NCBI GenBank assembly: GCA_040754315.1
Contig: JBFMCS010000043.1
Span: forward strand, 1 to 64,000
DNA length: 64,000 bases
Direction: 5' to 3'
Source: Bacillota bacterium
Lineage (GTDB): Bacteria; Bacillota; Sulfobacillia; DUSP01; JBFMCS01
Each line of letters begins with the position of its first letter. The stretch's first letter is position 1. Shown here piece after piece: positions 1-64,000 of this stretch. The position numbers were made by a program, and so were the translations under genes. Under the pieces are notes generated by a model. It had not been told where the DNA came from, searched no databases, and saw only the letters and a program-made list of their open reading frames with translations.

Positions 1-86
1 TGGTCAGTCAGCTTTCCGTCCTTGAGCCACCGGTGCAAGGTGGTCTTGGAAAGCCTGTATGTTCTCTCTACTTCCAATTGCCTCAA
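1..86 (-). CDS. Possible helix-turn-helix protein, cut by window edge
   Basis: On the minus strand a second frame, open from a TTG at 86-84 to the window edge, encodes YRLSKTTLHRWLKDGKLT, which reads like the DNA-recognition helix-turn-helix of small excisionase or MerR-like proteins. It overlaps the end of the neighbouring 73-residue ORF in another frame, so either the two genes overlap or the 73-residue ORF is a frameshifted 5' part of one longer DNA-binding protein. There is no convincing ribosome binding site for the TTG. The rest of the protein lies outside the window. The assignment rests on the motif alone. Confidence 0.35.
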   Translation of the reverse strand, partial: MRQLEVERTYRLSKTTLHRWLKDGKLTD

Positions 87-225
87 CAGCATCCAGCATT
101 ACCTCGTTCAACCAAATCTCATATTCTCGCTTGTCTGGCACGGTCTCAAATGGCGGGTCAACTTCAATCCGTTCACCGTTGACCACCACGAAATCCTCAC
201 CAATCTCGTCTATAGTATACATCAT
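4..225 (-). CDS. Small acidic protein, unknown function
   Basis: The 73-residue ORF starts at ATG behind a strong ribosome binding site (AAGGAGG about 6 bases upstream), so it is probably translated. The N-terminal 55 residues are acidic (runs such as EIGEDFVVV and EVDPPFE). The last 20 or so residues overlap a helix-turn-helix-like reading in another frame, which raises the possibility of a frameshift near base 85. No family is recognised. The gene points out of the window, away from the nuclease-fold gene at 356. Confidence 0.5.
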   Translation of the reverse strand: MMYTIDEIGEDFVVVNGERIEVDPPFETVPDKREYEIWLNEVMLDAVEAIGSRENIQAFQDHLAPVAQGRKAD

Positions 226-355
226 TCTTGCCTCCTTGTCAAATGCTTCGGGCGGGTTTGTAGAGGAAAAGTCAGTTATCCGGTAACTGTTTCATCCTCC
301 CACCATCAATTGCCAGGAGGGCCGGGCCAGCGCCCTATAGAATCCCCAGTATGAT

Positions 356-1216
356 ATGAATATTCCCCCGACCAAGCCAGTGACAGGGGCGCCTCCCGGC
401 ACCCCGCGAGTCGTGTTGACCTGGGCCGTTCGCATGGCCGCTGCGGCCCTTGTCATCCTTGTCTGGCTACTGTACTCCGGGCACGGGCGCCCCACGCCAG
501 TGCTGGGGTCCTGGTCCACCGGGGCCCCCTTCGACGGTACCGTGGTGGTGATGACCTACAACATCAACCATGCCAGGGGTATCGACGGCAGGGTGGACCT
601 GGAGCGGATCACCGCGGTCATCAGTAATAGCGGCGCCCAGGTGGTTTCCCTCCAGGAGGTGGACCGTCTGCTTCCCCGTTCGGGGATGCGGGACCAGGTC
701 AGGGAGATCGCTCGTGCGCTGGACATGGACTACGTGTGTGCCCCCAACCTTGGGGTCGGGAGGGTGGGCTACGGCAACGCCATCCTGAGCTCCTTTCCTA
801 TGACCGACTGGGAGGTTGTAAGGTTCAGCGGCATCAAGGAGCGCCGCGGCATCGCCCGGGTGGCCCTGGACTTGGGAGACGGGAAGACCCTCCAGGTGTT
901 CTCAACCCACCTGAGTTTCGACCCCACTGAGGTAGGGGGCCAGGCCAGGCAGGCCATGAGGTTCATAGCGAGCTTCGGAGCGCCAAAGGTGGTCATGGGG
1001 GACCTCAACCTGGAGGATGATGCCCCCGAAGTGGGGCTGGCCTCCACCCGCTACCAGGATGCTGGTCATCATGCAGGCTTCACCTTCCCTTCCTGGGCAC
1101 CTCGCTGCCGGATAGACTACATCCTGGTCTCCAGGAGTGTAACCGTGCTGGAGGCCCGGGTTATCTGGTCAGATGCCTCTGATCACCTGCCTGTCATGGC
1201 ACGTCTAAGTCTCTAG
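356..1216 (+). CDS. Membrane-anchored endonuclease/exonuclease/phosphatase family protein
   Basis: A 286-residue member of the endonuclease/exonuclease/phosphatase superfamily (metal-dependent phosphoesterase fold shared with DNase I and inositol phosphatases). One hydrophobic segment at about residues 24-42 should anchor it so that the catalytic domain lies outside the membrane. The usual motifs are in order: YNINHARG (metal/substrate), QEVDR (catalytic Glu), GDLNLE (Asp/Asn pair) and SDHLPV (terminal Asp-His). The natural substrate cannot be told from sequence; nuclease, lipid phosphatase or sphingomyelinase-like activities are all possible. It ends 76 bases before rapZ and may be co-transcribed with it. 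Confidence 0.85.
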   Translation: MNIPPTKPVTGAPPGTPRVVLTWAVRMAAAALVILVWLLYSGHGRPTPVLGSWSTGAPFDGTVVVMTYNINHARGIDGRVDLERITAVISNSGAQVVSLQEVDRLLPRSGMRDQVREIARALDMDYVCAPNLGVGRVGYGNAILSSFPMTDWEVVRFSGIKERRGIARVALDLGDGKTLQVFSTHLSFDPTEVGGQARQAMRFIASFGAPKVVMGDLNLEDDAPEVGLASTRYQDAGHHAGFTFPSWAPRCRIDYILVSRSVTVLEARVIWSDASDHLPVMARLSL

Positions 1217-1292
1217 GAGGAGAAGTCAGGGTAAGTCAAGAACACCACATGTTGTTGCCCTATTATCAAAGGGACGCGCAGGTGATGAGCGG

Positions 1293-2183
1293 TTGAAGGA
1301 GGCCGGGGGTACTGACCTTAGGCTAGTAATAATCACGGGACTCTCCGGAGCTGGCAAGACCCAAGCCCTGAGAAGCCTGGAGGATCTGGGTTTCTTCTGC
1401 GTTGACAACCTCCCTCCCGCCCTCCTTCCAAAGTTCGCCGAGATGTGCGGCAAGTCAGGGGAGAACACCTGCCGGGTGGCCCTGGTGATAGATGTCCGCG
1501 GGGGCGTGTTCTTTGACGACCTTTTCCAGTCCCTTAAGATCCTGGAGGAGGAAGGAGTCATTCACAAGATCCTCTTCCTGGAGGCAGATGACGAGACCCT
1601 GGTGAGGCGTTTCAAGGAGACCCGCCGCCGGCATCCCTTGTCCCGCCACTTGGGGATCCTGGAGGGTGTAAAGGCTGAAAGGAAGAAGCTGGAGGAGATC
1701 CGGGGGCATGCCAACGTCATCCTGGATACCAGCAAGACAACCCCCCAACGCCTGAAGGAAGAGATAGCGCAGAGGTTCGCGGAAGACCCCGGCCTGGAGC
1801 GCTTCGTCATATCCTTGACCACCTTCGGCTTTAAGAAGGGACTCCCCAGGGACGCTGACATAGTGCTGGATGTACGCTTCCTGCCGAACCCCTTCTACGT
1901 TGAGTCCCTGAGGGAACGGGATGGCAGGGATGCCGCGGTGGAGCAGTATGTCTTGAAGTGGGCCGTGACTAAGGGGTTCCTGAAGAGACTGGATGGCCTT
2001 CTTAGGTACTTGCTCCCCCACTACAAGAACGAGGGCAAGAACCACCTGGCCATCGCCATCGGCTGTACTGGTGGACGACACCGATCAGTCGTGGTGGCAA
2101 ACCGCCTGGGTGAACTTCTCCGGGCAAGGAAGCATACGGTGATTGTGGAGCACCGGGACATAGATGAAGAGAGTGGAAATTAA
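1293..2183 (+). CDS. rapZ: RapZ/YvcJ nucleotide-binding adapter protein
   Basis: RapZ-family protein (formerly UPF0042, YvcJ), 296 residues, the usual length. The P-loop is at the N terminus (TGLSGAGKT, residues 15-23), followed by the family block FFCVDNLPP. The C-terminal half has the characteristic GCTGGRHRSV motif near residue 260. In Enterobacteria RapZ controls glmS mRNA decay; in Bacillus YvcJ affects competence and its role is less clear. The chosen TTG start is the only in-frame start near the P-loop, and its ribosome binding site is weak. It is followed after three bases by yvcK, the standard rapZ-yvcK-whiA order in Firmicutes. Confidence 0.93.
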   Translation: MKEAGGTDLRLVIITGLSGAGKTQALRSLEDLGFFCVDNLPPALLPKFAEMCGKSGENTCRVALVIDVRGGVFFDDLFQSLKILEEEGVIHKILFLEADDETLVRRFKETRRRHPLSRHLGILEGVKAERKKLEEIRGHANVILDTSKTTPQRLKEEIAQRFAEDPGLERFVISLTTFGFKKGLPRDADIVLDVRFLPNPFYVESLRERDGRDAAVEQYVLKWAVTKGFLKRLDGLLRYLLPHYKNEGKNHLAIAIGCTGGRHRSVVVANRLGELLRARKHTVIVEHRDIDEESGN

Positions 2184-2186
2184 CCT

Positions 2187-3242
2187 GTGAGGGTGCCAGT
2201 GGACAGGGAGGACCTGAAGGACACCATGAAGCGCCTCGTAGCCGCCAGAAAACGCTCCACTGGAGATATCGGGGCCGCATGGGCTCCCAGTGTGGTTGCC
2301 TTTGGAGGGGGCACGGGACTCTCGGTGCTCCTCAGGGGACTCAAGGAGAGGACCCACAGGGTCACGGCGGTTGTCACAGTGGCCGATGACGGCGGGTCCT
2401 CAGGCCGTTTGAGGGATGAGCTGGGCATGCTTCCCCCTGGGGACATCAGAGCCTGCCTGGTGGCCCTGGCCGAGGCGGAACCCCTGATGCGACGCCTCTT
2501 CCAGTACAGGTTTGACCAGGGGGACGGCCTCCAGGGGCACACCTTTGGCAACCTGTTCATCGCGGCTATGACGGAGATAACCGGGGACTTCCAGGAGGCT
2601 GTGAAGCTCTCCAGCCGTGTGCTGGCGGTGAAGGGCCGGGTGCTGCCTGCCACCCTCGAGCACGTTACCCTCGCCGCCGAAATGGAGGACGGCCGTGTTG
2701 TGCACGGGGAGACTGCCGTTACCGCAGCAGGAGGAACCATCCGCAGGGTTTGGCTAAAACCCCGTTGCAGTCCTGTGCCCGAAGCGCTCAGCGCCATAGC
2801 CGAGGCTGATATTGTGGGCATAGGGCCGGGCAGCCTCTACACTAGCGTCCTGCCTACCCTGGTCGTGGGCGGGGTGGCCGAGGCCATCGCGCGGTCCAGG
2901 GCTGTCAAGGTGTATGTTGCTAATTTGATGACCCAGCCTGGTGAGACCGCCGGTTACCGGGTATCAGACCACGTGCGGGCCATCATGGATCACGCGGGCA
3001 AGGGTGTGATAGACTGGGTGGCGGTTAACAACACCGCCATCCGTGCGGAACTGGCCAGGAGATACGAGGTGGAAGGCTCCGAGCCAGTAGCCTTGGACTT
3101 GGAGGCTGTGAGGGGCATGGGGGTGAGTGTCCTCCAGGGGGACCTGGTGGAACAGGGGGAATACGCGCGGCATGACCCGGAGAAGCTGGCTGAGGCACTC
3201 TTCACCGTGCTGCCTGCGGCAAGAGCGAACTGGAGGAGGTAG
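2187..3242 (+). CDS. yvcK: YvcK/CofD-like gluconeogenesis factor
   Basis: YvcK family (UDP-sugar-binding protein related to the CofD transferase), 351 residues. The N-terminal AFGGGTGLSVLLRGLK block and the VTVADDGGSSGRLR block are the diagnostic nucleotide-binding loops; GIGPGSLYTSVLP near residue 215 is the other conserved family motif. In Bacillus and Listeria YvcK is needed for growth on gluconeogenic carbon sources and for proper localisation of cell-wall enzymes. Start is GTG, three bases after the rapZ stop, indicating coupled translation. It is unusual that the next gene is a tryptophanase rather than whiA. Confidence 0.93.
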   Translation: MRVPVDREDLKDTMKRLVAARKRSTGDIGAAWAPSVVAFGGGTGLSVLLRGLKERTHRVTAVVTVADDGGSSGRLRDELGMLPPGDIRACLVALAEAEPLMRRLFQYRFDQGDGLQGHTFGNLFIAAMTEITGDFQEAVKLSSRVLAVKGRVLPATLEHVTLAAEMEDGRVVHGETAVTAAGGTIRRVWLKPRCSPVPEALSAIAEADIVGIGPGSLYTSVLPTLVVGGVAEAIARSRAVKVYVANLMTQPGETAGYRVSDHVRAIMDHAGKGVIDWVAVNNTAIRAELARRYEVEGSEPVALDLEAVRGMGVSVLQGDLVEQGEYARHDPEKLAEALFTVLPAARANWRR

Positions 3243-3246
3243 GTTC

Positions 3247-4623
3247 TTGGAGAGTCCATTGACGGCGGAGCCCTATAGGATCAAGATGGTGGAGCCCCTG
3301 CATCTGACCACGCTGGCCGAGAGAAGACGCTGCATCAGTGAGGCAGGCTACAACCCGTTTCTTCTGGAGTCCCGGTCTGTATACATAGACCTGCTCACTG
3401 ACAGCGGGACCGGTTCCATGAGTGATAGCCAGTGGGCTGCCATGATGGAGGGAGACGAATCCTACGCTGGGAGCCGGAGTTTCCAGCGGCTGAGGCAGGC
3501 AGTAGCAGATGTGATGGGGTTTTCCTTCGTTATCCCGGCTCATCAAGGGAGGGCTGCTGAGAACATCCTGTTCCTGACCCTCCTGAAAGAGGGAGACCTG
3601 GTTCCCAGCAATTATCACTTCGATACCACCAGAGCCCACGTCTGGAACCGCCGGGCGGTGCCCGTGGACCTGGTGTCCGCGGAGGCCCATGACCCCGAAC
3701 TGGAGATGCCCTTCAAGGGGGATGTGGACCTGGCCAGGCTGGATGACCTGCTCAGGGAGAAAGGGCCAGGCAAGGTACCGCTGGTCATGGTCACGCTGAC
3801 CTGCAACGGTACTGGTGGGCACCCCGTCTCCATGGCTAACCTTAAGGGCCTGAGGGACATCACACTTAAGTACGGTGTGCCACTGGTGATGGACGCCTGC
3901 CGGTTCGCGGAGAACGCCTACTTCATTAAGACCCGGGAGCCGGGCTACCAGGACAAGCCCGTGGCAGGGATCGTTCGTGAGATGATGGATCAGGTTGACG
4001 GTTGCACAATGAGCGCGAAGAAGGACGCCTTGGCCAACATCGGGGGTTTCCTTGCCCTGAGGGACCCGGAGATCGTGCAGCGTGCCCAGGCATGGGCCGT
4101 TCTGTATGAGGGATTTCCCACGTACGGAGGCATGGCTGGCAGGGACATGGAGGCTGTCGCCCGGGGTCTCAGGGAGGTGCTGGATTTCAGCTACCTGGCG
4201 GATAGGGTTGGGCAGGTCCAGTACCTGCACTCCCAGCTGGTCAAGGCGGGTGTCCCGGTGGTCAAACCCTCCGGGGGGCATGCCGTGTATGTGGACGCCG
4301 GGGCATTCCTGCCCCACCTTCCCAGGGCAGCCTTTCCCGCCTGGGCCCTTTCAGTCGAATTGTACCTTGAGGCGGGGGTCAGGGGCGTGGAGATCGGCTC
4401 TGTGATGGCGGGGCGAGACCCCAGGACAGGGGAGAACATGGAACCCAGGTTGGAGATGGTTCGCCTGGCCATCCCGCGTCGCACCTACACCTACCGGCAC
4501 ATGGATGTTGTGGCTCGTGCCTTCTTGGACCTCCTGGCCAGGAGGGAAAGGGTCAAGGGCTATCGCTTCGAGTATGAGCCCCCCGTGCTGCGGCATTTCA
4601 CCGCGCGCCTGTCGCCCATGTGA
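3247..4623 (+). CDS. tnaA: Tryptophanase (PLP-dependent tryptophan indole-lyase)
   Basis: Beta-eliminating lyase of 458 residues. It starts at TTG behind GGAGGT and reads into the family's N-terminal YRIKMVEPL block. The PLP lysine lies in the motif CTMSAKKDALANIGGFL. The enzyme splits L-tryptophan into indole, pyruvate and ammonia. Tryptophanase is favoured over tyrosine phenol-lyase because the segment after GVRG reads VEIGS, as in tryptophanases, where tyrosine phenol-lyases have MERG with the substrate-binding Arg; the C-terminal RHFTARL fits both. It sits between yvcK and whiA with gaps of 4 and 7 bases, so it is transcribed inside the cell-division/regulatory operon, an odd location for a catabolic gene. 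Confidence 0.9.
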   Translation: MESPLTAEPYRIKMVEPLHLTTLAERRRCISEAGYNPFLLESRSVYIDLLTDSGTGSMSDSQWAAMMEGDESYAGSRSFQRLRQAVADVMGFSFVIPAHQGRAAENILFLTLLKEGDLVPSNYHFDTTRAHVWNRRAVPVDLVSAEAHDPELEMPFKGDVDLARLDDLLREKGPGKVPLVMVTLTCNGTGGHPVSMANLKGLRDITLKYGVPLVMDACRFAENAYFIKTREPGYQDKPVAGIVREMMDQVDGCTMSAKKDALANIGGFLALRDPEIVQRAQAWAVLYEGFPTYGGMAGRDMEAVARGLREVLDFSYLADRVGQVQYLHSQLVKAGVPVVKPSGGHAVYVDAGAFLPHLPRAAFPAWALSVELYLEAGVRGVEIGSVMAGRDPRTGENMEPRLEMVRLAIPRRTYTYRHMDVVARAFLDLLARRERVKGYRFEYEPPVLRHFTARLSPM

Positions 4624-4630
4624 GAGGTGC

Positions 4631-5563
4631 ATGCCAGTGACCTTCTCCTTGTTGGTTAAGGGGGAACTGGCCGGGCTCCCGGTGCCCAGGGCACCGGAGG
4701 CAGTCCGTGCCGAACTCGCGGGCCTTGCGAGAACCGCCGGTGCCATCCAGGGGTGCGCCGGGAGGTGGGCCCTTGAGGTTACCTTGAACCACTCTCCCAC
4801 AGCCAGGCGGGCCTTCCGGTTGATCAAGGCGGGCTTTGGGGTGCGCACTGACATCATGGTGAAGAAGCGCCGGAGCCCCCGGACGCTCACGCAGTACGTT
4901 GTCAGGGTGCCTCCCCTGGAGTCCGAGACAGTACTAAAGGGGCTAGGTTTCTGGGGCGACAGCGGCTTGGGGACAGGTCTTGTTTCCCAGCCGGGCGGCG
5001 CGAAGCCTAGGCGGGCCTACCTTCGAGGTGCGTTTCTTGGCTCAGGCTCCGTGGCAAGCCCCGAGAGTACCCATCACCTTGAGGTAAGGTTCCAGTCGGA
5101 GGCACCTGCCCTGGGGTTCTGCGACCTGCTGTTGAGCGAGGGCATAAAACCCGGGGTAAGGGCAAAGAACCATGGCTGGCTGGTCTACCTCAAGGAATGT
5201 GAAGAGATCGTGAAGTTCCTCACCCTGGCGGGGGCTCATGGCGCGGTGCTGAGATACCAGGACGTGAGGGTTCTCCGGGATGTGAGGGGTAGGGTCAACC
5301 GGGTGGTGAACTGCGAGACCGCCAACGTCACCAAGATAGTGGACGCCGGGGTCCGCCAGGTAGAGGCGATCCTTCTCATAGAGCGTACTATCGGGCTGGA
5401 TGCCTTGAGCCCGAGCCTGGGGGATCTGGCTCGCTTGAGGCTGGAGCACCCAGATCTGAGCCTTAAGGAGCTGGGGGAGCTACTGGAGCCAGTCTTGGGG
5501 AAGTCCGGGGTGAACCACCGCTTGAGGCGTTTGAGCATGATAGCCCAGAAGCTGACTAACTGA
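4631..5563 (+). CDS. whiA: DNA-binding protein WhiA
   Basis: WhiA, 310 residues, with the two-domain layout of the family: an N-terminal LAGLIDADG-homing-endonuclease-like fold (for example RRAYLRGAFLGSGS near residues 127-140) and a C-terminal helix-turn-helix (LSLKELGELLEPVLGKSGVNHRLRRL). The endonuclease catalytic residues are lost in this family; WhiA acts as a DNA-binding protein in sporulation of Streptomyces and in division/chromosome segregation of Bacillus. ATG lies 7 bases after the tryptophanase stop. Its 3' end overlaps the 3' end of the convergent transporter gene by 8 bases. Confidence 0.93.
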   Translation: MPVTFSLLVKGELAGLPVPRAPEAVRAELAGLARTAGAIQGCAGRWALEVTLNHSPTARRAFRLIKAGFGVRTDIMVKKRRSPRTLTQYVVRVPPLESETVLKGLGFWGDSGLGTGLVSQPGGAKPRRAYLRGAFLGSGSVASPESTHHLEVRFQSEAPALGFCDLLLSEGIKPGVRAKNHGWLVYLKECEEIVKFLTLAGAHGAVLRYQDVRVLRDVRGRVNRVVNCETANVTKIVDAGVRQVEAILLIERTIGLDALSPSLGDLARLRLEHPDLSLKELGELLEPVLGKSGVNHRLRRLSMIAQKLTN

Positions 5564-6074
5564 TGAGGATCCCGGCCACGGCGGCCAGCAGCAGAACGGC
5601 CGTGGGGTGGACCCGCCTGGTCGTCACCAGGGCAAAACACGCGACAGCGATGACAATGGAGGGGGTATCCAGCAATAGGGTCTGACCCACCCGGAGGGCC
5701 GCGAAGGCCACCAGGGCGGCCACGGCTGGGCGAACCCCGCCGAAGAACAGGCGGACCCCCTCCATCTTGCGGTACCGGAGGTAAAGCAGGGTCAAGACTC
5801 CCATGATAAACAGGGAGGGTGTAATAACTCCCAGGGTGGACGTCAATGCTCCCCAGAACCCGGCTACCCGGTACCCCACGTAGGTGGCGGCGTTTATGGC
5901 CACGGGGCCTGGCGTCATCTCGGCCACCGCGATGATGTCCACGAACTCCCCCATTGTGAGCCACCCCGCTCTGGTGATCAGCTCCTCTTCCATCAGGGGA
6001 AGCATGGCGTAGCCGCCTCCAAATCCGAAGATGCCCACCTTCAGGAAGGAGAGGAACAGTCTCGCGAGGATCAC
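5556..6074 (-). CDS. chrA: Chromate transporter (CHR family), second half-size subunit
   Basis: A 172-residue CHR-family membrane protein equivalent to the C-terminal half of a long ChrA. It has the family signature GIFGFGGGYAMLPLMEEEL near the N terminus followed by EFVDIIAVAEMTPGPVAINAATYVG, then several hydrophobic segments. In this family two short homologous genes form the transporter with opposite membrane topology. Start ATG overlaps the stop of the upstream half by four bases (positions 6071-6074), so the pair is translationally coupled. CHR proteins export chromate in some species; without a resistance regulator nearby the real substrate here is open. Confidence 0.85.
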   Translation of the reverse strand: MILARLFLSFLKVGIFGFGGGYAMLPLMEEELITRAGWLTMGEFVDIIAVAEMTPGPVAINAATYVGYRVAGFWGALTSTLGVITPSLFIMGVLTLLYLRYRKMEGVRLFFGGVRPAVAALVAFAALRVGQTLLLDTPSIVIAVACFALVTTRRVHPTAVLLLAAVAGILIS

Positions 6075-6616
6075 TGCTTCTTCACCCCCAAGACTGGGGC
6101 TGCCAGTCCCCAGAGCCCGAAGGCTGTTACCACCAGGGCCGGGTGCAGGTTCAGGTAAAGACCGGTGAAGGCCAGCAACCCTATGAGGGTGTTGTGCCAG
6201 CCGCGGAGCACCCGCCTGCCAACCTGGAATGCCGCGGAGGCGATGAGGGCCACCACGGCGGGCCTGAGTCCGTAGAAGGCTGAGGTCACCAGGGGGTATT
6301 CCCGCAAGCCTGGCATGAGCATGGCAATGGCCAGGATCACCAGGAAGGACGGGAGGATGACCCCCAGAACCGCCATTCCTGCCCCTGCCAGCCCCTTGAG
6401 GGCCAACCCGGCGTAGACTGCTGTATTCACAGCTATGGGTCCCGGGGCCCCCTGGGCCAAGCCCAGGAGATCAGTGAACTCCTCCTCCGAAAGCCAGCCG
6501 TGTCTTACCAGCTGCTGCCGGATCAGGGGCACCATGGCATATCCCCCACCGAAGGTAAAGGCTCCCACCCTCAGGAACACCAGCAGAAGCCGGGGGATCG
6601 TGGGCTCGATTGTCAT
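6071..6616 (-). CDS. chrA: Chromate transporter (CHR family), first half-size subunit
   Basis: A 181-residue partner of the gene downstream, with the same domain: GAFTFGGGYAMVPLIRQQL, then EEFTDLLGLAQGAPGPIAVNTAVYAG and hydrophobic segments. Start is set at the ATG encoding MTIEPTIPRLLL, preceded by GGGAGG 12 bases upstream; longer in-frame extensions have no support. The gene diverges from rex, and the 160-base gap between them should hold both promoters. The two halves are clear paralogues of each other, the usual short-chain CHR arrangement. Confidence 0.83.
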   Translation of the reverse strand: MTIEPTIPRLLLVFLRVGAFTFGGGYAMVPLIRQQLVRHGWLSEEEFTDLLGLAQGAPGPIAVNTAVYAGLALKGLAGAGMAVLGVILPSFLVILAIAMLMPGLREYPLVTSAFYGLRPAVVALIASAAFQVGRRVLRGWHNTLIGLLAFTGLYLNLHPALVVTAFGLWGLAAPVLGVKKQ

Positions 6617-6778
6617 GTGTCTCTGGTCCCTCCCATGGCTTGGCCTGGTTTGCGTCAGCCAAATCCGCCGTGCAGGGGAAGGAAAAGATCTCAAGGACGT
6701 TGAAACCAACACACGCTGGACTCATTCTACTATAAGTAGGTGTGGCTGTGAACCTACCAAGCCAGAGGGGGCGGTTTC

Positions 6779-7453
6779 GTGCCGAAGACTAAGATACCCG
6801 ACACGACCATCCGCAGGCTTCCCATCTATGTGAGGGTGCTCAGCGACTGGTCCGAGGAGAAGGTTGATGTGGTCTCTTCGGCCGAACTGGCCGCCAGGAC
6901 CGGTTTTTCCTCCGAACAGATCCGGAAGGACTTCGCGTATTTCGGCGCCTTCGGGGTGCGGGGAGTGGGCTATTCCGCGTCTCACCTTCAGGAGAGGCTC
7001 CGCAGGATACTGGGATTGAACAAGGAGGTTCCCGTGGCCCTGGTGGGGGCGGGGAACCTGGGGACCGCCCTGGCACGCTACAGCGTGCTTCGTCACAGGG
7101 ATGTGAGGGTCTCAGCGGTGTTCGACCAGGACTGGTCAAAGGTGGGAACCACCGTCAGCGGGGACCTCAAGGTCCACCACATCTCCGACATGCCCAGGGT
7201 CATACAGGAACAAGGCATCAAGATGGCCATCATTACCGTGCCAGCCCAGGAGGCCGAGAAGGCGGCGCAGCTCCTGGAGACCGCCGGTGTTGAGGCAATC
7301 CTGAACTTCGCTCCGGTCAAGGTCCATTCCACCAAGGGAACCTATGTCCAGAATATAGACCTGACCCTGGAGCTGCAGAGCCTCGCCTACTACGTCAATC
7401 CCACCTCCCCCAGGGACGGGTCCCACAGGAACGACCCGGACACGCCGAGATAG
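6779..7453 (+). CDS. rex: Redox-sensing transcriptional repressor Rex
   Basis: Rex, 224 residues, regulator that senses the NADH/NAD+ ratio and represses fermentative and respiratory genes. The N-terminal winged helix includes VVSSAELAARTGFSSEQIRKD; the Rossmann domain begins at VALVGAGNLGTALARY (near residue 80), and the NAD-responsive FNILNFAPV-like block is present as EAILNFAPVKV. GTG start with an upstream GGGGGCGG-type site. It is followed by the c-di-AMP/glucosamine operon after 60 bases. No obvious Rex operator palindrome was found nearby. Confidence 0.93.
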   Translation: MPKTKIPDTTIRRLPIYVRVLSDWSEEKVDVVSSAELAARTGFSSEQIRKDFAYFGAFGVRGVGYSASHLQERLRRILGLNKEVPVALVGAGNLGTALARYSVLRHRDVRVSAVFDQDWSKVGTTVSGDLKVHHISDMPRVIQEQGIKMAIITVPAQEAEKAAQLLETAGVEAILNFAPVKVHSTKGTYVQNIDLTLELQSLAYYVNPTSPRDGSHRNDPDTPR

Positions 7454-7513
7454 GGGCCGTGGGGGTAAGGTGGAGGGTGGAGTCTAGGGGATCTGCCATC
7501 CCAGGACTACGAG

Positions 7514-8530
7514 GTGGGTTTGTTGCTGGATAGTATTGGGTATCTTCCTCCCATTGAGACCGCGGTGATCTTGGGAGGGGCCGCAGTACTGGCATTTATC
7601 CTCCTATTCCGGGTAACCCCACGCCTGGCGCGACCATGGGCTCAGGTGGCACGTGGGGCAGGCTTTCTCATTGTCCTGGTGTTTAGCGGCTTGGCCATCG
7701 TGGCGTTCTTCCCAGAGGCCTCGGATGCCTTCAACCAGGTGCGCTATCTCCCGGCCTTCGACTTGATCATGGCCCTCGTCGATATCACGGTTGTCGCCTA
7801 TGTGCTCTACCGCATATTCACGGCCATCCGAGGCACCCGGGCAGTGCAGCTCCTTAAGGGTGTCATGATCCTCGTTGTGGCCACAGCGGTTAGCCAGGCC
7901 CTGGGACTCACCACCGTCAACTGGCTCTTGCGCAACGCCAGGCTCATGCTGTTCGTGGCGCTCCCAGTGGTGTTCCAGCCGGAGCTGAGGCGGGCCCTGG
8001 AGCAACTGGGGCGTGGCCAGCTCTTTGCCAGGACCCTGGGCTTCGCCGGGGATGAGGAGGCCTCTCGGGTGATCTCGGAGGTGATCAGGGCCACGGAGAT
8101 ACTGTCACGGAACAAGACCGGGGCTCTCATCGTCTTGGAAAGAGAGACAGGTCTTGGTGATCACGCTGAGACGGGTGTGAAGATGGATGCCCTGGTCAGC
8201 GCGGAACTCCTGGTCAATGTATTTGAGCCCAATACACCGCTGCACGATGGCGCGGTGATCCTCCGGGGCGGGCGGGTAATGGCCGCCTCATGCTACCTGC
8301 CGCTTACAGATGCCCTGGAGCTGGAGAAGGAGATGGGTGGCAGGCACAGGGCTGCCATGGGTATAACCGAGCATTCGGACTGCGTGGCAATAGTCGTATC
8401 GGAGGAGACAGGGAACATCTCCCTGGCCAACGAGGGCAACCTCACCAGGCGCCTGGATTCGCGGGCCATAAGAGAGTTGCTCATGGGTTTCTTCCACGTA
8501 CCGGTGGCGCCAGCCAGGGCTGGAAGGTGA
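7514..8530 (+). CDS. cdaA: Diadenylate cyclase CdaA
   Basis: Membrane-bound c-di-AMP synthase (CdaA/YbbP), longer than usual at 338 residues because of extra N-terminal hydrophobic sequence: at least four hydrophobic segments precede the DisA_N catalytic domain. The catalytic motifs are visible: HDGAVIL around residues 244-250 and RHRAAMG around 277-283. It condenses two ATP to c-di-AMP, the essential second messenger controlling potassium and osmolyte balance. It lies in the conserved order cdaA-cdaR-glmM, and CdaR and GlmM are known to bind and modulate CdaA. Confidence 0.93.
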   Translation: MGLLLDSIGYLPPIETAVILGGAAVLAFILLFRVTPRLARPWAQVARGAGFLIVLVFSGLAIVAFFPEASDAFNQVRYLPAFDLIMALVDITVVAYVLYRIFTAIRGTRAVQLLKGVMILVVATAVSQALGLTTVNWLLRNARLMLFVALPVVFQPELRRALEQLGRGQLFARTLGFAGDEEASRVISEVIRATEILSRNKTGALIVLERETGLGDHAETGVKMDALVSAELLVNVFEPNTPLHDGAVILRGGRVMAASCYLPLTDALELEKEMGGRHRAAMGITEHSDCVAIVVSEETGNISLANEGNLTRRLDSRAIRELLMGFFHVPVAPARAGR

Positions 8531-8539
8531 GGTGATGGT

Positions 8540-9742
8540 ATGGATAAGTGGCTTCAGAAGGACATAAGCGTGAAGCTCCTTTCCGTGGCCATCGCCCTGG
8601 TCTTGTGGTTTCAGGTAATGGGCGAGGAGAACCCTGCCATTGAGAGAACCTTTGCGAGCATTCCAGTAAGCACAGAAAACCTGGCCCAGGACCAGGTCCT
8701 CCTGGACTGGCAGCCCAAGACCATTGACGTCACAGTCAAGGGCCCCCGCAACCTGCTGGGCAACGTGGCCCGGGACGACATCGAGGCCCTTGTGGACCTT
8801 CGCGGCTTCGGGGAGGGGCATGGTATCGCGCCCGTTGAGGTGACGGCTCCCCGGGGCGTGACCGTGGTTGAATCGGTGCCCTCCATGGCCACGGTGGTGG
8901 TGGACACCATCACCGAGAAGGCTGTGAAGGTGAGCATTGACGTAAGAGGGGAACCGGCGGAGGACTATGAAGCACTGAGCGCTGAGATTGAACTGGAAGA
9001 GGTCACAGCCATAGGGCCGAGGACCCGCCTGGCCATGGTAGACCACGCCCTGGGGACAGTAGATATAACCGGGGCGTCCGGCGAGCGCCAAGCCATCTCT
9101 ACCCTGGCTGCGGTGGGCGCTGACGGGGGAGTTGTGGAGGGTGTATCCCTGCAGCCCGGGGCGCTGGCGGTCACGGTGCCGATGAGACAGCTGCCCCCAT
9201 CGAAGGTAGTGGCAGTGAAGCCTGATGTGCAGGGCACGCCGGCCCGGGGCTTCAAGGTAGCCTCCACGACGGTTCAGCCCTCCAGCGTCAAGGTGAGGGC
9301 CTCAGCCTCATCCCTGGCAAACCTGCATCATCTGGTGACCGAGACCGTCTCAGTTCAGGGTCACGAGGCGGGGACCGTTTCCCAGCAGGTTGGGCTCATG
9401 CTTCCCTCCGGGATATTCTCGGTGGAGCCTGCCAGGGTAACCGTGGCGGTGATACTGGTGCAGGACCGGGTCACGAAGGAGTTTGAGGTGCCCGTGGTGC
9501 TCAGGAACGTCGGCACCGGTCTCAGGTGGCAGATCCAGCCGTCCTACTGCCTAGTGACGGTGGCGGGTCTCGAGGCTGACCTTGAGCGGGTGACCGAGGA
9601 CAAGGTGGGTGTGTCTGTGGACGCCCGGGGGCTTCAAGAGGGAGTCCACATCCTGGAGGTCCTTGCGCTCTTGCCCGAGAGGGTGGAGCTTGAGAGGCTA
9701 GAGCCGTCCACCGTGGAGGTCACCCTTACAAGGCGCCAGTAG
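8540..9742 (+). CDS. cdaR: CdaA regulatory protein CdaR (YbbR repeats)
   Basis: CdaR/YbbR, 400 residues: one N-terminal membrane anchor (VKLLSVAIALVLWFQVM), then tandem YbbR domains outside the membrane. Repeat units can be seen by the recurring pattern of a hydrophobic strand ending in TVDVTVKGP, KVSIDVRG, VVAVKPDVQGTPARGF and VSVDARGL, giving about four copies. It binds CdaA and tunes c-di-AMP synthesis. ATG start 9 bases after the cdaA stop with GGTGATGGT upstream. Followed by glmM. Confidence 0.9.
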   Translation: MDKWLQKDISVKLLSVAIALVLWFQVMGEENPAIERTFASIPVSTENLAQDQVLLDWQPKTIDVTVKGPRNLLGNVARDDIEALVDLRGFGEGHGIAPVEVTAPRGVTVVESVPSMATVVVDTITEKAVKVSIDVRGEPAEDYEALSAEIELEEVTAIGPRTRLAMVDHALGTVDITGASGERQAISTLAAVGADGGVVEGVSLQPGALAVTVPMRQLPPSKVVAVKPDVQGTPARGFKVASTTVQPSSVKVRASASSLANLHHLVTETVSVQGHEAGTVSQQVGLMLPSGIFSVEPARVTVAVILVQDRVTKEFEVPVVLRNVGTGLRWQIQPSYCLVTVAGLEADLERVTEDKVGVSVDARGLQEGVHILEVLALLPERVELERLEPSTVEVTLTRRQ

Positions 9743-9792
9743 CTCGTGCCCCCTGTATATGCATACTCATGGATTGGGGAAAGGGGTGTCCC

Positions 9793-11130
9793 ATGGGACG
9801 GCTCTTCGGGACTGATGGAGTACGCGGTGTTGCCAACCTGGACTTGACTCCCGAGATGGCCTTCTACCTGGGGCGGACGGGCAGTGGCCTCTTGGGCCAA
9901 GGCTCGGAGCGCCCTCGTTTCGTGGTAGGACGGGATACCAGGCTGTCGGGACCGCTCCTGGAATCAGCGCTCATCAGCGGCATCCTCTCCACGGGAGCCG
10001 GTGTGTTCAGGGCCGGGGTCATGACAACCCCTGGCGTTGCCTACCTCACAAGGGAACTCGGGGCCAGCGGTGGTGTGGTGGTCTCCGCTTCCCACAATCC
10101 CTTCCAGTACAATGGCATCAAGTTCTTCGGGCCCACGGGGGAGAAGATCCCCGAAAGCTGGGAGGCTGCCATTGAGCGTTCCATCCTCTCTGGACATGAC
10201 ACATATCCCAGGCCCACCGCGTCGAGCATCGGCCGGGATGTGTCCCTGGGGGATGCCGTGGAGCGTTACGCGGGGTTCCTGATGGGCACGGGGGTGTCTC
10301 TTTCCGGGCTGACCGTGGCAGTGGACTGTGCCAATGGCGCCGCATCCCGCATATCCCCCGTGGTCTTCCAGGGATTGGGGGCGAGGGTGATCCCCCTGGC
10401 GTCGGATCCGGATGGCTCCAACATAAACATGGAGTGCGGGTCCTTGCATCCTAAGTGCCTGGCCCGGGCGGTGGTAGAGCACGGGGCGCACCTGGGAATT
10501 GCCCTGGATGGTGACGCGGACAGGGCTATAGTCGTGGATGAGGGCGGCCGCGTGCTGGATGGTGACTACATACTCGCCATAATTGGGCTGGACCGGATGG
10601 AGAAGGGCAATCTCGCGGGGAATTCCCTAGTGGCGACAGTCATGAGCAATGTAGGTCTGGACATAGCCTTTAGGAGAGCCGGCGGCAGGGTGGTGCGGTC
10701 CCAGGTTGGCGACAGGTGTGTTCTTGAGGAAATGCGCAACACCAAGGCAGTCCTGGGGGGGGAGCAATCCGGGCACGTCATCTTCCTCGAACACCTCCCT
10801 ACGGGGGACGGCATTCTCACGGCTGTGCAGCTGGCTCAGGTGATGAAGGAATCAGGACTGCCCCTTTCCGAACTGGCAAAGGTCATGGTGAAGGTTCCGC
10901 AGGAGGTCCGGAATGTGCTAGTCACGAAAAAGGAGGACGTGGCGACAAGCCCTGGGGTCCTGGCGGCTGTTGGCGAAGCCGCGAGCACCCTGGGTGACAC
11001 TGGGAGGGTGCTGGTAAGGCCTTCTGGGACTGAACCGGTTGTCAGGATCATGGTCGAGGCAGAATGCCCTGCACTGGTCAAGGGCCTCACTGACATGCTG
11101 GAGGAGGTGATCAGGGCGGAACTAGGGTAG
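9793..11130 (+). CDS. glmM: Phosphoglucosamine mutase GlmM
   Basis: GlmM, 445 residues, converts glucosamine-6-phosphate to glucosamine-1-phosphate for UDP-GlcNAc and so for peptidoglycan. It starts with the standard MGRLFGTDGVRG; the upstream in-frame ATG at 9769 is rejected because the family starts here. The phosphoserine loop VVSASHNPFQYNG is near residues 96-108, the metal loop DGDADR near 240 and the sugar-phosphate loop RPSGTEPVVRIMVE near the C terminus. It precedes glmS, which makes its substrate. Confidence 0.95.
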   Translation: MGRLFGTDGVRGVANLDLTPEMAFYLGRTGSGLLGQGSERPRFVVGRDTRLSGPLLESALISGILSTGAGVFRAGVMTTPGVAYLTRELGASGGVVVSASHNPFQYNGIKFFGPTGEKIPESWEAAIERSILSGHDTYPRPTASSIGRDVSLGDAVERYAGFLMGTGVSLSGLTVAVDCANGAASRISPVVFQGLGARVIPLASDPDGSNINMECGSLHPKCLARAVVEHGAHLGIALDGDADRAIVVDEGGRVLDGDYILAIIGLDRMEKGNLAGNSLVATVMSNVGLDIAFRRAGGRVVRSQVGDRCVLEEMRNTKAVLGGEQSGHVIFLEHLPTGDGILTAVQLAQVMKESGLPLSELAKVMVKVPQEVRNVLVTKKEDVATSPGVLAAVGEAASTLGDTGRVLVRPSGTEPVVRIMVEAECPALVKGLTDMLEEVIRAELG

Positions 11131-11157
11131 GGAATATGAGACTCCCGGGACAAATGA

Positions 11158-11330
11158 GACGAAGCGCCTGGACTCGCGGAGCGAGTTGACGAGGTTGGGG
11201 TTCATCGAAGTTCGGCGGGTGCCCCACGGTTCGGCCACAACCGAGAGCGGCCTCACAAAACCCCCGGGCGACCGGGGAACAAACGGGGGCCAGGTGGCTG
11301 CAAGGCAGGTTATCCTGGCATGGGTTATTC
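11158..11330 (+). ncRNA. glmS ribozyme (glucosamine-6-phosphate riboswitch)
   Basis: The leader between glmM and glmS holds the conserved pieces of the glmS self-cleaving ribozyme in order: AAGCGCCTGGACT at the 5' end, TTGACGAGGTTGGGG at 11186-11200, TCGGCGGGTGCC at 11212-11223, then GC-rich P3/P4 stem material ending near 11330. Cleavage is expected just before the GCGCC, between 11163 and 11164. The ribozyme is activated by glucosamine-6-phosphate and leads to decay of the glmS message, a product-feedback loop. The 3' border is approximate. Confidence 0.88.
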
Positions 11331-11383
11331 CCGGTAGTCGCGGTATCATCCCGCGGCTATCGCTCTGGAAGGGGAGATACCGG

Positions 11384-13204
11384 ATGTGTGGCATAGTTGG
11401 ATACGTTGGCGATGGCGAGGCCCTGGGGTTCATCCTGGAGGGCCTGAAGAGGCTGGAGTACCGGGGCTATGATTCGGCAGGGGTTGCCGTCCTGCAGGGG
11501 AACCGGTCGGTAGTCAGGAAGAGCGCAGGGAGGATCTGCAGCCTGGAAAAAGGGATCTCTGGCGAGAGCCTTGAAGGCACGCTGGGAATAGGACATACCC
11601 GGTGGGCAACGCACGGGGCACCCACTGACCTCAATGCTCACCCCCACACCGACTGCCATGGTGATGTAGTGGTGGTCCACAACGGGATCATTGAGAACTA
11701 CCAGGAACTCACCGCATGGCTGAGGGATAGGGGACACATGTTCACTTCGGAAACAGATACCGAGGTCATACCGCACCTGGTGGAGGAGTATTACAGCGAG
11801 GGTCAAGACCTAGCCTCGGCCGTCCGCCAGGCTGCCCTCAGGCTGAGGGGATCCTACGCCCTGGCGGTGATGGCATCGAGCGAGCCGGGCTACCTCGTGG
11901 CGGTCAGGCAGTCAAGCCCCCTTGTTGTGGGGCTGGGGGAGGACGAGAACTACATTGCCTCAGACATCCCGGCCCTTCTCGGGCGCACGCGGCGCACCTA
12001 CATCCTGGAGGACGGGGAAATGGCCGTGGTGGCCAGGGACGGGGTGACCGTGTGTGACCTGAAGGGCGCCCCCACGGACAAGCCGGTTTTCCAGGTGGAG
12101 TGGGATCCCGTCATGGCCGAGAAGGGTGGTTACGCCCACTTCATGCTGAAGGAGATCCACGAGCAGCCCGTTGCTCTCCGGGATACCCTGGCTGGAAGGC
12201 TCGACGGGGGGCGAGTGGTCCTCAAAGAGGTGTCCCAGTCCAGCGAGGCCCTGCGGGAGTCCCAGCGGGTGTTCATCGTTGCCTGCGGCACTGCCTATCA
12301 CGCCGGCCTAGTGGGGAAGCACCTCGTGGAAACCCTGGCCAGGGTCCCGGTGGAAGTGGACTTGGCCTCGGAGTTCCGTTACAGGGATCCCCTGGTACTA
12401 CCAGGTTCGGTCATGGTCATCGTGAGCCAGTCTGGTGAAACCGCGGATACCCTTGCTGCTCTCCGTGAGGGGAAGGCCCGGGGTGCGCGGGTAATCGGCA
12501 TCACCAATGTAGTGGGGAGCTCGGTGGCCAGGGAGTCGGACGAGGTGATCTATACCCGGGCGGGGCCAGAGATCGCTGTTGCCTCCACCAAGGCCTATAC
12601 CACTCAGATAGCGGCCCTGGCGCTGCTGGCCACGCGTATAGCAGAGCTGAAGGGCCGTGCTATCCCCGCGGGCTTCATGGAGGCCCTTAACGCGCTTCCG
12701 GTGGCCGCTGAGAGGGCCATCGCCCTGGATGACCGGGTCAAGGAGGTCGCCAAGAGGATATCGCAGTGGGATGATGTGTTCTTCGTAGGGCGCGGGCCGG
12801 ACTTCGCCTCATCCCTGGAGGGGCAGCTGAAGCTGAAGGAAATATCGTACATTCACGCTGAGGCCTACGCTGCTGGAGAGCTGAAGCATGGCACCCTTGC
12901 GCTGATAATCGACGGGGTCCCGGTGGTAGCCCTGGCCACGCAGCGAACCGTATTTGACAAGACGCTGAGCAACGTGATGGAGATCAAGGCCAGGGGAGGA
13001 TGGGTGGTGGGTGTGGTGAACGAGGGAGACCGGGGCATGCATGGGGTGTGCGACCTCCTCCTGGAGGTGCCCGAGACTCACCCTCTCCTGGCTCCGGTCA
13101 TTACCGCTATCCCCCTGCAGCTCCTGGCGTATCACGCCGCCGTGCTCAGGGGCTGTGATGTTGATAGGCCGAGGAACCTGGCCAAGAGCGTGACAGTGGA
13201 ATAG
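11384..13204 (+). CDS. glmS: Glutamine-fructose-6-phosphate aminotransferase GlmS
   Basis: GlmS, 606 residues, makes glucosamine-6-phosphate from fructose-6-phosphate and glutamine. It starts MCGIVGYVG, where Cys2 becomes the N-terminal nucleophile of the glutaminase domain. Two SIS domains follow, with the sugar-binding SQSGETADT block near residue 350 and the C-terminal NLAKSVTVE typical of the family. The longer in-frame ORF reaching back to 11186 crosses the ribozyme and is not coding. RBS GGGGAG 9 bases before ATG. Confidence 0.95.
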   Translation: MCGIVGYVGDGEALGFILEGLKRLEYRGYDSAGVAVLQGNRSVVRKSAGRICSLEKGISGESLEGTLGIGHTRWATHGAPTDLNAHPHTDCHGDVVVVHNGIIENYQELTAWLRDRGHMFTSETDTEVIPHLVEEYYSEGQDLASAVRQAALRLRGSYALAVMASSEPGYLVAVRQSSPLVVGLGEDENYIASDIPALLGRTRRTYILEDGEMAVVARDGVTVCDLKGAPTDKPVFQVEWDPVMAEKGGYAHFMLKEIHEQPVALRDTLAGRLDGGRVVLKEVSQSSEALRESQRVFIVACGTAYHAGLVGKHLVETLARVPVEVDLASEFRYRDPLVLPGSVMVIVSQSGETADTLAALREGKARGARVIGITNVVGSSVARESDEVIYTRAGPEIAVASTKAYTTQIAALALLATRIAELKGRAIPAGFMEALNALPVAAERAIALDDRVKEVAKRISQWDDVFFVGRGPDFASSLEGQLKLKEISYIHAEAYAAGELKHGTLALIIDGVPVVALATQRTVFDKTLSNVMEIKARGGWVVGVVNEGDRGMHGVCDLLLEVPETHPLLAPVITAIPLQLLAYHAAVLRGCDVDRPRNLAKSVTVE

Positions 13205-13298
13205 AAGTCCGGATCCAGGAGAGCAGGTTGCCCGCGTGAAATAAAGTTGAAAACTAGCCGGGCATAGTGGTGTAGACTTTTGCAGCAATCGCAGATAT

Positions 13299-13342
13299 AA
13301 AAGCCGTCGAGGCCTTGTGTAGCAAGAGTCCGGCGGCTTTTT
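13299..13342 (+). terminator. Rho-independent terminator after glmS
   Basis: AAAAGCCGTCG pairs with the downstream CGGCGGCTTTTT (one G-U pair), leaving a loop of about 20 bases and a run of five T. It lies 95 bases beyond the glmS stop and marks the end of the core operon just before the island. Confidence 0.6.
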
Positions 13343-13682
13343 GACGCTGCAAGAAGGTGTTGCTTTGCGGCTCAGATCCACGCCGGGCGTTTCCGTGATT
13401 GCTTTTGTGATCTCACCGGCGTGCTCGAAGGTTTCAGAATAAAGAGCCATAGTAGAAACCTGAGGTTAAGGGGCTACACGGAGTGGCCCCGTTCGTTGTC
13501 ACTGTGAGAGTACAAAGGAACACTTCCCTTTGTTGCAGTAGAAGAGATCGATAATGTTTGGCAGGATATTTAGGAAGGTCTTGCCGAATTTGGAAGAGGT
13601 TTGTGCTGTGGCGTGAGCTGTGGATGGGATGGCTTAGGTTCCCATAATTCCAGATAAAGGCTAGGACACAGATTATGGCTGG
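13343..13682. other. Intergenic stretch at island border, no gene seen
   Basis: No supported gene. A second small hairpin (GGGGCTA / TGGCCCC around 13469-13489) lacks a T run. A minus-strand reading starting MALYSETFEHAGEITKAI looks protein-like for about 40 residues but then runs into the antisense of glmS, so it may be a gene fragment. The composition becomes visibly less GC-rich here than in the glm operon. Confidence 0.4.
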
Positions 13683-14265
13683 GTACGGCCGTCTATGTGG
13701 GCTCTGAGGCGTTCAGGAGGGAAATAAGTGACAAGGAAATCGCCTACCGATTAGGTACGCCACGCCAGATTGTAAGTAAATGGCGCAAGCGGTTTCACAG
13801 TATGGGCCTCCTTGGCCTTCAAGATGAACCACGGGGCGGGCGCCCGGAGTCTTTTCCCCCCGGCAGTGGCTATTGAGGTTAAGGCACCGGCCTGCGAACA
13901 ATGCCTCGCAGGTTGGGGATACCACTATTTCGCCTGTCAATGACGGAATTAGGCCAGGAAGTCATTAGCCGGGGCATCGTGGCAGAGGTAAGTGGCACAA
14001 CCAAGTGTTGTTGGGAGGATGCTGTAACCCTGGCGTCACCGGAGTTGGGTCTTCCCCCGGGGTCCTGACTTCACCGCAAAGGCCGGTAGGGTGCTGGACC
14101 TTTACGAAGGAGATTAAAGCGGTCAAAGGCATTTATTCGGTATTCTGGATTATTGACAGCGGATCAGCTCACCGGGGAGGGCTCGGTTCAGTGACTCGCG
14201 AAATGGCCGACAGTTACGCTGGTACACTTGCCAATACACGCCAGTTGGCTATGAGAAATCATTAG
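13683..14265 (+). pseudogene. Decayed IS630-family transposase
   Basis: Three blocks in different frames match the order of an IS630 transposase. First the N-terminal helix-turn-helix, EIAYRLGTPRQIVSKWRKRF followed by GLLGLQDEPRGGRPESFPP (from about 13700). Next PLFRLSMTELGQEVISRGIV (about 13922-13981), which precedes the catalytic core in the family. Then FTAKAGRVLDLYEGD and WIIDSGSAHRGG (about 14145-14180), where IS630 enzymes have the second catalytic Asp in a DNGSSHRG-like motif. Stops and frameshifts separate the blocks, so the element is dead. No clear terminal inverted repeats were found. It marks the left edge of the defence island. Confidence 0.75.
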
Positions 14266-14572
14266 GCGTTAACGCTTTGTGCTAGACAATCGATAATAGA
14301 TGTCGATCTGGTTCCCGTCCGATGTTGAGGATCGATCGCTGGTTTCTCAAGAGCGCTGTCAAAAAGTTGCCTGGCCATTTAAGTGGAAGTTCACGTATGG
14401 ATCTGAAGCGGCTGGTTTCCAAGCTATCCAGCCAGATAACGAGAGACAAGGCCACCGCCGCAGATTGATCGCAAATCAGAATATATGTCACCATAATTGC
14501 GTCTTGGGGCACTTAGTTTAGAACCACTTAATGGTCAGAACCGAATGAGAACCCAGGAAGGATAGAAAAAGG

Positions 14573-17500
14573 ATGATAGAAAGGGAAAAGGGTAACAGTC
14601 TTGCACCGGGTGACATCATTGCAGGCTTGGAGCCGTCCGAGCTTGTTGAGATTCAACGCATCGTCCCTTTTGGCGGCAAAATGATCGTTGAGGGAGTGGG
14701 GCTTCAGTCCCGGCGTGTGGTCAAGCGGCCGCTTACCTTGGAGGAGATTGTATCTCTCGTCAAGATCCGCGGGCAGCAGCACACCTTTGATGGTGACGCC
14801 GGACTCTTTCTCTTAGGGGCCGAAGCCGAACGCATTCGGATCGCCCATCAATTCGATCCTCTCTTTGCCGTCAATTCCAGTATCGTCGATCCAGTCCCTC
14901 ACCAGGTCGAGGCTGTTTACCGCTATCTCCTTCCTTTGCCGAGGATCCGCTTTTTGTTGGCGGACGATACGGGGGCCGGAAAGACCATCATGACCGGGCT
15001 CCTGATGAAGGAACTGCTGTTCCGTGGCGTGATCCAGAAGGTGCTGATCATCACTCCAGGCGGCCTGACCAAGCAGTGGAAGGAAGAGGAACTCCAGGAA
15101 AAATTCGGCCTGCACTCCCGCCTGGTGAACCGCGCCTCTTTCGAGGCCGAGCCTGGCCAATTCGCGCGTTACGAAGAGGGCATCTTCGTCACCTCTATTG
15201 ATTTCCTCGCCCGCAACGAGGGGTGCCTGCGAGCGGCGTCGGAGACCCAGTGGGACCTCGTGGTTGTTGATGAGGCACATAGACTCTCGGCCTACGAATA
15301 CGGAACCAAACTTGAGGAAAGCGAGCGCTACAAGGCGGTCAAAGCGCTTGCCGGCAAGACGGACCACCTGCTGTTCTTGACCGCGACACCGCACCGGGGC
15401 AGGAAAGACACCTTTCGCCGGCTGCTCTTGCTTCTCGATGAGGACCTGTTCCAAAAGGATGAACACGTCGCGGACCGGGTGCGTGAACAAGCAGCCCCAT
15501 ACGAAGTGCCGGGTGCAGAGGATTTCGAGGCCGAGCGTCCCATCAGTAGGGCCAGGAACCGCTTCTTCCTGCGTCGCCTTAAGGAGGAAATGGTGGATTG
15601 GGAGGGCAGGTCGCTGTTTAAGCCCCGGCACACGAAGACGACTGGTTACGAGCTGACACCTGAGGAAAAAACGCTATATGACGAGGTAACCCGCTACGTC
15701 CGTTCCAAGCGGAAGGAAGCGAAGGCGAAGAGAAACCGGAACGTTGAACTGACGCTCATGGTGATGCAGCGACGGCTGGCAAGTAGTCTCTACGCCATTA
15801 CCCGGACCCTGGAGAATCGCCTGAGGGCTCTCAATGAAGTTCTAGCCATTCTCCGAGACCCCAGCCGTTCGGACACGGAGAAGCGGCGCCTGTTCCGAGG
15901 AACTGTGGATCCAGATGCTCCCCGTGACATCACCGAGTACGAAGACCTGTCGGAAGAAGAACGCGAGGAGATTGACCGGCGGATCTTCCGTCAAGTTCTG
16001 ACGGGTGATCCGGATAAGGTCGAGGAGGAACGCGACGAGGTCGAACGGCTCTACCGGCTGGCGGACAGCCTGAAGCAGCATAAGGAAGCAAAATTTGGCG
16101 AACTGCTCACTGTCCTAGATTCCTCCGATGTAATCCGTGACGAGGACCAAAAGCTCCTGATCTTCACCGAACACCGGGATACCCTTGAGAGCCTCGCCAC
16201 CCGGTTGGAAGAGAAAGGTTACACGGTAGCCACCATCCACGGCGGCATGGATGTGGATGCGAGAAAAGAGGCCCAGCGCCGGTTCCGGACCCGGGCCAAA
16301 ATCATGGTGGCGACCGATGCCGCGGGAGAGGGCATCAACCTCCAGTTTTGCCGCTACCTCATCAACTGGGATATCCCGTGGAACCCTAACAGGCTGGAAC
16401 AGCGGATGGGGCGTATCCATCGCTATGGCCAGGACAATGACGTCTGGGTTTACAATTTGGTCGCCCAAAACACTCGCGAAGGGTCGGTTATCCAGAAGGT
16501 TCTGTCAAAGCTTGACGTTATGCGCGACCAAATGGGGTCCGACCGTGTCTACGACGTGATTGATGAGTGGCTGGAAGCCATTCCGCTTATCAGGCTGATT
16601 GAAGAAGCCATCGACGCCGAGGATGAATCGGCGGCCGCAAAAGACACCGACGCGGCGCTGGCGGTGGCCTCCAGGGAAAGAGCGGAAAGACTCATCGCGC
16701 TCCAGAAGAAAACCTCGCTGGCTTCACGTCTTGATCTGCGCGCGGCCCGCGAACTCCGTGACGCCTCCGACGAGCGCCGGCTGCAACCGATGTTTATTCA
16801 GCGCTTCTTCGAGCGGACATGGGCGGCTTGCGGGGGGAGCCTACGGCGGGATGATCAATCTCTGGTCTGGCACATCGGCGCCACTCCGACAATGCTTCTT
16901 GAGGTTGCCCGGGAGCGCCGGCAGCCAATTTCAGAGCGGTACGAAACACCTTTTGTGTTCGATAAACAACTGGTCAGCGTTGCCAGCAAGGTGAGCGTTC
17001 CTGAGCGCACGAAGCTCTTGGGTCCCGGCCATCCGCTTTTCGACATTCTGATCGAGTGGGCGATTCGCGAAGCACGGCAGGCCTTCGCCAGGGGGACGAT
17101 CCTCTTTGACCCGAACATCGGCAAGCCGCAACAGCTCTGGCTGGTCCGTTCGACCATTGAGGACGGACGCCGGCGATGGCGGCAGGATCGCCGCAAACCG
17201 CCGGCCCACGAACGGCTGGCCGTCATAGTCCGGGACCATATGGGTCTTCGAACGACATCGCCCTCATATCTACTTAACTGCGTTGCTCCGGAGATCGCTA
17301 TGCCGGTTCCCGAACTGCCCGCCGGTCAGGCAGGGGTGGCCCCGGGAGCAGGTGAGGAGATTCAGGCCTGGGCTTACGAACAGATCACCGAAAAGCAACT
17401 CGCCGAGGTTAAGACCATCCGGACAGAAGAATGCGACTTGCGCCGACAATACCTGAACACGGCTTTTACCGACCTTATTCTTGAACTGCAGGAGAAGTTG

Positions 17501-18151
17501 AACGACCTGCAACAGGCGCAGCTGTTCGGCGAAAACAATGCCCAGGAATGTGAGCGGTTGCGCCAAAGAGCCGAAGAACTTAAAAACCGCAAGACGGAGC
17601 GTTTGAAAGAACTGGACCTGATGATGAGACTGACCGCCAACCTGCCGGAACTCCTGACAGAGGCCGTAGTGGCCCCTGTCCCAGCGGCCACGCTGGAAAG
17701 CGAGGATGGTGAACCTGCCAGGGGCCTACCGATGCGCCGTGACGACGAAGTTGAAGCCATCGCCACGGCGGTGGCCATGCGGTTTGAGCGCTCGCGCGGG
17801 TGGACCCCGACCGATGTCAGCCGGGACGGAGAGCATTACGACATCCGCTCGGACGGGCCTAACGGCGAAAAGCGCTTCATTGAGGTGAAAGGCCGGGCCC
17901 GGTCCGGCCCTATCATGCTGACCGGCCCCGAGGTGGACAAGCTGCGGCAGCTTGGGATGAGGGCGTGGCTCTACATCGTGACCTTCTGCAAGGGCGAGCG
18001 GCCGCGCTTGCACCTCATCCAGGACCCACTTGCCAAGATCAGGCCGGAGGTGCTGTATCGGCAGATTCAGTATCTTGTTAAAGAAAATGACTGGGTGCAA
18101 CAGGGACAGGAAGTTGAGACGATGATCAGGATAGAGGAGCGAGGCAAATGA
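14573..18151 (+). CDS. SNF2-type helicase with C-terminal DUF3883 domain
   Basis: An 1192-residue superfamily 2 helicase. The Walker A motif ADDTGAGKTIMT is near residue 130, the DEAH box VVVDEAHRLS near 231 and the SNF2-type C-lobe with TDAAGEGINLQFCRYLINWD and LEQRMGRIHRYGQ near 580-620. A long helical region follows, and the last 120 residues form a DUF3883 domain (YDIRSDGPNGEKRFIEVKGR), whose EVKGR motif resembles the E-x-K of restriction-type nuclease folds. In defence islands such helicases are found with DUF1156 methylases and DUF499 ATPases, as here, and are thought to act in DNA restriction or translocation. ATG start preceded by AGGAAGG. A broken second copy of its 3' end lies at 21.8-22.3 kb. 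Confidence 0.88.
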   Translation: MIEREKGNSLAPGDIIAGLEPSELVEIQRIVPFGGKMIVEGVGLQSRRVVKRPLTLEEIVSLVKIRGQQHTFDGDAGLFLLGAEAERIRIAHQFDPLFAVNSSIVDPVPHQVEAVYRYLLPLPRIRFLLADDTGAGKTIMTGLLMKELLFRGVIQKVLIITPGGLTKQWKEEELQEKFGLHSRLVNRASFEAEPGQFARYEEGIFVTSIDFLARNEGCLRAASETQWDLVVVDEAHRLSAYEYGTKLEESERYKAVKALAGKTDHLLFLTATPHRGRKDTFRRLLLLLDEDLFQKDEHVADRVREQAAPYEVPGAEDFEAERPISRARNRFFLRRLKEEMVDWEGRSLFKPRHTKTTGYELTPEEKTLYDEVTRYVRSKRKEAKAKRNRNVELTLMVMQRRLASSLYAITRTLENRLRALNEVLAILRDPSRSDTEKRRLFRGTVDPDAPRDITEYEDLSEEEREEIDRRIFRQVLTGDPDKVEEERDEVERLYRLADSLKQHKEAKFGELLTVLDSSDVIRDEDQKLLIFTEHRDTLESLATRLEEKGYTVATIHGGMDVDARKEAQRRFRTRAKIMVATDAAGEGINLQFCRYLINWDIPWNPNRLEQRMGRIHRYGQDNDVWVYNLVAQNTREGSVIQKVLSKLDVMRDQMGSDRVYDVIDEWLEAIPLIRLIEEAIDAEDESAAAKDTDAALAVASRERAERLIALQKKTSLASRLDLRAARELRDASDERRLQPMFIQRFFERTWAACGGSLRRDDQSLVWHIGATPTMLLEVARERRQPISERYETPFVFDKQLVSVASKVSVPERTKLLGPGHPLFDILIEWAIREARQAFARGTILFDPNIGKPQQLWLVRSTIEDGRRRWRQDRRKPPAHERLAVIVRDHMGLRTTSPSYLLNCVAPEIAMPVPELPAGQAGVAPGAGEEIQAWAYEQITEKQLAEVKTIRTEECDLRRQYLNTAFTDLILELQEKLNDLQQAQLFGENNAQECERLRQRAEELKNRKTERLKELDLMMRLTANLPELLTEAVVAPVPAATLESEDGEPARGLPMRRDDEVEAIATAVAMRFERSRGWTPTDVSRDGEHYDIRSDGPNGEKRFIEVKGRARSGPIMLTGPEVDKLRQLGMRAWLYIVTFCKGERPRLHLIQDPLAKIRPEVLYRQIQYLVKENDWVQQGQEVETMIRIEERGK

Positions 18152-18264
18152 ACCACGGAACAGGATTCAGGTGGGATGATGGTCTGGCGGGGTCGGCCAG
18201 GCGCATCGCCGAGAAGCGCGGTTTGGCAAGCGCGCCCTTGATTTTACCGGAGGGTTTGATATGA
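18148..18264 (+). CDS. Small ORF coupled to the helicase
   Basis: A 38-residue ORF whose ATG overlaps the helicase stop (ATGA) and whose stop overlaps the SIR2 start (ATGA). The N-terminal part, FRWDDGLAGSARRIAEKRGL, looks like the beginning of a larger protein, so it may be what is left of the gene that once followed the helicase before SIR2-HerA joined. It could also simply carry ribosomes through to the SIR2 gene. No family recognised. Confidence 0.35.
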   Translation: MNHGTGFRWDDGLAGSARRIAEKRGLASAPLILPEGLI

Positions 18265-19478
18265 CTTACGTTCAGGACCCCTACAAGCAAGTGGGATATC
18301 TCCAGCAGTGTTTGTCGAGCGACAAGAAGCCGATCGGTTTCTTCCTCGGTGCTGGTTGCCCAATGGCTATCAGGCCTGAAGGTGACAATGGTCCACCGCT
18401 GATTCCTGACATTGATGGACTCACCAAGGCTGTCCGCGACGTGCTCACCAAATGTAACGAGTGCGGCCCGCTTCTGAGGATCATTGATGACCATTTCAGT
18501 ATGGACGGCCGCAGCGACGTGAATGTGGAACAAATGCTAAGTCACATCCGTGCCCTTCGCGTAGTTGCCGGAAATGACACGGTGCGAGGTCTCTCTGCGG
18601 CGAACCTGGACCGACTCGACGAAAAGATTTGTCAGACAATCCATGAGCTGGTCGACAAATCTCTGCCAAGCAAGGAGACTCCGTACCATCGGGTTGCGTC
18701 ATGGGTGGGGGCTGTTACGCGGATAAACCCGGTTGAGATATTCACGACAAACTACGACTTGCTGATGGAGGAAGCGTTTGAGGAACATAGAGTTCCGTAT
18801 TTCGATGGGTTTGCCGGCGTTCGGAAGCCGTTCTTCGACATTCGCGCGATGGAAGAGGACAGTCTTCCGGCCCGCTGGGCACGCTTATGGAAGCTTCACG
18901 GCTCGATCAACTGGTATCAGATACCCACTGAAGGCGTGCTTCGCGGTGCAAGCAATGAGCAAGGCCTCAAGCGTGTGATTCATCCCTCACACCTAAAGTA
19001 CGAAGAAAGCCGTCGCATGCCCTATCTTGCCATGATTGACAGGCTCAGGGCATTTCTAAAACAGCCCGGCGCTACGCTCGTCATCTGCGGTCATTCCTTT
19101 CGTGACGAGCACATCAACGAAGTAATTGTGCAAGGACTCCAGGGTACTCAGACCGCAATCGCATTTGCACTGCTCTTCGATCAGTTGGCGAAATATCCTG
19201 ATGCAGTTAAGTTGGCTCGTGAACGACCAAATCTCAGCCTTTTGGCACGGGATGGGGCTATCATCAGTGGGAACCAAGCTAAGTGGCCTGAAAAGGACGC
19301 CGAATCCGTGTCGGAGAATGCTGGACGATGGGTAATGTGGATACCCGTTGAGCCTGCCAATAAAGAGGGGAATAGGACGGCCGAGTTTCAACTGGGGGAT
19401 TTTGCCGTGTTGGGCGAATTCCTTCACGAACTGGCCGGCATAGCCCGCCAATATGCAGAGGTACAAAATGCCAAATAG
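18261..19478 (+). CDS. SIR2-domain defence protein
   Basis: A 405-residue protein with an N-terminal SIR2 (NAD-binding Rossmann) domain. Visible motifs: FFLGAGCP (GAG at residues 30-32), FTTNYD with the NAD-handling Asn near residue 164, KLHGSINW with the catalytic His near 213, and VICGHSFRD near 275, the second NAD-binding loop. Bacterial SIR2 defence proteins hydrolyse NAD+ to starve phage-infected cells. The gene starts at ATG behind GGAGGG and overlaps the next gene, a HerA ATPase, by 11 bases. SIR2 plus HerA is a known two-gene anti-phage pair in which both proteins assemble together. Confidence 0.88.
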   Translation: MTYVQDPYKQVGYLQQCLSSDKKPIGFFLGAGCPMAIRPEGDNGPPLIPDIDGLTKAVRDVLTKCNECGPLLRIIDDHFSMDGRSDVNVEQMLSHIRALRVVAGNDTVRGLSAANLDRLDEKICQTIHELVDKSLPSKETPYHRVASWVGAVTRINPVEIFTTNYDLLMEEAFEEHRVPYFDGFAGVRKPFFDIRAMEEDSLPARWARLWKLHGSINWYQIPTEGVLRGASNEQGLKRVIHPSHLKYEESRRMPYLAMIDRLRAFLKQPGATLVICGHSFRDEHINEVIVQGLQGTQTAIAFALLFDQLAKYPDAVKLARERPNLSLLARDGAIISGNQAKWPEKDAESVSENAGRWVMWIPVEPANKEGNRTAEFQLGDFAVLGEFLHELAGIARQYAEVQNAK

Positions 19479-21339
19479 CCCGTCATACCTTGGCTCGGTT
19501 CAGGACGTTCAGGGCGCGACCATTAGCGTGGCGCTTGACAAAGACACCGTATCCGGTCTGGCGTTCATCGACGGCCGCGGCTATCGAATTGGACAGATCG
19601 GCAGTTTTGTGCGCATTCCGATCGGTCTGGTCGATCTCTTTGGAATCGTATCTCAAGTTGGGGCAGGGGCCGTTCCTGCGGCCCTTGCCGCAGTGGAGCC
19701 ATACGGGCATCGCTGGATGAAAGTCCAACTCATCGGTGAAGGCCGACGCAGCGGAAAGTTTACGCGGGGGATATCGCAGTATCCAACTATCGGCGACGAA
19801 GTGCATCTCGTAACAGAACATGATCTGACCCGCATTTACGGCATGCCGGATGCGCCTAATTGTGTCAGGGTTGGCAGCCTGGCCAGCGCTGAATCTATTC
19901 CTGCTCTGATTGATATTGACCGGCTTGTGACCCGTCACTGTGCCGTCGTCGGGACGACCGGTGCGGGTAAGTCCACGACTGTAGCTAACCTACTGGTATC
20001 CTTCTCAGATCCGAACCGCTATCCCTCCGCGCGCATCATCATCTTGGACATCCACGGTGAGTACTACACAGCGCTTACTGACCGGGCAACCGTGTTCCGA
20101 GTAAACCCCGATGAAAAGCGAGGCGAGAAACCACTGCTCATCCCATATTGGGCACTGAGCTTCGACGAGCTTCTACGTGTTACGCCGTTTCGTGATGTAG
20201 GCGACGCTGACCGTGCGGCGCTTGTGGAAAAGGTCAGGCAATTGAAACTCGCGTCCCTGCGGGTGGCTGCGCGCAACGGTGTGACAGCCGATACGATCAC
20301 GGTGGATACCCCGATCCCCTTTAGCATTCACCGGCTGTGGTACGAACTCCATCGCCACGTTTGCTCCACCCATACGGTTGGTCCCGGCTCCAATCAAAGT
20401 GAACAGGCGGAGGCTATCGAGCAAGATGCAAACGGACAGCTTCTGCTGGGCGACATCATGGGCGTGACTCCGCCCAGATATCGGCCGATCACGTCTAGTG
20501 GACCAAACCGCGTCTATCTGAGTGGTGCGCAACTCAATATTCGGCGGCAGATACTAGCCCTCGAGTCCCTTCTTCGCGACACCCGCTATGACTTCCTTTT
20601 TCGGCCTGGCCCGTGGTGTCCCAAGCCAGATCATCAGAATCTTGACGCGCAACCCGATCAAGATCTCGACAGCATGTTGAAGTCGTGGGTTGGCGGGGAG
20701 AAGCCGATTACCATTCTCGACCTTTCAGGCGTGCCGGTATCCATTCTTAAGGACCTAATCGGTGTGCTGATCCGGCTTTTGTTCGACGCGCTTTTCTGGG
20801 CGCGGTATCGGCCAGAAGGCGGGCGATCCAGGCCCCTGCTTTTCGTTCTTGAAGAAGCGCACGCCTACCTGAGTTCTGGCAACGTGAGCCCGGCGTCCAT
20901 CGCGGCCCGTAGAATCGTGAAGGAAGGCCGAAAATATGGCGTGGGCGCAATGATCGTAAGCCAGAGGCCAGCGGAGATTGACTCAACCATCCTCTCGCAA
21001 TGCGGCACTATGTTTGCCATGCGTCTGGCGAATGCTACGGATCGTGCTCATGTGACCGGCACAGTAAGTGACAACCTGGAAGGCCTCTTCAGCATGCTGC
21101 CCACCTTACGCACCGGCGAAGCGATCATTGTTGGCGAATCGGTTCAACTGCCTTTACGAGCTATGATTGAAGCCCCGGCCAAGAACCGACGGCCCGACAG
21201 TCACGATCCGCTTGTCTACGATCCTGAGTCGAGAGGCGGCTGGAACCGCCAGAAGCAAGCGGAGGATTATGCTACAGTCGTGGAACTTTGGAGAAGCGAG
21301 AACGCAAAAGACACCTGCACTTCAGGAGGTGCTACATGA
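19468..21339 (+). CDS. herA: HerA-type DNA translocase ATPase, SIR2 partner
   Basis: A 623-residue HerA/DUF87 ATPase. The N-terminal beta-barrel (HAS-barrel-like, about residues 1-110) precedes the Walker A motif GTTGAGKST at about 162-170, the Walker B LLFVLEEAHAYL near 455-466, and a sensor/arginine-finger region GVGAMIVSQRPAEIDSTIL. Start taken at ATG 19468, which has AGAGGT 6 bases upstream, rather than the ATG five codons earlier. HerA proteins form hexameric DNA pumps; with SIR2 the complex couples nuclease/NADase activity to ATP binding. The stop overlaps the KTSC gene (ATGA). Confidence 0.88.
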   Translation: MPNSPSYLGSVQDVQGATISVALDKDTVSGLAFIDGRGYRIGQIGSFVRIPIGLVDLFGIVSQVGAGAVPAALAAVEPYGHRWMKVQLIGEGRRSGKFTRGISQYPTIGDEVHLVTEHDLTRIYGMPDAPNCVRVGSLASAESIPALIDIDRLVTRHCAVVGTTGAGKSTTVANLLVSFSDPNRYPSARIIILDIHGEYYTALTDRATVFRVNPDEKRGEKPLLIPYWALSFDELLRVTPFRDVGDADRAALVEKVRQLKLASLRVAARNGVTADTITVDTPIPFSIHRLWYELHRHVCSTHTVGPGSNQSEQAEAIEQDANGQLLLGDIMGVTPPRYRPITSSGPNRVYLSGAQLNIRRQILALESLLRDTRYDFLFRPGPWCPKPDHQNLDAQPDQDLDSMLKSWVGGEKPITILDLSGVPVSILKDLIGVLIRLLFDALFWARYRPEGGRSRPLLFVLEEAHAYLSSGNVSPASIAARRIVKEGRKYGVGAMIVSQRPAEIDSTILSQCGTMFAMRLANATDRAHVTGTVSDNLEGLFSMLPTLRTGEAIIVGESVQLPLRAMIEAPAKNRRPDSHDPLVYDPESRGGWNRQKQAEDYATVVELWRSENAKDTCTSGGAT

Positions 21340-21545
21340 ACAGAACGCCGGTAACCTCATCCAGCGTCGCGTCGATTGGCTACGACTCCAATACGATGAC
21401 TCTCGAAGTCGAATTCACAAGCGGGTCAATCTACCAATACTACGACGTGCCGGAGAACGTGTACCAGGAATTCATGCGTGCCAGTTCCAAGGGCCAGTTT
21501 CTGCATGCGAACATCAGGCATAACTACCGGTACACGAAGCTATAA
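21336..21545 (+). CDS. KTSC-domain small protein
   Basis: A 69-residue KTSC domain protein: SSSVASIGYDSNTMTLEVEF followed by a tyrosine-rich IYQYYDVPENVY and a basic C terminus. KTSC domains occur fused to lysyl-tRNA synthetase-like and other proteins and as small stand-alone genes near mobile and defence loci; they are proposed to bind nucleic acid. ATG overlaps the HerA stop and has AGGAGGT upstream, so it belongs to the same transcript as SIR2-HerA. Whether it takes part in defence is unknown. Confidence 0.75.
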   Translation: MNRTPVTSSSVASIGYDSNTMTLEVEFTSGSIYQYYDVPENVYQEFMRASSKGQFLHANIRHNYRYTKL

Positions 21546-21597
21546 ACATAACAAACGGTGGAGCTGGAGTTAGTCGCACGGGGGGAACCGAAGTCCG

Positions 21598-21822
21598 ATG
21601 ATGATCAATCTGCCCCACCTGATCGAGGTCGCGCTTCCCATCCGGGAGATCTCGGCGGAGAGCGTGCGGGACAAGTCGCTGCGGCACGGGCATATCTCGA
21701 CGCTGCATCTTTGGTGGGCGCGACGGTCGCTGGTGGCAGCGTAGGCGGTGGTCTTCACCTCGCTCGTGCCCGATTCGGATGACCCGCGCTACCCTGCGGC
21801 TCCTTCCGCGAGGCCGTGGAAG
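21598..21822 (+). pseudogene. 5' fragment of a second DUF1156 methylase
   Basis: The reading from ATG 21598 ([20 protein letters not shown], then [14 protein letters not shown]) is nearly identical to residues 10-52 of the intact methylase at 24265, and similarity continues past an in-frame TAG (21742-21744) and a 2-base insertion to about the codon for Val-Glu-Arg. Similarity then stops and helicase sequence begins. This is a truncated paralogous copy, not an alternative start of the intact gene. Confidence 0.85.
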
Positions 21823-21966
21823 GGCTGAAGGAGTTGGAACTGATGATGAAGCTGACCGCCAACCCCCCCGATCCACTGACGGAGGCCGTGATCATTTTCG
21901 TGCCTGTGACGACCATTGAGAGCAAGGCACAAGCGCCCTCGCCTGCCTGGTGCGACGCGGCGTGCG

Positions 21967-21998
21967 GCCTGTCTGCGTACGGGGACGCACAGGCAGGC
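21967..21998. repeat. REP-like hairpin inside helicase remnant
   Basis: GCCTG-TC-TGCGT (21967-21978) pairs with ACGCACAGGC (21985-21994), two five-base stems around a two-base bulge and a six-base loop. It interrupts the homology to the helicase, so it was inserted after the copy was lost. It resembles repetitive extragenic palindromes. No second copy of the exact sequence was seen in this window. Confidence 0.45.
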
Positions 21999-22167
21999 GC
22001 ATAGCAGCAAGGGCGTTAGATGTGCCGCGACGACGAGATGGAACCCGCGTGGTGATGCGGTACGAGCGCAGCTGCAGTTGGACGCCATCGTGTTGGCCAG
22101 TTCCGAGGTGGACAAGCTCCGCCAGCTCGGCGAGCGGGCGTGGCTCTACGTCGTCACCTTCTGCATG

Positions 22168-22240
22168 AGTGGTGGGGTAGGCTTCCAGCCTGCCAAACCA
22201 GAAGCAGACAAGATGTTTGCCTGCCAACTTCATATTCTCC
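22168..22240. repeat. Double-hairpin REP-like insertion in helicase remnant
   Basis: A block with no counterpart in the intact helicase lies between the WLYVV and PEVLYRQ segments. It contains two short hairpins, AGGCTTCCAGCCT (22179-22191) and GCAGACA-AGA-TGTTTGC (22204-22220), the architecture of REP elements spread by RAYT-type transposases. No RAYT gene is present in the window. Confidence 0.45.
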
Positions 22241-22346
22241 AGGCTCAACCCGGAGGTGCTGTATCGGCAGTGTAGATCCAGTACCTCGTCGAAGAGGACG
22301 ACTAGGCGCAGCGGGGGGAGAACGTAACAGTAGGAGGGAAGCTCTG

Positions 22347-24272
22347 ATGAAGATCAAATCCGTTCGCATCCGGAACTTCCGCTCTATAAAAGAGCAGACC
22401 GTGGAGCTTGACGACTACACATGCTTCGTTGGACCCAATGGGTCCGGAAAGTCTAACGTACTTCATGCTCTTAATGTCTTCTTTGGAGAATCCGAAATAC
22501 CCGGCCTCGACACGCGTGCACTTGGAGAAGAAGATTTCCATAGCAGAAACACAGGCGAGCCTGTCGAGATAACCATCATGTTTTCTGACCTCTTGCCGGA
22601 AGCCAAAGATCGACTCGCGCATTATGTTCGCCACGACGAACTGGTAGTGTCAGTGGAGGCGCGACTTGACGCGACCACCGGCAAGGCCGAAGTCAAACAG
22701 TATGGACGCCGGATGGTAATCAAGGACTTTGCGCCGTTCTTTGAAGCTGAAAAGGAAGGAAAGAAAGTCGCAGAGCTAAAAGAGATATACAACAGTGTGC
22801 GGGAGACATACACTGATCTGCCGGCTCCGGGCACCAAGGATGCCATGATCCAAGCTCTTCGCTCTTATGAGGAGGAACACCCGGAGAAATGTGAGGAGCT
22901 TCCGAGCGGTGATCAGTTCTATGGAGTGGCGAAAGGAAAAAACCTTCTCGAGCAATATATTCAGTGGGTGTACGTACCAGCAGTCAAAGACGCATCAAGC
23001 GAACAGGCTGAAGCCAAGGCAACTGCTCTTGGGAGACTTTTGGCACGTACTGTTCGCTCCAAGGTCAACTTCAAGGACTCAATCGATGCTATTCGCAAAG
23101 AAATGCAGGAGAAGTACGGAAAGCTTCTCGCCGATAGCCAGGAACAGTTGGCGGAAATATCTCAAGCACTGAGAGATCGTCTCATGGAGTGGGCCCACCA
23201 GGATGCGACGCTTCGGTTGAAATGGCACCAGGATCCTGAAAAGGCGGTGCGCGTGGATGAGCCGTTCGCGCAGGCGATCCTTGGTGAGGCGGGCTTCGAA
23301 GGGGAGCTCACGCGTTTCGGTCATGGCCTTCAACGTTCCTTTCTCCTGGCGCTATTGCAGGAGCTTTCTGGTAGCGACGGTGATGTGGGGCCACGCCTGA
23401 TTCTTGCGTGTGAGGAGCCGGAACTGTACCAACATCCTCCACAGGCACGGCACCTATACAACGTGCTGCTAAGGCTGAGCGAACAGAACTCTCAGGTACT
23501 TGTTGCCACCCACAGCCCGTATTTCGTATCCGGTGAAGGATTCGAGAGCGTGAGGATGGTTCGTAAGTCTAACGGGGCTTCGTCGATCACAAGGACTACG
23601 CATGAAGAAGTGTCAAGGCGAATCGCGGAGGCTCGAGGGGAAACACCGATTAAGGCCAGTGGTCAGTTGGCTAAGATTCATCAGGCCCTTCAGCCGGAAC
23701 TTAGCGAGATGTTCTTCGCTTCCAGAATTGTGTTCGTGGAGGGGCTTGAGGACGTCGCCTATCTGACAACATACCTACACCTTCTGGGTTTGTGGGACGA
23801 GTACAGGAGGCTCGGCTGCCATCTGATTCCTACCGATGGGAAGAGCCAAATACTTCAACCCTTGGCGGTTGCAAGATGTCTCCGGATACCGGCCTTTGTC
23901 GTCTTTGATTCAGACGGAGATAAGCCAGATAAGGGCGGCAGCAAAGAGAAGCACCGGAAGGACAACACCGCAATTCTCCACTTATGTAAGGTTGCCAATC
24001 CGGAACCATTTCCACCTGACACATTCTGGGGGGAGACCGTGGTCATGTGGCCCTCTGACATGGGGCAAGTGGTTGAGCAGGAGATTGGCAAAGAGGACTG
24101 GAATCAATATCAATCTGAGGCCGACACGAAGTACGGACACGCTGGGAATTTGCGGAAGAACATGCTTCACATTGCATCGAGCCTCCACGTGGCATGGGAA
24201 GCTGGGAAGGAATCTCCGTCTCTCCAGAAGCTGTGCAAAAAAATCATGGAGTTTGCAAAGTACAATGGATAA
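22347..24272 (+). CDS. OLD-family ATPase with TOPRIM nuclease domain
   Basis: A 641-residue SMC/ABC-like ATPase of the OLD class. N-terminal IRNFRSIKEQTVELDDYTCF leads into Walker A GPNGSGKS at residues 29-36; the signature/Walker B half follows as LILACEEPELYQHPPQARHL, and the switch HSPYF near 390. The C-terminal TOPRIM domain starts IVFVEGLEDVAYL (catalytic Glu) with VVFDSDGDK (Asp-x-Asp). OLD proteins are ATP-powered nucleases; relatives act alone or with a partner (for example Gabija GajA) against phage. No GajB-like helicase follows. ATG with TAGGAGGGA 7 bases upstream; stop overlaps the methylase start. Confidence 0.87.
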   Translation: MKIKSVRIRNFRSIKEQTVELDDYTCFVGPNGSGKSNVLHALNVFFGESEIPGLDTRALGEEDFHSRNTGEPVEITIMFSDLLPEAKDRLAHYVRHDELVVSVEARLDATTGKAEVKQYGRRMVIKDFAPFFEAEKEGKKVAELKEIYNSVRETYTDLPAPGTKDAMIQALRSYEEEHPEKCEELPSGDQFYGVAKGKNLLEQYIQWVYVPAVKDASSEQAEAKATALGRLLARTVRSKVNFKDSIDAIRKEMQEKYGKLLADSQEQLAEISQALRDRLMEWAHQDATLRLKWHQDPEKAVRVDEPFAQAILGEAGFEGELTRFGHGLQRSFLLALLQELSGSDGDVGPRLILACEEPELYQHPPQARHLYNVLLRLSEQNSQVLVATHSPYFVSGEGFESVRMVRKSNGASSITRTTHEEVSRRIAEARGETPIKASGQLAKIHQALQPELSEMFFASRIVFVEGLEDVAYLTTYLHLLGLWDEYRRLGCHLIPTDGKSQILQPLAVARCLRIPAFVVFDSDGDKPDKGGSKEKHRKDNTAILHLCKVANPEPFPPDTFWGETVVMWPSDMGQVVEQEIGKEDWNQYQSEADTKYGHAGNLRKNMLHIASSLHVAWEAGKESPSLQKLCKKIMEFAKYNG

Positions 24273-27237
24273 TAGCAGCCCTAACGGTAATTGTCCCCGC
24301 CTGATCGAAGTTGCGCTGCCTATCCGGGAGATCTCGGCGGAGAGTGTAAGGGACAAGTCGCTGCGGCACGGGCATATCTCGACGTTGCACCTCTGGTGGG
24401 CGCGGCGGCCGCTGGCGGCCGCACGGGCGGTGGTCTTCGCTTCGCTGGTGCCCGATCCTGATGATCCGCGCTGCCCTGCGGAGTTCCGCGCTCTGGTGGA
24501 GCGTCTTTTGAAAACGCAAGTGCCGGCAGCCTTGAAATATTACAGCCGCGGGCGTAACAGGTTCCGGGACGAAGACCCTTACCGCCCCTATGAGGGTATG
24601 CCGGATACGTTACGGAACCGGCTCCTGATGTTCATCGCCAAGTGGTCGCCGGAGATGCTGGCTTTTGAGGCCGGCAAGCGGGAGAAACCTCCGGCACCCA
24701 AGGAACTTCTGGACGACCGCTCGCTGGTTAAATGGGAGACTTCCGATCCGGATAACGGCCAGGGGCGGGAGATTTTAGGCATTGCCCGTGAGTTGGTCAA
24801 GGTCGCTCACGGGGGCAGAGTGCCGGTGGTGCTCGATCTTTTCGCCGGCGGCGGCGCGATTCCGCTGGAAGCCGGCCGGCTCGGCTGCCAGGCCATCGCC
24901 AATGACTACAACCCGGTGGCCTACCTCATCCTGCGGGCATCTTGTGAGCTTCCGCAAAAGTACGGCAGGCCAGGGATAAGAAAAGTCAAGGAAGAATACC
25001 TGGGAATCGTCACTGAAACTGAACGCCAGGTTCCAAATGTCCTGCTCCACGACGTCGAGAAGTGGGCCAGGTGGATCCTGGAACGGGCGCGTGGGAAGAT
25101 TGGGCATCTCTATCCGCCCGGGAAGGATGGTCGGCCGGTCGTCGCTTACCTGTGGGCACGGACGGCGCCCTGCGCGAACCCCTCCTGCCGGGGGGAGATC
25201 CCGCTTTTGCGCAGCCTTCTGGTTTGTAACAAGCCGGGCAAGAAAGTGGCGCTGACGATGGAAACGAACAAGGCGGAGAAGGCAGTTCGATTTGGGATTG
25301 CAGAGGGCACGGCTATCAAGGCCACCGACGGCACCATGCAGAATCGTGGGAACACCCTGTGCCCGTACTGCGAACAGGTGACCCCCGTGAGCGACCTGCG
25401 AGTTGCTGGACTCGGGGACCGCATGGGCCAGCAGATGGTCGCCGTCATCACGGAAGACAAGGGCGGCAAGCAATACCGGCCGGTCGAGGACTCCGACCTC
25501 GTGGCCTTTCGAAGTGCAGCCGACATCAAGGTCGAACCGCCCCGGGAGTTGATCCTCGCGGAGGTTTCCGGTTCTGATGAGCACGTGTCCCATCGCGGCC
25601 AGTTCACGACATACATGTACGGTATGAAGACCTGGGGCTCGCTCTTCAACCCGCGCCAGCTCGTGGCTATGCAGACCTTCGTCGCCTGCCTTCACGAGGC
25701 GCTGGAGCGCATACGCGAGGAGATTGAGGACGAGGAGTACCGTAAGGCGGTAGGGGTTTATCTGGGGCTATGGTTAAGCCGGATTGCCCAGCGCGGTTCA
25801 AACGTCGGCTTGTGGCACACGACGCGTGAAACACTTGAACACCCATTTGGACGCCAGGCGATTCCCATGACCTGGGATTACCCGGAAGCGAATCCATTCT
25901 CTGAGTCTACGGGCAGTGCGGAGGGCGGTATTGACTGGATGCTCCGCGTGATCTCCCGGGAATCTTCTCTGCCTGGGCAGACAGGTGGCAGTCTACCTGC
26001 GCAAGTTATACGAGGCGACGCGGCGGACCTTTCGGTGGCGAAGAACTCCACGGATGTCATTGTAACTGATCCTCCTTATTTTGACGCCATTGCTTACGCT
26101 GATCTCTCCGATTACTTTTATGTCTGGCTGAAACGGGGACTTTCGGCGGTGGTTCCTGAAGCCCTGCTAACGCCGCTGACGCCGAAAGGGGACGAGGCCA
26201 CCGCGCTAAAACACCGGCATGAAGGTGATAGCGAGAAGGCCGATGAGCACTTCCAAGCAAAGCTGGCGATGGCGCTTGCCCAAGCACATAGTGCCCTGAA
26301 AGCCGGTGGTCTTGTCTCAATCATGTTCGCCCATCAGTCCACCAAGGCCTGGACCGCATTGGTGCGGGCCATCTTTGACGCGGGGCTGACCATCAATGCC
26401 ACCTGGCCGATTGATTCGGAGTTGACTACCGCGTTAAAAGCCAGCATGTCTGCCCTGGCCTCTTCCGTAACCGTTGCCTGCCGACCCCGCCTAGTCGGCA
26501 GCGCCGCTTCCTTCAAGGAGGTGCGCCGGGAGATTGAGCAGGTCGTCCGGGAGTCCGTCAAACGCTTCTGGTCCTACGGCTTCCGGGGCGCCGACCTCAT
26601 TGTCGCCTGTTACGGTCCGGCCGTGGGCGTTTTCGGCCAATACGAGCGGGTGGAGAAGGCGGACGGCACGCCGGTCGGGGTCCCGGAGCTTCTTGACCTT
26701 GCCCGCCGGGTGGCGCGGGACGCTATCGCCGGTGAGTTCCGCGGGGACAACCTCTCTACCCTGTATTACGTTTGGGCCAACCTGTACGGCACCGCCGAGC
26801 AGGCCTGGGACGATGCCCGGCTGGTGGTGCAGATCGGCGGCGAGGCGGACAGCGCCATGGAGGTCGCCCGCGGGCACGGCATCTTTGTGGTGGACGGCTC
26901 GAAATGCCGCCTGGCGCTGCTCGTTGACCGGGAGCAGCGGCGCGGCTTGGGTGAAGGTCAAAGCCCGCCGCTGATTGACGCTCTGCACCGTAGCATGCTA
27001 CTGTGGCAGGGAGAGCAGCGCCATGAATTGGTGACGTACCTTGCGGAGCGCGATCTGCTGGAAGATGAGCCTTTCTGGAAGCTGGCCCAGGCGCTTTTTG
27101 AGGTGCTGCCGCGGGAGGCGGCGGACTGGAAACTCGTCAGTGCCCTTCTTGGTGAACGTCAGACGCTGCGCGCCGAGGGCAAGAGCGCGACATATCAAGA
27201 CGTCCAGCAAAAGCTCGAATTTGAGGGAGGGCGATGA
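24265..27237 (+). CDS. DUF1156 adenine-specific DNA methylase with zinc ribbon
   Basis: A 990-residue predicted N6-adenine DNA methylase (COG1743 type). The N-terminal DUF1156 domain contains [18 protein letters not shown] and [19 protein letters not shown]. The SAM-binding motif I VLDLFAGGGAIPLEAGRLG is near residue 188, Cys pairs for a zinc ribbon (CANPSC, then CPYC) lie between, and the catalytic motif TDPPYFDAI is near residue 602. ATG at 24265 overlaps the OLD stop by 8 bases and gives the standard N terminus; the longer reading upstream is antisense-free but inside the OLD gene. It is expected to modify host DNA so that the helicase/DUF499 machinery spares it. Confidence 0.9.
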   Translation: MDNSSPNGNCPRLIEVALPIREISAESVRDKSLRHGHISTLHLWWARRPLAAARAVVFASLVPDPDDPRCPAEFRALVERLLKTQVPAALKYYSRGRNRFRDEDPYRPYEGMPDTLRNRLLMFIAKWSPEMLAFEAGKREKPPAPKELLDDRSLVKWETSDPDNGQGREILGIARELVKVAHGGRVPVVLDLFAGGGAIPLEAGRLGCQAIANDYNPVAYLILRASCELPQKYGRPGIRKVKEEYLGIVTETERQVPNVLLHDVEKWARWILERARGKIGHLYPPGKDGRPVVAYLWARTAPCANPSCRGEIPLLRSLLVCNKPGKKVALTMETNKAEKAVRFGIAEGTAIKATDGTMQNRGNTLCPYCEQVTPVSDLRVAGLGDRMGQQMVAVITEDKGGKQYRPVEDSDLVAFRSAADIKVEPPRELILAEVSGSDEHVSHRGQFTTYMYGMKTWGSLFNPRQLVAMQTFVACLHEALERIREEIEDEEYRKAVGVYLGLWLSRIAQRGSNVGLWHTTRETLEHPFGRQAIPMTWDYPEANPFSESTGSAEGGIDWMLRVISRESSLPGQTGGSLPAQVIRGDAADLSVAKNSTDVIVTDPPYFDAIAYADLSDYFYVWLKRGLSAVVPEALLTPLTPKGDEATALKHRHEGDSEKADEHFQAKLAMALAQAHSALKAGGLVSIMFAHQSTKAWTALVRAIFDAGLTINATWPIDSELTTALKASMSALASSVTVACRPRLVGSAASFKEVRREIEQVVRESVKRFWSYGFRGADLIVACYGPAVGVFGQYERVEKADGTPVGVPELLDLARRVARDAIAGEFRGDNLSTLYYVWANLYGTAEQAWDDARLVVQIGGEADSAMEVARGHGIFVVDGSKCRLALLVDREQRRGLGEGQSPPLIDALHRSMLLWQGEQRHELVTYLAERDLLEDEPFWKLAQALFEVLPREAADWKLVSALLGERQTLRAEGKSATYQDVQQKLEFEGGR

Positions 27238-27347
27238 TGATGGTGGCGGAGTTGCTGAAAGAGAAGCGCGAGGAGATCCTGCGAATCGCGCAGAAGCATG
27301 GAGCGCACAATGTAACAAAGATCCCCGACAGGATCTCCCGCCGGTGA
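27234..27347 (+). pseudogene. Truncated MNT-type nucleotidyltransferase fragment
   Basis: A 37-residue ORF starting at ATGATGATG that overlaps the methylase stop. VAELLKEKREEILRIAQKHG is the N-terminal helix of small MntA-like nucleotidyltransferases (antitoxins of HEPN-MNT modules), where the next residues should form the GS-x-R-G catalytic loop. Here the text departs after AHNV and stops. No HEPN partner follows. It looks like a remnant of a toxin-antitoxin module trapped in the operon. Confidence 0.5.
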
Positions 27348-27445
27348 AGCAGGCTATTGCAGAGTTACTTCCGCCGCTCGATCAGCTTGAAAGTGAGTTG
27401 GCTGGTGACGACGAACCTGACGATGCGGGAGGGAAACTTGCATGA
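27342..27445 (+). CDS. Short ORF coupled to DUF499 gene
   Basis: A GTG-initiated reading of 33 residues (VKQAIAELLPPLDQLESELA, then an acidic tail) whose TGA overlaps the ATG of the DUF499 gene. It may be the C-terminal leftover of a gene that stood between methylase and ATPase, kept because it feeds ribosomes to the ATPase start. Real function unproven. Confidence 0.3.
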
Positions 27446-30303
27446 GTACCGAACTGAAACCCTGGTACGCGGTTGCCATACCCCACGAAGACATTCGTGA
27501 AGGACGGCTGGCCGAAGCGGTCTTCGCAGCGAACCTGTGGGCTGTCGTTCAGGGCACGGCGCCGGAGGTTTATCTCGACCCGGAGGAGTTCTTTCGCAAG
27601 ACCTACCTCACCACCGGCCTCTCCACGGTGCTGAATCGGGTGGCGGGAGCGCTCTGCGGCGACGGCGAAACCGGGGACCGGATCATCAGTCTGCAAACCG
27701 CCTTTGGCGGCGGCAAGACGCACACGCTCGTCGCCCTCTGGCATCTGGCCAACTACGCGGACCGGCTGAATGCTTCCTCCCAAGGGGAGGGCCTGAGGCA
27801 GGTCACCGGTGGGCGGCTCCCCGAAAAGGTAAAGGGCGTGGCGGTCTTTACGAATCAGACCTGCGATGCCACACAGGGGCGCAGAACGCCGGATGGCGTG
27901 CATCTCAGGACTCTTTGGGGCGAGCTGGCCTTCCAGTTGGGCGGGAAGCATCTTTACGAGCGGGTGCGGGCAAACGACGAGAGCCAGCGCGTCCCGCAGG
28001 GGATTTTCACGGAGGTATTGCGGGCTGCTTCGCCCTGCCTGGTTCTGTTGGACGAGCTGGCCGACTACTGCGTAGGTGCGGCGGCGGTGCCGGTCGGCGA
28101 TACGAACCTGGCGGATCAGACCATCTCTTTCATCCAGCAACTCACCGAGGCGGTGCAACAGGTGCCGGATGCGGTTGTGGTGGCCACCCTCCCGGCGAGC
28201 AAATATGAGGTGGCCCAGAGCGAAAAGGGACAGGAAGCCTTCGTCACTTTGGAGAAGCGTTTCCAGCGCCTCGGTGCCGATGTGAAGCCGGTTGCCGACG
28301 AGGAGATTTACGAAGTGGTCCGCGCCAGGCTGTTTGAGTCGATCGCCCCGGAGAACGAGCCCGATTATCCCAAGAAGGTGGCGCAGGTTTACCAAGGGAT
28401 GTATGCGGCGCACTCCGGGGAGGTTCCCTCCGAGGCGGCGAAGAATGTGTACCGCGAGTATATAGAGCGAGCCTATCCGTTCCATCCGCTGCTTATCGAC
28501 GCCCTCTATACCCGCTGGGGCAGCCACCCCGACTTTCAACGGACCCGCGGCGTGCTACGTCTGCTGGCGAGCATTGTCGGTGACCTGTGGAAGCATCGCC
28601 AAGGAAACACCCAGACGCAGCATCTTATCCAGCCCTGCCATGTCCGTTGGTCGGTGGACGCTTTGCAGGCGGCGCTCACCCGCTTCTGGGGCCCGGCTTA
28701 TCAATCCGTGGCCGCCGCCGACGTAACCGGAGAGCGATCCAATGCCGGCATATTTGACGAGGAGCGCGGCGGCGATTATCGCCGTGAGGCCATTGCACAG
28801 GGACTGGCTTCCGCTATTCTTCTTGGTTCCTTTGGTGGTCAGGGGGGACGCAGCGGATTCGGTTCAAAGGACTTGAAGCTGGCCTGTTCCCGGTACGGTC
28901 TCAACTGGAACTATACCGACGGGGCACTTCTTGAACTAGAAAACCGCTGCTTTTATCTACACACCACTGCGGCCGGAAGTATGGGCAAGCGTTACTGGTT
29001 CGGTACCAAGCCAACCCTCAACAAGCTGGTCGTTCAGTACCGCCAACAGAACGCAAAGGAGAACTTTGAGGAAGAAATCCTGGAAGATCTCCGGGCCGAA
29101 TCGCAAAAGAGCGCTCTCGCCGGCGCGACATGGAGGGTAATCATCAAACCGGCGGAGGATTTACCGGAACAGAAGTCGCTGACCCTATTGGTTTTGCCGC
29201 CTTCATTGGCCTGGGACGAAAACGGAGGCGCCAAAGAAGCGGTTCGGGAACGTATCAAGTCCATCAGTGCCCGCTGCGGGGGGAAGGACCGGATCTACCG
29301 CAACACGCTTCTGTTCCTGGCAGGTACCACCCGTGGACTGGCGAAGCTCAGGCAGGCTCACCGTGAAAGCGCTGCTTTGGAGGGTGTGCGCGCGGACTAC
29401 TGGGAGCAGCTTGACGAGGAACAGCGGGAAGACCTGAAGACGCGCCTTGAGGCGGCCCGGCGGGTTGCCCTGGAGACTCTGGGTCCTGCCTACACTGTGG
29501 CGCTACGAGTACGTGCCGAGGCTGCCGCCGGACAGGGGCAGGAGGTGGAGGTGTGTACTCTGTCGGATGCGCGGCGGTGTTTTCAGGAACATCTCGGGTA
29601 CCTGTGGACAGTACTCGTAGAGGACGAGGAGTGGATTCTCCGGCGTGTCGGGTTGGTGACACTTGACAATACGGGCTTGATTCCCAAGAAAGACACACTG
29701 CGCCTGAAGGATGCGGTCGAGGCGTTTCTGCGCTTTACGGACAAACCCCTGATTGCCGCCAAGGAAGCGGTCACCGCCGGGCTGGCCCAGGCCTGCTTGG
29801 ATGGGCTTGTGGGCATCGGTCGAGGCGGAAGCCCATCGGCGCTTCAGGTCCGTTATTGCAGACAGGCGGTATCTTTGGACCCCAGCGAGGATGGACTCTG
29901 GATCATCCCGGCATTCACCCCTGAGTCTGGTGGGAATGCCGGTGATTCAGGAACTGCTACCACAAGCGTTGGTGCTGGGGGTCTGCCACCAGGCTCTCAA
30001 GAGACGGGCGGCTCCGCCAAGGACATGACCCCGGAAACCGGGACGGTGATCCCGAAAGAGGCGGGAGAAGACATAGTGCGGGGGTTTGTCGTCCGGGGCG
30101 CCGTGCCGGTGGAGAATTGGAGTGAGTTATTTCGTTGCTTTGTCGTGCCTGCGGCGCGGATGAATCTCAAGAAGCTTCAGCTTGGAGTTCAATTCGAGAT
30201 GCTACTTCCCGATGGCACAACAATGAGCAAGAACGACCCGGCATTGAAGGCGATGAAAGAAGCAGCCCAACAACTCGGGCTGATCTTGGAGATTGAGGAG
30301 TAG
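27442..30303 (+). CDS. DUF499 AAA+ ATPase of the defence system
   Basis: A 953-residue ATPase of the COG1483/DUF499 family. The Walker A motif TAFGGGKTHTL is near residues 86-96, and CLVLLDELADYCV near 197 is the Walker B. An acidic, helical second half and a variable Gly/Ser/Thr-rich linker (about residues 830-870) precede the last conserved 80 residues. Families DUF499 and DUF1156 are frequent neighbours in defence islands and are thought to form one restriction-modification-like system. ATG overlaps the preceding short ORF. It ends the defence operon. Confidence 0.87.
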   Translation: MSTELKPWYAVAIPHEDIREGRLAEAVFAANLWAVVQGTAPEVYLDPEEFFRKTYLTTGLSTVLNRVAGALCGDGETGDRIISLQTAFGGGKTHTLVALWHLANYADRLNASSQGEGLRQVTGGRLPEKVKGVAVFTNQTCDATQGRRTPDGVHLRTLWGELAFQLGGKHLYERVRANDESQRVPQGIFTEVLRAASPCLVLLDELADYCVGAAAVPVGDTNLADQTISFIQQLTEAVQQVPDAVVVATLPASKYEVAQSEKGQEAFVTLEKRFQRLGADVKPVADEEIYEVVRARLFESIAPENEPDYPKKVAQVYQGMYAAHSGEVPSEAAKNVYREYIERAYPFHPLLIDALYTRWGSHPDFQRTRGVLRLLASIVGDLWKHRQGNTQTQHLIQPCHVRWSVDALQAALTRFWGPAYQSVAAADVTGERSNAGIFDEERGGDYRREAIAQGLASAILLGSFGGQGGRSGFGSKDLKLACSRYGLNWNYTDGALLELENRCFYLHTTAAGSMGKRYWFGTKPTLNKLVVQYRQQNAKENFEEEILEDLRAESQKSALAGATWRVIIKPAEDLPEQKSLTLLVLPPSLAWDENGGAKEAVRERIKSISARCGGKDRIYRNTLLFLAGTTRGLAKLRQAHRESAALEGVRADYWEQLDEEQREDLKTRLEAARRVALETLGPAYTVALRVRAEAAAGQGQEVEVCTLSDARRCFQEHLGYLWTVLVEDEEWILRRVGLVTLDNTGLIPKKDTLRLKDAVEAFLRFTDKPLIAAKEAVTAGLAQACLDGLVGIGRGGSPSALQVRYCRQAVSLDPSEDGLWIIPAFTPESGGNAGDSGTATTSVGAGGLPPGSQETGGSAKDMTPETGTVIPKEAGEDIVRGFVVRGAVPVENWSELFRCFVVPAARMNLKKLQLGVQFEMLLPDGTTMSKNDPALKAMKEAAQQLGLILEIEE

Positions 30304-30499
30304 TATAGACTTCGGTTGGATCCCGGGAGAGGAAGTATCTTTTATCCTGCAATCAACAGTCACGACGAAATACTTTGAACCTCTTTTTGAAAGAGCAGTT
30401 GGTAGGCCGGAGAACTTGTCGAGACTGAAGAGTCACGTTGAAACCCTGGGGATTGAAGAAGTCTTCCGGTGCTTCGAAGCACAGGAAAGGGGTAAATAG
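30293..30499 (+). CDS. Hypothetical short protein after DUF499
   Basis: A 68-residue ORF from a TTG overlapping the end of the DUF499 gene. Its sequence (for example KYFEPLFERAVGRPENLSRL) has protein-like composition and the same codon style as the island, so it may be a real small gene or the end of a truncated one. No family recognised. Confidence 0.35.
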   Translation: MRSSIDFGWIPGEEVSFILQSTVTTKYFEPLFERAVGRPENLSRLKSHVETLGIEEVFRCFEAQERGK

Positions 30500-31091
30500 A
30501 TGACATTGGCGGTTCTGAGGTACGTCATCTGTGGTGTACCGGGGGCCTGCTGGGCTGTGTGAGCCAGCGACGCTCCCCATGAAGATGACTCCGGCCCACC
30601 AGCTGCGGCCAGAACCTGTATTCAACCGCTGTGGGAGCCTTGATCTTCATACCAGTGTTCTACGGCCTGTATGCAAGGGCAAGGCGAAACAGGCTAGAAG
30701 ACTAGGAACCCTCCCCCGCCTCTTTTGGAAGAAGGCCTTTCCCCACGCAGCGTTTCTCCAGTTTTCGAGAAGGTGACGACGGCATCCAAGTAGCCCGGTG
30801 CTCCCGTGACTCCGGCACGCGTGCCTAGGCATGGCCCAGTATGGTGTTCCTCCCCAGGCTTTGTGCCAACGCCATGTTCCTCTGTGGCCCCGCCTCATCA
30901 TGGAGGAGAAGTGGGAACAAGAGGAACAGGCCTGGGAAGAACCAGGCAGGCGTGAGTGCTAAGCTCAGGCTATGGGTCTTCTTGAACCCGCAAGATGGGT
31001 TCCGGACACGAAAGGGACCCCGTTGGGGATGATAGCATGTGCCCCTGCGGCCGGGCTCACCGGGCAGGACCGTTCCTGTCCTGTTACCTCC
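30500..31091. other. Intergenic stretch at right border of the island
   Basis: No supported gene. One plus-strand reading near 30610-30690 ends with the membrane-like segment GALIFIPVFYGLYARARR and a stop, with a stop also just upstream, so it may be the tail of an interrupted membrane protein. GC content rises again across this stretch, consistent with the island boundary lying here. Confidence 0.4.
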
Positions 31092-31442
31092 CTAGCCTTC
31101 TGTTGCTGTCTTGCGCTGTGAGGTAAGGTGGGCTATGCCCTCCACCCTCTTTAGTTCCATGACGAAGCAAATGCCATGGCCGGGCTTCTCCAGATCCACG
31201 GCGGCTATGATGGCGTCCAGCACTTCACCGGTAATGCTCTCCGGGACCACCGTCAGGACGATTTCCTTCTCGGGCTCAATGGGGATCCCCAGTAGCATCT
31301 TCTGCTCATGGATCCCTGTCCCTCGCCCAAAGATGACCGTGCCGCCCTCGGCCCCAGCCTGCTTGGATGCGGATATGACCCTCTCAGACCAGCCCCTCCT
31401 CACAATGGTGACTATCAGGGCATGATGACAATCATGGCTCAT
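31092..31442 (-). CDS. PII-like signal protein linked to DUF1538 genes
   Basis: A 116-residue protein with the ferredoxin-like fold of PII (GlnB) relatives: ALIVTIVRRGWSERVISASK at the N terminus, a glycine-rich GGTVIFGRGTG loop and EKEIVLTVVPES. It lacks the uridylylated T-loop tyrosine context of classical GlnB. The start is the ATG at 31442 (MSHDCHHAL); longer frames run into the upstream gene. It overlaps the DUF1538 gene by 11 bases, so it is likely to regulate that membrane protein, as PII-like proteins do for other transporters. The ligand is unknown. Confidence 0.72.
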   Translation of the reverse strand: MSHDCHHALIVTIVRRGWSERVISASKQAGAEGGTVIFGRGTGIHEQKMLLGIPIEPEKEIVLTVVPESITGEVLDAIIAAVDLEKPGHGICFVMELKRVEGIAHLTSQRKTATEG

Positions 31443-32166
31443 TGTCAATACCTCCCTTCCTCCTCTGGTAGAGGAGACCAAGTAACATGACGGAGAGAAT
31501 AGGGGCCAGAGCCACCAGAGCGATGAGCCCGAAGCCGTCGGTGACGGCATCCCGGCCCTTCATGCTTGTTGCGGCCCCCACCGCCAGTGCCATGACCAGA
31601 GTAACTGTCATGGGTCCAGTGGCCACCCCGCCCGCGTCGAAGGCAATGGATGTGAAGGTGGAATCGGAAAACCCCAGCATTCCTACAGCTAGCAGGTACC
31701 CGGGAACGACGATGTAGTGGATTGGTATACCGTACACCGTCCGTGCCATGGCAAGACACACGAAGGCCCCCACTCCCAGGGACAGGGTGTACTGGATCAC
31801 ACGCCTGTTTACCTGCCCGCTGGATGCTCTCTCTACCTCATTGCTCAACACCCGAACCGCCGGCTCTGCCAGGGTGGCAACGAAGCCCAGGACGAAGCCT
31901 ATGGGCAGCAGCGACCACCGGTGGGCCGAAGCACCCAGGACCTGCCCCATTTCCCTCCCCACCGGCAGGAAGCCTACATACACCCCCTGGAGGAAAAGGG
32001 CAAGCCCCACCAGGGTCAGGACCATTCCCTTTATCACATTAGCCAGGGCCTCGCGGGGGAGCTTCAGGAAGAGGGGCTGGAACACCGCGAGGGCTATGGC
32101 CAGGGGAGTCAATGCTGACAGCACTTCAACCAGGACTTGGCCAAAACCCTGGAAGATACCGCTCAC
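31432..32166 (-). CDS. DUF1538 membrane protein, second copy
   Basis: A 244-residue integral membrane protein of family DUF1538 with about seven hydrophobic segments. The conserved charged stretch AEPAVRVLSNEVERAS and the loop FDAGGVATGPMTVTLVMAL mark the family. Its start overlaps the stop of the upstream paralogue by four bases. Paralogous pairs may correspond to the two halves of a longer transporter. Substrate unknown. Confidence 0.8.
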   Translation of the reverse strand: MSGIFQGFGQVLVEVLSALTPLAIALAVFQPLFLKLPREALANVIKGMVLTLVGLALFLQGVYVGFLPVGREMGQVLGASAHRWSLLPIGFVLGFVATLAEPAVRVLSNEVERASSGQVNRRVIQYTLSLGVGAFVCLAMARTVYGIPIHYIVVPGYLLAVGMLGFSDSTFTSIAFDAGGVATGPMTVTLVMALAVGAATSMKGRDAVTDGFGLIALVALAPILSVMLLGLLYQRRKGGIDNEP

Positions 32167-32858
32167 CCGAACATCACCCCCAGGAGCATCACAGCCAGGA
32201 CAGGTCCGATGGATGCGAGGCCTACCAGGCCGAAACCGTCAGACAGGGGGGACTTCCCTCCCAGGACCGACGTGAGCCCGATGCCCAGGGAGAGTATGAA
32301 AGGGACTGTCAAGGGCCCTGTGGTTACCCCTCCGGCATCGAGGGCAACCGGGAGGAAGTGCCGGGGGATGAACGGAATGAGTGCCAGGACCAGCAGGTAG
32401 CCTGCCCCCAGTGGGTAGGCAATGGGTATACCAAGGAGTATTCTCATGAGTGCCAGGCATACGAAGACTCCCACACCTAGGGCCACAGCAGCAATCAGGA
32501 TGCCCTTGTCCACCTGGCCGCCGGAGGCAGTCTCAACCTGGTGGGCCAGGACCCGCACATCGGGTTCGGCCACTGTTACGGAGAACCCCAGGATCAGGGC
32601 AACGATGATGATCCCCGTCACGGACCCGAGGTTTGGCAAGCTGGAACCCAGCATCTCGCCCAGGGGCAAAAGGCCGATGCGGACTCCGTGGAGGAAGAGA
32701 ACAAGCCCTGCGAAGACCAGGATGGCACCCATAAGGAAGCGGGCAAGCATTTCCATGGGCATCCACACAAGGGTGAACTGGAGTGCGATTACCACAGCGC
32801 ATACGGGTGTGAGAGAATGCGCTACCTCCACCAGGGTCTCTCTCAAGCTGGAAAGCAC
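32163..32858 (-). CDS. DUF1538 membrane protein, first copy
   Basis: A 231-residue paralogue of the next gene, with matching blocks AEPDVRVLAHQVETASGG and LDAGGVTTGPLTVPFILSL. The GTG at 32858 was chosen because GGGGTGG lies 7 bases upstream; a longer reading to 32954 has no ribosome binding site. Together the operon is DUF1538-DUF1538-PII-like. Function unknown; a regulated transporter is a fair guess. Confidence 0.78.
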   Translation of the reverse strand: MLSSLRETLVEVAHSLTPVCAVVIALQFTLVWMPMEMLARFLMGAILVFAGLVLFLHGVRIGLLPLGEMLGSSLPNLGSVTGIIIVALILGFSVTVAEPDVRVLAHQVETASGGQVDKGILIAAVALGVGVFVCLALMRILLGIPIAYPLGAGYLLVLALIPFIPRHFLPVALDAGGVTTGPLTVPFILSLGIGLTSVLGGKSPLSDGFGLVGLASIGPVLAVMLLGVMFG

Positions 32859-32997
32859 TTGTTCCACCCCCCATTGGTGTTTCCCTCTACCCTTCTCCCT
32901 TGGATTGTAGGTGCGACAGGTGAGAGTGCCCGGGGACGTGTCCCCCTGTTCCACAGGCCTCCTTCCAGGCTCTTCCCGGTAGGTGCGCCTGTTCCCT

Positions 32998-35496
32998 TCA
33001 AGTGCCTGCCCTCTTGGGCTGTTTTATCGTGTAGGCAGGTCTCACCCGGGCCCTTCTCAGGCCAGTCGCATTGGCCACCACGCTGACGGAACTGGCGGCC
33101 ATGGCCATCTCCGCCACCACAGGATGGAGCAGGCCCATCACGGCGATGGGGATGGCCACCACATTGTAGGAAAAGGCCCAGGCCAGGTTCTCGCGGATCT
33201 TCCGGAATGTGCTCCTGGAAATGTTGATGGCTGAGACCACAGCTGTGAGGTCCCCCCGGACCAGGGTGATGTCAGAGGAGGCGATGGCTATGTCCGTGCC
33301 CGTCCCTATGGCGATGCCCACGTCAGCCTGGGCCAGCGCAGGGGCATCATTGATGCCGTCTCCCACCATAACGACCCGCCTGCCCTCTGCCTGGAGCCTC
33401 CGGACCTCAGAGGCCTTGTCCGCGGGGAGGACCTCGGCCAACACCCTCTTGACCCCCAGGCGCTTCGCCATGGCCCTGCTGGTACGCCAGTTATCTCCTG
33501 TGAGCATGACCGTCTCGAACCCCATCCTGTGCAACTCCTCCACGGCGTCCCTGGCATCCTCCTTGGGCGTGTCCGCCAGGGCGATGGCGCCCAGGGCCCG
33601 GGTTCCTGCAGCCACCAGGGTGACTGTCTTCCCCTCCTCCTCCAGAGCCCTGAGGCGGTCCTCGAGGTTCTGCACGTCCACGCCGGAATCCGTGAGAAAG
33701 GCCCGGGTGCCCAGGATCACGTCCTCCCCTTCAACTTTGGCCCTGACCCCTTTACCAGCAACCGCTAGGAACCCCTCCATCGCAGGCATCCTCAGGGAAG
33801 GGTCATCCTTGGCCTTGGCCACCACTGCCCGTCCCAGGGGGTGCTCGGAGCCCTGCTCGACCGCGGCTGCCAGGGCCAGCACCTCAGTCTCCGAAGTATC
33901 TGAGAATGCCAGGATGTCTGTTACCGAAGGCGTCCCACGGGTGAGGGTGCCTGTCTTGTCAAACACTATGGTCTTGGATTCCCGGAGGAGCTGGATAGCG
34001 GCACCGTGCCTTATGAGCACACCGTTCTCCGCGCCCAGCCCACTTCCCACCATGAGGGCGGTGGGAGTGGCCAAGCCCAGGGCGCAGGGGCAGGCTATGA
34101 CAAGGACTGCCACCGTAGCGCTGACCGCCAGCGTGACGGTGCCCAGGTCAGGCTGGACCCACGGGATTACTGGGGATGCGGCCTCCAGGATAAGACGCAT
34201 CCGCTCCGGCATGAGCAGCCAGAGGGCGCTGGTGGAGGCTGCCAGCACCAGTACCACCGGGACGAAAACCGCGGTTACCCTGTCGGCAAACTCCTGGACG
34301 GGGACCTTGGTGCCCTGTGCCTCCTCTACCAGCTTGATGACCTGAGCCAGGAAGGTGTCCTCTCCCACCTTGGCAGCCTTCACCCTGAGTAGGCCTTGCT
34401 GGTTGATGGTGGCACCGATAACCTCATCCCCAGGTCCCTTGGGCACTGGCAGGGATTCCCCGGTGGCCATGGACTCGTCCACTGTGCTTTCGCCCTCCAA
34501 GACCACACCGTCGGTAGGCACCTTCTCACCGGGTCGTACCAGCATCACGTCGCCCACGCAAACCTGGTCCACCGGTATGCTCACCTCTTGCCCTTCCACC
34601 AGCAAGGTGGCGGTCTGGGCCCTGAGTCTGAGCAGCTTCTTAATGGCCTCCGAGGCCCGTCCCTTGGCCCTCGCCTCGAAATAGCGGCCGGTGAGGTGGA
34701 ATGCCATGATCATCGACGCCACACCAGAGTAGTTGGCGATGGCCAACCAGAAAGACAAGGGTCCTGTGACAAAGGCCGCCAGGGTTCCCAGGGCGATGAG
34801 CACATCCATGTTGGCGCCCCCGTGGCTCACCGACTTGAAGGCCGACCTGTAGGTAAAAAGTCCCGGGCCGAACAGGACCGGTGATGCCAAGGCCACTATT
34901 CCCACGTTCATGACATGGTGGCCGAAGGTAGCCACGTGAAAGAGCATTTCCGGCAGCATCCAGATGACGATGGGGATGGTGAAGCCCCATGCCCAGAGCA
35001 TCCTCCTCCGGGCCCTCCCCAGCTGGGCCATGTCCACATCAATAGGGGTGCTCCCTGCCTCTTCATCCCTGGCCACCTTGTACCCGGCATTCTCGATGGC
35101 GCGGACAAGGCCGGACTCCCTGGTAACGGTTGGGTCAAAATCCACGGACACGCTGCCCATGGCGAAGTTGACGTCAGCCCTGTGCACCCCCGGGGTTTTC
35201 GCAAGCGACCTCTCGATGGCGCTGGCACAGCTGGCGCAGGTCATGTCCGTCACACGGAACACGGCTGAGGCGGTATCCTGTCTCACCTTGTACCCAGCAC
35301 TGTCTACCACACTTTGAAGGCGCTCCGGGCTGGTCCTCCCGGGTTCATATCTCACATAGGCCTTGGCCGTCGCGAAGTTCACCCTGGCTTCCAGCACCCC
35401 GGGGGCCTTTTTCAGCCTGGTCTCCAGGTTCTGGGCGCAGCTTGCGCACGACATGCCCTCAATGATGAAGGTCTGCTGGGCCTCCCCGTGTTCCAC
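32998..35496 (-). CDS. copA: Copper-type P1B ATPase CopA
   Basis: A heavy-metal P-type ATPase of about 832 residues. Two N-terminal metal-binding domains carry GMSCASC and DMTCASC; eight membrane segments follow, with the intramembrane [11 protein letters not shown] site typical of Cu(I) pumps, the phosphorylation motif DKTGTLT and the hinge [16 protein letters not shown]. It exports monovalent copper at the cost of ATP. GTG 35496 is preferred over the GTG three codons earlier because GAGGGG lies 8 bases before it. No CopZ or CsoR gene is adjacent. Confidence 0.92.
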
Positions 35497-35539
35497 CTTT
35501 AACACCCCTCGCTATGACTTGACCCAGTCTCCTTGCCCT

Positions 35540-35944
35540 TTACTTGCCTGGCGGGAGGATAAACAGCCCGCAGCGACACTCTCCCTCTTTCCGTACCCAG
35601 TTCATCCTGGCTTCCCGGCAGGGGCACAGGTTCTCGGGCAAGTTGTCGAAACGGCAGGGACAGTAGAAGTCCCCGTAAGCCTTCCACTTCCCCATGAGTC
35701 CCTCCATGACGAGGACCATATTCTCATTGAACTCGTAGTTCCTGAGGCGGGCGAAGGCCTCCACCCTCTGGGTAATCTCCTCCAGGGGCTCCTGGATTGC
35801 CTTTTGGCTCCCTATCTCGGGGGATACTTCCAGGATCTCGATGAGTGCCCCGCATACGCTACATGTGACCATTGAGCCTTTCTCCAGAGGCTCTCTAGGC
35901 ACGAAGTGGCTCCGGCAAACAGTACAGTACACCCTAGGCCTCAT
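35540..35944 (-). CDS. Ferredoxin-thioredoxin reductase-like catalytic protein
   Basis: A 134-residue protein. The C-terminal half has the cysteine pattern of the ferredoxin-thioredoxin reductase catalytic subunit: YCPCRFDNLPENLCPC followed by ECRCGLF, i.e. CPC-CPC-CxC, expected to hold a [4Fe-4S] cluster next to a redox disulfide. The N-terminal half adds a zinc-ribbon-like pair (C7/C10 and C28/C31). ATG overlaps the glutaredoxin stop by 11 bases. The pair probably forms an electron-transfer route from ferredoxin to a glutaredoxin-like carrier, as in other anaerobes; partners are inferred. Confidence 0.82.
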   Translation of the reverse strand: MRPRVYCTVCRSHFVPREPLEKGSMVTCSVCGALIEILEVSPEIGSQKAIQEPLEEITQRVEAFARLRNYEFNENMVLVMEGLMGKWKAYGDFYCPCRFDNLPENLCPCREARMNWVRKEGECRCGLFILPPGK

Positions 35945-36182
35945 CCTTGAGGGCCTCCACTATTCTCTCCGGCTGGTAGCCCTTGAACGCCCGGCCGCCC
36001 ACCACAGTTACAGGGAATACACGCTCCCCGGCCAGGCGGTCCACCTCTTTTAGCGCTGCCTTCTGGACCCCGGCCTCCGCGGTGTCCACATCGACGCACT
36101 CGTAGGCGATGTTCTTGAGGTCCAAGAACTGCTTGAGCTTCTTGCACCAGGGGCATGTGCTCAATGCGTATACCTTGACCAT
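35934..36182 (-). CDS. Glutaredoxin-like protein
   Basis: An 82-residue glutaredoxin/NrdH-like thiol carrier: active site CPWC at residues 10-13, FPVTVVGG near 60 (cis-Pro and glutathione-site region) and a short C-terminal helix. It starts at ATG with GGGAGAC upstream and heads a two-gene operon with the ferredoxin-thioredoxin reductase-like gene. It is probably reduced by that protein rather than by glutathione. Confidence 0.85.
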   Translation of the reverse strand: MVKVYALSTCPWCKKLKQFLDLKNIAYECVDVDTAEAGVQKAALKEVDRLAGERVFPVTVVGGRAFKGYQPERIVEALKDEA

Positions 36183-36350
36183 ATTGTCTCCCTCCGGTGA
36201 CCGTGGCTTCTCCCAAGGCCACGATGGGTTAGGGATTAGTTCTCCATTAATAATGGATTTCCCTTGAGGGGAGGATGAGTTCCCCAGGGGTTTTTCTCAA
36301 GTGGCCGTACCTCCAGAGGGAACAGGGGGTGTCCCCTCCATCCAGTCCCA

Positions 36351-37559
36351 TCAGGATCTGGTGATCCTGATCCTCCCGAAGAACTGCCTCAAGGTGTCCA
36401 TGAGTACCTTGAAGAACCCGCCCCTGGGCACCCCGGTCTCAGCCACTACGGGGACGCGGGATACCTCCTGGCCATCCCGGCTTATTACCAGCTCGCCCAG
36501 CCTTTGTCCCTTTTCAACCGGTGCCTGGACCGAGTCTTGCAGTACAAGTTCCCGCTGGGTCTTTACCCCCTGCCTCAGGGTAACCAGTCCATCTGTAGCC
36601 ACGACTGCCCGGACCTCGTTCTCCCGGCCCTTCCAAACCTTCACCTCTCCAACGGGTTCCCCGGCAGTGGCCACCCGAGCTGAGGAGAAGTTAGCAAAGC
36701 CAAAGTCCAGAATGCGAGCGACCTCTTGGGCCCTGCGCGCCTCACCCTCCGGGATGCTCTCCCCAGGCACCCCCAGGACCACGCCTAAGAAGCGGGTTTC
36801 TCCCCGCCTTGCCGTGACCAGCATGTTGAAACCAGCGGCCTCGATGTAGCCGGTCTTCAACCCGTCCACCCCATCGTAGGACCACAGCAGGAGGTTCCTG
36901 TTTTGCTGGGTAATGGGGGTTTCGCCCGGGGCTCCGTAGGTAAACTCCCTGGTGGAGTGGAGGTCAAGAGCTTCAGGGTGGTCTTGCACGTAGTGGGAGG
37001 CCAGGAGGGCCATGTCCCTTGCGGTGGTGATGTTCTCGTCCGAGAGTCCATGGGGATCAACAGCCCTGGTGTTCTTCATTCCCAGGTCTTCTGCCTTCTC
37101 GTTCATGCGGGCCACAAAGGCCTCAACGCTTCCCTCAAGATACTCTGCCGCGGCCACGCAGGCGTCGTTGCCGGAGGCGACTATGATGCCATCGATGAGG
37201 TCTCCCAGCGGCACCTGGGTGCCAGCCCGGATGAACATCTTGGAACCCCCGGTTCTCCAGGCCCTCTCCGACACCGTGACACCCTGGTCCAGGCTGGCAC
37301 TGCCCTCCTCTACGGCCTCCCAGATAAGCTTCAGGGTGAGCAGTTTAATGAGGCTTGCGGGCACCCTGGGTTCGTCCGGGTTCTTCACCAGGACGTATTC
37401 ACCCGTAGTATGGTCCACCAGTACTACCGACTGGGCCTCTATCTCTGGGGGCTCGCCCCCCAGGGGTGCCTTGGTGTCCCCGGCCGACACGGCCAGGCAT
37501 GGATTGGGAAAGAGGCTCATCCCCAAGATGACCAGCGCTGAAAGCAGCAGGCGTTTCAT
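36351..37559 (-). CDS. dacF: D-alanyl-D-alanine carboxypeptidase (S11, DacF type)
   Basis: A 402-residue penicillin-binding protein. A signal peptide covers the first 24 residues. The catalytic triad of the S11 family is visible: SLIK (S69-K72), SGN near residue 128 and KTG near 227. The C-terminal beta domain and a terminal hydrophobic/basic stretch place it on the outer face of the membrane. It trims the last D-alanine from peptidoglycan pentapeptides. Assignment to DacF versus another S11 paralogue is by overall resemblance only. Confidence 0.88.
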   Translation of the reverse strand: MKRLLLSALVILGMSLFPNPCLAVSAGDTKAPLGGEPPEIEAQSVVLVDHTTGEYVLVKNPDEPRVPASLIKLLTLKLIWEAVEEGSASLDQGVTVSERAWRTGGSKMFIRAGTQVPLGDLIDGIIVASGNDACVAAAEYLEGSVEAFVARMNEKAEDLGMKNTRAVDPHGLSDENITTARDMALLASHYVQDHPEALDLHSTREFTYGAPGETPITQQNRNLLLWSYDGVDGLKTGYIEAAGFNMLVTARRGETRFLGVVLGVPGESIPEGEARRAQEVARILDFGFANFSSARVATAGEPVGEVKVWKGRENEVRAVVATDGLVTLRQGVKTQRELVLQDSVQAPVEKGQRLGELVISRDGQEVSRVPVVAETGVPRGGFFKVLMDTLRQFFGRIRITRS

Positions 37560-38477
37560 ATCGCGTAAGATCCCCTTTTCCCTTGGTATCTATCCGCCAT
37601 TACGGTGGCGCGCTCCACTTAAGAGTGTAGTTGGACGGGCGGCCAAGGTCAACAGTGCCGGGCAAAGGAACAAGGTTTCCTGGGGCCCTTCCCAAGCTCA
37701 TATCCGTTATCATAGACTGGACCGGTGCCCCCGGGGTTCCCTACGCCAGGCTTGCGCCGGACCTCCGGGTGGGGGGATGTCCATGGTAGCACGACCAGCG
37801 GGGGTGAGGCAGTGGGCAAGATCGACCCTCAGGAATGAGATGCGCGAGTTCTGTCACGTGCCGGGTAGCAAGGCGGTGATGGCAGACGTTCCCCGCTAGC
37901 ACGTCACAGTACGCCCGGCGACAACTTCCACTGCCTCTCGCCCGTCTTGACACCGAATTCACGATGCCTCAAGAACCGATCCTGCCTGTTTACATCACTT
38001 CTACAACTCAATTCTCCTCTTGGGTGCCGGAATACGTGTCACAACGAAACCAGGTTACGATTAATAGAGCAGCGCGGGTGCGCCTACCCGCTGGAGGGTG
38101 TGAGGTAGCTGGTGTGCTGCAGTACAACCCCCACTGCTTCCAGGCCCAGGAAGAAAACCCAGTGGACTCGCCTGGGGCCAAGGCTTCGCTCCCTCAAGGC
38201 CAAGACCTGGGCGAGACGATGGAGCCCCAGGGTGGTCTTAAGGGCTGAGGCCGCCAGGGCGTCAAAGTGTTAAGAAGGGCCTTTGCCACGTCACCGTCCC
38301 ATCTTGATCAAGGCCGAAGCCGCTGCTGCCAGGAGCGAAGGTCCTGGGCGGGCCGCCCTGTTCCTGTCGCCCTGGCCAACCCGGCCCTTGATGGCGACTC
38401 CCCCAGGGAGGAGTCGGGTGCCCCGCATGGAAGATTGATGGGATGTCTCGCGAAGATGGTGAAGGAGTGGTGCGCCA
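37560..38477. other. Intergenic stretch with possible gene remnant
   Basis: No intact gene is supported. On the minus strand about 38090-38270 a 60-codon reading without a start (containing ASALKTTLGLHRLAQVL and VHWVFFLGLEAVGVVLQ) looks protein-like and may be the leftover of a lost gene. Short ORFs at 37741 (minus) and 37964 (plus) have poor composition and no ribosome binding site. Confidence 0.4.
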
Positions 38478-39596
38478 TTGGAGATAGAGCAGTTTAAGGT
38501 TGAAAGATGGTTGAACGCCTACGAGCTGGATGCCCGCTACAACCTGGCGGAGACCGACGCGAAGCCCTTCAGCCTGGAGGAGCTCCTCTCGCTCGGGGAC
38601 AAGGAGGCCCTCACACAGGAGCTCATGGACCTGAAACTCGGGTATAACCCCACCACGGGTTCCAGAGCCCTTCGTTCCATCATCGCCGGGAGGTACCGGG
38701 GGGTTGACCCCGGTGAGGTCCTGGTGACAGTGGGGGCCATCGAGGCGGACTGCCACATAGCCAACGTGCTGGTGAAGCCAGGAGACACCGTCATCGTGCA
38801 GTTCCCTGCCTACCAGGTGCTCGTGGCCAAGGCCCGGGGCGCCACGGTGAAGTTCTGGGACCTCCGGATGGAGGAGGGCTACAGGCCCAACCTCGAGGCG
38901 CTTCGTTGCCTTATCGACCGGCGCACCAAGCTGGTTGTGGTGAACAATCCCCACAACCCCACGGGTGCAGTCCTCTCCCAGGACGACATGCGCACCATAC
39001 TGGGATGGGCCCAGGAGGAAGGCTTCTGGGTGCTCTCGGATGAGGTCTACCACGGGCTGGCTTTCGAAGAGGGAGTGGTGGCGGAACCCGCCCGGAACCT
39101 CAGCCACAGGGCCATCAGCGTGGGGAGCATGTCCAAGACCTTCGGCCTCTCCGGCCTGCGGTTAGGCTGGATGGCGGGGCCCAGGGAGATCCTGGAAGCC
39201 TGCTGGGCATGGAAGGACTACACATCCATAAGCAACTCCCCCGTCTCTGACTTCCTGGCCCGGCTGGCCCTGAGGGAGTCCGGGAGGGTGTGGGAACGGA
39301 ACCTCAAGATAGCCAGGGAAAACCTCGAGGTGCTGGAGGGCTGGTTTGACCGGATGAGCAGGTTTGTCTCCTACACGAAACCCAGGGCGGGCCTGGTATG
39401 CTTCCCAAAGTTTACCCTGCCCGTAGGCACTGAGGAATTCTGTCTCCGGGCCTACCACGAAAGGGGTGTGCTCCTAGTCCCAGGCGAGTGTTTCGATGTG
39501 CCTGGGCACATCCGTTTCGGTTTTGGAGGGGATCCAGGTACCTTCAGCCGGGGGCTGGAGGAACTTGGCGCGGTGATGAGCGAGATCCAGGACTAG
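38478..39596 (+). CDS. PLP-dependent aminotransferase class I/II
   Basis: A 372-residue fold-type I aminotransferase. The PLP lysine is in VGSMSKTFGLSGLRLGWMAG near residue 220; the NNPHNPTGAVLS loop near 158 holds the conserved Asn and the FGGDPG/RFGFG region near the C terminus includes the carboxylate-binding Arg. TTG start preceded by AAGGAGTGG. Amino-acid specificity cannot be inferred; it stands alone between two gaps. Confidence 0.85.
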   Translation: MEIEQFKVERWLNAYELDARYNLAETDAKPFSLEELLSLGDKEALTQELMDLKLGYNPTTGSRALRSIIAGRYRGVDPGEVLVTVGAIEADCHIANVLVKPGDTVIVQFPAYQVLVAKARGATVKFWDLRMEEGYRPNLEALRCLIDRRTKLVVVNNPHNPTGAVLSQDDMRTILGWAQEEGFWVLSDEVYHGLAFEEGVVAEPARNLSHRAISVGSMSKTFGLSGLRLGWMAGPREILEACWAWKDYTSISNSPVSDFLARLALRESGRVWERNLKIARENLEVLEGWFDRMSRFVSYTKPRAGLVCFPKFTLPVGTEEFCLRAYHERGVLLVPGECFDVPGHIRFGFGGDPGTFSRGLEELGAVMSEIQD

Positions 39597-39715
39597 TCGC
39601 AGCGATGGCCTGGCCGCAGAGCATACCCCGGGGCCAGCGCTTCCCCGCTTTCGGGAACACTCCCCACTCAGGCTTCGTCACTCCCCTGTGAAAGACCAAA
39701 ACGTTCTGGAGGGTG

Positions 39716-40957
39716 ATGAGAGTGGCCAGGCGAATCCTAGCCATAATTGCCATCTACCTGGCAACCTGCGTTGCCTGGATGGCTCTGGCGGTTCTGACTG
39801 AACACAGGACCCACTCTACCCAGGAAGAACTCCGCACGCAGGTGGCGGACCTCTACGGCGAGGAGCACCACACCATGGCCCCTGAGGTGTACTACGAGGC
39901 GGCCCGGACCATCGTGGACGACTCCGCCAACTCCCCAGGGGATATGGCTCGGGGCTGGAATGAGAAGGTAGTCCACTCTAGCCGGGTGACCGTGGTGCCC
40001 GAGAGTAGCGACATCCTGGTCAACCTCGAACTCGACCAGCGCAGGAAGGGTCTCCTGTGGTACAGCACCTACAGGGTGGGTTTTCACGGAGACTACCTCA
40101 TCAAGAACAACACCAGTGAACGCAGGGAATACGTCATAGGGTTCACCTTCCCTACGACCCAGGCCATCTATGACAACTTCGTGTTCAGGGTTGGCCACCA
40201 AGACGTGGCCCTGGAGGGGCTGGAGGAGGGGGTCCTATCCTCCCGGGTGCCCCTGGCGCCCGGCGAGGAGAAGGCCTTTACCATAGGGTACGATTCCCGG
40301 GGCCTGAACAGGTGGCTGTACGTGCCGGGGCGTGGGGTGAGCCAGGTGAAGGACTTCACCCTCACAATGGTTACGGACTTCAAGGCCATTGACTTCCCCC
40401 CGGGAACCATCTCCCCGACATCCAAGGCCCCTGTGGGGGATGGTTGGGAACTGGTGTGGCGGCACGATAACCTCATATCCGGGTTCACGCTGGGCATCAA
40501 GATGCCCTCCCGGATCAATCCTGGCCCCCTGGCCAGCCAGATCACGCTCTTCGCCCCCGTATCCCTCCTGTTCTTCTTCTTCGTCATCTTTATCCTCAGT
40601 GTCCTCCGGGACATAAAGATCCACCCCATGAACTACTTCTTCCTGGCCGCTGCCTTCTTCTCCTTTCACCTCTTATTTGCGTACCTTGCAGACCACATGG
40701 ATGTGCACCTTGCCTTCGCCATTTCCTCTGCGGTGTCCGTGGCCCTGGTGGTCTCCTACCTGAGGCTCGTGGTGGGGCCCAGGTTTGCCTTCAGGGAGGC
40801 TGCGATTGCCCAGCTGGTCTACCTGGTGCTCTTCTCCTATGCTCACTTTTTTAAAGGGTTCACCGGGCTTTGTGTGACCGTGGGCTCCATCCTGACACTG
40901 GCTGCCCTCATGCAGTTCACCGGTAGGATCGACTGGGAGGAGAGGTTCCGTCGCTGA
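39716..40957 (+). CDS. CreD-like membrane protein
   Basis: A 413-residue protein with an N-terminal membrane segment, an extracytoplasmic domain of roughly 250 residues, and about six C-terminal hydrophobic helices ending AALMQFTGRIDWEERF, which resembles the end of CreD-family inner-membrane proteins. CreD is part of a stress/beta-lactam response regulon in Proteobacteria; its role in Firmicutes is unknown. The start could be ATG 39716 or GTG 39722, the latter better spaced from GGAGG. Confidence 0.6.
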   Translation: MRVARRILAIIAIYLATCVAWMALAVLTEHRTHSTQEELRTQVADLYGEEHHTMAPEVYYEAARTIVDDSANSPGDMARGWNEKVVHSSRVTVVPESSDILVNLELDQRRKGLLWYSTYRVGFHGDYLIKNNTSERREYVIGFTFPTTQAIYDNFVFRVGHQDVALEGLEEGVLSSRVPLAPGEEKAFTIGYDSRGLNRWLYVPGRGVSQVKDFTLTMVTDFKAIDFPPGTISPTSKAPVGDGWELVWRHDNLISGFTLGIKMPSRINPGPLASQITLFAPVSLLFFFFVIFILSVLRDIKIHPMNYFFLAAAFFSFHLLFAYLADHMDVHLAFAISSAVSVALVVSYLRLVVGPRFAFREAAIAQLVYLVLFSYAHFFKGFTGLCVTVGSILTLAALMQFTGRIDWEERFRR

Positions 40958-41111
40958 AGGCCCCGGTAGCTCCCTTGCGAAGGCGTCCCCGCCAGGAGTG
41001 TCCATCACTGACGGGGGATGCCTCATTGTGGTAGAATTAGGGCGTGCCCCCCGGTCCCTGGGGCCGGGGGCGGTAAGAAGCCTGCCCTCGGCAAGGAGGT
41101 ATTGCCTTAAC

Positions 41112-42287
41112 ATGTTCTGCAGGATCACGTACAGGCTACTCGTCGCCTTGGTCCTAGCCTTCTTGGCTCTCACCCTGAGCGCCACGGGGGTCTTCGCCGC
41201 TGAACTGAGAACCGGGGAGATTGTGGAGGTGGCCCCCGGAGAGGTAATCCAGGATGACCTCTATGCCTTCGGTACTCAGGTCGTGGTGCGGGGAAGGGTA
41301 GAGGGAGACGTGGTGGCAGCTGGCAGGAGCGTGGTTCTGGACGGGGCCGTGACCGGTGCTGTGTGGGCCGCCGGGGATTCGGTTCATGTGGGTGGTAGTG
41401 TTGGCAGGTCCGTGAGGGTGGCGGGCCGGGAGGCATCAGTGGGAGGCGAGGTGGGCCGGGATGTCCTCATGGCTGCCAATGACGCGAGGTTCGAAGGGGA
41501 GGCCGGGGGCGATCTCTGGGCTGGAGCCTCCACTTTGTTCTCATCCGGGAGTGTTGGTGGTGAGGTTCTGGGCTCCGCGGCCACGATAGTCCTGAGCGGA
41601 CCCGTAGGGGAGGACGTCACAGTCCGGGTGGAGAACCTGCGCCTGCTCCCGGGAGCCAGGGTGGGCGGCCGGGTTACCTACGAGTCCGAGAAGGTTGCCT
41701 TCATTGACCCCAGCGTTGAGGTGCAAAAAGGCGTAACCGCGGTGATGCCCAGGGTTCCGTCCAAGGTGCCGCCCCTGGTCTCAGAGCGGGGACGCATAAT
41801 CTCCCTCTTGGGTCTTTCCCTGGTGGGGACCCTGCTGGCCCTGGCCTCCCCCCGGAGTGTCGCCAGCATTTCCTCCCGGATCAGCGAGAGACCCTGGGCA
41901 ACCCTGGGGTACGGGGTGCTCGCGCTCATCGCGGTACCCATCGCAGGCTTCATACTGGGCATAACCCTGGTGGGGCTGCCCCTGGGGATCCTTTCCATAG
42001 TGGCATACGGCGCCGCCATGTATCTAGCCCCGGTGTTTGCGGGGCACTTCATCGGGGAGAAGGTCTTTTGCCGGGTTGGCAGGAACCCTCACCCAGCGTG
42101 GGCTGTGATCCTTGGCCTTCTCATCCTAGCAGTGGTGGGCCGCGTGCCTGTCCTGGGGTTCCTGGTGAAGCTGGCTGTGATAGTCTGGGTTCTGGGATCG
42201 CTGGCCCTCTCCGTCTTCTCCAGGGGAAGGACCGCGGTCCCTGCCATGCAGGGCCCTGGGGATGCCAGCCGGCCCTCGGGGGAGTAG
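41112..42287 (+). CDS. Secreted polymer-forming (bactofilin-like) membrane protein
   Basis: A 391-residue protein with a signal peptide (cleavage likely after SATGVFA), then about 180 residues of short beta repeats rich in Gly and Val with the rhythm GxVxGxVxAAG, as in bactofilin and polymer-forming cytoskeletal domains, and four C-terminal hydrophobic helices. The start is ATG 41112 with AAGGAGGT 11 bases upstream; the longer reading from 40998 has none. The beta solenoid should lie outside the membrane. It precedes acpS by six bases. Function unknown, perhaps envelope structure. Confidence 0.72.
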   Translation: MFCRITYRLLVALVLAFLALTLSATGVFAAELRTGEIVEVAPGEVIQDDLYAFGTQVVVRGRVEGDVVAAGRSVVLDGAVTGAVWAAGDSVHVGGSVGRSVRVAGREASVGGEVGRDVLMAANDARFEGEAGGDLWAGASTLFSSGSVGGEVLGSAATIVLSGPVGEDVTVRVENLRLLPGARVGGRVTYESEKVAFIDPSVEVQKGVTAVMPRVPSKVPPLVSERGRIISLLGLSLVGTLLALASPRSVASISSRISERPWATLGYGVLALIAVPIAGFILGITLVGLPLGILSIVAYGAAMYLAPVFAGHFIGEKVFCRVGRNPHPAWAVILGLLILAVVGRVPVLGFLVKLAVIVWVLGSLALSVFSRGRTAVPAMQGPGDASRPSGE

Positions 42288-42293
42288 GCGGCC

Positions 42294-42683
42294 ATGGAGC
42301 TCCTGGGAGCCGGCATTGACCTGGTGAGGGTCACCCGGGTGGAGAGGATGATCTCACGCTGGGGTGACCGGTTCCTGAACAGGGTTTTCACACCCCTGGA
42401 GCTCTCACAGGCCCAGGGTGCTCATGCCGCCCGGCGCCTGGCAGGAAGGCTTGCTGTGAAGGAGGCTGCCCTGAAGGCCATGGGCACTGGCCTTCGAGCC
42501 TGCCGCTGGATTCACATGGAGGTCACCAATGACCCCTTGGGCAGGCCGCTCCTGGCCCTCAACGGGGAACTCGAGGAAACCGCTGGAAACCGGGGAATCT
42601 CATCCTTCCTGGTGAGTGTCACCCATGAGGGCGATCTTGCCGTGGCCCAGGTGCTGGCCGTGGGCTGGCGCCTCCCTGGCTAG
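42294..42683 (+). CDS. acpS: Holo-[acyl-carrier-protein] synthase AcpS
   Basis: AcpS, 129 residues, transfers phosphopantetheine from CoA to the acyl carrier protein. The metal-binding GIDLVRVTRVER (Asp8) and the RLAVKEAALKAMGTG block with the catalytic Glu are both in place, and VSVTHEGDLAVAQVLA closes the fold. Usually found beside the NnrD/E gene in Firmicutes; here the two are separated by 5.5 kb of cysteine, toxin-antitoxin and corrinoid genes, suggesting an insertion between them. Confidence 0.93.
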   Translation: MELLGAGIDLVRVTRVERMISRWGDRFLNRVFTPLELSQAQGAHAARRLAGRLAVKEAALKAMGTGLRACRWIHMEVTNDPLGRPLLALNGELEETAGNRGISSFLVSVTHEGDLAVAQVLAVGWRLPG

Positions 42684-42693
42684 GTAGGCCCGA

Positions 42694-42715
42694 GCCGCGG
42701 GAGAGATCCCGCGGC
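42694..42715. terminator. Bidirectional hairpin between acpS and cysE
   Basis: A perfect nine-base stem, GCCGCGGGA-gaga-TCCCGCGGC, lies between the convergent ends of acpS and cysE. There is no T run on either side, so termination is likely but not certain. Confidence 0.5.
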
Positions 42716-42736
42716 CCGGATTGATCCCCCAGGATT

Positions 42737-43429
42737 TCACACCGTGGTACGGTCATCTGCCTCTCCCCGCAGGTGAACGGGGATGACAGCACTGCGGAGT
42801 TCCGTGACCTCCTGTTCCAGGGATGTCACCCTTTCCACCAGGGACGAGAGTCTTTCCATGACGGCGTCTGGAAGATCATCGTGGCGCAAGTCCCTGAGGT
42901 GCTCAGGCTTGGTGAGGCTCCCGTTAGGCGAGCGAACGTTGCCAGGCACCCCCACGACGACGGAATCCGGAGGTACGTCCTTCACCACGACGGAATTTGC
43001 CCCTATCCGCGAGTTCTCACCGATGGTGATGGCGCCAAGCACCTTGGCCCCGGACCCCACCACCACTCCTTTGCCCAGGGTGGGGTGGCGCTTTTCCTTC
43101 TTCCAGCTCACACCCCCCAGGGTCACCCCTTGGTAGAGGGTGACACCCTCCCCGATCTCCGTTGTTTCACCGATAACTACCCCCATGCCGTGGTCGATGA
43201 AGAGTCCAGGAGATATCCGTGCCCCCGGGTGAATCTCAATGCCCGTGAGCCAGCGACCCAGGTGTGAGAGCCACCGTCCCGCCAGGTAAAACCGCCTCAC
43301 CCATAGCCACCTTGCCATCCTGTATATCCACAGGGCATGGAGTCCTGGGTAGCACAGGACTACCTCCCACACGCTCTTCGCGGCGGGATCCCGCTCAAAC
43401 ACCGCTTGTATGTCTTGCCTGAGGCTCAT
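42737..43429 (-). CDS. cysE: Serine O-acetyltransferase CysE
   Basis: CysE, 230 residues, acetylates serine for cysteine synthesis. The N-terminal helical domain is followed by a left-handed beta helix of hexapeptide repeats with the catalytic stretch [17 protein letters not shown] and the CoA-binding [18 protein letters not shown] with GGAGGAAGGGAGG upstream. It is the distal gene of a former cysK-cysE operon whose cysK is broken, so O-acetylserine must be used by another sulfhydrylase encoded elsewhere. Confidence 0.92.
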
Positions 43430-43508
43430 TTCCCTTCCTCCCTTCCTCCGTCAACTCCCCTGCCGCATTCGTGAAGAGGGCAGTTGAGTAGCGTTTCCCG
43501 CATGACGG

Positions 43509-44231
43509 GATCATGATAACACGAGGTCCATGACCCTCAGGTTCAGCCCTCCGGCACAAAGCCTGCCCCTATCCCGTGTATCCCGTGGGGGCCTGGCTGC
43601 CCTCCTGAGAGTACGGGTAAACCCGCGGGCTCCACGCCAGATATCTCCACCGAGGGTTTGTGCGCCTTGAGCCCCTCACCCACACCAGTGAACGGTGCCT
43701 CCCGCCCTTACGCCTGCCACAACCACATCCACCTGGCCGTCGCTATCCCGCCATAGCCGCGATCTCCCTGTGGACCTGAGGGTTGGCAGGGTTTAAGAAC
43801 TGGTCAAGAACGAGGTAGCGCCGGTCAGTGGCTGCCATGCCGTGGGCCGTGTCCACCGCCCCCTTCGTGCCCTCCTGGCCAGGGGTAAGCACGAGATCAG
43901 CACCAAAGGCCCTGAGGAGTAACCGGCGTTCGCGGTTCATGGTAGCCGGCATCAGCGAGCACCGGTAACCCTTGGATGCGCACACCATCGCCAGGCCTAT
44001 GCCTGCATTGCCGCTCGTAGGCTCAAGGATAATGGTGCCGGGTCCAATGAGGCCGTCCCTCTTGGCGGCCTCCGCCATGCTCAGGGCTATACGGTGCTTC
44101 ACGCTGGACCCGGGGTTGAAGAACTCGAGTCTCGCCACTACTGTGGCGGAAACGCCCTGGGCCAGCCGGTTTAGCCGTACCATGGGCGTGTTCCCGATAA
44201 GTTGAGGTGCCTTGCAAGGAATGGACTTCAT
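43509..44231 (-). pseudogene. cysK: Cysteine synthase CysK, frameshifted
   Basis: The first 162 residues are intact and typical: [13 protein letters not shown], the PLP lysine in [12 protein letters not shown], and [16 protein letters not shown]. After REIAAMAG there is a TAG. The family text resumes in a second frame (DGQVDVVVAGVRAGG), shifts again (TGVGEGLKAHKPSVEISGVE and LSGGQPGPHGIHGIGAGFVP), and ends before the C-terminal third. At least two frameshifts and a deletion therefore disable it. Start ATG 44231 lies just after a probable T-box leader. Confidence 0.88.
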
Positions 44232-44267
44232 GGTGTCCCTCCCCTATCATGCTGGACGTACGAATAC

Positions 44268-44521
44268 AAAAAGACCCATCGCAACAATGGGGCGATGAGT
44301 CTCCGGTTGCCGCTTTGCTGGGTACCTGCTAGGTGCCACACTCAAGCGGAACAGGTGAACGGCTTAGGGCGGGGACTCACCGCATCCGGTATGCGCGGAA
44401 GCAGGCACAGCCCTGCCTCCGCCATCAACAGATGCAGGTGAGTGAACTGTTCCAGTTTCCCCGGCCCTTCATCTTCGTCATGTCTGTCCTCCATCTCCTT
44501 CGGAGGAATGGGCTGATTTGA
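44268..44521 (-). promoter_or_regulatory. Probable T-box leader with attenuator, upstream of cysK
   Basis: On the minus strand the 250 bases before cysK end in a terminator: GACTCATCGC pairs with GCGATGGGTC followed by TTTTTG (44268-44301). Before it lie a T-box-like GAGTGTGGCACC (near 44340), a possible UGC cysteine specifier in CACCTGCATCTG (near 44437), and GACGAAGATGAAG near the 5' end, as in other T-box leaders. The T-box core is imperfect, so it may be decaying with its gene. It would sense uncharged tRNA-Cys. Confidence 0.55.
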
Positions 44522-44685
44522 ATCATATCCAACCACCGGGCAAGACGTCAACAAAAAGATCTTCCATCGCACTTGAGCGTAACAAGGTCAGAGGCCCCTG
44601 AACGATACGGGAATGAAAAACGAGGTACTTCAGAATGACCTCGTTTGAGTCCACTCTTGATTAGCCAATCTATGCCCGCGGGCTT

Positions 44686-45090
44686 TCATGCACTAACCCA
44701 ATTTTCGAGCCCAAGGCCCTCAACTCGCTCAAATTCATGGACATTATTAGTGACGATAATAAGTGCTTTAGCCTTTGCATGTGCCGCAATCAGCATATCC
44801 ATAGCTCCAATCGGAGTTCCTTGTCGCCGCAACGTTGCGCAAATTCTCCCGTATTCTGCAGCCGCTTCATCATCAAATGGCAAGATGTCCACAATGGACA
44901 GAAATTGATTTAGTGCAAGTGCGTTTTTTGCCGGGTATGCGCTTGCTTGTACTCCATGCATGAGTTCTGCAAGAGTAATTGCAGAAATGGCAACGCCGTC
45001 GCCCATGTTCGAATGGAGATTTATGAGCACATTTTCTGGTTTTTTCTTTATAAGATACACACAAATATTTGTATCCAGCATGTATTTCAC
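44686..45090 (-). CDS. vapC: PIN-domain toxin VapC
   Basis: A 134-residue PIN-domain RNase. The acidic catalytic set is visible: [10 protein letters not shown] (Asp6), [11 protein letters not shown] (Glu), [11 protein letters not shown] (Asp) and [12 protein letters not shown] (Asn/Glu). VapC toxins cut tRNA or rRNA. GTG start overlaps the antitoxin stop (GTGA). The module is clearly more AT-rich than its surroundings, a sign of recent transfer. Confidence 0.88.
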
Positions 45091-45317
45091 AACGTTTTCC
45101 TAGGAGGTTGAACACCCTGATTGCGTCCGTCTGCAAAGAAATCATCGGTGAAGCTGTTAAGACCGTTAAGAAAGGTTTCCCATGCACGCTCTTTTGGAAA
45201 CAACATAACAGCATTACCCACTTTTTGAATATATACTTCGTTACCCGAAAACCGGTATTCCTTCGGCAACCGGACAGCCTGGCTCTGACCATTGACAAAT
45301 AATTTTGCAGTCTCCAT
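45087..45317 (-). CDS. vapB: AbrB-type antitoxin VapB
   Basis: A 76-residue VagC/VapB-like antitoxin: the N-terminal [20 protein letters not shown] is the swapped-hairpin AbrB DNA-binding domain, and the C-terminal part should wrap the toxin. ATG 45317 is chosen because GAGGTG lies 7 bases upstream; the frame is open two codons further. Usually such antitoxins repress their own promoter. Confidence 0.87.
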
Positions 45318-45336
45318 TTCCAATCACCTCATTTGC

Positions 45337-45366
45337 AGTATATATTTTAGTATATACTACTGTCAA
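45337..45366 (-). promoter_or_regulatory. vapBC promoter with overlapping palindrome
   Basis: On the minus strand TTGACA (45366-45361) and TATACT (45342-45337) are separated by 18 bases. The spacer holds the perfect palindrome AGTATATACT (45349-45358), and TATATACT recurs over the -10, a likely VapB operator. Confidence 0.65.
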
Positions 45367-45430
45367 CGGCTTTATGAATACCCATTTTTCGCACATGAGA
45401 AGGTGTATCCAAGGACATGGTCGGAATCTT

Positions 45431-45461
45431 CGGAACCAGGATTATATCGGAACCAGGATTA
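45431..45461. repeat. Tandem direct repeat at the vapBC/dehydrogenase junction
   Basis: The 14-base unit CGGAACCAGGATTA occurs twice (45431-45444 and 45448-45461) with a 17-base period, directly beside the broken end of the dehydrogenase gene. Confidence 0.6.
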
Positions 45462-45474
45462 CAGAGGATCGATG

Positions 45475-45927
45475 TCAAATCCCTTCAACAGAGCCGCCTA
45501 ACATCCCGGCCCAGGAGAAGTGCCGGGTCCCATGTGTCCACCGGCCGCTGCGCGGGAACCGCTCGGCCTCGCCCAGTCGCCTAGCGGAGGCGAGACTAGG
45601 GGCGAAGGCGAGGTCCGCTGTGGTCTCCGTTAGGACCCCAGGTGTTGGTGACGAGATTCCCCTGCGGGTGCATTCGGCTACGTCGATGTTGTCGTAGCCC
45701 ACTGCCATGTTCGCCACCACCCGGAGCCCGGGCGACGCATCCAGGATCTCTCCATCAACCCGGTCCGTGAGCAGGGTGAAAATGCCCTGGGCCATCCTGG
45801 CCTCCTCAAGGAACACGTGACGTGGAACTGGGCCGGGGGAGCCACATACCCTCAAATCAAAGGCCTCCGCGAGTGCCTCGATGATGTCGAAAAAGGTGTT
45901 GCAGGTAACGTAAACCCTGGGCTTCAT
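45475..45927 (-). pseudogene. Truncated 2-hydroxyacid dehydrogenase
   Basis: The N-terminal 140 residues of a D-isomer-specific 2-hydroxyacid dehydrogenase (glyoxylate/hydroxypyruvate reductase type): GLRVVANMAVGYDNIDV and TETTADLAFAPSLASARRL are characteristic. The NAD-binding Rossmann domain that should follow after RSGRWTHG is missing; the reading enters unrelated AT-rich sequence near 45510 and stops. The catalytic Arg, Glu and His are lost, so it cannot be an active enzyme. Confidence 0.8.
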
Positions 45928-46150
45928 GGAGGCTTGCCTCCTTGGAAGGCGGCTTTATTCCTCTCACTCTACCAGAAAACGATTGCCTGGCCACACCGCC
46001 GAGGAACCCTCCCATAGGGGTCCCCTCGGGAACCGGGTAGGCTTACCCAGAGGCTCAGGGGTTTGTCATGCCCGGAAGCTCAGGCAGCTGCGGGCGTGGC
46101 GCCACGGTCAACGAAGCTATAGATTAGCCCTAGCCCGCGATTGGCCTGGC

Positions 46151-46912
46151 TTAGGGGGGGACGAATTCGCCCAAGATGCGAAAGGGCTTTCGAGCGCACT
46201 GGCCCAGGGCGATCAGGTCCGCCCGGTCCCCAGCAGCGAGAAGGCAGGTGGCGGGCCCTGCTGACCTCTCCACGTCCAATCCCGCCGTGTCCCCCCACTT
46301 GAAGCGGCAGCCGTAGAGGGCGCTCAAGCCCGCTGCCTCGCGGCGTATCCCCCTTGAGCCCACCGGCAAGACCTCCCTTGCCCGGCCTGAATCCACCAGT
46401 CTCCTCACTGTGGAGGGCTCAGCCAGGTCAGGGTCTCCCAGGCGCACCTCTGGGCCCACCTTGGGAACCCCGAAGCAGGCCAGGGCATCACCCGGGCCAA
46501 GGCGCCCCATCAAGCCCTCACCCTCCAGGAGAAGGGCCAGGACAGTGATGCCAAAACCTGTCTGGACCGTGGGCACGTTCCTCTCCATGCTCCCGGTCAG
46601 GCAAAGCCCGGGGTCAAGCCCGATTGAGACCATCTCATCGGAGATTCCTCTCTGTATCTGGGCCCCCGTGGGATGAGGCTCCACAGCCAGGGTGTCAATG
46701 ACGGCCACAGGCCGGGCTCCCACGGACATGACCTCCATGAGTGCCACCCGCACGCCAAAACGGCCCACCACGTATGCAGGCACCCTAATGACATCGGCGG
46801 GCTTCGGGCCGATGCCCCCTGAGGAATCGCAGGAAATCACCAGCATACTGCCGCGGCCAATCTCCAGGAGGGTCAAGTCGCGGTACCTGCGAGGCTTGGC
46901 CTCATGCCACAT
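46151..46912 (-). CDS. cblS: Alpha-ribazole kinase CblS (AIR synthase-related)
   Basis: A 253-residue ThiL/PurM-like kinase. Glycine- and aspartate-rich loops (VISCDSSGGIGPKPADVI and the APPxVIGAD-like DALACFGVPKVGPE) match CblS, which phosphorylates alpha-ribazole so that it can enter the lower ligand of cobalamin. The start is the ATG at 46912 with GGGAGG upstream; longer ORFs have no support. It follows the alpha-ribazole transporter gene under a cobalamin riboswitch, which is the decisive context. Alternative: an uncharacterised AIR synthase relative. Confidence 0.82.
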   Translation of the reverse strand: MWHEAKPRRYRDLTLLEIGRGSMLVISCDSSGGIGPKPADVIRVPAYVVGRFGVRVALMEVMSVGARPVAVIDTLAVEPHPTGAQIQRGISDEMVSIGLDPGLCLTGSMERNVPTVQTGFGITVLALLLEGEGLMGRLGPGDALACFGVPKVGPEVRLGDPDLAEPSTVRRLVDSGRAREVLPVGSRGIRREAAGLSALYGCRFKWGDTAGLDVERSAGPATCLLAAGDRADLIALGQCARKPFRILGEFVPP

Positions 46913-47016
46913 GGGTCTCCCTCCCCGTAATCGTGTTCTCCCCGGGCCGGGGCTTCCCTCCTGGCTAGTGCCGGGCCTGCCCCACAGGCCCGGCTCTCTT
47001 GGCGGAAGGCCACAGC

Positions 47017-47556
47017 CTAACGGGCAAGCCTTGAGCCCAGGATCTTGCGGAGGGAAAGGTAGAGCACCAAGGTTCCTGCAATGTTCAGGGCGGAGGCTAC
47101 CAGCAGGGGTACTACCATGGCGGCGAAGAACCCTGGGCCAAAACCCGGGATGGGGATGAAGGCTGCGGGAAACAGGACTCCGTTCATGAGGATGCCGGCG
47201 ATCGCCGCCAGCCACAGGCTCCTCCGGGCGACATACGAGAAGACTGTGGCACAGATGGCCATGCCTGCTGCGATGATAAGGTGGATGGGAACGCTCAAGG
47301 GAAACCCCGCGGTCAAGGCTGTGAGAAGGTGCCCCAGGGAGATTACCAGGGCTCCCTCAGGGGCGCCCATGAGAATGGCCGCCAGGTACCCCGGGAGGGA
47401 ATCCAGGGCAGGGGTTCCTGTGAGGCTCGGCAGCTTCAGGTTGGCCCCCACGGCACTCAGTGCTACTAGGAACGCCAGGTAGACCAGGCGGGTACCGGAA
47501 AAGAAACCCTGCCTCACCCTGGGATGCCCGTGCCCTTCTAGGTGCTTAGACTGCAT
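47017..47556 (-). CDS. cblT: Alpha-ribazole transporter CblT (ECF S component)
   Basis: A 179-residue integral membrane protein with about six hydrophobic segments, resembling ECF-type substrate-capture subunits (for example YLAAILMGAPEGALVISLGH). In Firmicutes CblT imports alpha-ribazole for cobamide salvage together with CblS. ATG is preceded by AAGGAGGAGG. The cobalamin riboswitch and terminator directly upstream support the role. Confidence 0.83.
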   Translation of the reverse strand: MQSKHLEGHGHPRVRQGFFSGTRLVYLAFLVALSAVGANLKLPSLTGTPALDSLPGYLAAILMGAPEGALVISLGHLLTALTAGFPLSVPIHLIIAAGMAICATVFSYVARRSLWLAAIAGILMNGVLFPAAFIPIPGFGPGFFAAMVVPLLVASALNIAGTLVLYLSLRKILGSRLAR

Positions 47557-47599
47557 GTTTTAATCTCCTCCTCCTTAGGTTTTCGGCCTTGGGTGAAAA

Positions 47600-47634
47600 C
47601 GAAAAGTCCCTAGCTTGATCCGCTAGGGACTTTG
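47600..47634 (-). terminator. Riboswitch expression-platform terminator
   Basis: On the minus strand AAGTCCCTAGC and GCTAGGGACTT form an eleven-base stem followed by TTCG with a T-rich tail, 44 bases before cblT. It lies downstream of the cobalamin riboswitch and should form when cobalamin is bound. Confidence 0.8.
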
Positions 47635-47689
47635 CCATCATCCCAAGTTTGCGCTCTACTCCCCTCCAGCCGGAGGCTAGAGCCATTCT

Positions 47690-47885
47690 GAACAGGCAGG
47701 TCTCCTGGCTGGCGGCTCATCGCCCTTGCCGCGCCTTCCCGGGGCGAAACGCCCCAGTGGCCTGCGGCAGGCTCCTCGCTTACAGTGGCGGGACCGCACC
47801 GGCTTTACCCTGCCCCATGGGCGATGCTGCCCCGGGGACTGGGGTCACCGGTTTCCCTATTCTCCCTCAATGAGGGCACCTGTCC
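47690..47885 (-). promoter_or_regulatory. Cobalamin riboswitch
   Basis: The minus strand carries the B12 box AGCCAGGAGACCTGCCTG (47710-47693), the conserved GCCACTG with preceding GGTGCGGTCCC (near 47785-47800), and the GC-rich arms of the adenosylcobalamin aptamer. It controls cblT-cblS through the terminator at 47600-47634: plenty of cobalamin turns the salvage genes off. Confidence 0.92.
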
Positions 47886-47914
47886 AGTGCTTCTCTGTTC
47901 TGTTTTCCCTTCCC

Positions 47915-47943
47915 ATTATAGATGGGGGCTTCCCTCCAGTCAA
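47915..47943 (-). promoter_or_regulatory. Promoter of the cobalamin riboswitch transcript
   Basis: On the minus strand TTGACT (47943-47938) and a perfect TATAAT (47920-47915) are separated by 17 bases, and the riboswitch aptamer begins about 30 bases downstream. Confidence 0.75.
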
Positions 47944-48161
47944 TGCTGGGGTTTTCCGCATTCCCCTTCGGTGTCCAGAAAATTACCAAGCCCTCGCTGG
48001 TACCACCTTTGCCGGCGTCGCCCCGCTCCCGGAGAGGGGCTGCACCTAACTGGCATGAGCGCGGGGGCACATCTTGCCCTGGAGCGAAGGTTTTCCGGGG
48101 GCCTCCGCGAAATAATAATAGCGCTGGTGCCTGCCTTACCCACATGCGAGGAGGCGATGCA

Positions 48162-49679
48162 ATGCTGGTGGCCACCGCCGCTGAGATGCGCGAGATCGAC
48201 AAGAGGGCCATGGATACGGGGATCCCGGGCCTTCTCCTCATGGAGAACGCAGGCAGGGCCGTGGCCATGGAGGCCCTGGGGATGGAGCCCCAGGGACCCA
48301 TCCTGGTGCTCGCGGGCAAGGGCAACAACGGAGGGGATGGGTTCGTGGCTGCCAGGCACCTGCACTGCCAGGGTGTGGACGTGGAGATATGCCTCGTGGG
48401 GAGGATCGATGAGGTAAAGGGGGATGCCCGGGTTAACCTTGAGATATGCCGGAACATGGGTCTAGACGTGCAAGAGGTGCCAGATCCCGGGGAGGTCCTG
48501 GGCCTGTTGCCCCGTGCGGGTCTTGTGGTGGACGCACTCCTGGGCACCGGCTTCTCCGGAGTCCCCCGGCCCCCCATTTCCAGCATCATAAGCGCCTTGA
48601 ACGCATCAGGCAGGCCCGTCCTGTCTGTGGACATCCCATCCGGTGTTGACGCGGATACCGGTGCGGCGGACCTGGCAGTGAGGGCATCCCTTACAGTGAC
48701 CTTCGGCCTTCTGAAGAGAGGCCTCCTCCTCTATCCCGGCGCATCCTGTGCCGGGGACGTCGTGGTGGCCGATATATCGATACCCCCTTCCGCTGTGGAA
48801 GCACAGGGGATCAAGGTACGCCTGGTCACTGAAGACCTGGTGAAAACCCTCCTGCCGCCCAGGAGGGAAGACTCTCACAAGGGTGACTTCGGCCACGTCC
48901 TGGTCCTGGGAGGGTCCCTGGGCTTCTCGGGCGCTGCCGTCCTGGCGGCCATGGGAGCCCTTCGCGCCGGCGCTGGCCTGGTTACGGTTGCCGTGCCCAG
49001 CTGCATCCAGCACCCGGTGGCTTCCTCAGTCAAGGAGGCCATGACCCGGGGTTTACCCTGCGGTGATGATGGTCGGTTCCGGGCAGAAGCGGCCCGGGAG
49101 GTACTGGAGATGGCAGCGCGGGCCCAGGTCGTGGCCATCGGGCCCGGCCTGGGTCAAGGTGAAGGTCCCAGGGCCGTGGTAAGGGAGGTTCTTGAACGGT
49201 GCCCGGTCCCTGTGGTCCTGGACGCTGACGGTCTCAACAATGCCGTTGGCTTGCGCCCGGGCGGCTCCCGGCTGGTCATGACGCCTCACCCTGGGGAGAT
49301 GGCCCGCCTCACCAGGAGCACGGTCCAGGAGGTCCAGCGGGACCGGCTTTTCGCTGCCACCTCCCTGAGCGAAGACACAGGATCCGCTGTCCTGCTGAAG
49401 GGGCCCCCCACAGTGGTGGCCTACGGAGGCCTGGCTTACCTCAATCCCACAGGGAACCCGGGTATGGCCTCGGGCGGAAGCGGGGACGTGCTGACTGGTA
49501 TCATCGCTGCCCTCATGGCCCAGGGCCTGGAGCCAGGTGAGGCCGCTTTCCTGGGGGCCTTCCTTCACGGCATGGCTGGGGACGAGGCCCTGCACGAGAA
49601 GGGACAGCGAGGGATGATAGCGGGAGACCTGCTGGATCATCTACCCCGGGTTCTTGGCCGCCTGGAGGGGATCCTGTGA
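48162..49679 (+). CDS. nnr: Bifunctional NAD(P)HX epimerase/dehydratase
   Basis: A 505-residue fusion that repairs damaged NAD(P)H hydrates. The N-terminal YjeF_N epimerase has GKGNNGGDGFVAARHL (near 47-63); the C-terminal carbohydrate-kinase-like dehydratase (NnrD) has HKGDFGHVLVLGGS, DADGLNN, MTPHPGEMARL and NPGMASGGSGDVLTG. ATG with GAGGAGG 6 bases upstream; a longer reading runs back through the riboswitch region. In many Firmicutes it stands next to acpS; here it is separated from it. Confidence 0.93.
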   Translation: MLVATAAEMREIDKRAMDTGIPGLLLMENAGRAVAMEALGMEPQGPILVLAGKGNNGGDGFVAARHLHCQGVDVEICLVGRIDEVKGDARVNLEICRNMGLDVQEVPDPGEVLGLLPRAGLVVDALLGTGFSGVPRPPISSIISALNASGRPVLSVDIPSGVDADTGAADLAVRASLTVTFGLLKRGLLLYPGASCAGDVVVADISIPPSAVEAQGIKVRLVTEDLVKTLLPPRREDSHKGDFGHVLVLGGSLGFSGAAVLAAMGALRAGAGLVTVAVPSCIQHPVASSVKEAMTRGLPCGDDGRFRAEAAREVLEMAARAQVVAIGPGLGQGEGPRAVVREVLERCPVPVVLDADGLNNAVGLRPGGSRLVMTPHPGEMARLTRSTVQEVQRDRLFAATSLSEDTGSAVLLKGPPTVVAYGGLAYLNPTGNPGMASGGSGDVLTGIIAALMAQGLEPGEAAFLGAFLHGMAGDEALHEKGQRGMIAGDLLDHLPRVLGRLEGIL

Positions 49680-49869
49680 AAGCCCTCCGGAGACACGGCT
49701 GTCATTAGAGGCAAGAAAGCCCGGCGTGCCCCGGGGTCTGACCGCCGGAGGCCGGAGGAATGATGGGGAGGCACCCCGGTATCAGGGGGCATTCCAGTAT
49801 GTGCTCCTCGGGGTCTAGGTGTAACAGGGGGTGGCCCCCTTCATAATAAAAGAGAGTGAGGTGTCCTAG

Positions 49870-50874
49870 ATGCGAGTTGGCAGCCTTCCCAGGGTCCGGC
49901 TGGCCCACCTGCCTACCCCCTTTGAAGAGGCGAGATGTCTTTCCCGGGAACTAGGGTTCAGGGTCTTCCTGAAGCGGGATGACCAGACCGGGTTGGCCAC
50001 GGGCGGGAACAAGGCCCGGAAACTGGAGTTCCTCATGGGGGATGCCGTCACGAAGGGCGCCGATGTGGTCATTACCACCGGTGCGCTGCAGTCCAATCAC
50101 GCCCGGCAGACGGCGGCAGCTGCGGCCCGCCTGGGTATGAGGTGTGTTCTGGTACTCACGGGGAATGCCCCCAGCGTGTTCTCGGGGAACCTCCTCCTGG
50201 ATCGATTCCTCGGGGCGGAGGTGGCGCTGATCGGCAAGGAAGACCCCAGTACCGCCATGGAGGAGATCGCCCGGGAGGTAGAGGCCAGGGGCCGCACCCC
50301 CTATATAATCCCCCTGGGGGGCTCCAGCCCGGTGGGAGCCGCTGGCTACGTCCTGGGGATGCTGGAGCTATTCGGCCAGGCGGCGGAGGCCGGCATCACC
50401 ATAGGCCACATAGTCACCGCCGTTGGATCGGCGGGCACCATCGGGGGCATCCTGGTGGGGACGAGGCTCCTGGATCCCGCGGTAAAGGTCACCGGTATAA
50501 GTGTGGGGAGAAGCTCCGGTGAGCTTGCCAGGATGTCCGCGGACGTGGCCAACAGGACCTCGCGCCTCCTGGACCTTCCCCTTGGGTTCAAGGAGGAAGA
50601 CCTCACCATCTTCGACGGCTACGTAGGCGAGGGCTATGCCATACCCACGGCAGGGTGCTGGGACGCAATAAGGAAGACCGCTTCCTGGGAGGGGGTAATC
50701 CTGGACCCGGTCTACACGGGGAAGGCCATGGCCGGGTTGATGGACCTCGGCGCCAGGCACTTCGATGGGCCCGGCTGCGTGGTTTTCCTGCACACGGGGG
50801 GGACGGCAGCGCTCTTCGCCATGGCCGAGGACATCCCAGAGGCCGGGGGCCAGGGGATAGGGCGCGGTGTCTGA
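49870..50874 (+). CDS. D-cysteine desulfhydrase/ACC deaminase family enzyme
   Basis: A 334-residue PLP-dependent tryptophan-synthase-beta-fold enzyme. The PLP lysine lies in GLATGGNKARKLEFLMGDA; the nucleophile-loop TTGALQSNHARQTAAAA and the phosphate-binding GSAGTIGGILVGT follow. The NKARKLE pattern is shared by D-cysteine desulfhydrases and ACC deaminases; the former is more likely in an anaerobe. It begins an operon with an asparaginase-like gene (overlap of 8 bases), an amidohydrolase and a DUF362 protein. Confidence 0.85.
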   Translation: MRVGSLPRVRLAHLPTPFEEARCLSRELGFRVFLKRDDQTGLATGGNKARKLEFLMGDAVTKGADVVITTGALQSNHARQTAAAAARLGMRCVLVLTGNAPSVFSGNLLLDRFLGAEVALIGKEDPSTAMEEIAREVEARGRTPYIIPLGGSSPVGAAGYVLGMLELFGQAAEAGITIGHIVTAVGSAGTIGGILVGTRLLDPAVKVTGISVGRSSGELARMSADVANRTSRLLDLPLGFKEEDLTIFDGYVGEGYAIPTAGCWDAIRKTASWEGVILDPVYTGKAMAGLMDLGARHFDGPGCVVFLHTGGTAALFAMAEDIPEAGGQGIGRGV

Positions 50875-51859
50875 AATCCTTGCTGAGGTTACCAGGGGAG
50901 GACTGGTAGAGAGCCGCCATCACGGCGACCTCGTGGTGGTGGATGCCTTGGGGCAGAGGGTCATGGCCGTGGGCGACCCGGGGAGGGTCACCTTCATGAG
51001 GTCCGCCGCCAAGCCTTTCCAGGCTATCCCGCTGGTGGAATCCGGCGCCGTGGATGCCTTCGGGATCAGTGACAGCGAACTAGGAGTGATTGTGGCCTCC
51101 CACAACGGTGAGGCCAGGCACATCCAGGCAGTCCAGTCCATCCTGAACAAGATCGGGGTGACCCCAGAGGTTCTCGAGTGCGGTTCCCACCCGCCTCTGG
51201 GCCGCGAGGTCTACATTGAAATGGCCAGGAGGGGGGAGCTCCCGGCACCCATACACAACAACTGTTCGGGCAAGCACGCTGGTATGCTGGCTCTCTGCCG
51301 GCACCTTGGGCTGGATACCCGAGGCTACAGGGAGATGAACCACCCCGTGCAGTCCATCCTCTTAGAGGCAGTGAGCTCAATAACCTCTCACCCCTCAGAC
51401 CACCTGGCCATGGGGTCCGACGGCTGCGGGGTGCCTGTGTACGCTCTTGCCCTGTCCGGCATGGCCCTGGCCTATGCCAGGATGTCTAACCCCCGCTACC
51501 TGAGGTGCACGCGTGCCGGCGCCGTGACCAGGGTGAGGGAGGCTATGATGAAGCACCCTCACATGGTGGCAGGCGATGGAAGGCTCTGCACCAACCTGAT
51601 GGTCATGGGCCAGGGACGGTTCGTGGCCAAGCTCGGGGCGGAGGGCGTCTACTGCCTGGGGGTCCTGGAGAAGGGACTCGGGCTTGCGTTGAAGATAGAT
51701 GACGGGTCTGAAAGGGCCATAGCCTCGGTTCTCATCAGGGCTCTGGTCATCCTGGGGGCCCTGGGGAAGGAGGACCCCCTGGTGGCGCGGTATGGAGTCC
51801 TACCGGTCGTCAATGCCCTGGGAGAGCAGGTGGGGGAGATCAGGCCTTCCTTCGGCTGA
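50867..51859 (+). CDS. L-asparaginase II family protein
   Basis: A 330-residue asparaginase_II (AnsA-like) protein. The N-terminal EVTRGGLVESRHHGDLVVV and the stretch FMRSAAKPFQAIPLVESGA are family hallmarks, as are the HNNCSGKHAGMLALC block and DGCGVPVYALALSGMA. It probably deamidates asparagine or a related amide. GTG start overlaps the upstream gene, so translation is coupled. The real substrate is unproven. Confidence 0.85.
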   Translation: MSEILAEVTRGGLVESRHHGDLVVVDALGQRVMAVGDPGRVTFMRSAAKPFQAIPLVESGAVDAFGISDSELGVIVASHNGEARHIQAVQSILNKIGVTPEVLECGSHPPLGREVYIEMARRGELPAPIHNNCSGKHAGMLALCRHLGLDTRGYREMNHPVQSILLEAVSSITSHPSDHLAMGSDGCGVPVYALALSGMALAYARMSNPRYLRCTRAGAVTRVREAMMKHPHMVAGDGRLCTNLMVMGQGRFVAKLGAEGVYCLGVLEKGLGLALKIDDGSERAIASVLIRALVILGALGKEDPLVARYGVLPVVNALGEQVGEIRPSFG

Positions 51860-51876
51860 AAGCGAGGGGTTTGAAG

Positions 51877-53052
51877 ATGAATCTGCTATCCAAGGCAAGG
51901 GCCATGTCCCACTGGCTGGCCAAGATCCGGCGGCAGATCCACATGTGGCCGGAGCTGGGCATGCAGGAACACAGGACAGCCCAGCTGGTAGAGGCGCACT
52001 TGGGAGAGATGGGCATCGCCCCAAGACGAATGGCGGGTACCGGGGTGTGGGCCCTGGTGAGAAGCGGCGCCCCAGGAAGGACCGTGCTCCTCCGGGCGGA
52101 CATGGATGCCCTGCCCATCCAGGACAGGAAGACGGTGTCTTACGCCTCCCGGGTTCCCGGGGTGATGCACGCCTGCGGCCACGATGCCCACGTGGCTTGT
52201 CTTCTGGGAGCCACCAGGCTCCTGGTGGAGTCGCGGCCCTTTCCAGGCAATGTGATAGTCCTGTTCCAGCCAGCGGAGGAGGGACCCGGCGGGGCTGAGC
52301 CCATGATCCGTGAGGGGGCCATGGATGACCCCCAGGTCGACGCCTGCTTCGGCCTGCACACGGAGACAGAGATGGAGACGGGCACGGTGGGCGTGACCTT
52401 CGGGCCTGCCAATGCCGCTGTGGACACCCTTGAGATCAACGTGCGGGGCGAGGGCGGGCATGGTGCCGAGCCACAGCGTGCGGTGGACGCCATAGTGACC
52501 TCCGCCCACCTGGTTACGGCGCTGCAGTCCGTGGTGAGCAGGGAGATAGGTCCCCTGGACAGCGCGGTGGTTACCATCGGCACCATCAATGGGGGTTACC
52601 GGCACAACATCATAGCGGACGAGGTCCGCATGACGGGGACCCTCAGGAGCCTGAAGCCTGCATCCAGGGAGTACCTCCGGAATAGTGTCCTCAGGATCGC
52701 AGGGAACACGGCCCAGGCCTTCAGGGCCCGGTGCGAGGTGAAGCTGTCCCCTGGTTACCCCAGCCTGGTCAATGACGATGCTATGACAGCCTTGGTCCAG
52801 GCGGCAGCGTCAAGCCTCTTGGGCGAGGACGGGGTGTTGGTCTTTAACGAGCCTTCCATGGGGGCTGAGGACTTCAGCTACTACCTGGAGAAGGCCCCGG
52901 GGAGTTTCTTCAAACTTGGCGCGGGATCCAGCCCGGCCTCCCGGTACCCTGCCCACCACCCGCTGTTTGACCTTGATGAGGCATGCCTGCCGGTAGGCGC
53001 GGCCATGCTCGCCAAGGTGGCCCTGGAGTGCCTTGGCGTGGAGAGCCAGTGA
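51877..53052 (+). CDS. M20 family amidohydrolase/aminoacylase
   Basis: A 391-residue zinc peptidase/amidohydrolase of the M20D group. Metal ligands: ADMDALPI near residue 76, HACGHDAHVACLLGA near 100 and the QPAEEGPGGAEPMI block with the catalytic Glu near 135; a dimerisation domain is inserted in the middle. It may hydrolyse N-acyl amino acids or hippurate-like compounds. ATG 51877 has GAGGGG 8 bases upstream. The stop overlaps the DUF362 start (GTGA). Confidence 0.88.
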   Translation: MNLLSKARAMSHWLAKIRRQIHMWPELGMQEHRTAQLVEAHLGEMGIAPRRMAGTGVWALVRSGAPGRTVLLRADMDALPIQDRKTVSYASRVPGVMHACGHDAHVACLLGATRLLVESRPFPGNVIVLFQPAEEGPGGAEPMIREGAMDDPQVDACFGLHTETEMETGTVGVTFGPANAAVDTLEINVRGEGGHGAEPQRAVDAIVTSAHLVTALQSVVSREIGPLDSAVVTIGTINGGYRHNIIADEVRMTGTLRSLKPASREYLRNSVLRIAGNTAQAFRARCEVKLSPGYPSLVNDDAMTALVQAAASSLLGEDGVLVFNEPSMGAEDFSYYLEKAPGSFFKLGAGSSPASRYPAHHPLFDLDEACLPVGAAMLAKVALECLGVESQ

Positions 53053-54203
53053 CCCGCGTAGGCCTGGCTCGCTGTCCTTCCTACGCCACCGGCGCGGTGG
53101 AGGCAGCGGTGAGGCAGGCCGTGGAATCATCGGGCGGGCTCCCCATGGCCCCTGGGGACCGGGTGCTCCTGAAGGTCAACGCCCTCAGGGCGGCTCTTCC
53201 CGAAAGGGGGGTCTCGACCCATCCTGAGGTGGTACGGGCCATGATACGACTGGTCAGGGATGCTGGAGGCGTGCCCTGGGTGGGCGACAGCTCGGGCGGG
53301 GCGACCGGCGGCCGTGCCCGGACAAGGGCAGCGCTGGAGGCTACCGGGATCGAGGCTGTGACCCGGGAGGAGCAGGCAATCCTGGTGAACCTTGACGCTG
53401 GCGGCATCGTGGAGGTGGAAAGCCAGTGCGGCCTTGTGGACAGGATCCGGGTGGCCAGGGCTGTTCTCGAGGCTGACCTGGTTGTGTCCATGGCCAAGCT
53501 CAAGACTCACGGCCTTACCCTGATGACAGGGGCCATTAAGAACATGCTTGGCGTAGTGCCAGGGCTGGGAAAGACAGGATTCCACCGCATAGCCCCCAAG
53601 CCGTCGGACTTCGCCGCCCTCCTGGTGGAGGTGTTCCGGGTCTCCCGGGCTCGCTACGGCCTCATGGACGCGGTGGAGGCCATGGAGGGCATGGGCCCCT
53701 CTCTAGGCACCCTGAAGCCGGCGAGGCTCATCCTGGGGTCCCAGGACTGCGTGGCGCTGGACGCTGTGTGCTGCTCCATCATGGGATTGAGGCCTGGCAG
53801 GGTACATACCAGCGTCATCGCCGCCGGCAGGGGCCTTGGGGTTAATGACCTAGACCACATAGACACCCCTGGCGCGGATCTCTCCGAGGTAAGGCGGTGT
53901 GTGGGGCCCTTTCGCCTCCCACCCACTGGGTTCCTTGAGAGGGTCCCGGAGAGGCTGGGGAGGCTGGTGGTATCCCTGGTGGAGAGCCGCCTCGAGGTGG
54001 ATGAGGCCCGGTGCCGCCAGTGCGGGATGTGCGAGGCCAGCTGCCCCGCCGGTGCCATGCATCGCCACGGGCGGGGGATAGCCATCGACCCCGGCCGGTG
54101 CATCAAGTGCCTGTGCTGCCAGGAACTATGCCCCGAAGAGGCGGTCAGGGTAGAGCCGGTGGGGCTCTGGGCCAAGGCCCGCCGGGCTTGGTCCCGGATC
54201 TGA
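53049..54203 (+). CDS. DUF362 protein with two 4Fe-4S clusters
   Basis: A 384-residue protein: an N-terminal DUF362 domain (LLKVNALRAALPERGVSTHP; AKLKTHGLTLMTGAIKNMLG) and a C-terminal ferredoxin pair CRQCGMCEASCP and CIKCLCCQELCP. DUF362-ferredoxin fusions are common in anaerobes and are presumed redox proteins, but no reaction is established. GTG start at 53049 inside the overlap with the amidohydrolase stop is favoured over the longer reading. It closes the amino-acid operon. Confidence 0.85.
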   Translation: MTRVGLARCPSYATGAVEAAVRQAVESSGGLPMAPGDRVLLKVNALRAALPERGVSTHPEVVRAMIRLVRDAGGVPWVGDSSGGATGGRARTRAALEATGIEAVTREEQAILVNLDAGGIVEVESQCGLVDRIRVARAVLEADLVVSMAKLKTHGLTLMTGAIKNMLGVVPGLGKTGFHRIAPKPSDFAALLVEVFRVSRARYGLMDAVEAMEGMGPSLGTLKPARLILGSQDCVALDAVCCSIMGLRPGRVHTSVIAAGRGLGVNDLDHIDTPGADLSEVRRCVGPFRLPPTGFLERVPERLGRLVVSLVESRLEVDEARCRQCGMCEASCPAGAMHRHGRGIAIDPGRCIKCLCCQELCPEEAVRVEPVGLWAKARRAWSRI

Positions 54204-54735
54204 GCCAGGTGCCAGGATCATGTCACCAGTGAAACGAATCACCTGGGCCCTGGCCACCCTCGTCCTTGTCACGACCGGGATGATGGCGGGGCATGTTAAC
54301 GATATTGACGGTTGCCGGATGCCATGTGGGGATGGAGATGGGTGATATGGGACCTCCGCCATATCCCGGGCGGTGTGCAAACCGGGGTGTGCGCTATGCT
54401 CCATCACCACTGGAGATCACCGTGAGGTCTCGCACAGCTTCCATGGATCTCCCCCTGCATGACCACGGCAGGTAAGAAGCGGCTGAGGGCATCCCTGGCA
54501 GGGTGCTGGAGGCACCGTCCCCTGGCTGAGGGAAGATCCCCAGCAGCAGGTTATCCTGAAAGCCATACACGCCCTGGTGAACCGCTAGGCCACGAAATCC
54601 TCCTGGAGTATATGGGGGGCCCCGGCCCCCCGTGTGCTGTGTCTGACCCCTCCCTCGGCAGTGGCAGGAAACGCCAATCCAGTGAAGAATTCGTGTATCC
54701 ATCAGCCTGGGCGGCCGGCCGCCAGCCAAAGGGTG
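54204..54735. other. Intergenic stretch with a possible short secreted peptide
   Basis: A 41-codon ORF at 54220-54345 on the plus strand (MSPVKRITWALATLVLVTTG) begins with a signal-peptide-like segment and could encode a small exported peptide, but it has no clear ribosome binding site. A GC palindrome (GGGGGGCCCCGGCCCCCC near 54614-54631) is the only other structure. Nothing else is supported. Confidence 0.35.
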
Positions 54736-55449
54736 ATGACGTTGCGCAGGGATGACCAGCAAGACCAGCAAATGCTCTTCGGTTTCCTGGAGGGGGATGA
54801 AACCCAGTCCGAGGGGCAGCATATCCACAGGTTCGATGGTCCATCCAAGGCCGCCAAGGGCGAACTGTGGGGAGACATCGATAACCTGGAGGAACTCGCC
54901 TCAAGGGTGATTAAGTGCCGCAGGTGCTCGCTAAGGGACACCTCGAGGGGCGTGGTCTTCGGGGAAGGGGATCCCCATGCCTCCCTGGTGCTGGTGGGAG
55001 AGGGCCCAGGGGCGACCGAAGACGAGATGGGACGGCCCTTCGTTGGCAAGGCTGGCCAGCTGCTGGACCGGATCCTGGAGGCCGCCGGGTTCAGGAGGCA
55101 AGAGGTCTACATAGCTAACGTGGTGAAGTGCAGGCCGCCTGGGAACCGGTTACCCACGCCGGAGGAGGCCTCCAGGTGCCTGCCGCACCTCAGGGCCCAG
55201 ATCAGGATCATCCGGCCCAAGGTGGTGGTGTGCCTGGGTGCCCTGTCCAGCCAGGCCTTACTGGATCCCCAGCTCAGGATCACCCGGGACAGGGGCGCCT
55301 GGCGGGAGCGGGACGGGATTTTCTACATGCCCACATTCCATCCCGCCGCTCTCCTGAGGGACCCTGAAAAGAAGCGGCCGGTTTGGGAGGACTTCCAGAG
55401 GGTGCGGGACCGGTATGACCAGCTGGCCGGTGCAGGGAAGACCGGTTGA
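54736..55449 (+). CDS. Uracil-DNA glycosylase, family 4
   Basis: A 237-residue iron-sulfur uracil-DNA glycosylase. The family pattern is complete: CRRCSL, VGEGPGATEDEMGRPFVGKAGQLL, NVVKCRPPGNR with the following Cys, and the catalytic-loop THPAALLR-like FHPAALLRDP. It removes uracil from DNA formed by cytosine deamination and is typical of thermophiles and many anaerobes. The start is uncertain: ATG 54736 is used, but the family core begins about 40 residues later and a downstream start is possible. Confidence 0.9.
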   Translation: MTLRRDDQQDQQMLFGFLEGDETQSEGQHIHRFDGPSKAAKGELWGDIDNLEELASRVIKCRRCSLRDTSRGVVFGEGDPHASLVLVGEGPGATEDEMGRPFVGKAGQLLDRILEAAGFRRQEVYIANVVKCRPPGNRLPTPEEASRCLPHLRAQIRIIRPKVVVCLGALSSQALLDPQLRITRDRGAWRERDGIFYMPTFHPAALLRDPEKKRPVWEDFQRVRDRYDQLAGAGKTG

Positions 55450-55696
55450 ACGGGGCGGGTGCTCCGCCTTGTCCAGTTCCAGGACGGCCTCCAGTTCCCC
55501 AGGGGAGACCAGGCCCTTAACCTGCAGCGCATGGACCAGGCTGGGAGTGAACAGTAGACTACGCCCCACGTCTTCCTCGATATCGGCGATGTGCCCATGT
55601 AGTGCGATCCGTCCTTCGCCGGGCCCGTCATGGCAGCCCCTCCCTTCAGCCCGGCTACTGGCCAGGCCCGCCTGAGATCATTCGAGGAGAAGAGAC

Positions 55697-56170
55697 ATGT
55701 GGCAATGTACCAGCCGGCACCCTGAGGAGACCGAGGCTCTGGGCAGGCTCCTAGGGGGCCTTCTTGGACCGGGCGATCTGGTGGCGCTGGAGGGCCCGCT
55801 GGGGGCAGGCAAGACCTGCTTTGCCCGCGGGGTACTGGTGGGGCTGGGCGTCACAGGCTACCTGCGCAGCCCGTCTTTTACCCTGGTGCACCAGTACCGG
55901 GGGCGCCTGCCAGCGTATCACCTGGACGTCTACCGTCTTGACCGGGCATCTGACATGGATGACCTCCCCTACGAGGAATACTTCTATGGAGAGGGTGTAA
56001 CGCTGGTAGAGTGGGGCCGGAAGGTAAAGGAGGTGCTCCCCACGGAGCTGCTGTGGGTCACCCTGTTGCCCCAGGGGCCCTCCACCAGGCTCATCACCAT
56101 GGAACCCAAGGGAGAGCGGTATTGCCGGCTGGTGGAGGAGGTGTCTCGTCTTGCTGGTACTGGCGCTTGA
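55697..56170 (+). CDS. tsaE: tRNA t6A modification ATPase TsaE
   Basis: TsaE, 157 residues, ATPase of the complex that makes N6-threonylcarbamoyladenosine in tRNA. Walker A GPLGAGKTCFARG is near residues 34-46, with the switch VHQYRGRLPAYHLDVYRL and the EWGRK block after it. ATG with GAGGAGAAGAG upstream. It overlaps tsaB, as is usual. Confidence 0.93.
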   Translation: MWQCTSRHPEETEALGRLLGGLLGPGDLVALEGPLGAGKTCFARGVLVGLGVTGYLRSPSFTLVHQYRGRLPAYHLDVYRLDRASDMDDLPYEEYFYGEGVTLVEWGRKVKEVLPTELLWVTLLPQGPSTRLITMEPKGERYCRLVEEVSRLAGTGA

Positions 56171-56867
56171 TGCCTCCACGGAGACCATGGGGGTGGCTCT
56201 CGGGGATGATAGCGGGCTCTTGGCCGAGTACACCCTGAGGCTTCCCATGAAGCACTCCGCGTACCTGATGCCTCTGGTGGAACGGGCCATGAAGGACACG
56301 GGGTGCCCGAAGCCGGACAGGGTGGCAGTCACGGTGGGCCCGGGGTCCTTCACCGGTTTGCGTATCGGGGTGTCCCTGGCAAAGGGGCTGTGCTATGCCT
56401 GGGACATACCGGCGGTGGGCGTCTTGACCTTGGAGGCCCTGGCTCACGGGACGCGGTTCTTCGAGGGCACCATCGTGGCCCTCATGGACGCCCGGAGGGG
56501 CCGGCTATACGGGGCAGGATATCAGGGGGGGCGCCGTTGCGCCCGCGTCACTGATGTCTGGGCGGGACCTGCCGAGGGTTTTTGGGAGAAGGTTCCCAGC
56601 GGCCCAGTGCTCTTTGTCGGGGGGTACGCGCACGCCCACGAGGAAGAGATCCTGGAACGGTTCGGCTCCAGGGCCAGGGTGGGCGGTGACCGGGTGCCCA
56701 GGGCGGGTCACATAGCGGAGATCGGGCAGGTGGCGGAAGCGGTGACACCCTTTGCCCTCATGCCCCAGTACCTCCGGCGATCGGAGGCGGAAATCAATTG
56801 GGAGCACAGGAAAGAGCAGTTCCGGAATGGCTTGATCCAAGAACGCCCCTTACGGCGAGGGAGATGA
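56151..56867 (+). CDS. tsaB: tRNA t6A modification protein TsaB
   Basis: TsaB, 238 residues, an inactive actin-fold partner of TsaD. LVLALDASTETMGVAL at the N terminus and VGPGSFTGLRIGVSLAKGL near residue 60 are diagnostic. TTG start with GGAGGAGGTG 8 bases upstream, overlapping tsaE by 20 bases. TsaD itself is not in this window. Confidence 0.93.
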   Translation: MLVLALDASTETMGVALGDDSGLLAEYTLRLPMKHSAYLMPLVERAMKDTGCPKPDRVAVTVGPGSFTGLRIGVSLAKGLCYAWDIPAVGVLTLEALAHGTRFFEGTIVALMDARRGRLYGAGYQGGRRCARVTDVWAGPAEGFWEKVPSGPVLFVGGYAHAHEEEILERFGSRARVGGDRVPRAGHIAEIGQVAEAVTPFALMPQYLRRSEAEINWEHRKEQFRNGLIQERPLRRGR

Positions 56868-57322
56868 CCCTGGACGACATCGACCAGGTCCTGGCGATAG
56901 AGCGGTGTGCCTTCCCCAGCCCCTGGTCAGAGAGGGCCTTTGTCTCGGAGATCACTGAGAACGCGATGGCTCACTACGTAGTGGTGGAGAGGGCGGGGGT
57001 CGTCGTGGCCTACTCGGGGATGTGGCTTATCCTGGATGAGGCCCACATCACCAACATCGCGGTGCATTCCAGGGTCAGGCGCCAGGGAGTGGGGGGGTTC
57101 CTACTGTCCCAGATGCTGGCCAGGGCTGCGGCCAGGGGCTGCCAGAGGATGACCCTGGAGGTCCGGGTGTCCAACAGTGCCGCCCAGCTCATGTACCACC
57201 GGTTCGGCTTCCAGCGGAAGGGAGTGAGGCGTGGCTACTACACTGATACCCGGGAGGACGCCATAATCATGTGGAAAGACGATATACACCTGCTTATCCC
57301 CACCAGGCAGCTGACTCCTTGA
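56798..57322 (+). CDS. rimI: Ribosomal protein S18 alanine N-acetyltransferase RimI
   Basis: A 174-residue GNAT acetyltransferase. The acetyl-CoA loop RRQGVGGFLLSQMLARA is near residue 90, and NIAVHSRVRR and VSNSAAQLMYHRFGFQ complete the fold. RimI acetylates ribosomal protein S18 and often follows tsaB. A TTG start with GGAGG 9 bases upstream fits the usual N terminus; ATG 56864 would give a shorter form. It converges on mttB with a gap of 22 bases. Confidence 0.9.
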   Translation: MGAQERAVPEWLDPRTPLTAREMTLDDIDQVLAIERCAFPSPWSERAFVSEITENAMAHYVVVERAGVVVAYSGMWLILDEAHITNIAVHSRVRRQGVGGFLLSQMLARAAARGCQRMTLEVRVSNSAAQLMYHRFGFQRKGVRRGYYTDTREDAIIMWKDDIHLLIPTRQLTP

Positions 57323-57344
57323 CCAGGTGACCCTCCATCCTGGC

Positions 57345-58835
57345 TCAGGCGCCAGGGTGTCCCCGGAGGATCTCCGCTTCGTAGTCCTCTATGATGGCCC
57401 GGATGGTCTGGGCCGCCCCCGCTACCATGGGTATGGGCTTGTGAGTCTTCAGGATGTGCTGGGCTTCCTCGTAGGCCCGTTCCGCTGCATCGCGGGAGCC
57501 CTCCGCGCTCCAGGCATTCCTGGTCCTGCGGTCAAACAACCTTGGCTGGGACTGTTTCCGCATGTGCCTGAAGGTATGCTCGCTGGTCATGAACTCCCCG
57601 GCTGGACCCACCTGGTGGATAAGGTCCAGGGCCAGGGTCTCGTCAGAGAAGTCAATGCCCCCTGTGACCTTCCGTATGTAGCGGATCATCTCCGCATCCA
57701 GGATCAGCTTGGCGAAGTCAATGGTGAGTCCCATTTCCAGGGCTCCCACCCCGTAGACGATGTTGGCCCCAGCCAGGGCCCCCAGGACCGCATTGAGGGT
57801 GTACTCGTATCCGGACTGCGCGTCAGGGATCTTGCTGTCGGAAACGCCCCCGCCGACCCAGCTGGGGAGCCGGTAGTACTGGGCCAGGTTGATGGCCCCC
57901 GCGCTGATCATGCCGTGTTCAGGTGATCCCACTGCGCCCACCATGAGTCTCAGGTCCATGATGGTGCTCATGGAGCAGTAGGTACAGGCTGTGCCCTTGC
58001 GGGCAAGCTGCGCCAGGACAAGGGCCGAGAGGGTTTCGGCGTTATGGGTCACCAGGGTGCCGGCCAGGGTCACCGTGGACGTGGCGCCCGCCAGCGCCAT
58101 TGGGATCACGGCAACACCCGCCCCTCCCCTGGCCGTCTCTATGATGGCCTCGCAGCACTCCTCCACCAGCATCAACGGGCTTGTGGGACACACGAACACT
58201 GTGAGGTTGGGGCGCTCCCGGAATACCTCTGCGCCGCCCACGCTGGCCGCCGCCATCTCCACCATCTTCCTGCAGTTGGCTCCGTTGCCCGCCCCGGTGA
58301 AGACATGCTTTGAGGTATTATTCAGGAGGGCGTCCAGGTTATGCAGGGGTTGGGTTGCCGGGAGGCAATCTGACGAACAGAGGGGCCGTTCCATCACACT
58401 GATCTCATCGAGGTAGTCACACACCCTGGTGACCTGGGCCACGTCTTCCTTGACGGACCTCCGGGCCTGCCGGGTGTGGATGTCGATCACCTTCACGCAC
58501 TCGCCGAAGGTGCTGAACCCCACACGGTTGGGTTCGGCCACGAAGTCGTCCTCCGGCTCCCTTCCATAGTAGACCGTGGTGGAAGGGGTCCATTGTATGC
58601 AGTCCTCAACCACGTAGGGAGGTATCTTCACGATGGTCTGGCCGGGCCTGCGCTCGACCTTTGCGCCGGCGCCATGGAACATTTCCACGGCCTCTTCGCT
58701 GTCCACCTTGATGCCAGTATTCCTGAACACCTCAAGGGTAGCGTAGTGAAGGGAGTCCAGCTGGTCCCGGGTGAGGGCTAGGAGCCCGAAGCCGGAGGCA
58801 AGAGTCACTCCCGTCCGGGCGCTTCTTCCTGTCAT
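57345..58835 (-). CDS. MttB-family methyltransferase with lysine at the pyrrolysine position
   Basis: A 496-residue trimethylamine/betaine-type corrinoid methyltransferase (MttB, COG5598). It is as long as Methanosarcina MttB (about 495 residues) and open throughout, with no internal UAG. In archaeal MttB pyrrolysine is residue 334; here residue 335, in the context VSDSKIPDAQ, is lysine encoded by AAG at 57833-57831. The similar length and position suggest that this is the equivalent site. The change from UAG to AAG is one base. Pyl-less relatives such as MtgB demethylate glycine betaine or other quaternary amines, so that is a likely role. It diverges from the pyl operon and has GGGAGTGGAGTAG before its ATG. 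The corrinoid protein partner is not in the window. Confidence 0.85.
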   Translation of the reverse strand: MTGRSARTGVTLASGFGLLALTRDQLDSLHYATLEVFRNTGIKVDSEEAVEMFHGAGAKVERRPGQTIVKIPPYVVEDCIQWTPSTTVYYGREPEDDFVAEPNRVGFSTFGECVKVIDIHTRQARRSVKEDVAQVTRVCDYLDEISVMERPLCSSDCLPATQPLHNLDALLNNTSKHVFTGAGNGANCRKMVEMAAASVGGAEVFRERPNLTVFVCPTSPLMLVEECCEAIIETARGGAGVAVIPMALAGATSTVTLAGTLVTHNAETLSALVLAQLARKGTACTYCSMSTIMDLRLMVGAVGSPEHGMISAGAINLAQYYRLPSWVGGGVSDSKIPDAQSGYEYTLNAVLGALAGANIVYGVGALEMGLTIDFAKLILDAEMIRYIRKVTGGIDFSDETLALDLIHQVGPAGEFMTSEHTFRHMRKQSQPRLFDRRTRNAWSAEGSRDAAERAYEEAQHILKTHKPIPMVAGAAQTIRAIIEDYEAEILRGHPGA

Positions 58836-59116
58836 CTACTCCACTCCCATCCATTTCATGGAGCACGAGAACCCATAGAGGCAGGTATTCGCCCGCGAGC
58901 GTGGGACTTCCTTTCCGAGCGCCACGAAGGTAAGCCTGGGTTCTTCAAAGGAGGGTTACAGAGGCTAGACTCGAGCATGTGGGCAGCGACGGTGGGAGAG
59001 AATCACCAGACAGCCAGGTGCCACCATGTGGCCTCAAAAGGGGTTTGGCCAAGAGGTGTCGAAGACTATCATGCCCCGGGCGTCTTAGGTGCTCTAGCGC
59101 CCCGGAGCGGGCAAGC

Positions 59117-59188
59117 GGGGGGTAGATCGGCATGATCGCGCAGACCCTAAATCTGCGCAGCCGGGGGTGGCTCCCGGACTCCCCGCCA
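59117..59188 (+). tRNA. pylT: tRNA-Pyl, anticodon CUA
   Basis: A 72-nt tRNA with all traits of bacterial tRNA-Pyl. The acceptor stem is GGGGGGT/ACTCCCC with G73 and an encoded CCA. One base separates acceptor and D stem. The D arm is GATC-GGCAT-GATC with a five-base loop lacking the GG pair. The anticodon stem CGCAGA/TCTGCG has six pairs, the variable loop is three bases, and the T loop lacks TpsiC. The loop CCCTAAA puts CTA at 59147-59149, so it reads UAG. The base before the anticodon is C rather than U (U33 is nearly universal and is U in the Desulfitobacterium tRNA-Pyl that I recall). It lies 39 bases before pylSc and probably leads the operon. Confidence 0.95.
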
Positions 59189-59227
59189 GTACCATTCCCC
59201 CGGTTTCCCGGGAGGGAGGGACACAAG

Positions 59228-60064
59228 GTGGGTGTTTCCTGGACCCCCGTGCAACGCCAGCGTCTGGCTGAGCTCGGGGCGGGACAGGCCATCTTTGACC
59301 AGGAATTCCCCGATGTGGGCCACCGGAACCGTACCTTCCAAGAGGCCGAGCGGGGCCTGGTGGAGGAGGCCAGGCGCAGGCTGGAGAGCCTCCGCCAGGT
59401 CCGCCGGCGCCCTGTGCTCTGCCAGCTGGAGGAGGACCTCGTCAAAGCCCTAATAGACAGGGGCTTCACACAGGTGGTCACACCCATACTCCTCCCCAGG
59501 GTCTCCTTGGAGAAGATGACAATAAGCGAGGACCATCCCCTCTTTAGCCAGGTATTCTGGGTGGACCCCTCCAGGTGTCTCCGGCCCATGCTGGCCCCGA
59601 ACCTGTACAAGATGATGGTAAGCCTGGCCCGGGTCTGGCCCATGCCCATTAGGATCTTTGAGGTGGGCCCCTGTTTCCGCAAGGAAACCAGCGGGGCGCA
59701 GCACCTGAACGAGTTCACCATGCTAAACCTCGTGGAGATGGGCCTGCCCCAGGAGGAGAGGGCCCCCAGGCTGAGGGAACTGGCGTCCCTGGTCATGGAG
59801 GCCTCAGGCATCAGCGACTACCAGCTGCACAAGAAGGAGTCAGAGGTATATGGGACCACGCTGGATGTGGTCTCAGGTTTGGAGCTAGGTTCGGGCGCCA
59901 TGGGCCCGCACCCCCTGGACGAGGCATGGGGGGTGTTCGATACGTGGGTGGGAATAGGCTTTGGCCTGGAACGCCTGGCCATGGTGCGCGAAGGCTACCA
60001 GGGCGTTCACAGGGTGGGACGCAGCCTGGCGTACCTTGACGGGGTACGCCTCAACATAGGATAA
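59228..60064 (+). CDS. pylSc: Pyrrolysyl-tRNA synthetase catalytic domain
   Basis: PylSc, 278 residues, the class II catalytic part of the split bacterial pyrrolysyl-tRNA synthetase. Motif 2 is FRKETSGAQHLNEFTML; the pyrrolysine pocket residues that are N346, C348 and Y384 in M. mazei appear as N167, V169 and Y208; the C-terminal GFGLERLAM is motif 3. The GTG start has GGAGGGAGGG upstream and matches the N terminus of the D. hafniense protein; the longer reading from 59132 begins inside the tRNA and is wrong. It charges tRNA-Pyl with pyrrolysine together with PylSn encoded at 63227. Confidence 0.95.
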   Translation: MGVSWTPVQRQRLAELGAGQAIFDQEFPDVGHRNRTFQEAERGLVEEARRRLESLRQVRRRPVLCQLEEDLVKALIDRGFTQVVTPILLPRVSLEKMTISEDHPLFSQVFWVDPSRCLRPMLAPNLYKMMVSLARVWPMPIRIFEVGPCFRKETSGAQHLNEFTMLNLVEMGLPQEERAPRLRELASLVMEASGISDYQLHKKESEVYGTTLDVVSGLELGSGAMGPHPLDEAWGVFDTWVGIGFGLERLAMVREGYQGVHRVGRSLAYLDGVRLNIG

Positions 60065-60156
60065 GGTAACTCACGGGCAACACAATGAATGCCAGGTGGC
60101 TTGGGGCCATGGCAGGCGCTCCCAAGCACCGGGACCATTAAGAAGGGTCGATAGTC

Positions 60157-61230
60157 ATGCCCCGTTTCCTCACGGACATACTGGACAGATCCCTCAGGGA
60201 AGAGCCCCTGCCTCGGGAGGATATCCGTTTCCTGGTGAGCCTGGAGGGCCCAGACCTCCAGGATGTGTTTGCCTCGGCACGCACCCTCAGGGAGCGCTAC
60301 TTCGGCCGGGGCGTGTTCCTCTATGGCTTTGTCTACTTCTCCACCTGGTGCCGGAACAGGTGTGCCTTCTGCCTGTACCGCACTGGCAATGACCGGCACA
60401 CCCCATACAGGAAGAGTCCTGGCGAGGTCTTGGAGGTCTCCCGGAACCTGGCCGAATCGGGGGTTCACCTGATAGACTTGACCATGGGTGAGGACGCGCT
60501 CTACCACGAGCAGGGCTTCGAGCCCCTGGTGGGCCTGGTCCGCTCTGTCAGGCATGAGGTTGGGCTCCCAGTCATGATATCCCCGGGGGTGGTTCCCAGG
60601 GATGTGCTCTCCTCCCTGGCAGGCGCAGGCGCGGACTGGTACGCATGCTACCAGGAGACCCACAACAGGGACCTCTTCGCCCGCTTGCGGGTCGGACAGG
60701 ACTATTCACAGAGGATGAATACGAAGACCTGGGCCCGAGACCTTGGGCTCCTCACGGAAGAGGGGGTGCTTACAGGCGTTGGCGAGACCCAGGACGACCT
60801 GGCCACTACCATCGAGGCTATGAGGGACGTCCGGTGCCAGCAGGTGCGGGTCATGGGGTTCGTCAACCAGGCTGGCACACCCATGGAACGTTTCTCCTGG
60901 CCCAACCGGGAACTGGCCATGATAGCCGCATTGAGGCTCTCCTTCCCGTCCAGGCTGATCCCGGCATCCCTGGATGTAGACGGCCTGGCTGGCCTGGAGC
61001 TGCGGCTCCAGGCAGGCGCCAACGTCATCACATCCCTGATACCGCCCCATTCCGGGCTTGCCGGCGTGTCCCAGCATTCGCTGGACATTGATGAGGGCAA
61101 CAGGAGCGTCAAGGGAGTCCTCCCGGTTCTCGAAAGGCTTGGCCTCGAGGCATCCACTGCGGAGGAATATGAGGCCTGGGTGGCCAGGGAGAGGCGTCTT
61201 GCCATGGCAGGGGAAGGGGTCAGGGCATGA
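60157..61230 (+). CDS. pylB: 3-methylornithine synthase PylB (radical SAM)
   Basis: PylB, 357 residues, rearranges L-lysine to (3R)-3-methyl-D-ornithine, the first step to pyrrolysine. The radical-SAM cluster Cys are C65, C69 and C72 in STWCRNRCAFCLYRTGN, near the start of the TIM barrel, and the C-terminal half matches biotin-synthase-like relatives. ATG start preceded by AGAAGGG. It overlaps pylC by four bases. All PylB-C-D steps use lysine as the only amino acid. Confidence 0.95.
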   Translation: MPRFLTDILDRSLREEPLPREDIRFLVSLEGPDLQDVFASARTLRERYFGRGVFLYGFVYFSTWCRNRCAFCLYRTGNDRHTPYRKSPGEVLEVSRNLAESGVHLIDLTMGEDALYHEQGFEPLVGLVRSVRHEVGLPVMISPGVVPRDVLSSLAGAGADWYACYQETHNRDLFARLRVGQDYSQRMNTKTWARDLGLLTEEGVLTGVGETQDDLATTIEAMRDVRCQQVRVMGFVNQAGTPMERFSWPNRELAMIAALRLSFPSRLIPASLDVDGLAGLELRLQAGANVITSLIPPHSGLAGVSQHSLDIDEGNRSVKGVLPVLERLGLEASTAEEYEAWVARERRLAMAGEGVRA

Positions 61231-62393
61231 GGCTTTTAGTGGCGGGGGGCAGGCTCCAGGGCACCGAGGCTGCCTACCTGGCACGGGAGGCCGGGTGGGA
61301 GGTGCTGGTGGCAGATGTGGACAGCGAAGCCCCGGCTGCTGGTCTGTGTGATGAATTCCTGCTGGTAGACATTACCGATGAATGGGCGCTGAAGAGGGCG
61401 TTGCGTGGCGTTGACCTGGTAGTTCCCGCCCTGGAAGACCTGGAGGTCCTGCCTGTTCTGGAGAGGGTGTCTCACGGTGAGGGCGTTCCCATCGCTTATG
61501 ACCCCAGGGCCTACCGGATCTCCAGCTGCAAGATCAAGTCAGACAGGCTCTTTGCCGAGCAGGGGGTCCCCGCCCCCCGTCCTGGCGCTAGAACGTTTCC
61601 GGTCATCGCCAAGCCGTCGGGCTCCAGCGGCAGTGACGGTGTGAGGCGGTTTGGCGATGAGGGCGAATTCCAGCGTTTCAAGGTGAACATGGGGAAGGGG
61701 TTATCCGGGTGGGTCATCCAGGAGTACCTCGAGGGACCCTCCTACTCCTTGGAAGTGGTAGGTACAGGCCTTCATTTCCGCACCCTCCAAGTCACCCAGC
61801 TGGAGATGGACCCGCTCTACGACTGCAAGCGGGTCCTGGCCCCTGCGGACCTGGAGACGCCCCTGGTGGAGGCCCTCAGGGCAGACACCGTGAGACTGGC
61901 CAGGGCAATGGGGCTGGTGGGGGTCATGGACATAGAGGTGATACTCAACTCCGGGCGCCTGCAGGCCCTGGAGATCGACGCCAGGCTTCCCAGCCAGACA
62001 CCCACGGCGGTGTACAAGTCCAGCGATCAGAACCTCTTGGAATGGCTGAAGGAGGTGTTTGTCGACGGGAGGCTTCCTGAAGCCGGTATCAGGGTCAAGA
62101 GGGCTGTCATTTACGAGCACGTCTGGGCTCATGACGGGGTCCTGGAGGTGACAGGGGAGCACATCATGGGTACTGGGGGGCACCTCAGCCACCGCCGGGG
62201 GTTCTTCGGGGCTTGTGAGGCCCTGACCAACTTCCGGGGACCATGGTTGCCGTGGGTGGCTACGCTCATCAACACCGGCTCAACCATGGAAGAGGCCTGG
62301 GCCGCCCGGGACTCGGCGGTGAGGGGCATCATGGCCCATTGCGGCCTGGGTGTCCTACTGGATGAGGGGCCGCATGAAGAGGGAGGAACCTGA
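61227..62393 (+). CDS. pylC: Pyrrolysine biosynthesis ligase PylC
   Basis: PylC, 388 residues, an ATP-grasp ligase that joins 3-methyl-D-ornithine to the epsilon-amino group of a second lysine. Visible parts: the N-terminal LLVAGGRLQGTEAAYLARE nucleotide-binding loop, the ATP-grasp core with FPVIAKPSGSSGSDGV, and EIDARLPSQTPTAVYKSSDQ near residue 250. ATG overlaps the pylB stop (ATGA). Confidence 0.94.
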   Translation: MRLLVAGGRLQGTEAAYLAREAGWEVLVADVDSEAPAAGLCDEFLLVDITDEWALKRALRGVDLVVPALEDLEVLPVLERVSHGEGVPIAYDPRAYRISSCKIKSDRLFAEQGVPAPRPGARTFPVIAKPSGSSGSDGVRRFGDEGEFQRFKVNMGKGLSGWVIQEYLEGPSYSLEVVGTGLHFRTLQVTQLEMDPLYDCKRVLAPADLETPLVEALRADTVRLARAMGLVGVMDIEVILNSGRLQALEIDARLPSQTPTAVYKSSDQNLLEWLKEVFVDGRLPEAGIRVKRAVIYEHVWAHDGVLEVTGEHIMGTGGHLSHRRGFFGACEALTNFRGPWLPWVATLINTGSTMEEAWAARDSAVRGIMAHCGLGVLLDEGPHEEGGT

Positions 62394-62395
62394 GC

Positions 62396-63208
62396 TTGAC
62401 GAGACTCACCGTGGATCACATACATGGGATGGCTGAAGGGCTGAAAGCCTATGACCTTAGCCTCCGGGAGAGCACAGGGCTGAACCTCCTGGCCGTTGCG
62501 TGCAGGGCTGCGGATACCAGCCCGGGGGAAGCCATGCGAAGACTGGCTGCCGTGACGGTGGCAGTGGTACCCGTGACCGCAGGCCAGGGAGTCATAGATG
62601 GATTTGCAGAGTCGGTCTCGTCCATACTGGAGCACCTCGGTGCCCAGGCCTTCGTGACCGTTGCTACTGATGTCAGCGGTATTGCTCAAGCCGTTGAGGA
62701 GGGGGCCCGCCTGCTGTTCATGGCGGATGACCACCGGTTTGTGGCCTTGGACCTGAGAAACGGGGGCCTGGTCGACAGCACCGAGGCAACCGCCAGGGGG
62801 TTTGTGGCAGCCCTTGAGGCAATGTCCGGAGGCCTGGAGGACAAGAGCGTGCTGGTAATAGGGGTGGGACGGGTTGGAGAGGCAGCTGTCCGGGCCCTCC
62901 TTGACCTGGGGGCCCGCCCCAGGGTTCACGACATAGACGTGGCCCGGGCCATGGAGGTGGCGGGAAGGCACGCGGTACCTGTGGAGGAGGATCTGGAACA
63001 TGCCCTGGGCCGCCACACCAGGGTTATCGACGCGTCCTGGGCCAGCGGGATCATTTGCAGCCACCATGTAACGCCCGAGATGGTGCTGGCTGCCCCAGGG
63101 ATACCCCTGGGCGTTTCCCCTGAGGCCATTCCTCTCCTGGGAAAGAGGCTGGTGCACGATGCGCTGGAGATAGGAGTCGCTACCATGCTGGTCATGAGCC
63201 TCGGGTGA
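62396..63208 (+). CDS. pylD: Pyrrolysine synthase dehydrogenase PylD
   Basis: PylD, 270 residues, oxidises the ligated precursor, which closes to the pyrroline ring of pyrrolysine. The NAD-binding segment VLVIGVGRVGEAAVRALLD is near residue 153, and the N-terminal helical domain precedes it. TTG start with GGGAGG about 10 bases upstream; the gap to pylC is two bases. A large antisense ORF across this gene is a shadow. Confidence 0.94.
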   Translation: MTRLTVDHIHGMAEGLKAYDLSLRESTGLNLLAVACRAADTSPGEAMRRLAAVTVAVVPVTAGQGVIDGFAESVSSILEHLGAQAFVTVATDVSGIAQAVEEGARLLFMADDHRFVALDLRNGGLVDSTEATARGFVAALEAMSGGLEDKSVLVIGVGRVGEAAVRALLDLGARPRVHDIDVARAMEVAGRHAVPVEEDLEHALGRHTRVIDASWASGIICSHHVTPEMVLAAPGIPLGVSPEAIPLLGKRLVHDALEIGVATMLVMSLG

Positions 63209-63226
63209 GCGCTGGGAGGGTTGTCC

Positions 63227-63592
63227 TTGCCTGTACGGAACCCCAAGAAAAGGTACTACCGGAAGGATGTTCCGCTGTTCCGGCTGGTCCAGAAGATCCG
63301 GTTGTGGCCCTCGCGCCGGGGCGTCCTCCACGGAGTAAGGGCGTTTAGGGTCAGGGGGCCCTATGCGGAGGTGGAAACCCACTGCGGCCAGCTTTTCAGG
63401 GTGCGCGACTCTAGAAAGAGCCGGGCGGCGAGGTGGCTGAGGAATAAATGGGTGGTTGAGCAGTGCAAGAGGTGCAGGATACCCCAGTGGAAACTCAGGA
63501 AGTTCGAGGCAACCGTGTTCAGCGAGCACTGGGGGTCCGAACTCAGGGAAGTGGAAACCGGGGAGAACCGGGACGAGCCAGGGGGAACATGA
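63227..63592 (+). CDS. pylSn: Pyrrolysyl-tRNA synthetase N-terminal domain PylSn
   Basis: PylSn, 121 residues, the tRNA-binding half of the split synthetase. Its zinc ligands match the known site of the M. mazei N-terminal domain: H35, C53, C80 and C83 here (H24, C42, C71, C74 there). Basic blocks RDSRKSRAARWLRN and CKRCRIPQWKLRKF contact tRNA-Pyl. TTG at 63227 has GGAGGG 7 bases upstream; the TTG two codons earlier abuts the ribosome binding site and cannot be used. It follows pylD as in Desulfitobacterium. Confidence 0.9.
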   Translation: MPVRNPKKRYYRKDVPLFRLVQKIRLWPSRRGVLHGVRAFRVRGPYAEVETHCGQLFRVRDSRKSRAARWLRNKWVVEQCKRCRIPQWKLRKFEATVFSEHWGSELREVETGENRDEPGGT

Positions 63593-63631
63593 GACGAAAA
63601 AGCAGTCAAGAGGGGAGGCTAGCATTAGGGT

Positions 63632-64000
63632 ATGGAGAAGCTCTACACGAGAATGGGTGACGGCTACCTAGAAGAGACAACGGTGGACCAGATCCGCGCG
63701 GACATCGAGGAAGGCACCCAGGAGGCTGCTCGGAAGGGGAAGACAGCCCCGCTGGGTGCAGACGAGATCCACCGGCTCCTGGAGATTTGCACGATGCCGT
63801 CGAAGTTTGTCAGCGTGTCCCGGGGCAACGAGGTGATCCTCTCCAGCGATGGGGGAATAATGGAGATACCCAGGCTAGGAATCCTGGGGAGACTTACTGG
63901 CATCCAGATATGGGAGAGGATCATCGGGGCTGATACCGCCGAGATGGGGCACCTGGACTACAGCTACAAGGCCGTGAAGTCCGTGGTACACGAGGAACAG
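63632..64000 (+). CDS. mtbB: Dimethylamine methyltransferase MtbB, 5' part
   Basis: The first 123 codons of a corrinoid-dependent dimethylamine methyltransferase, cut by the window edge. It opens with RMGDGYLEETTVDQIRADIE, continues with ICTMPSKFVSVSRGNEVIL, and reaches GADTAEMGHLDYSYKAVK, all typical of MtbB. The ATG has AGAGGGGAGG upstream. In Methanosarcina the UAG/pyrrolysine lies near codon 356, beyond this window, so it is not visible. Its place directly after pylSn makes it the probable user of the cassette. Confidence 0.88.
   Translation, partial: MEKLYTRMGDGYLEETTVDQIRADIEEGTQEAARKGKTAPLGADEIHRLLEICTMPSKFVSVSRGNEVILSSDGGIMEIPRLGILGRLTGIQIWERIIGADTAEMGHLDYSYKAVKSVVHEEQ

Follow-up and report, generated by a model that had tools for sequence, protein, structure and literature searches.

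A bacterial pyrrolysine operon beside an MttB homologue that has probably lost pyrrolysine

The 64,000-base window analysed here almost certainly carries, to judge from its gene content, a functional pyrrolysine operon of the bacterial split-synthetase (PylSn+PylSc) type, and next to it lies a divergent gene for an MttB-family methyltransferase that has no pyrrolysine. Taken as a whole, the locus is very likely to combine a working pyrrolysine (Pyl) operon with a former Pyl enzyme, which may have turned to quaternary amines. The window (C43:1-64000) is part of a contig of 80,211 bases, C43, which continues beyond it, in a 2.92 Mb draft genome of 65 contigs with 3.6% contamination. By itself the cassette is one more bacterium on a list of hundreds, and rarity is no longer a reason for interest. 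The Pyl-free MttB matters more, as evolution from a Pyl-containing to a Pyl-free enzyme has been treated as possible in theory (PMC13044021). With this enzyme nested in the Pyl clade and an unusual C at position 33 of the tRNA, the locus is a modest variant of those already known.

A complete split-synthetase cassette

The cassette lies on the forward strand and opens with pylT (59117-59188), a tRNA-Pyl with anticodon CTA that ARAGORN reports as the sole tRNA within the 64-kb window. The proteins were called with NCBIfam equivalog models and their curated cut-offs. In order, the genes are pylSc (59228-60064; the catalytic part of the split pyrrolysyl-tRNA synthetase; PylS_Cterm, TIGR02367, 344.7 bits against a cut-off of 178), pylB (60157-61230; methylornithine synthase, a radical SAM enzyme; TIGR03910, 455.7 against 348), pylC (61227-62393; 3-methylornithine-lysine ligase; TIGR03909, 381.3 against 248), pylD (62396-63208; 3-methylornithyl-lysine dehydrogenase; TIGR03911, 248.4 against 150) and pylSn (63221-63592; the tRNA-binding part of the synthetase; PylS_Nterm, TIGR03912, 116.7 against 51). 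All five scores are far above chance, and PylSc and PylSn are encoded by two separate open reading frames, each above the cut-off of its own model. The same strand continues with mtbB, for dimethylamine methyltransferase, the first part of which occupies 63632-64000. The earlier note had claimed a complete cassette in the pylT-Sc-B-C-D-Sn order of Desulfitobacterium, and both statements hold.

The likely start of pylSc is the GTG at 59228, with GGGAGGGAGG just upstream, a choice for which an alignment was also used; an ATG at 59132 was rejected because it falls within the tRNA gene. The best match of PylSc in the PDB is the Desulfitobacterium hafniense protein (2zni/3dsq, E 2e-104), whose sequence blocks FTMLNL, VYG and WVGxGFGLERL are kept. 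The genes follow one another closely: 4 bases are shared by pylB and pylC, and gaps of 2, 12 and 39 bases separate pylC from pylD, pylD from pylSn and pylSn from mtbB. Between pylT and the divergent mttB-family gene lie 281 bases (58836-59116, no strand assigned), with one weak sigma-70-like site (59045-59072) that is not evidence by itself, one being found where 0.8 were expected.

PylB, PylC and PylD would convert lysine to pyrrolysine, which PylSc and PylSn together would load onto the CUA tRNA. The charged tRNA would then place pyrrolysine at UAG in the downstream MtbB and, elsewhere in the genome, in three more MtbB and two MttB proteins, and these clients would pass the methyl groups of di- and trimethylamine to corrinoid proteins. 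In all its parts and their order the cassette is like the split 'sN' cassette of Desulfitobacterium and its relatives, from which it differs in the C33 of pylT, in the mtbB gene directly downstream and in the Pyl-free MttB divergent upstream.

Distribution and history of the cassette

When GTDB species genomes were scanned once with an alignment of PylSc, 281 confirmed stretches encoding a PylSc relative came up. The best 80 of these 281 come from Desulfosporosinus, Sporomusa, Syntrophomonadaceae, Chloroflexota, Aminicenantes, Spirochaetes and others, and tblastn with ARAGORN places the genes in exactly the pylT-Sc-B-C-D-Sn order in 31 of the best 80, Desulfosporosinus and Sporomusa among them. 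A 2024 review counted 204 split-type PylRS sequences (PMC11363022). The view that pyrrolysine is rare outside archaea, on which the interest of the cassette had been based, is outdated in the light of these two counts. Within a phylum-wide sample of 398 genomes, about 5% have a Pyl-clade MttB or a match to the tRNA pattern. The cassette is an ordinary further member of the known split (PylSn+PylSc) class.

The cassette had also been described as long established. In favour of this, the codon style matches the surroundings, GC3 being 0.71-0.81 in the five pyl genes and 0.76 +/- 0.04 in 34 open reading frames of the window. Against it, PylSc lies on a long branch (0.63) in its tree and joins neither of the two related Pyl users, which are G001, of the same order as the window organism, and G030, which belongs to the same class and does not differ in sequence from Ca. 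Acetocimmeria pyornia; these were the only others with PylSc above cut-off among 80 relatives searched. The window protein is at most about 61-62% identical to its relatives from the best 80 of the 281 loci, and the PylSc tree gives no resolved origin for the cassette, so that the cassette may or may not have come by vertical descent.

Client genes and the use of UAG

Beyond the window, mtbB runs on to C43:65014, and its product matches PF09505 with 635 bits, the TAG lying inside the match. The earlier note had suggested looking past position 64000 for a TAG near codon 356. A single in-frame TAG is present at C43:64673-64675, which is codon 348 (context 'LDGL-O-VGVGDP') and the homologous site. 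The genome has five further methylamine methyltransferase genes with UAG, which together with its own TAG bears out the proposed role of mtbB as a client. Family searches found four MtbB genes, each of which carries a single TAG, in the same column of the alignment, and 26 near-full-length MttB-family genes, two of which have exactly one TAG each, at the Pyl column. The single MtmB homologue has no TAG, a Met aligning with Pyl202. These genome-level statements rest on family searches and selected stretches. Because the genome has four UAG-containing MtbB genes and two such MttB genes, the pyl cassette has clients, and both tri- and dimethylamine should be handled by Pyl enzymes in this organism.

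Two features that might have seemed unusual are not. The 26 MttB-family genes are fewer than the 82 of DCMF (PMC6778437) or the 42 of Eubacterium limosum (PMC12155760), and Pyl-free MtmB genes have long been known, one having been characterised (PMC13044021).

UAG is not avoided in this genome, as TAG terminates 48 of 131 open reading frames (about 37%) in a sample from about 180 kb that is not a census. The share is similar in Sporomusa loci (34%) and Desulfosporosinus loci (26%), so heavy use of UAG as a stop appears ordinary for bacterial Pyl users. Since release factor RF1 is present and UAG is a common stop, we infer that decoding of UAG must be partial or conditional, for instance induced; global reassignment of the codon is unlikely.

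An unusual base in the anticodon loop of tRNA-Pyl

The only pylT copy in the genome has the anticodon loop CCCTAAA (59145-59151), with C33 at 59146, in a cloverleaf with a six-pair anticodon stem and one base between the acceptor and D stems (ARAGORN). Of 66 tRNA-Pyl genes found by ARAGORN, the window's included, 63 have the loop CTCTAAA, with T33, and that of locus L141 (TTCTAAA) has T33 too; C33 occurs in the window and in G030 only. The tRNA-Pyl of G001 also has T33, as do 15 of the 16 genomes of the phylum sample that match the tRNA pattern, the sole C33 there being that of the window's own genome. An assembly or sequencing error would be conceivable for one base of one gene copy in a draft genome, but the same base stands in the independent assembly of G030 and the stems flanking C33 are intact, which makes an error quite improbable. 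The earlier note had missed both this base and the Pyl-free MttB within the Pyl clade.

According to older literature, amber suppression does not strictly require U33. Mutation of this base lowers amber reading by the Methanosarcina barkeri tRNA-Pyl (PMC7609411, PMC11467909), and it makes no contact with either PylSc or PylSn of D. hafniense (PMC7609411). The window tRNA keeps G1:C72, G73, G10:C25 and A11:U24, which are known identity elements of tRNA-Pyl (PMC11764691, PMC7609411). As to the nonfunctional tRNA/synthetase pair that the earlier note had considered as a refutation, the tRNA has its identity elements and an unusual base 33.

It is possible that C33 weakens amber reading in the window organism. 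That the cassette is decaying or impaired, with amber decoding too weak through C33 in the sole pylT and with Pyl enzymes giving way to enzymes free of Pyl, like the neighbouring MttB, would go a good deal further, and we consider it very unlikely. The near-universal T33 and the effect of U33 changes in the M. barkeri tRNA do point that way, as does G030, where the other C33 tRNA carries T, and not G73, as its discriminator base and the genome carries a Pyl-to-Trp copy of MttB. In the window, however, none of the five pyl proteins is damaged or falls below its cut-off, six UAG genes are still open, their TAG codons standing precisely where they should, and the tRNA retains G73 and G1:C72, while base 33 is one that the D. 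hafniense synthetase parts do not touch. The G030 tRNA may itself be defective and, having also lost G73, lends weak support to the usefulness of C33.

A Pyl-free MttB within the Pyl clade

The divergent MttB-family gene (57345-58835, reverse strand) encodes a protein that passes TIGR02369 ('trimeth_pyl') with 626.1 bits against a cut-off of 525 and matches PF06253 with 300 bits. Aligned over its full length with M. barkeri MttB (7xcl, E 4e-99), it shows Val, encoded by GTT, opposite Pyl334. Its identity is about 50% with Pyl-MttB proteins and falls to about 28-30% with ordinary non-Pyl MttB proteins. Its nearest relatives are L134 (69%), which likewise has Val and adjoins pylSc-D-pylT in another draft genome, and G107 and G148 (62-63%), both of which have His.

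In trees from three row sets, these four proteins form a Val/His clade inside the Pyl-MttB clade, at starred nodes. The smallest starred larger set in the 52-row tree holds 14 Pyl rows and the 4 Val/His rows (18 in total, 100/98), and none of 200 bootstrap trees from these data unites the Pyl rows as one group. After removal of long-branch Pyl rows and addition of M. barkeri MttB, the resulting 39-row tree places the clade in a set of 12 rows, 8 of them Pyl (100/99). Against a single Pyl group, a grouping picked after the tree had been seen, the AU test gave p = 0.016 with 52 rows and p = 0.154 with 39. Because a single Pyl group is rejected in the first case and not in the second, the nesting has strong support that stops short of certainty, and we regard descent of the window MttB lineage from a Pyl-MttB, with loss of pyrrolysine, as probable and put it no higher. 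The direction of change, towards loss, is one that we infer from these sequences: given the position within the Pyl clade, the lack of Pyl appears secondary.

Alternatively, these proteins might never have had pyrrolysine and might represent an early pre-Pyl branch that the tree method has drawn into the Pyl clade. The fairly long stem of the Val/His clade (0.43-0.54) would suit such an artefact, and with the reduced data set the AU test does not reject it. It is nevertheless unlikely, in view of the nesting, which is starred in each of three trees built from different rows, the rejection with the larger set, the much higher identity to Pyl rows than to ordinary non-Pyl MttB and the pyl genes that adjoin the Val members in two genomes (the window's and that of L134).

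Gly110, Met249, Tyr364 and Gly372 have been described around the active site of MttB (PMC9842639) and are kept in the Val/His rows. S215, G290, S292, A331, H346, M368 and M389, seven residues counted without the Pyl position itself, are invariant in 13 Pyl-MttB rows and changed in all four ex-Pyl rows, where Ala or Cys now stands at 368 and Tyr at 346. Full-length reading frames persist across 30-40% divergence, and the ex-Pyl genes are therefore not pseudogenes.

Ca. Acetocimmeria has a near-copy of Pyl-MttB in which TGG replaces TAG (Pyl-to-Trp) and M368 is changed too; this is a separate, recent event.

Proposed substrate of the Pyl-free MttB

A presumed resemblance to the adduct of Pyl with trimethylamine has been given as the reason why quaternary amines are used by Pyl-free relatives of MttB (PMC12155760). 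The window MttB, with its Val and changed pocket residues, would directly demethylate a quaternary amine that stands in for the Pyl-trimethylamine adduct. The gene context in G107 points in this direction. There the His-MttB gene is followed by a BCCT transporter gene, whose product scores 726 bits against a cut-off of 541 for CaiT, the carnitine/gamma-butyrobetaine antiporter; a gene for a corrinoid protein also lies beside it, and a third reading frame looks like a methyltetrahydrofolate methyltransferase. The G107 genome gave no PylD above cut-off and no match to the tRNA-Pyl pattern. It is because of the transporter and corrinoid protein, with no pyl genes detected, that a quaternary-amine function is proposed for the Val/His clade. 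Neither a transporter nor a corrinoid gene adjoins the window MttB, whose substrate is read across from G107, which makes this the weakest step; by this analogy the scales tip slightly towards a quaternary-amine methyltransferase.

Relation to known enzymes and significance

The window MttB is like the M. barkeri Pyl-MttB (7XCL) in its full length, in G110, M249, Y364 and G372 and in passing TIGR02369, and unlike it in having Val for Pyl334 and changes at all seven of the positions S215, G290, S292, A331, H346, M368 and M389. With the non-Pyl members of the MttB superfamily (MtgB, for glycine betaine, MtcB, MtpB, MtyB and MthB), which take quaternary amines directly (PMC12155760), it shares the lack of pyrrolysine and, probably, a quaternary-amine substrate; it differs from them in its low identity (the 28-30% given above) and in branching within the Pyl clade. 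As in MtqB, a non-Pyl MtmB homologue that acts on tetramethylammonium and choline (PMC13044021), a fold of the Pyl family here does without Pyl; the window gene, for its part, is an MttB. Loss of Pyl followed by a change of substrate was called 'theoretically possible' by the authors of the MtqB study (PMC13044021). The ex-Pyl MttB genes offer a small, bench-testable set, dated by the tree, and their genomes also have Pyl-bearing sisters.

A natural tRNA-Pyl with C33 would be of help in learning how bacteria shield their many UAG-ending genes from amber decoding, and possibly in code-expansion work. More speculatively, and with the odds clearly against it, the locus may show the retreat from an expanded code along two connected lines: on the one, a lineage of Pyl-MttB would have lost Pyl, acquired a different pocket, turned to quaternary amines and survived even where a genome has no pyl genes; on the other, C33 would tone down amber reading where about a third of the sampled reading frames end in UAG.

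The window MttB is also an annotation trap, in that TIGR02369 (NCBI) would label it a trimethylamine enzyme. Selenocysteine was considered for another MttB, that of L014, and rejected, the TGA codons sitting upstream of the start.

Methyltransferase loci elsewhere in the genome

The window genome carries further methyltransferase loci on other contigs, among them a 47 kb island of the MttB family (contig C52, 43465-90290) in which nine pyrrolysine-free MttB-family genes are found together with one UAG-containing MtbB gene. On C11, a UAG-containing mtbB is followed by an ORF that has the appearance of a putative BCCT-type transporter (5498-9127 of extracted stretch L186). An MtmB homolog without pyrrolysine is encoded on C23 (70475-71830; L187 12452-13864), with Met at the Pyl202 position. 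It is clustered with an NCS1/cytosine-type permease and has a corrinoid-protein-like ORF directly upstream; its substrate is likely to be something other than a methylamine.

Pyrrolysine-position variants in other genomes

In a quick tree, a Leu-bearing MttB from G376 (C1, 1788235-1789647; 45% identical) grouped on a long branch with the ex-Pyl clade, that is, the window MttB and its Val- or His-bearing relatives. A PylD match was absent from this complete genome. Candidatus Acetocimmeria pyornia (G030; L122 and L203) has a near-identical MttB pair with the pyrrolysine codon TAG in one copy and TGG (Trp) in the other, the latter also having Val in place of Met368. The sole tRNA-Pyl pattern match in that genome (L204 4791-4862) has C33 and, at the discriminator position, T rather than G73.

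Surroundings of the pyrrolysine cassette

Directly 3′ of the cassette-linked mtbB on C43, a ParE/Phd-type toxin-antitoxin pair lies on the opposite strand (L003 9262-9868), and the genes beyond it encode the catalytic subunit of a CO dehydrogenase (TIGR01702, 742 bits) together with an NAD(P)/FAD oxidoreductase. Within the window, a run of large ORFs at 14573-30303, tentatively judged by eye as SNF2-like helicase, SIR2-like, HerA-like ATPase, OLD-like ATPase and DNA methylase-like, reads like a candidate defence island.
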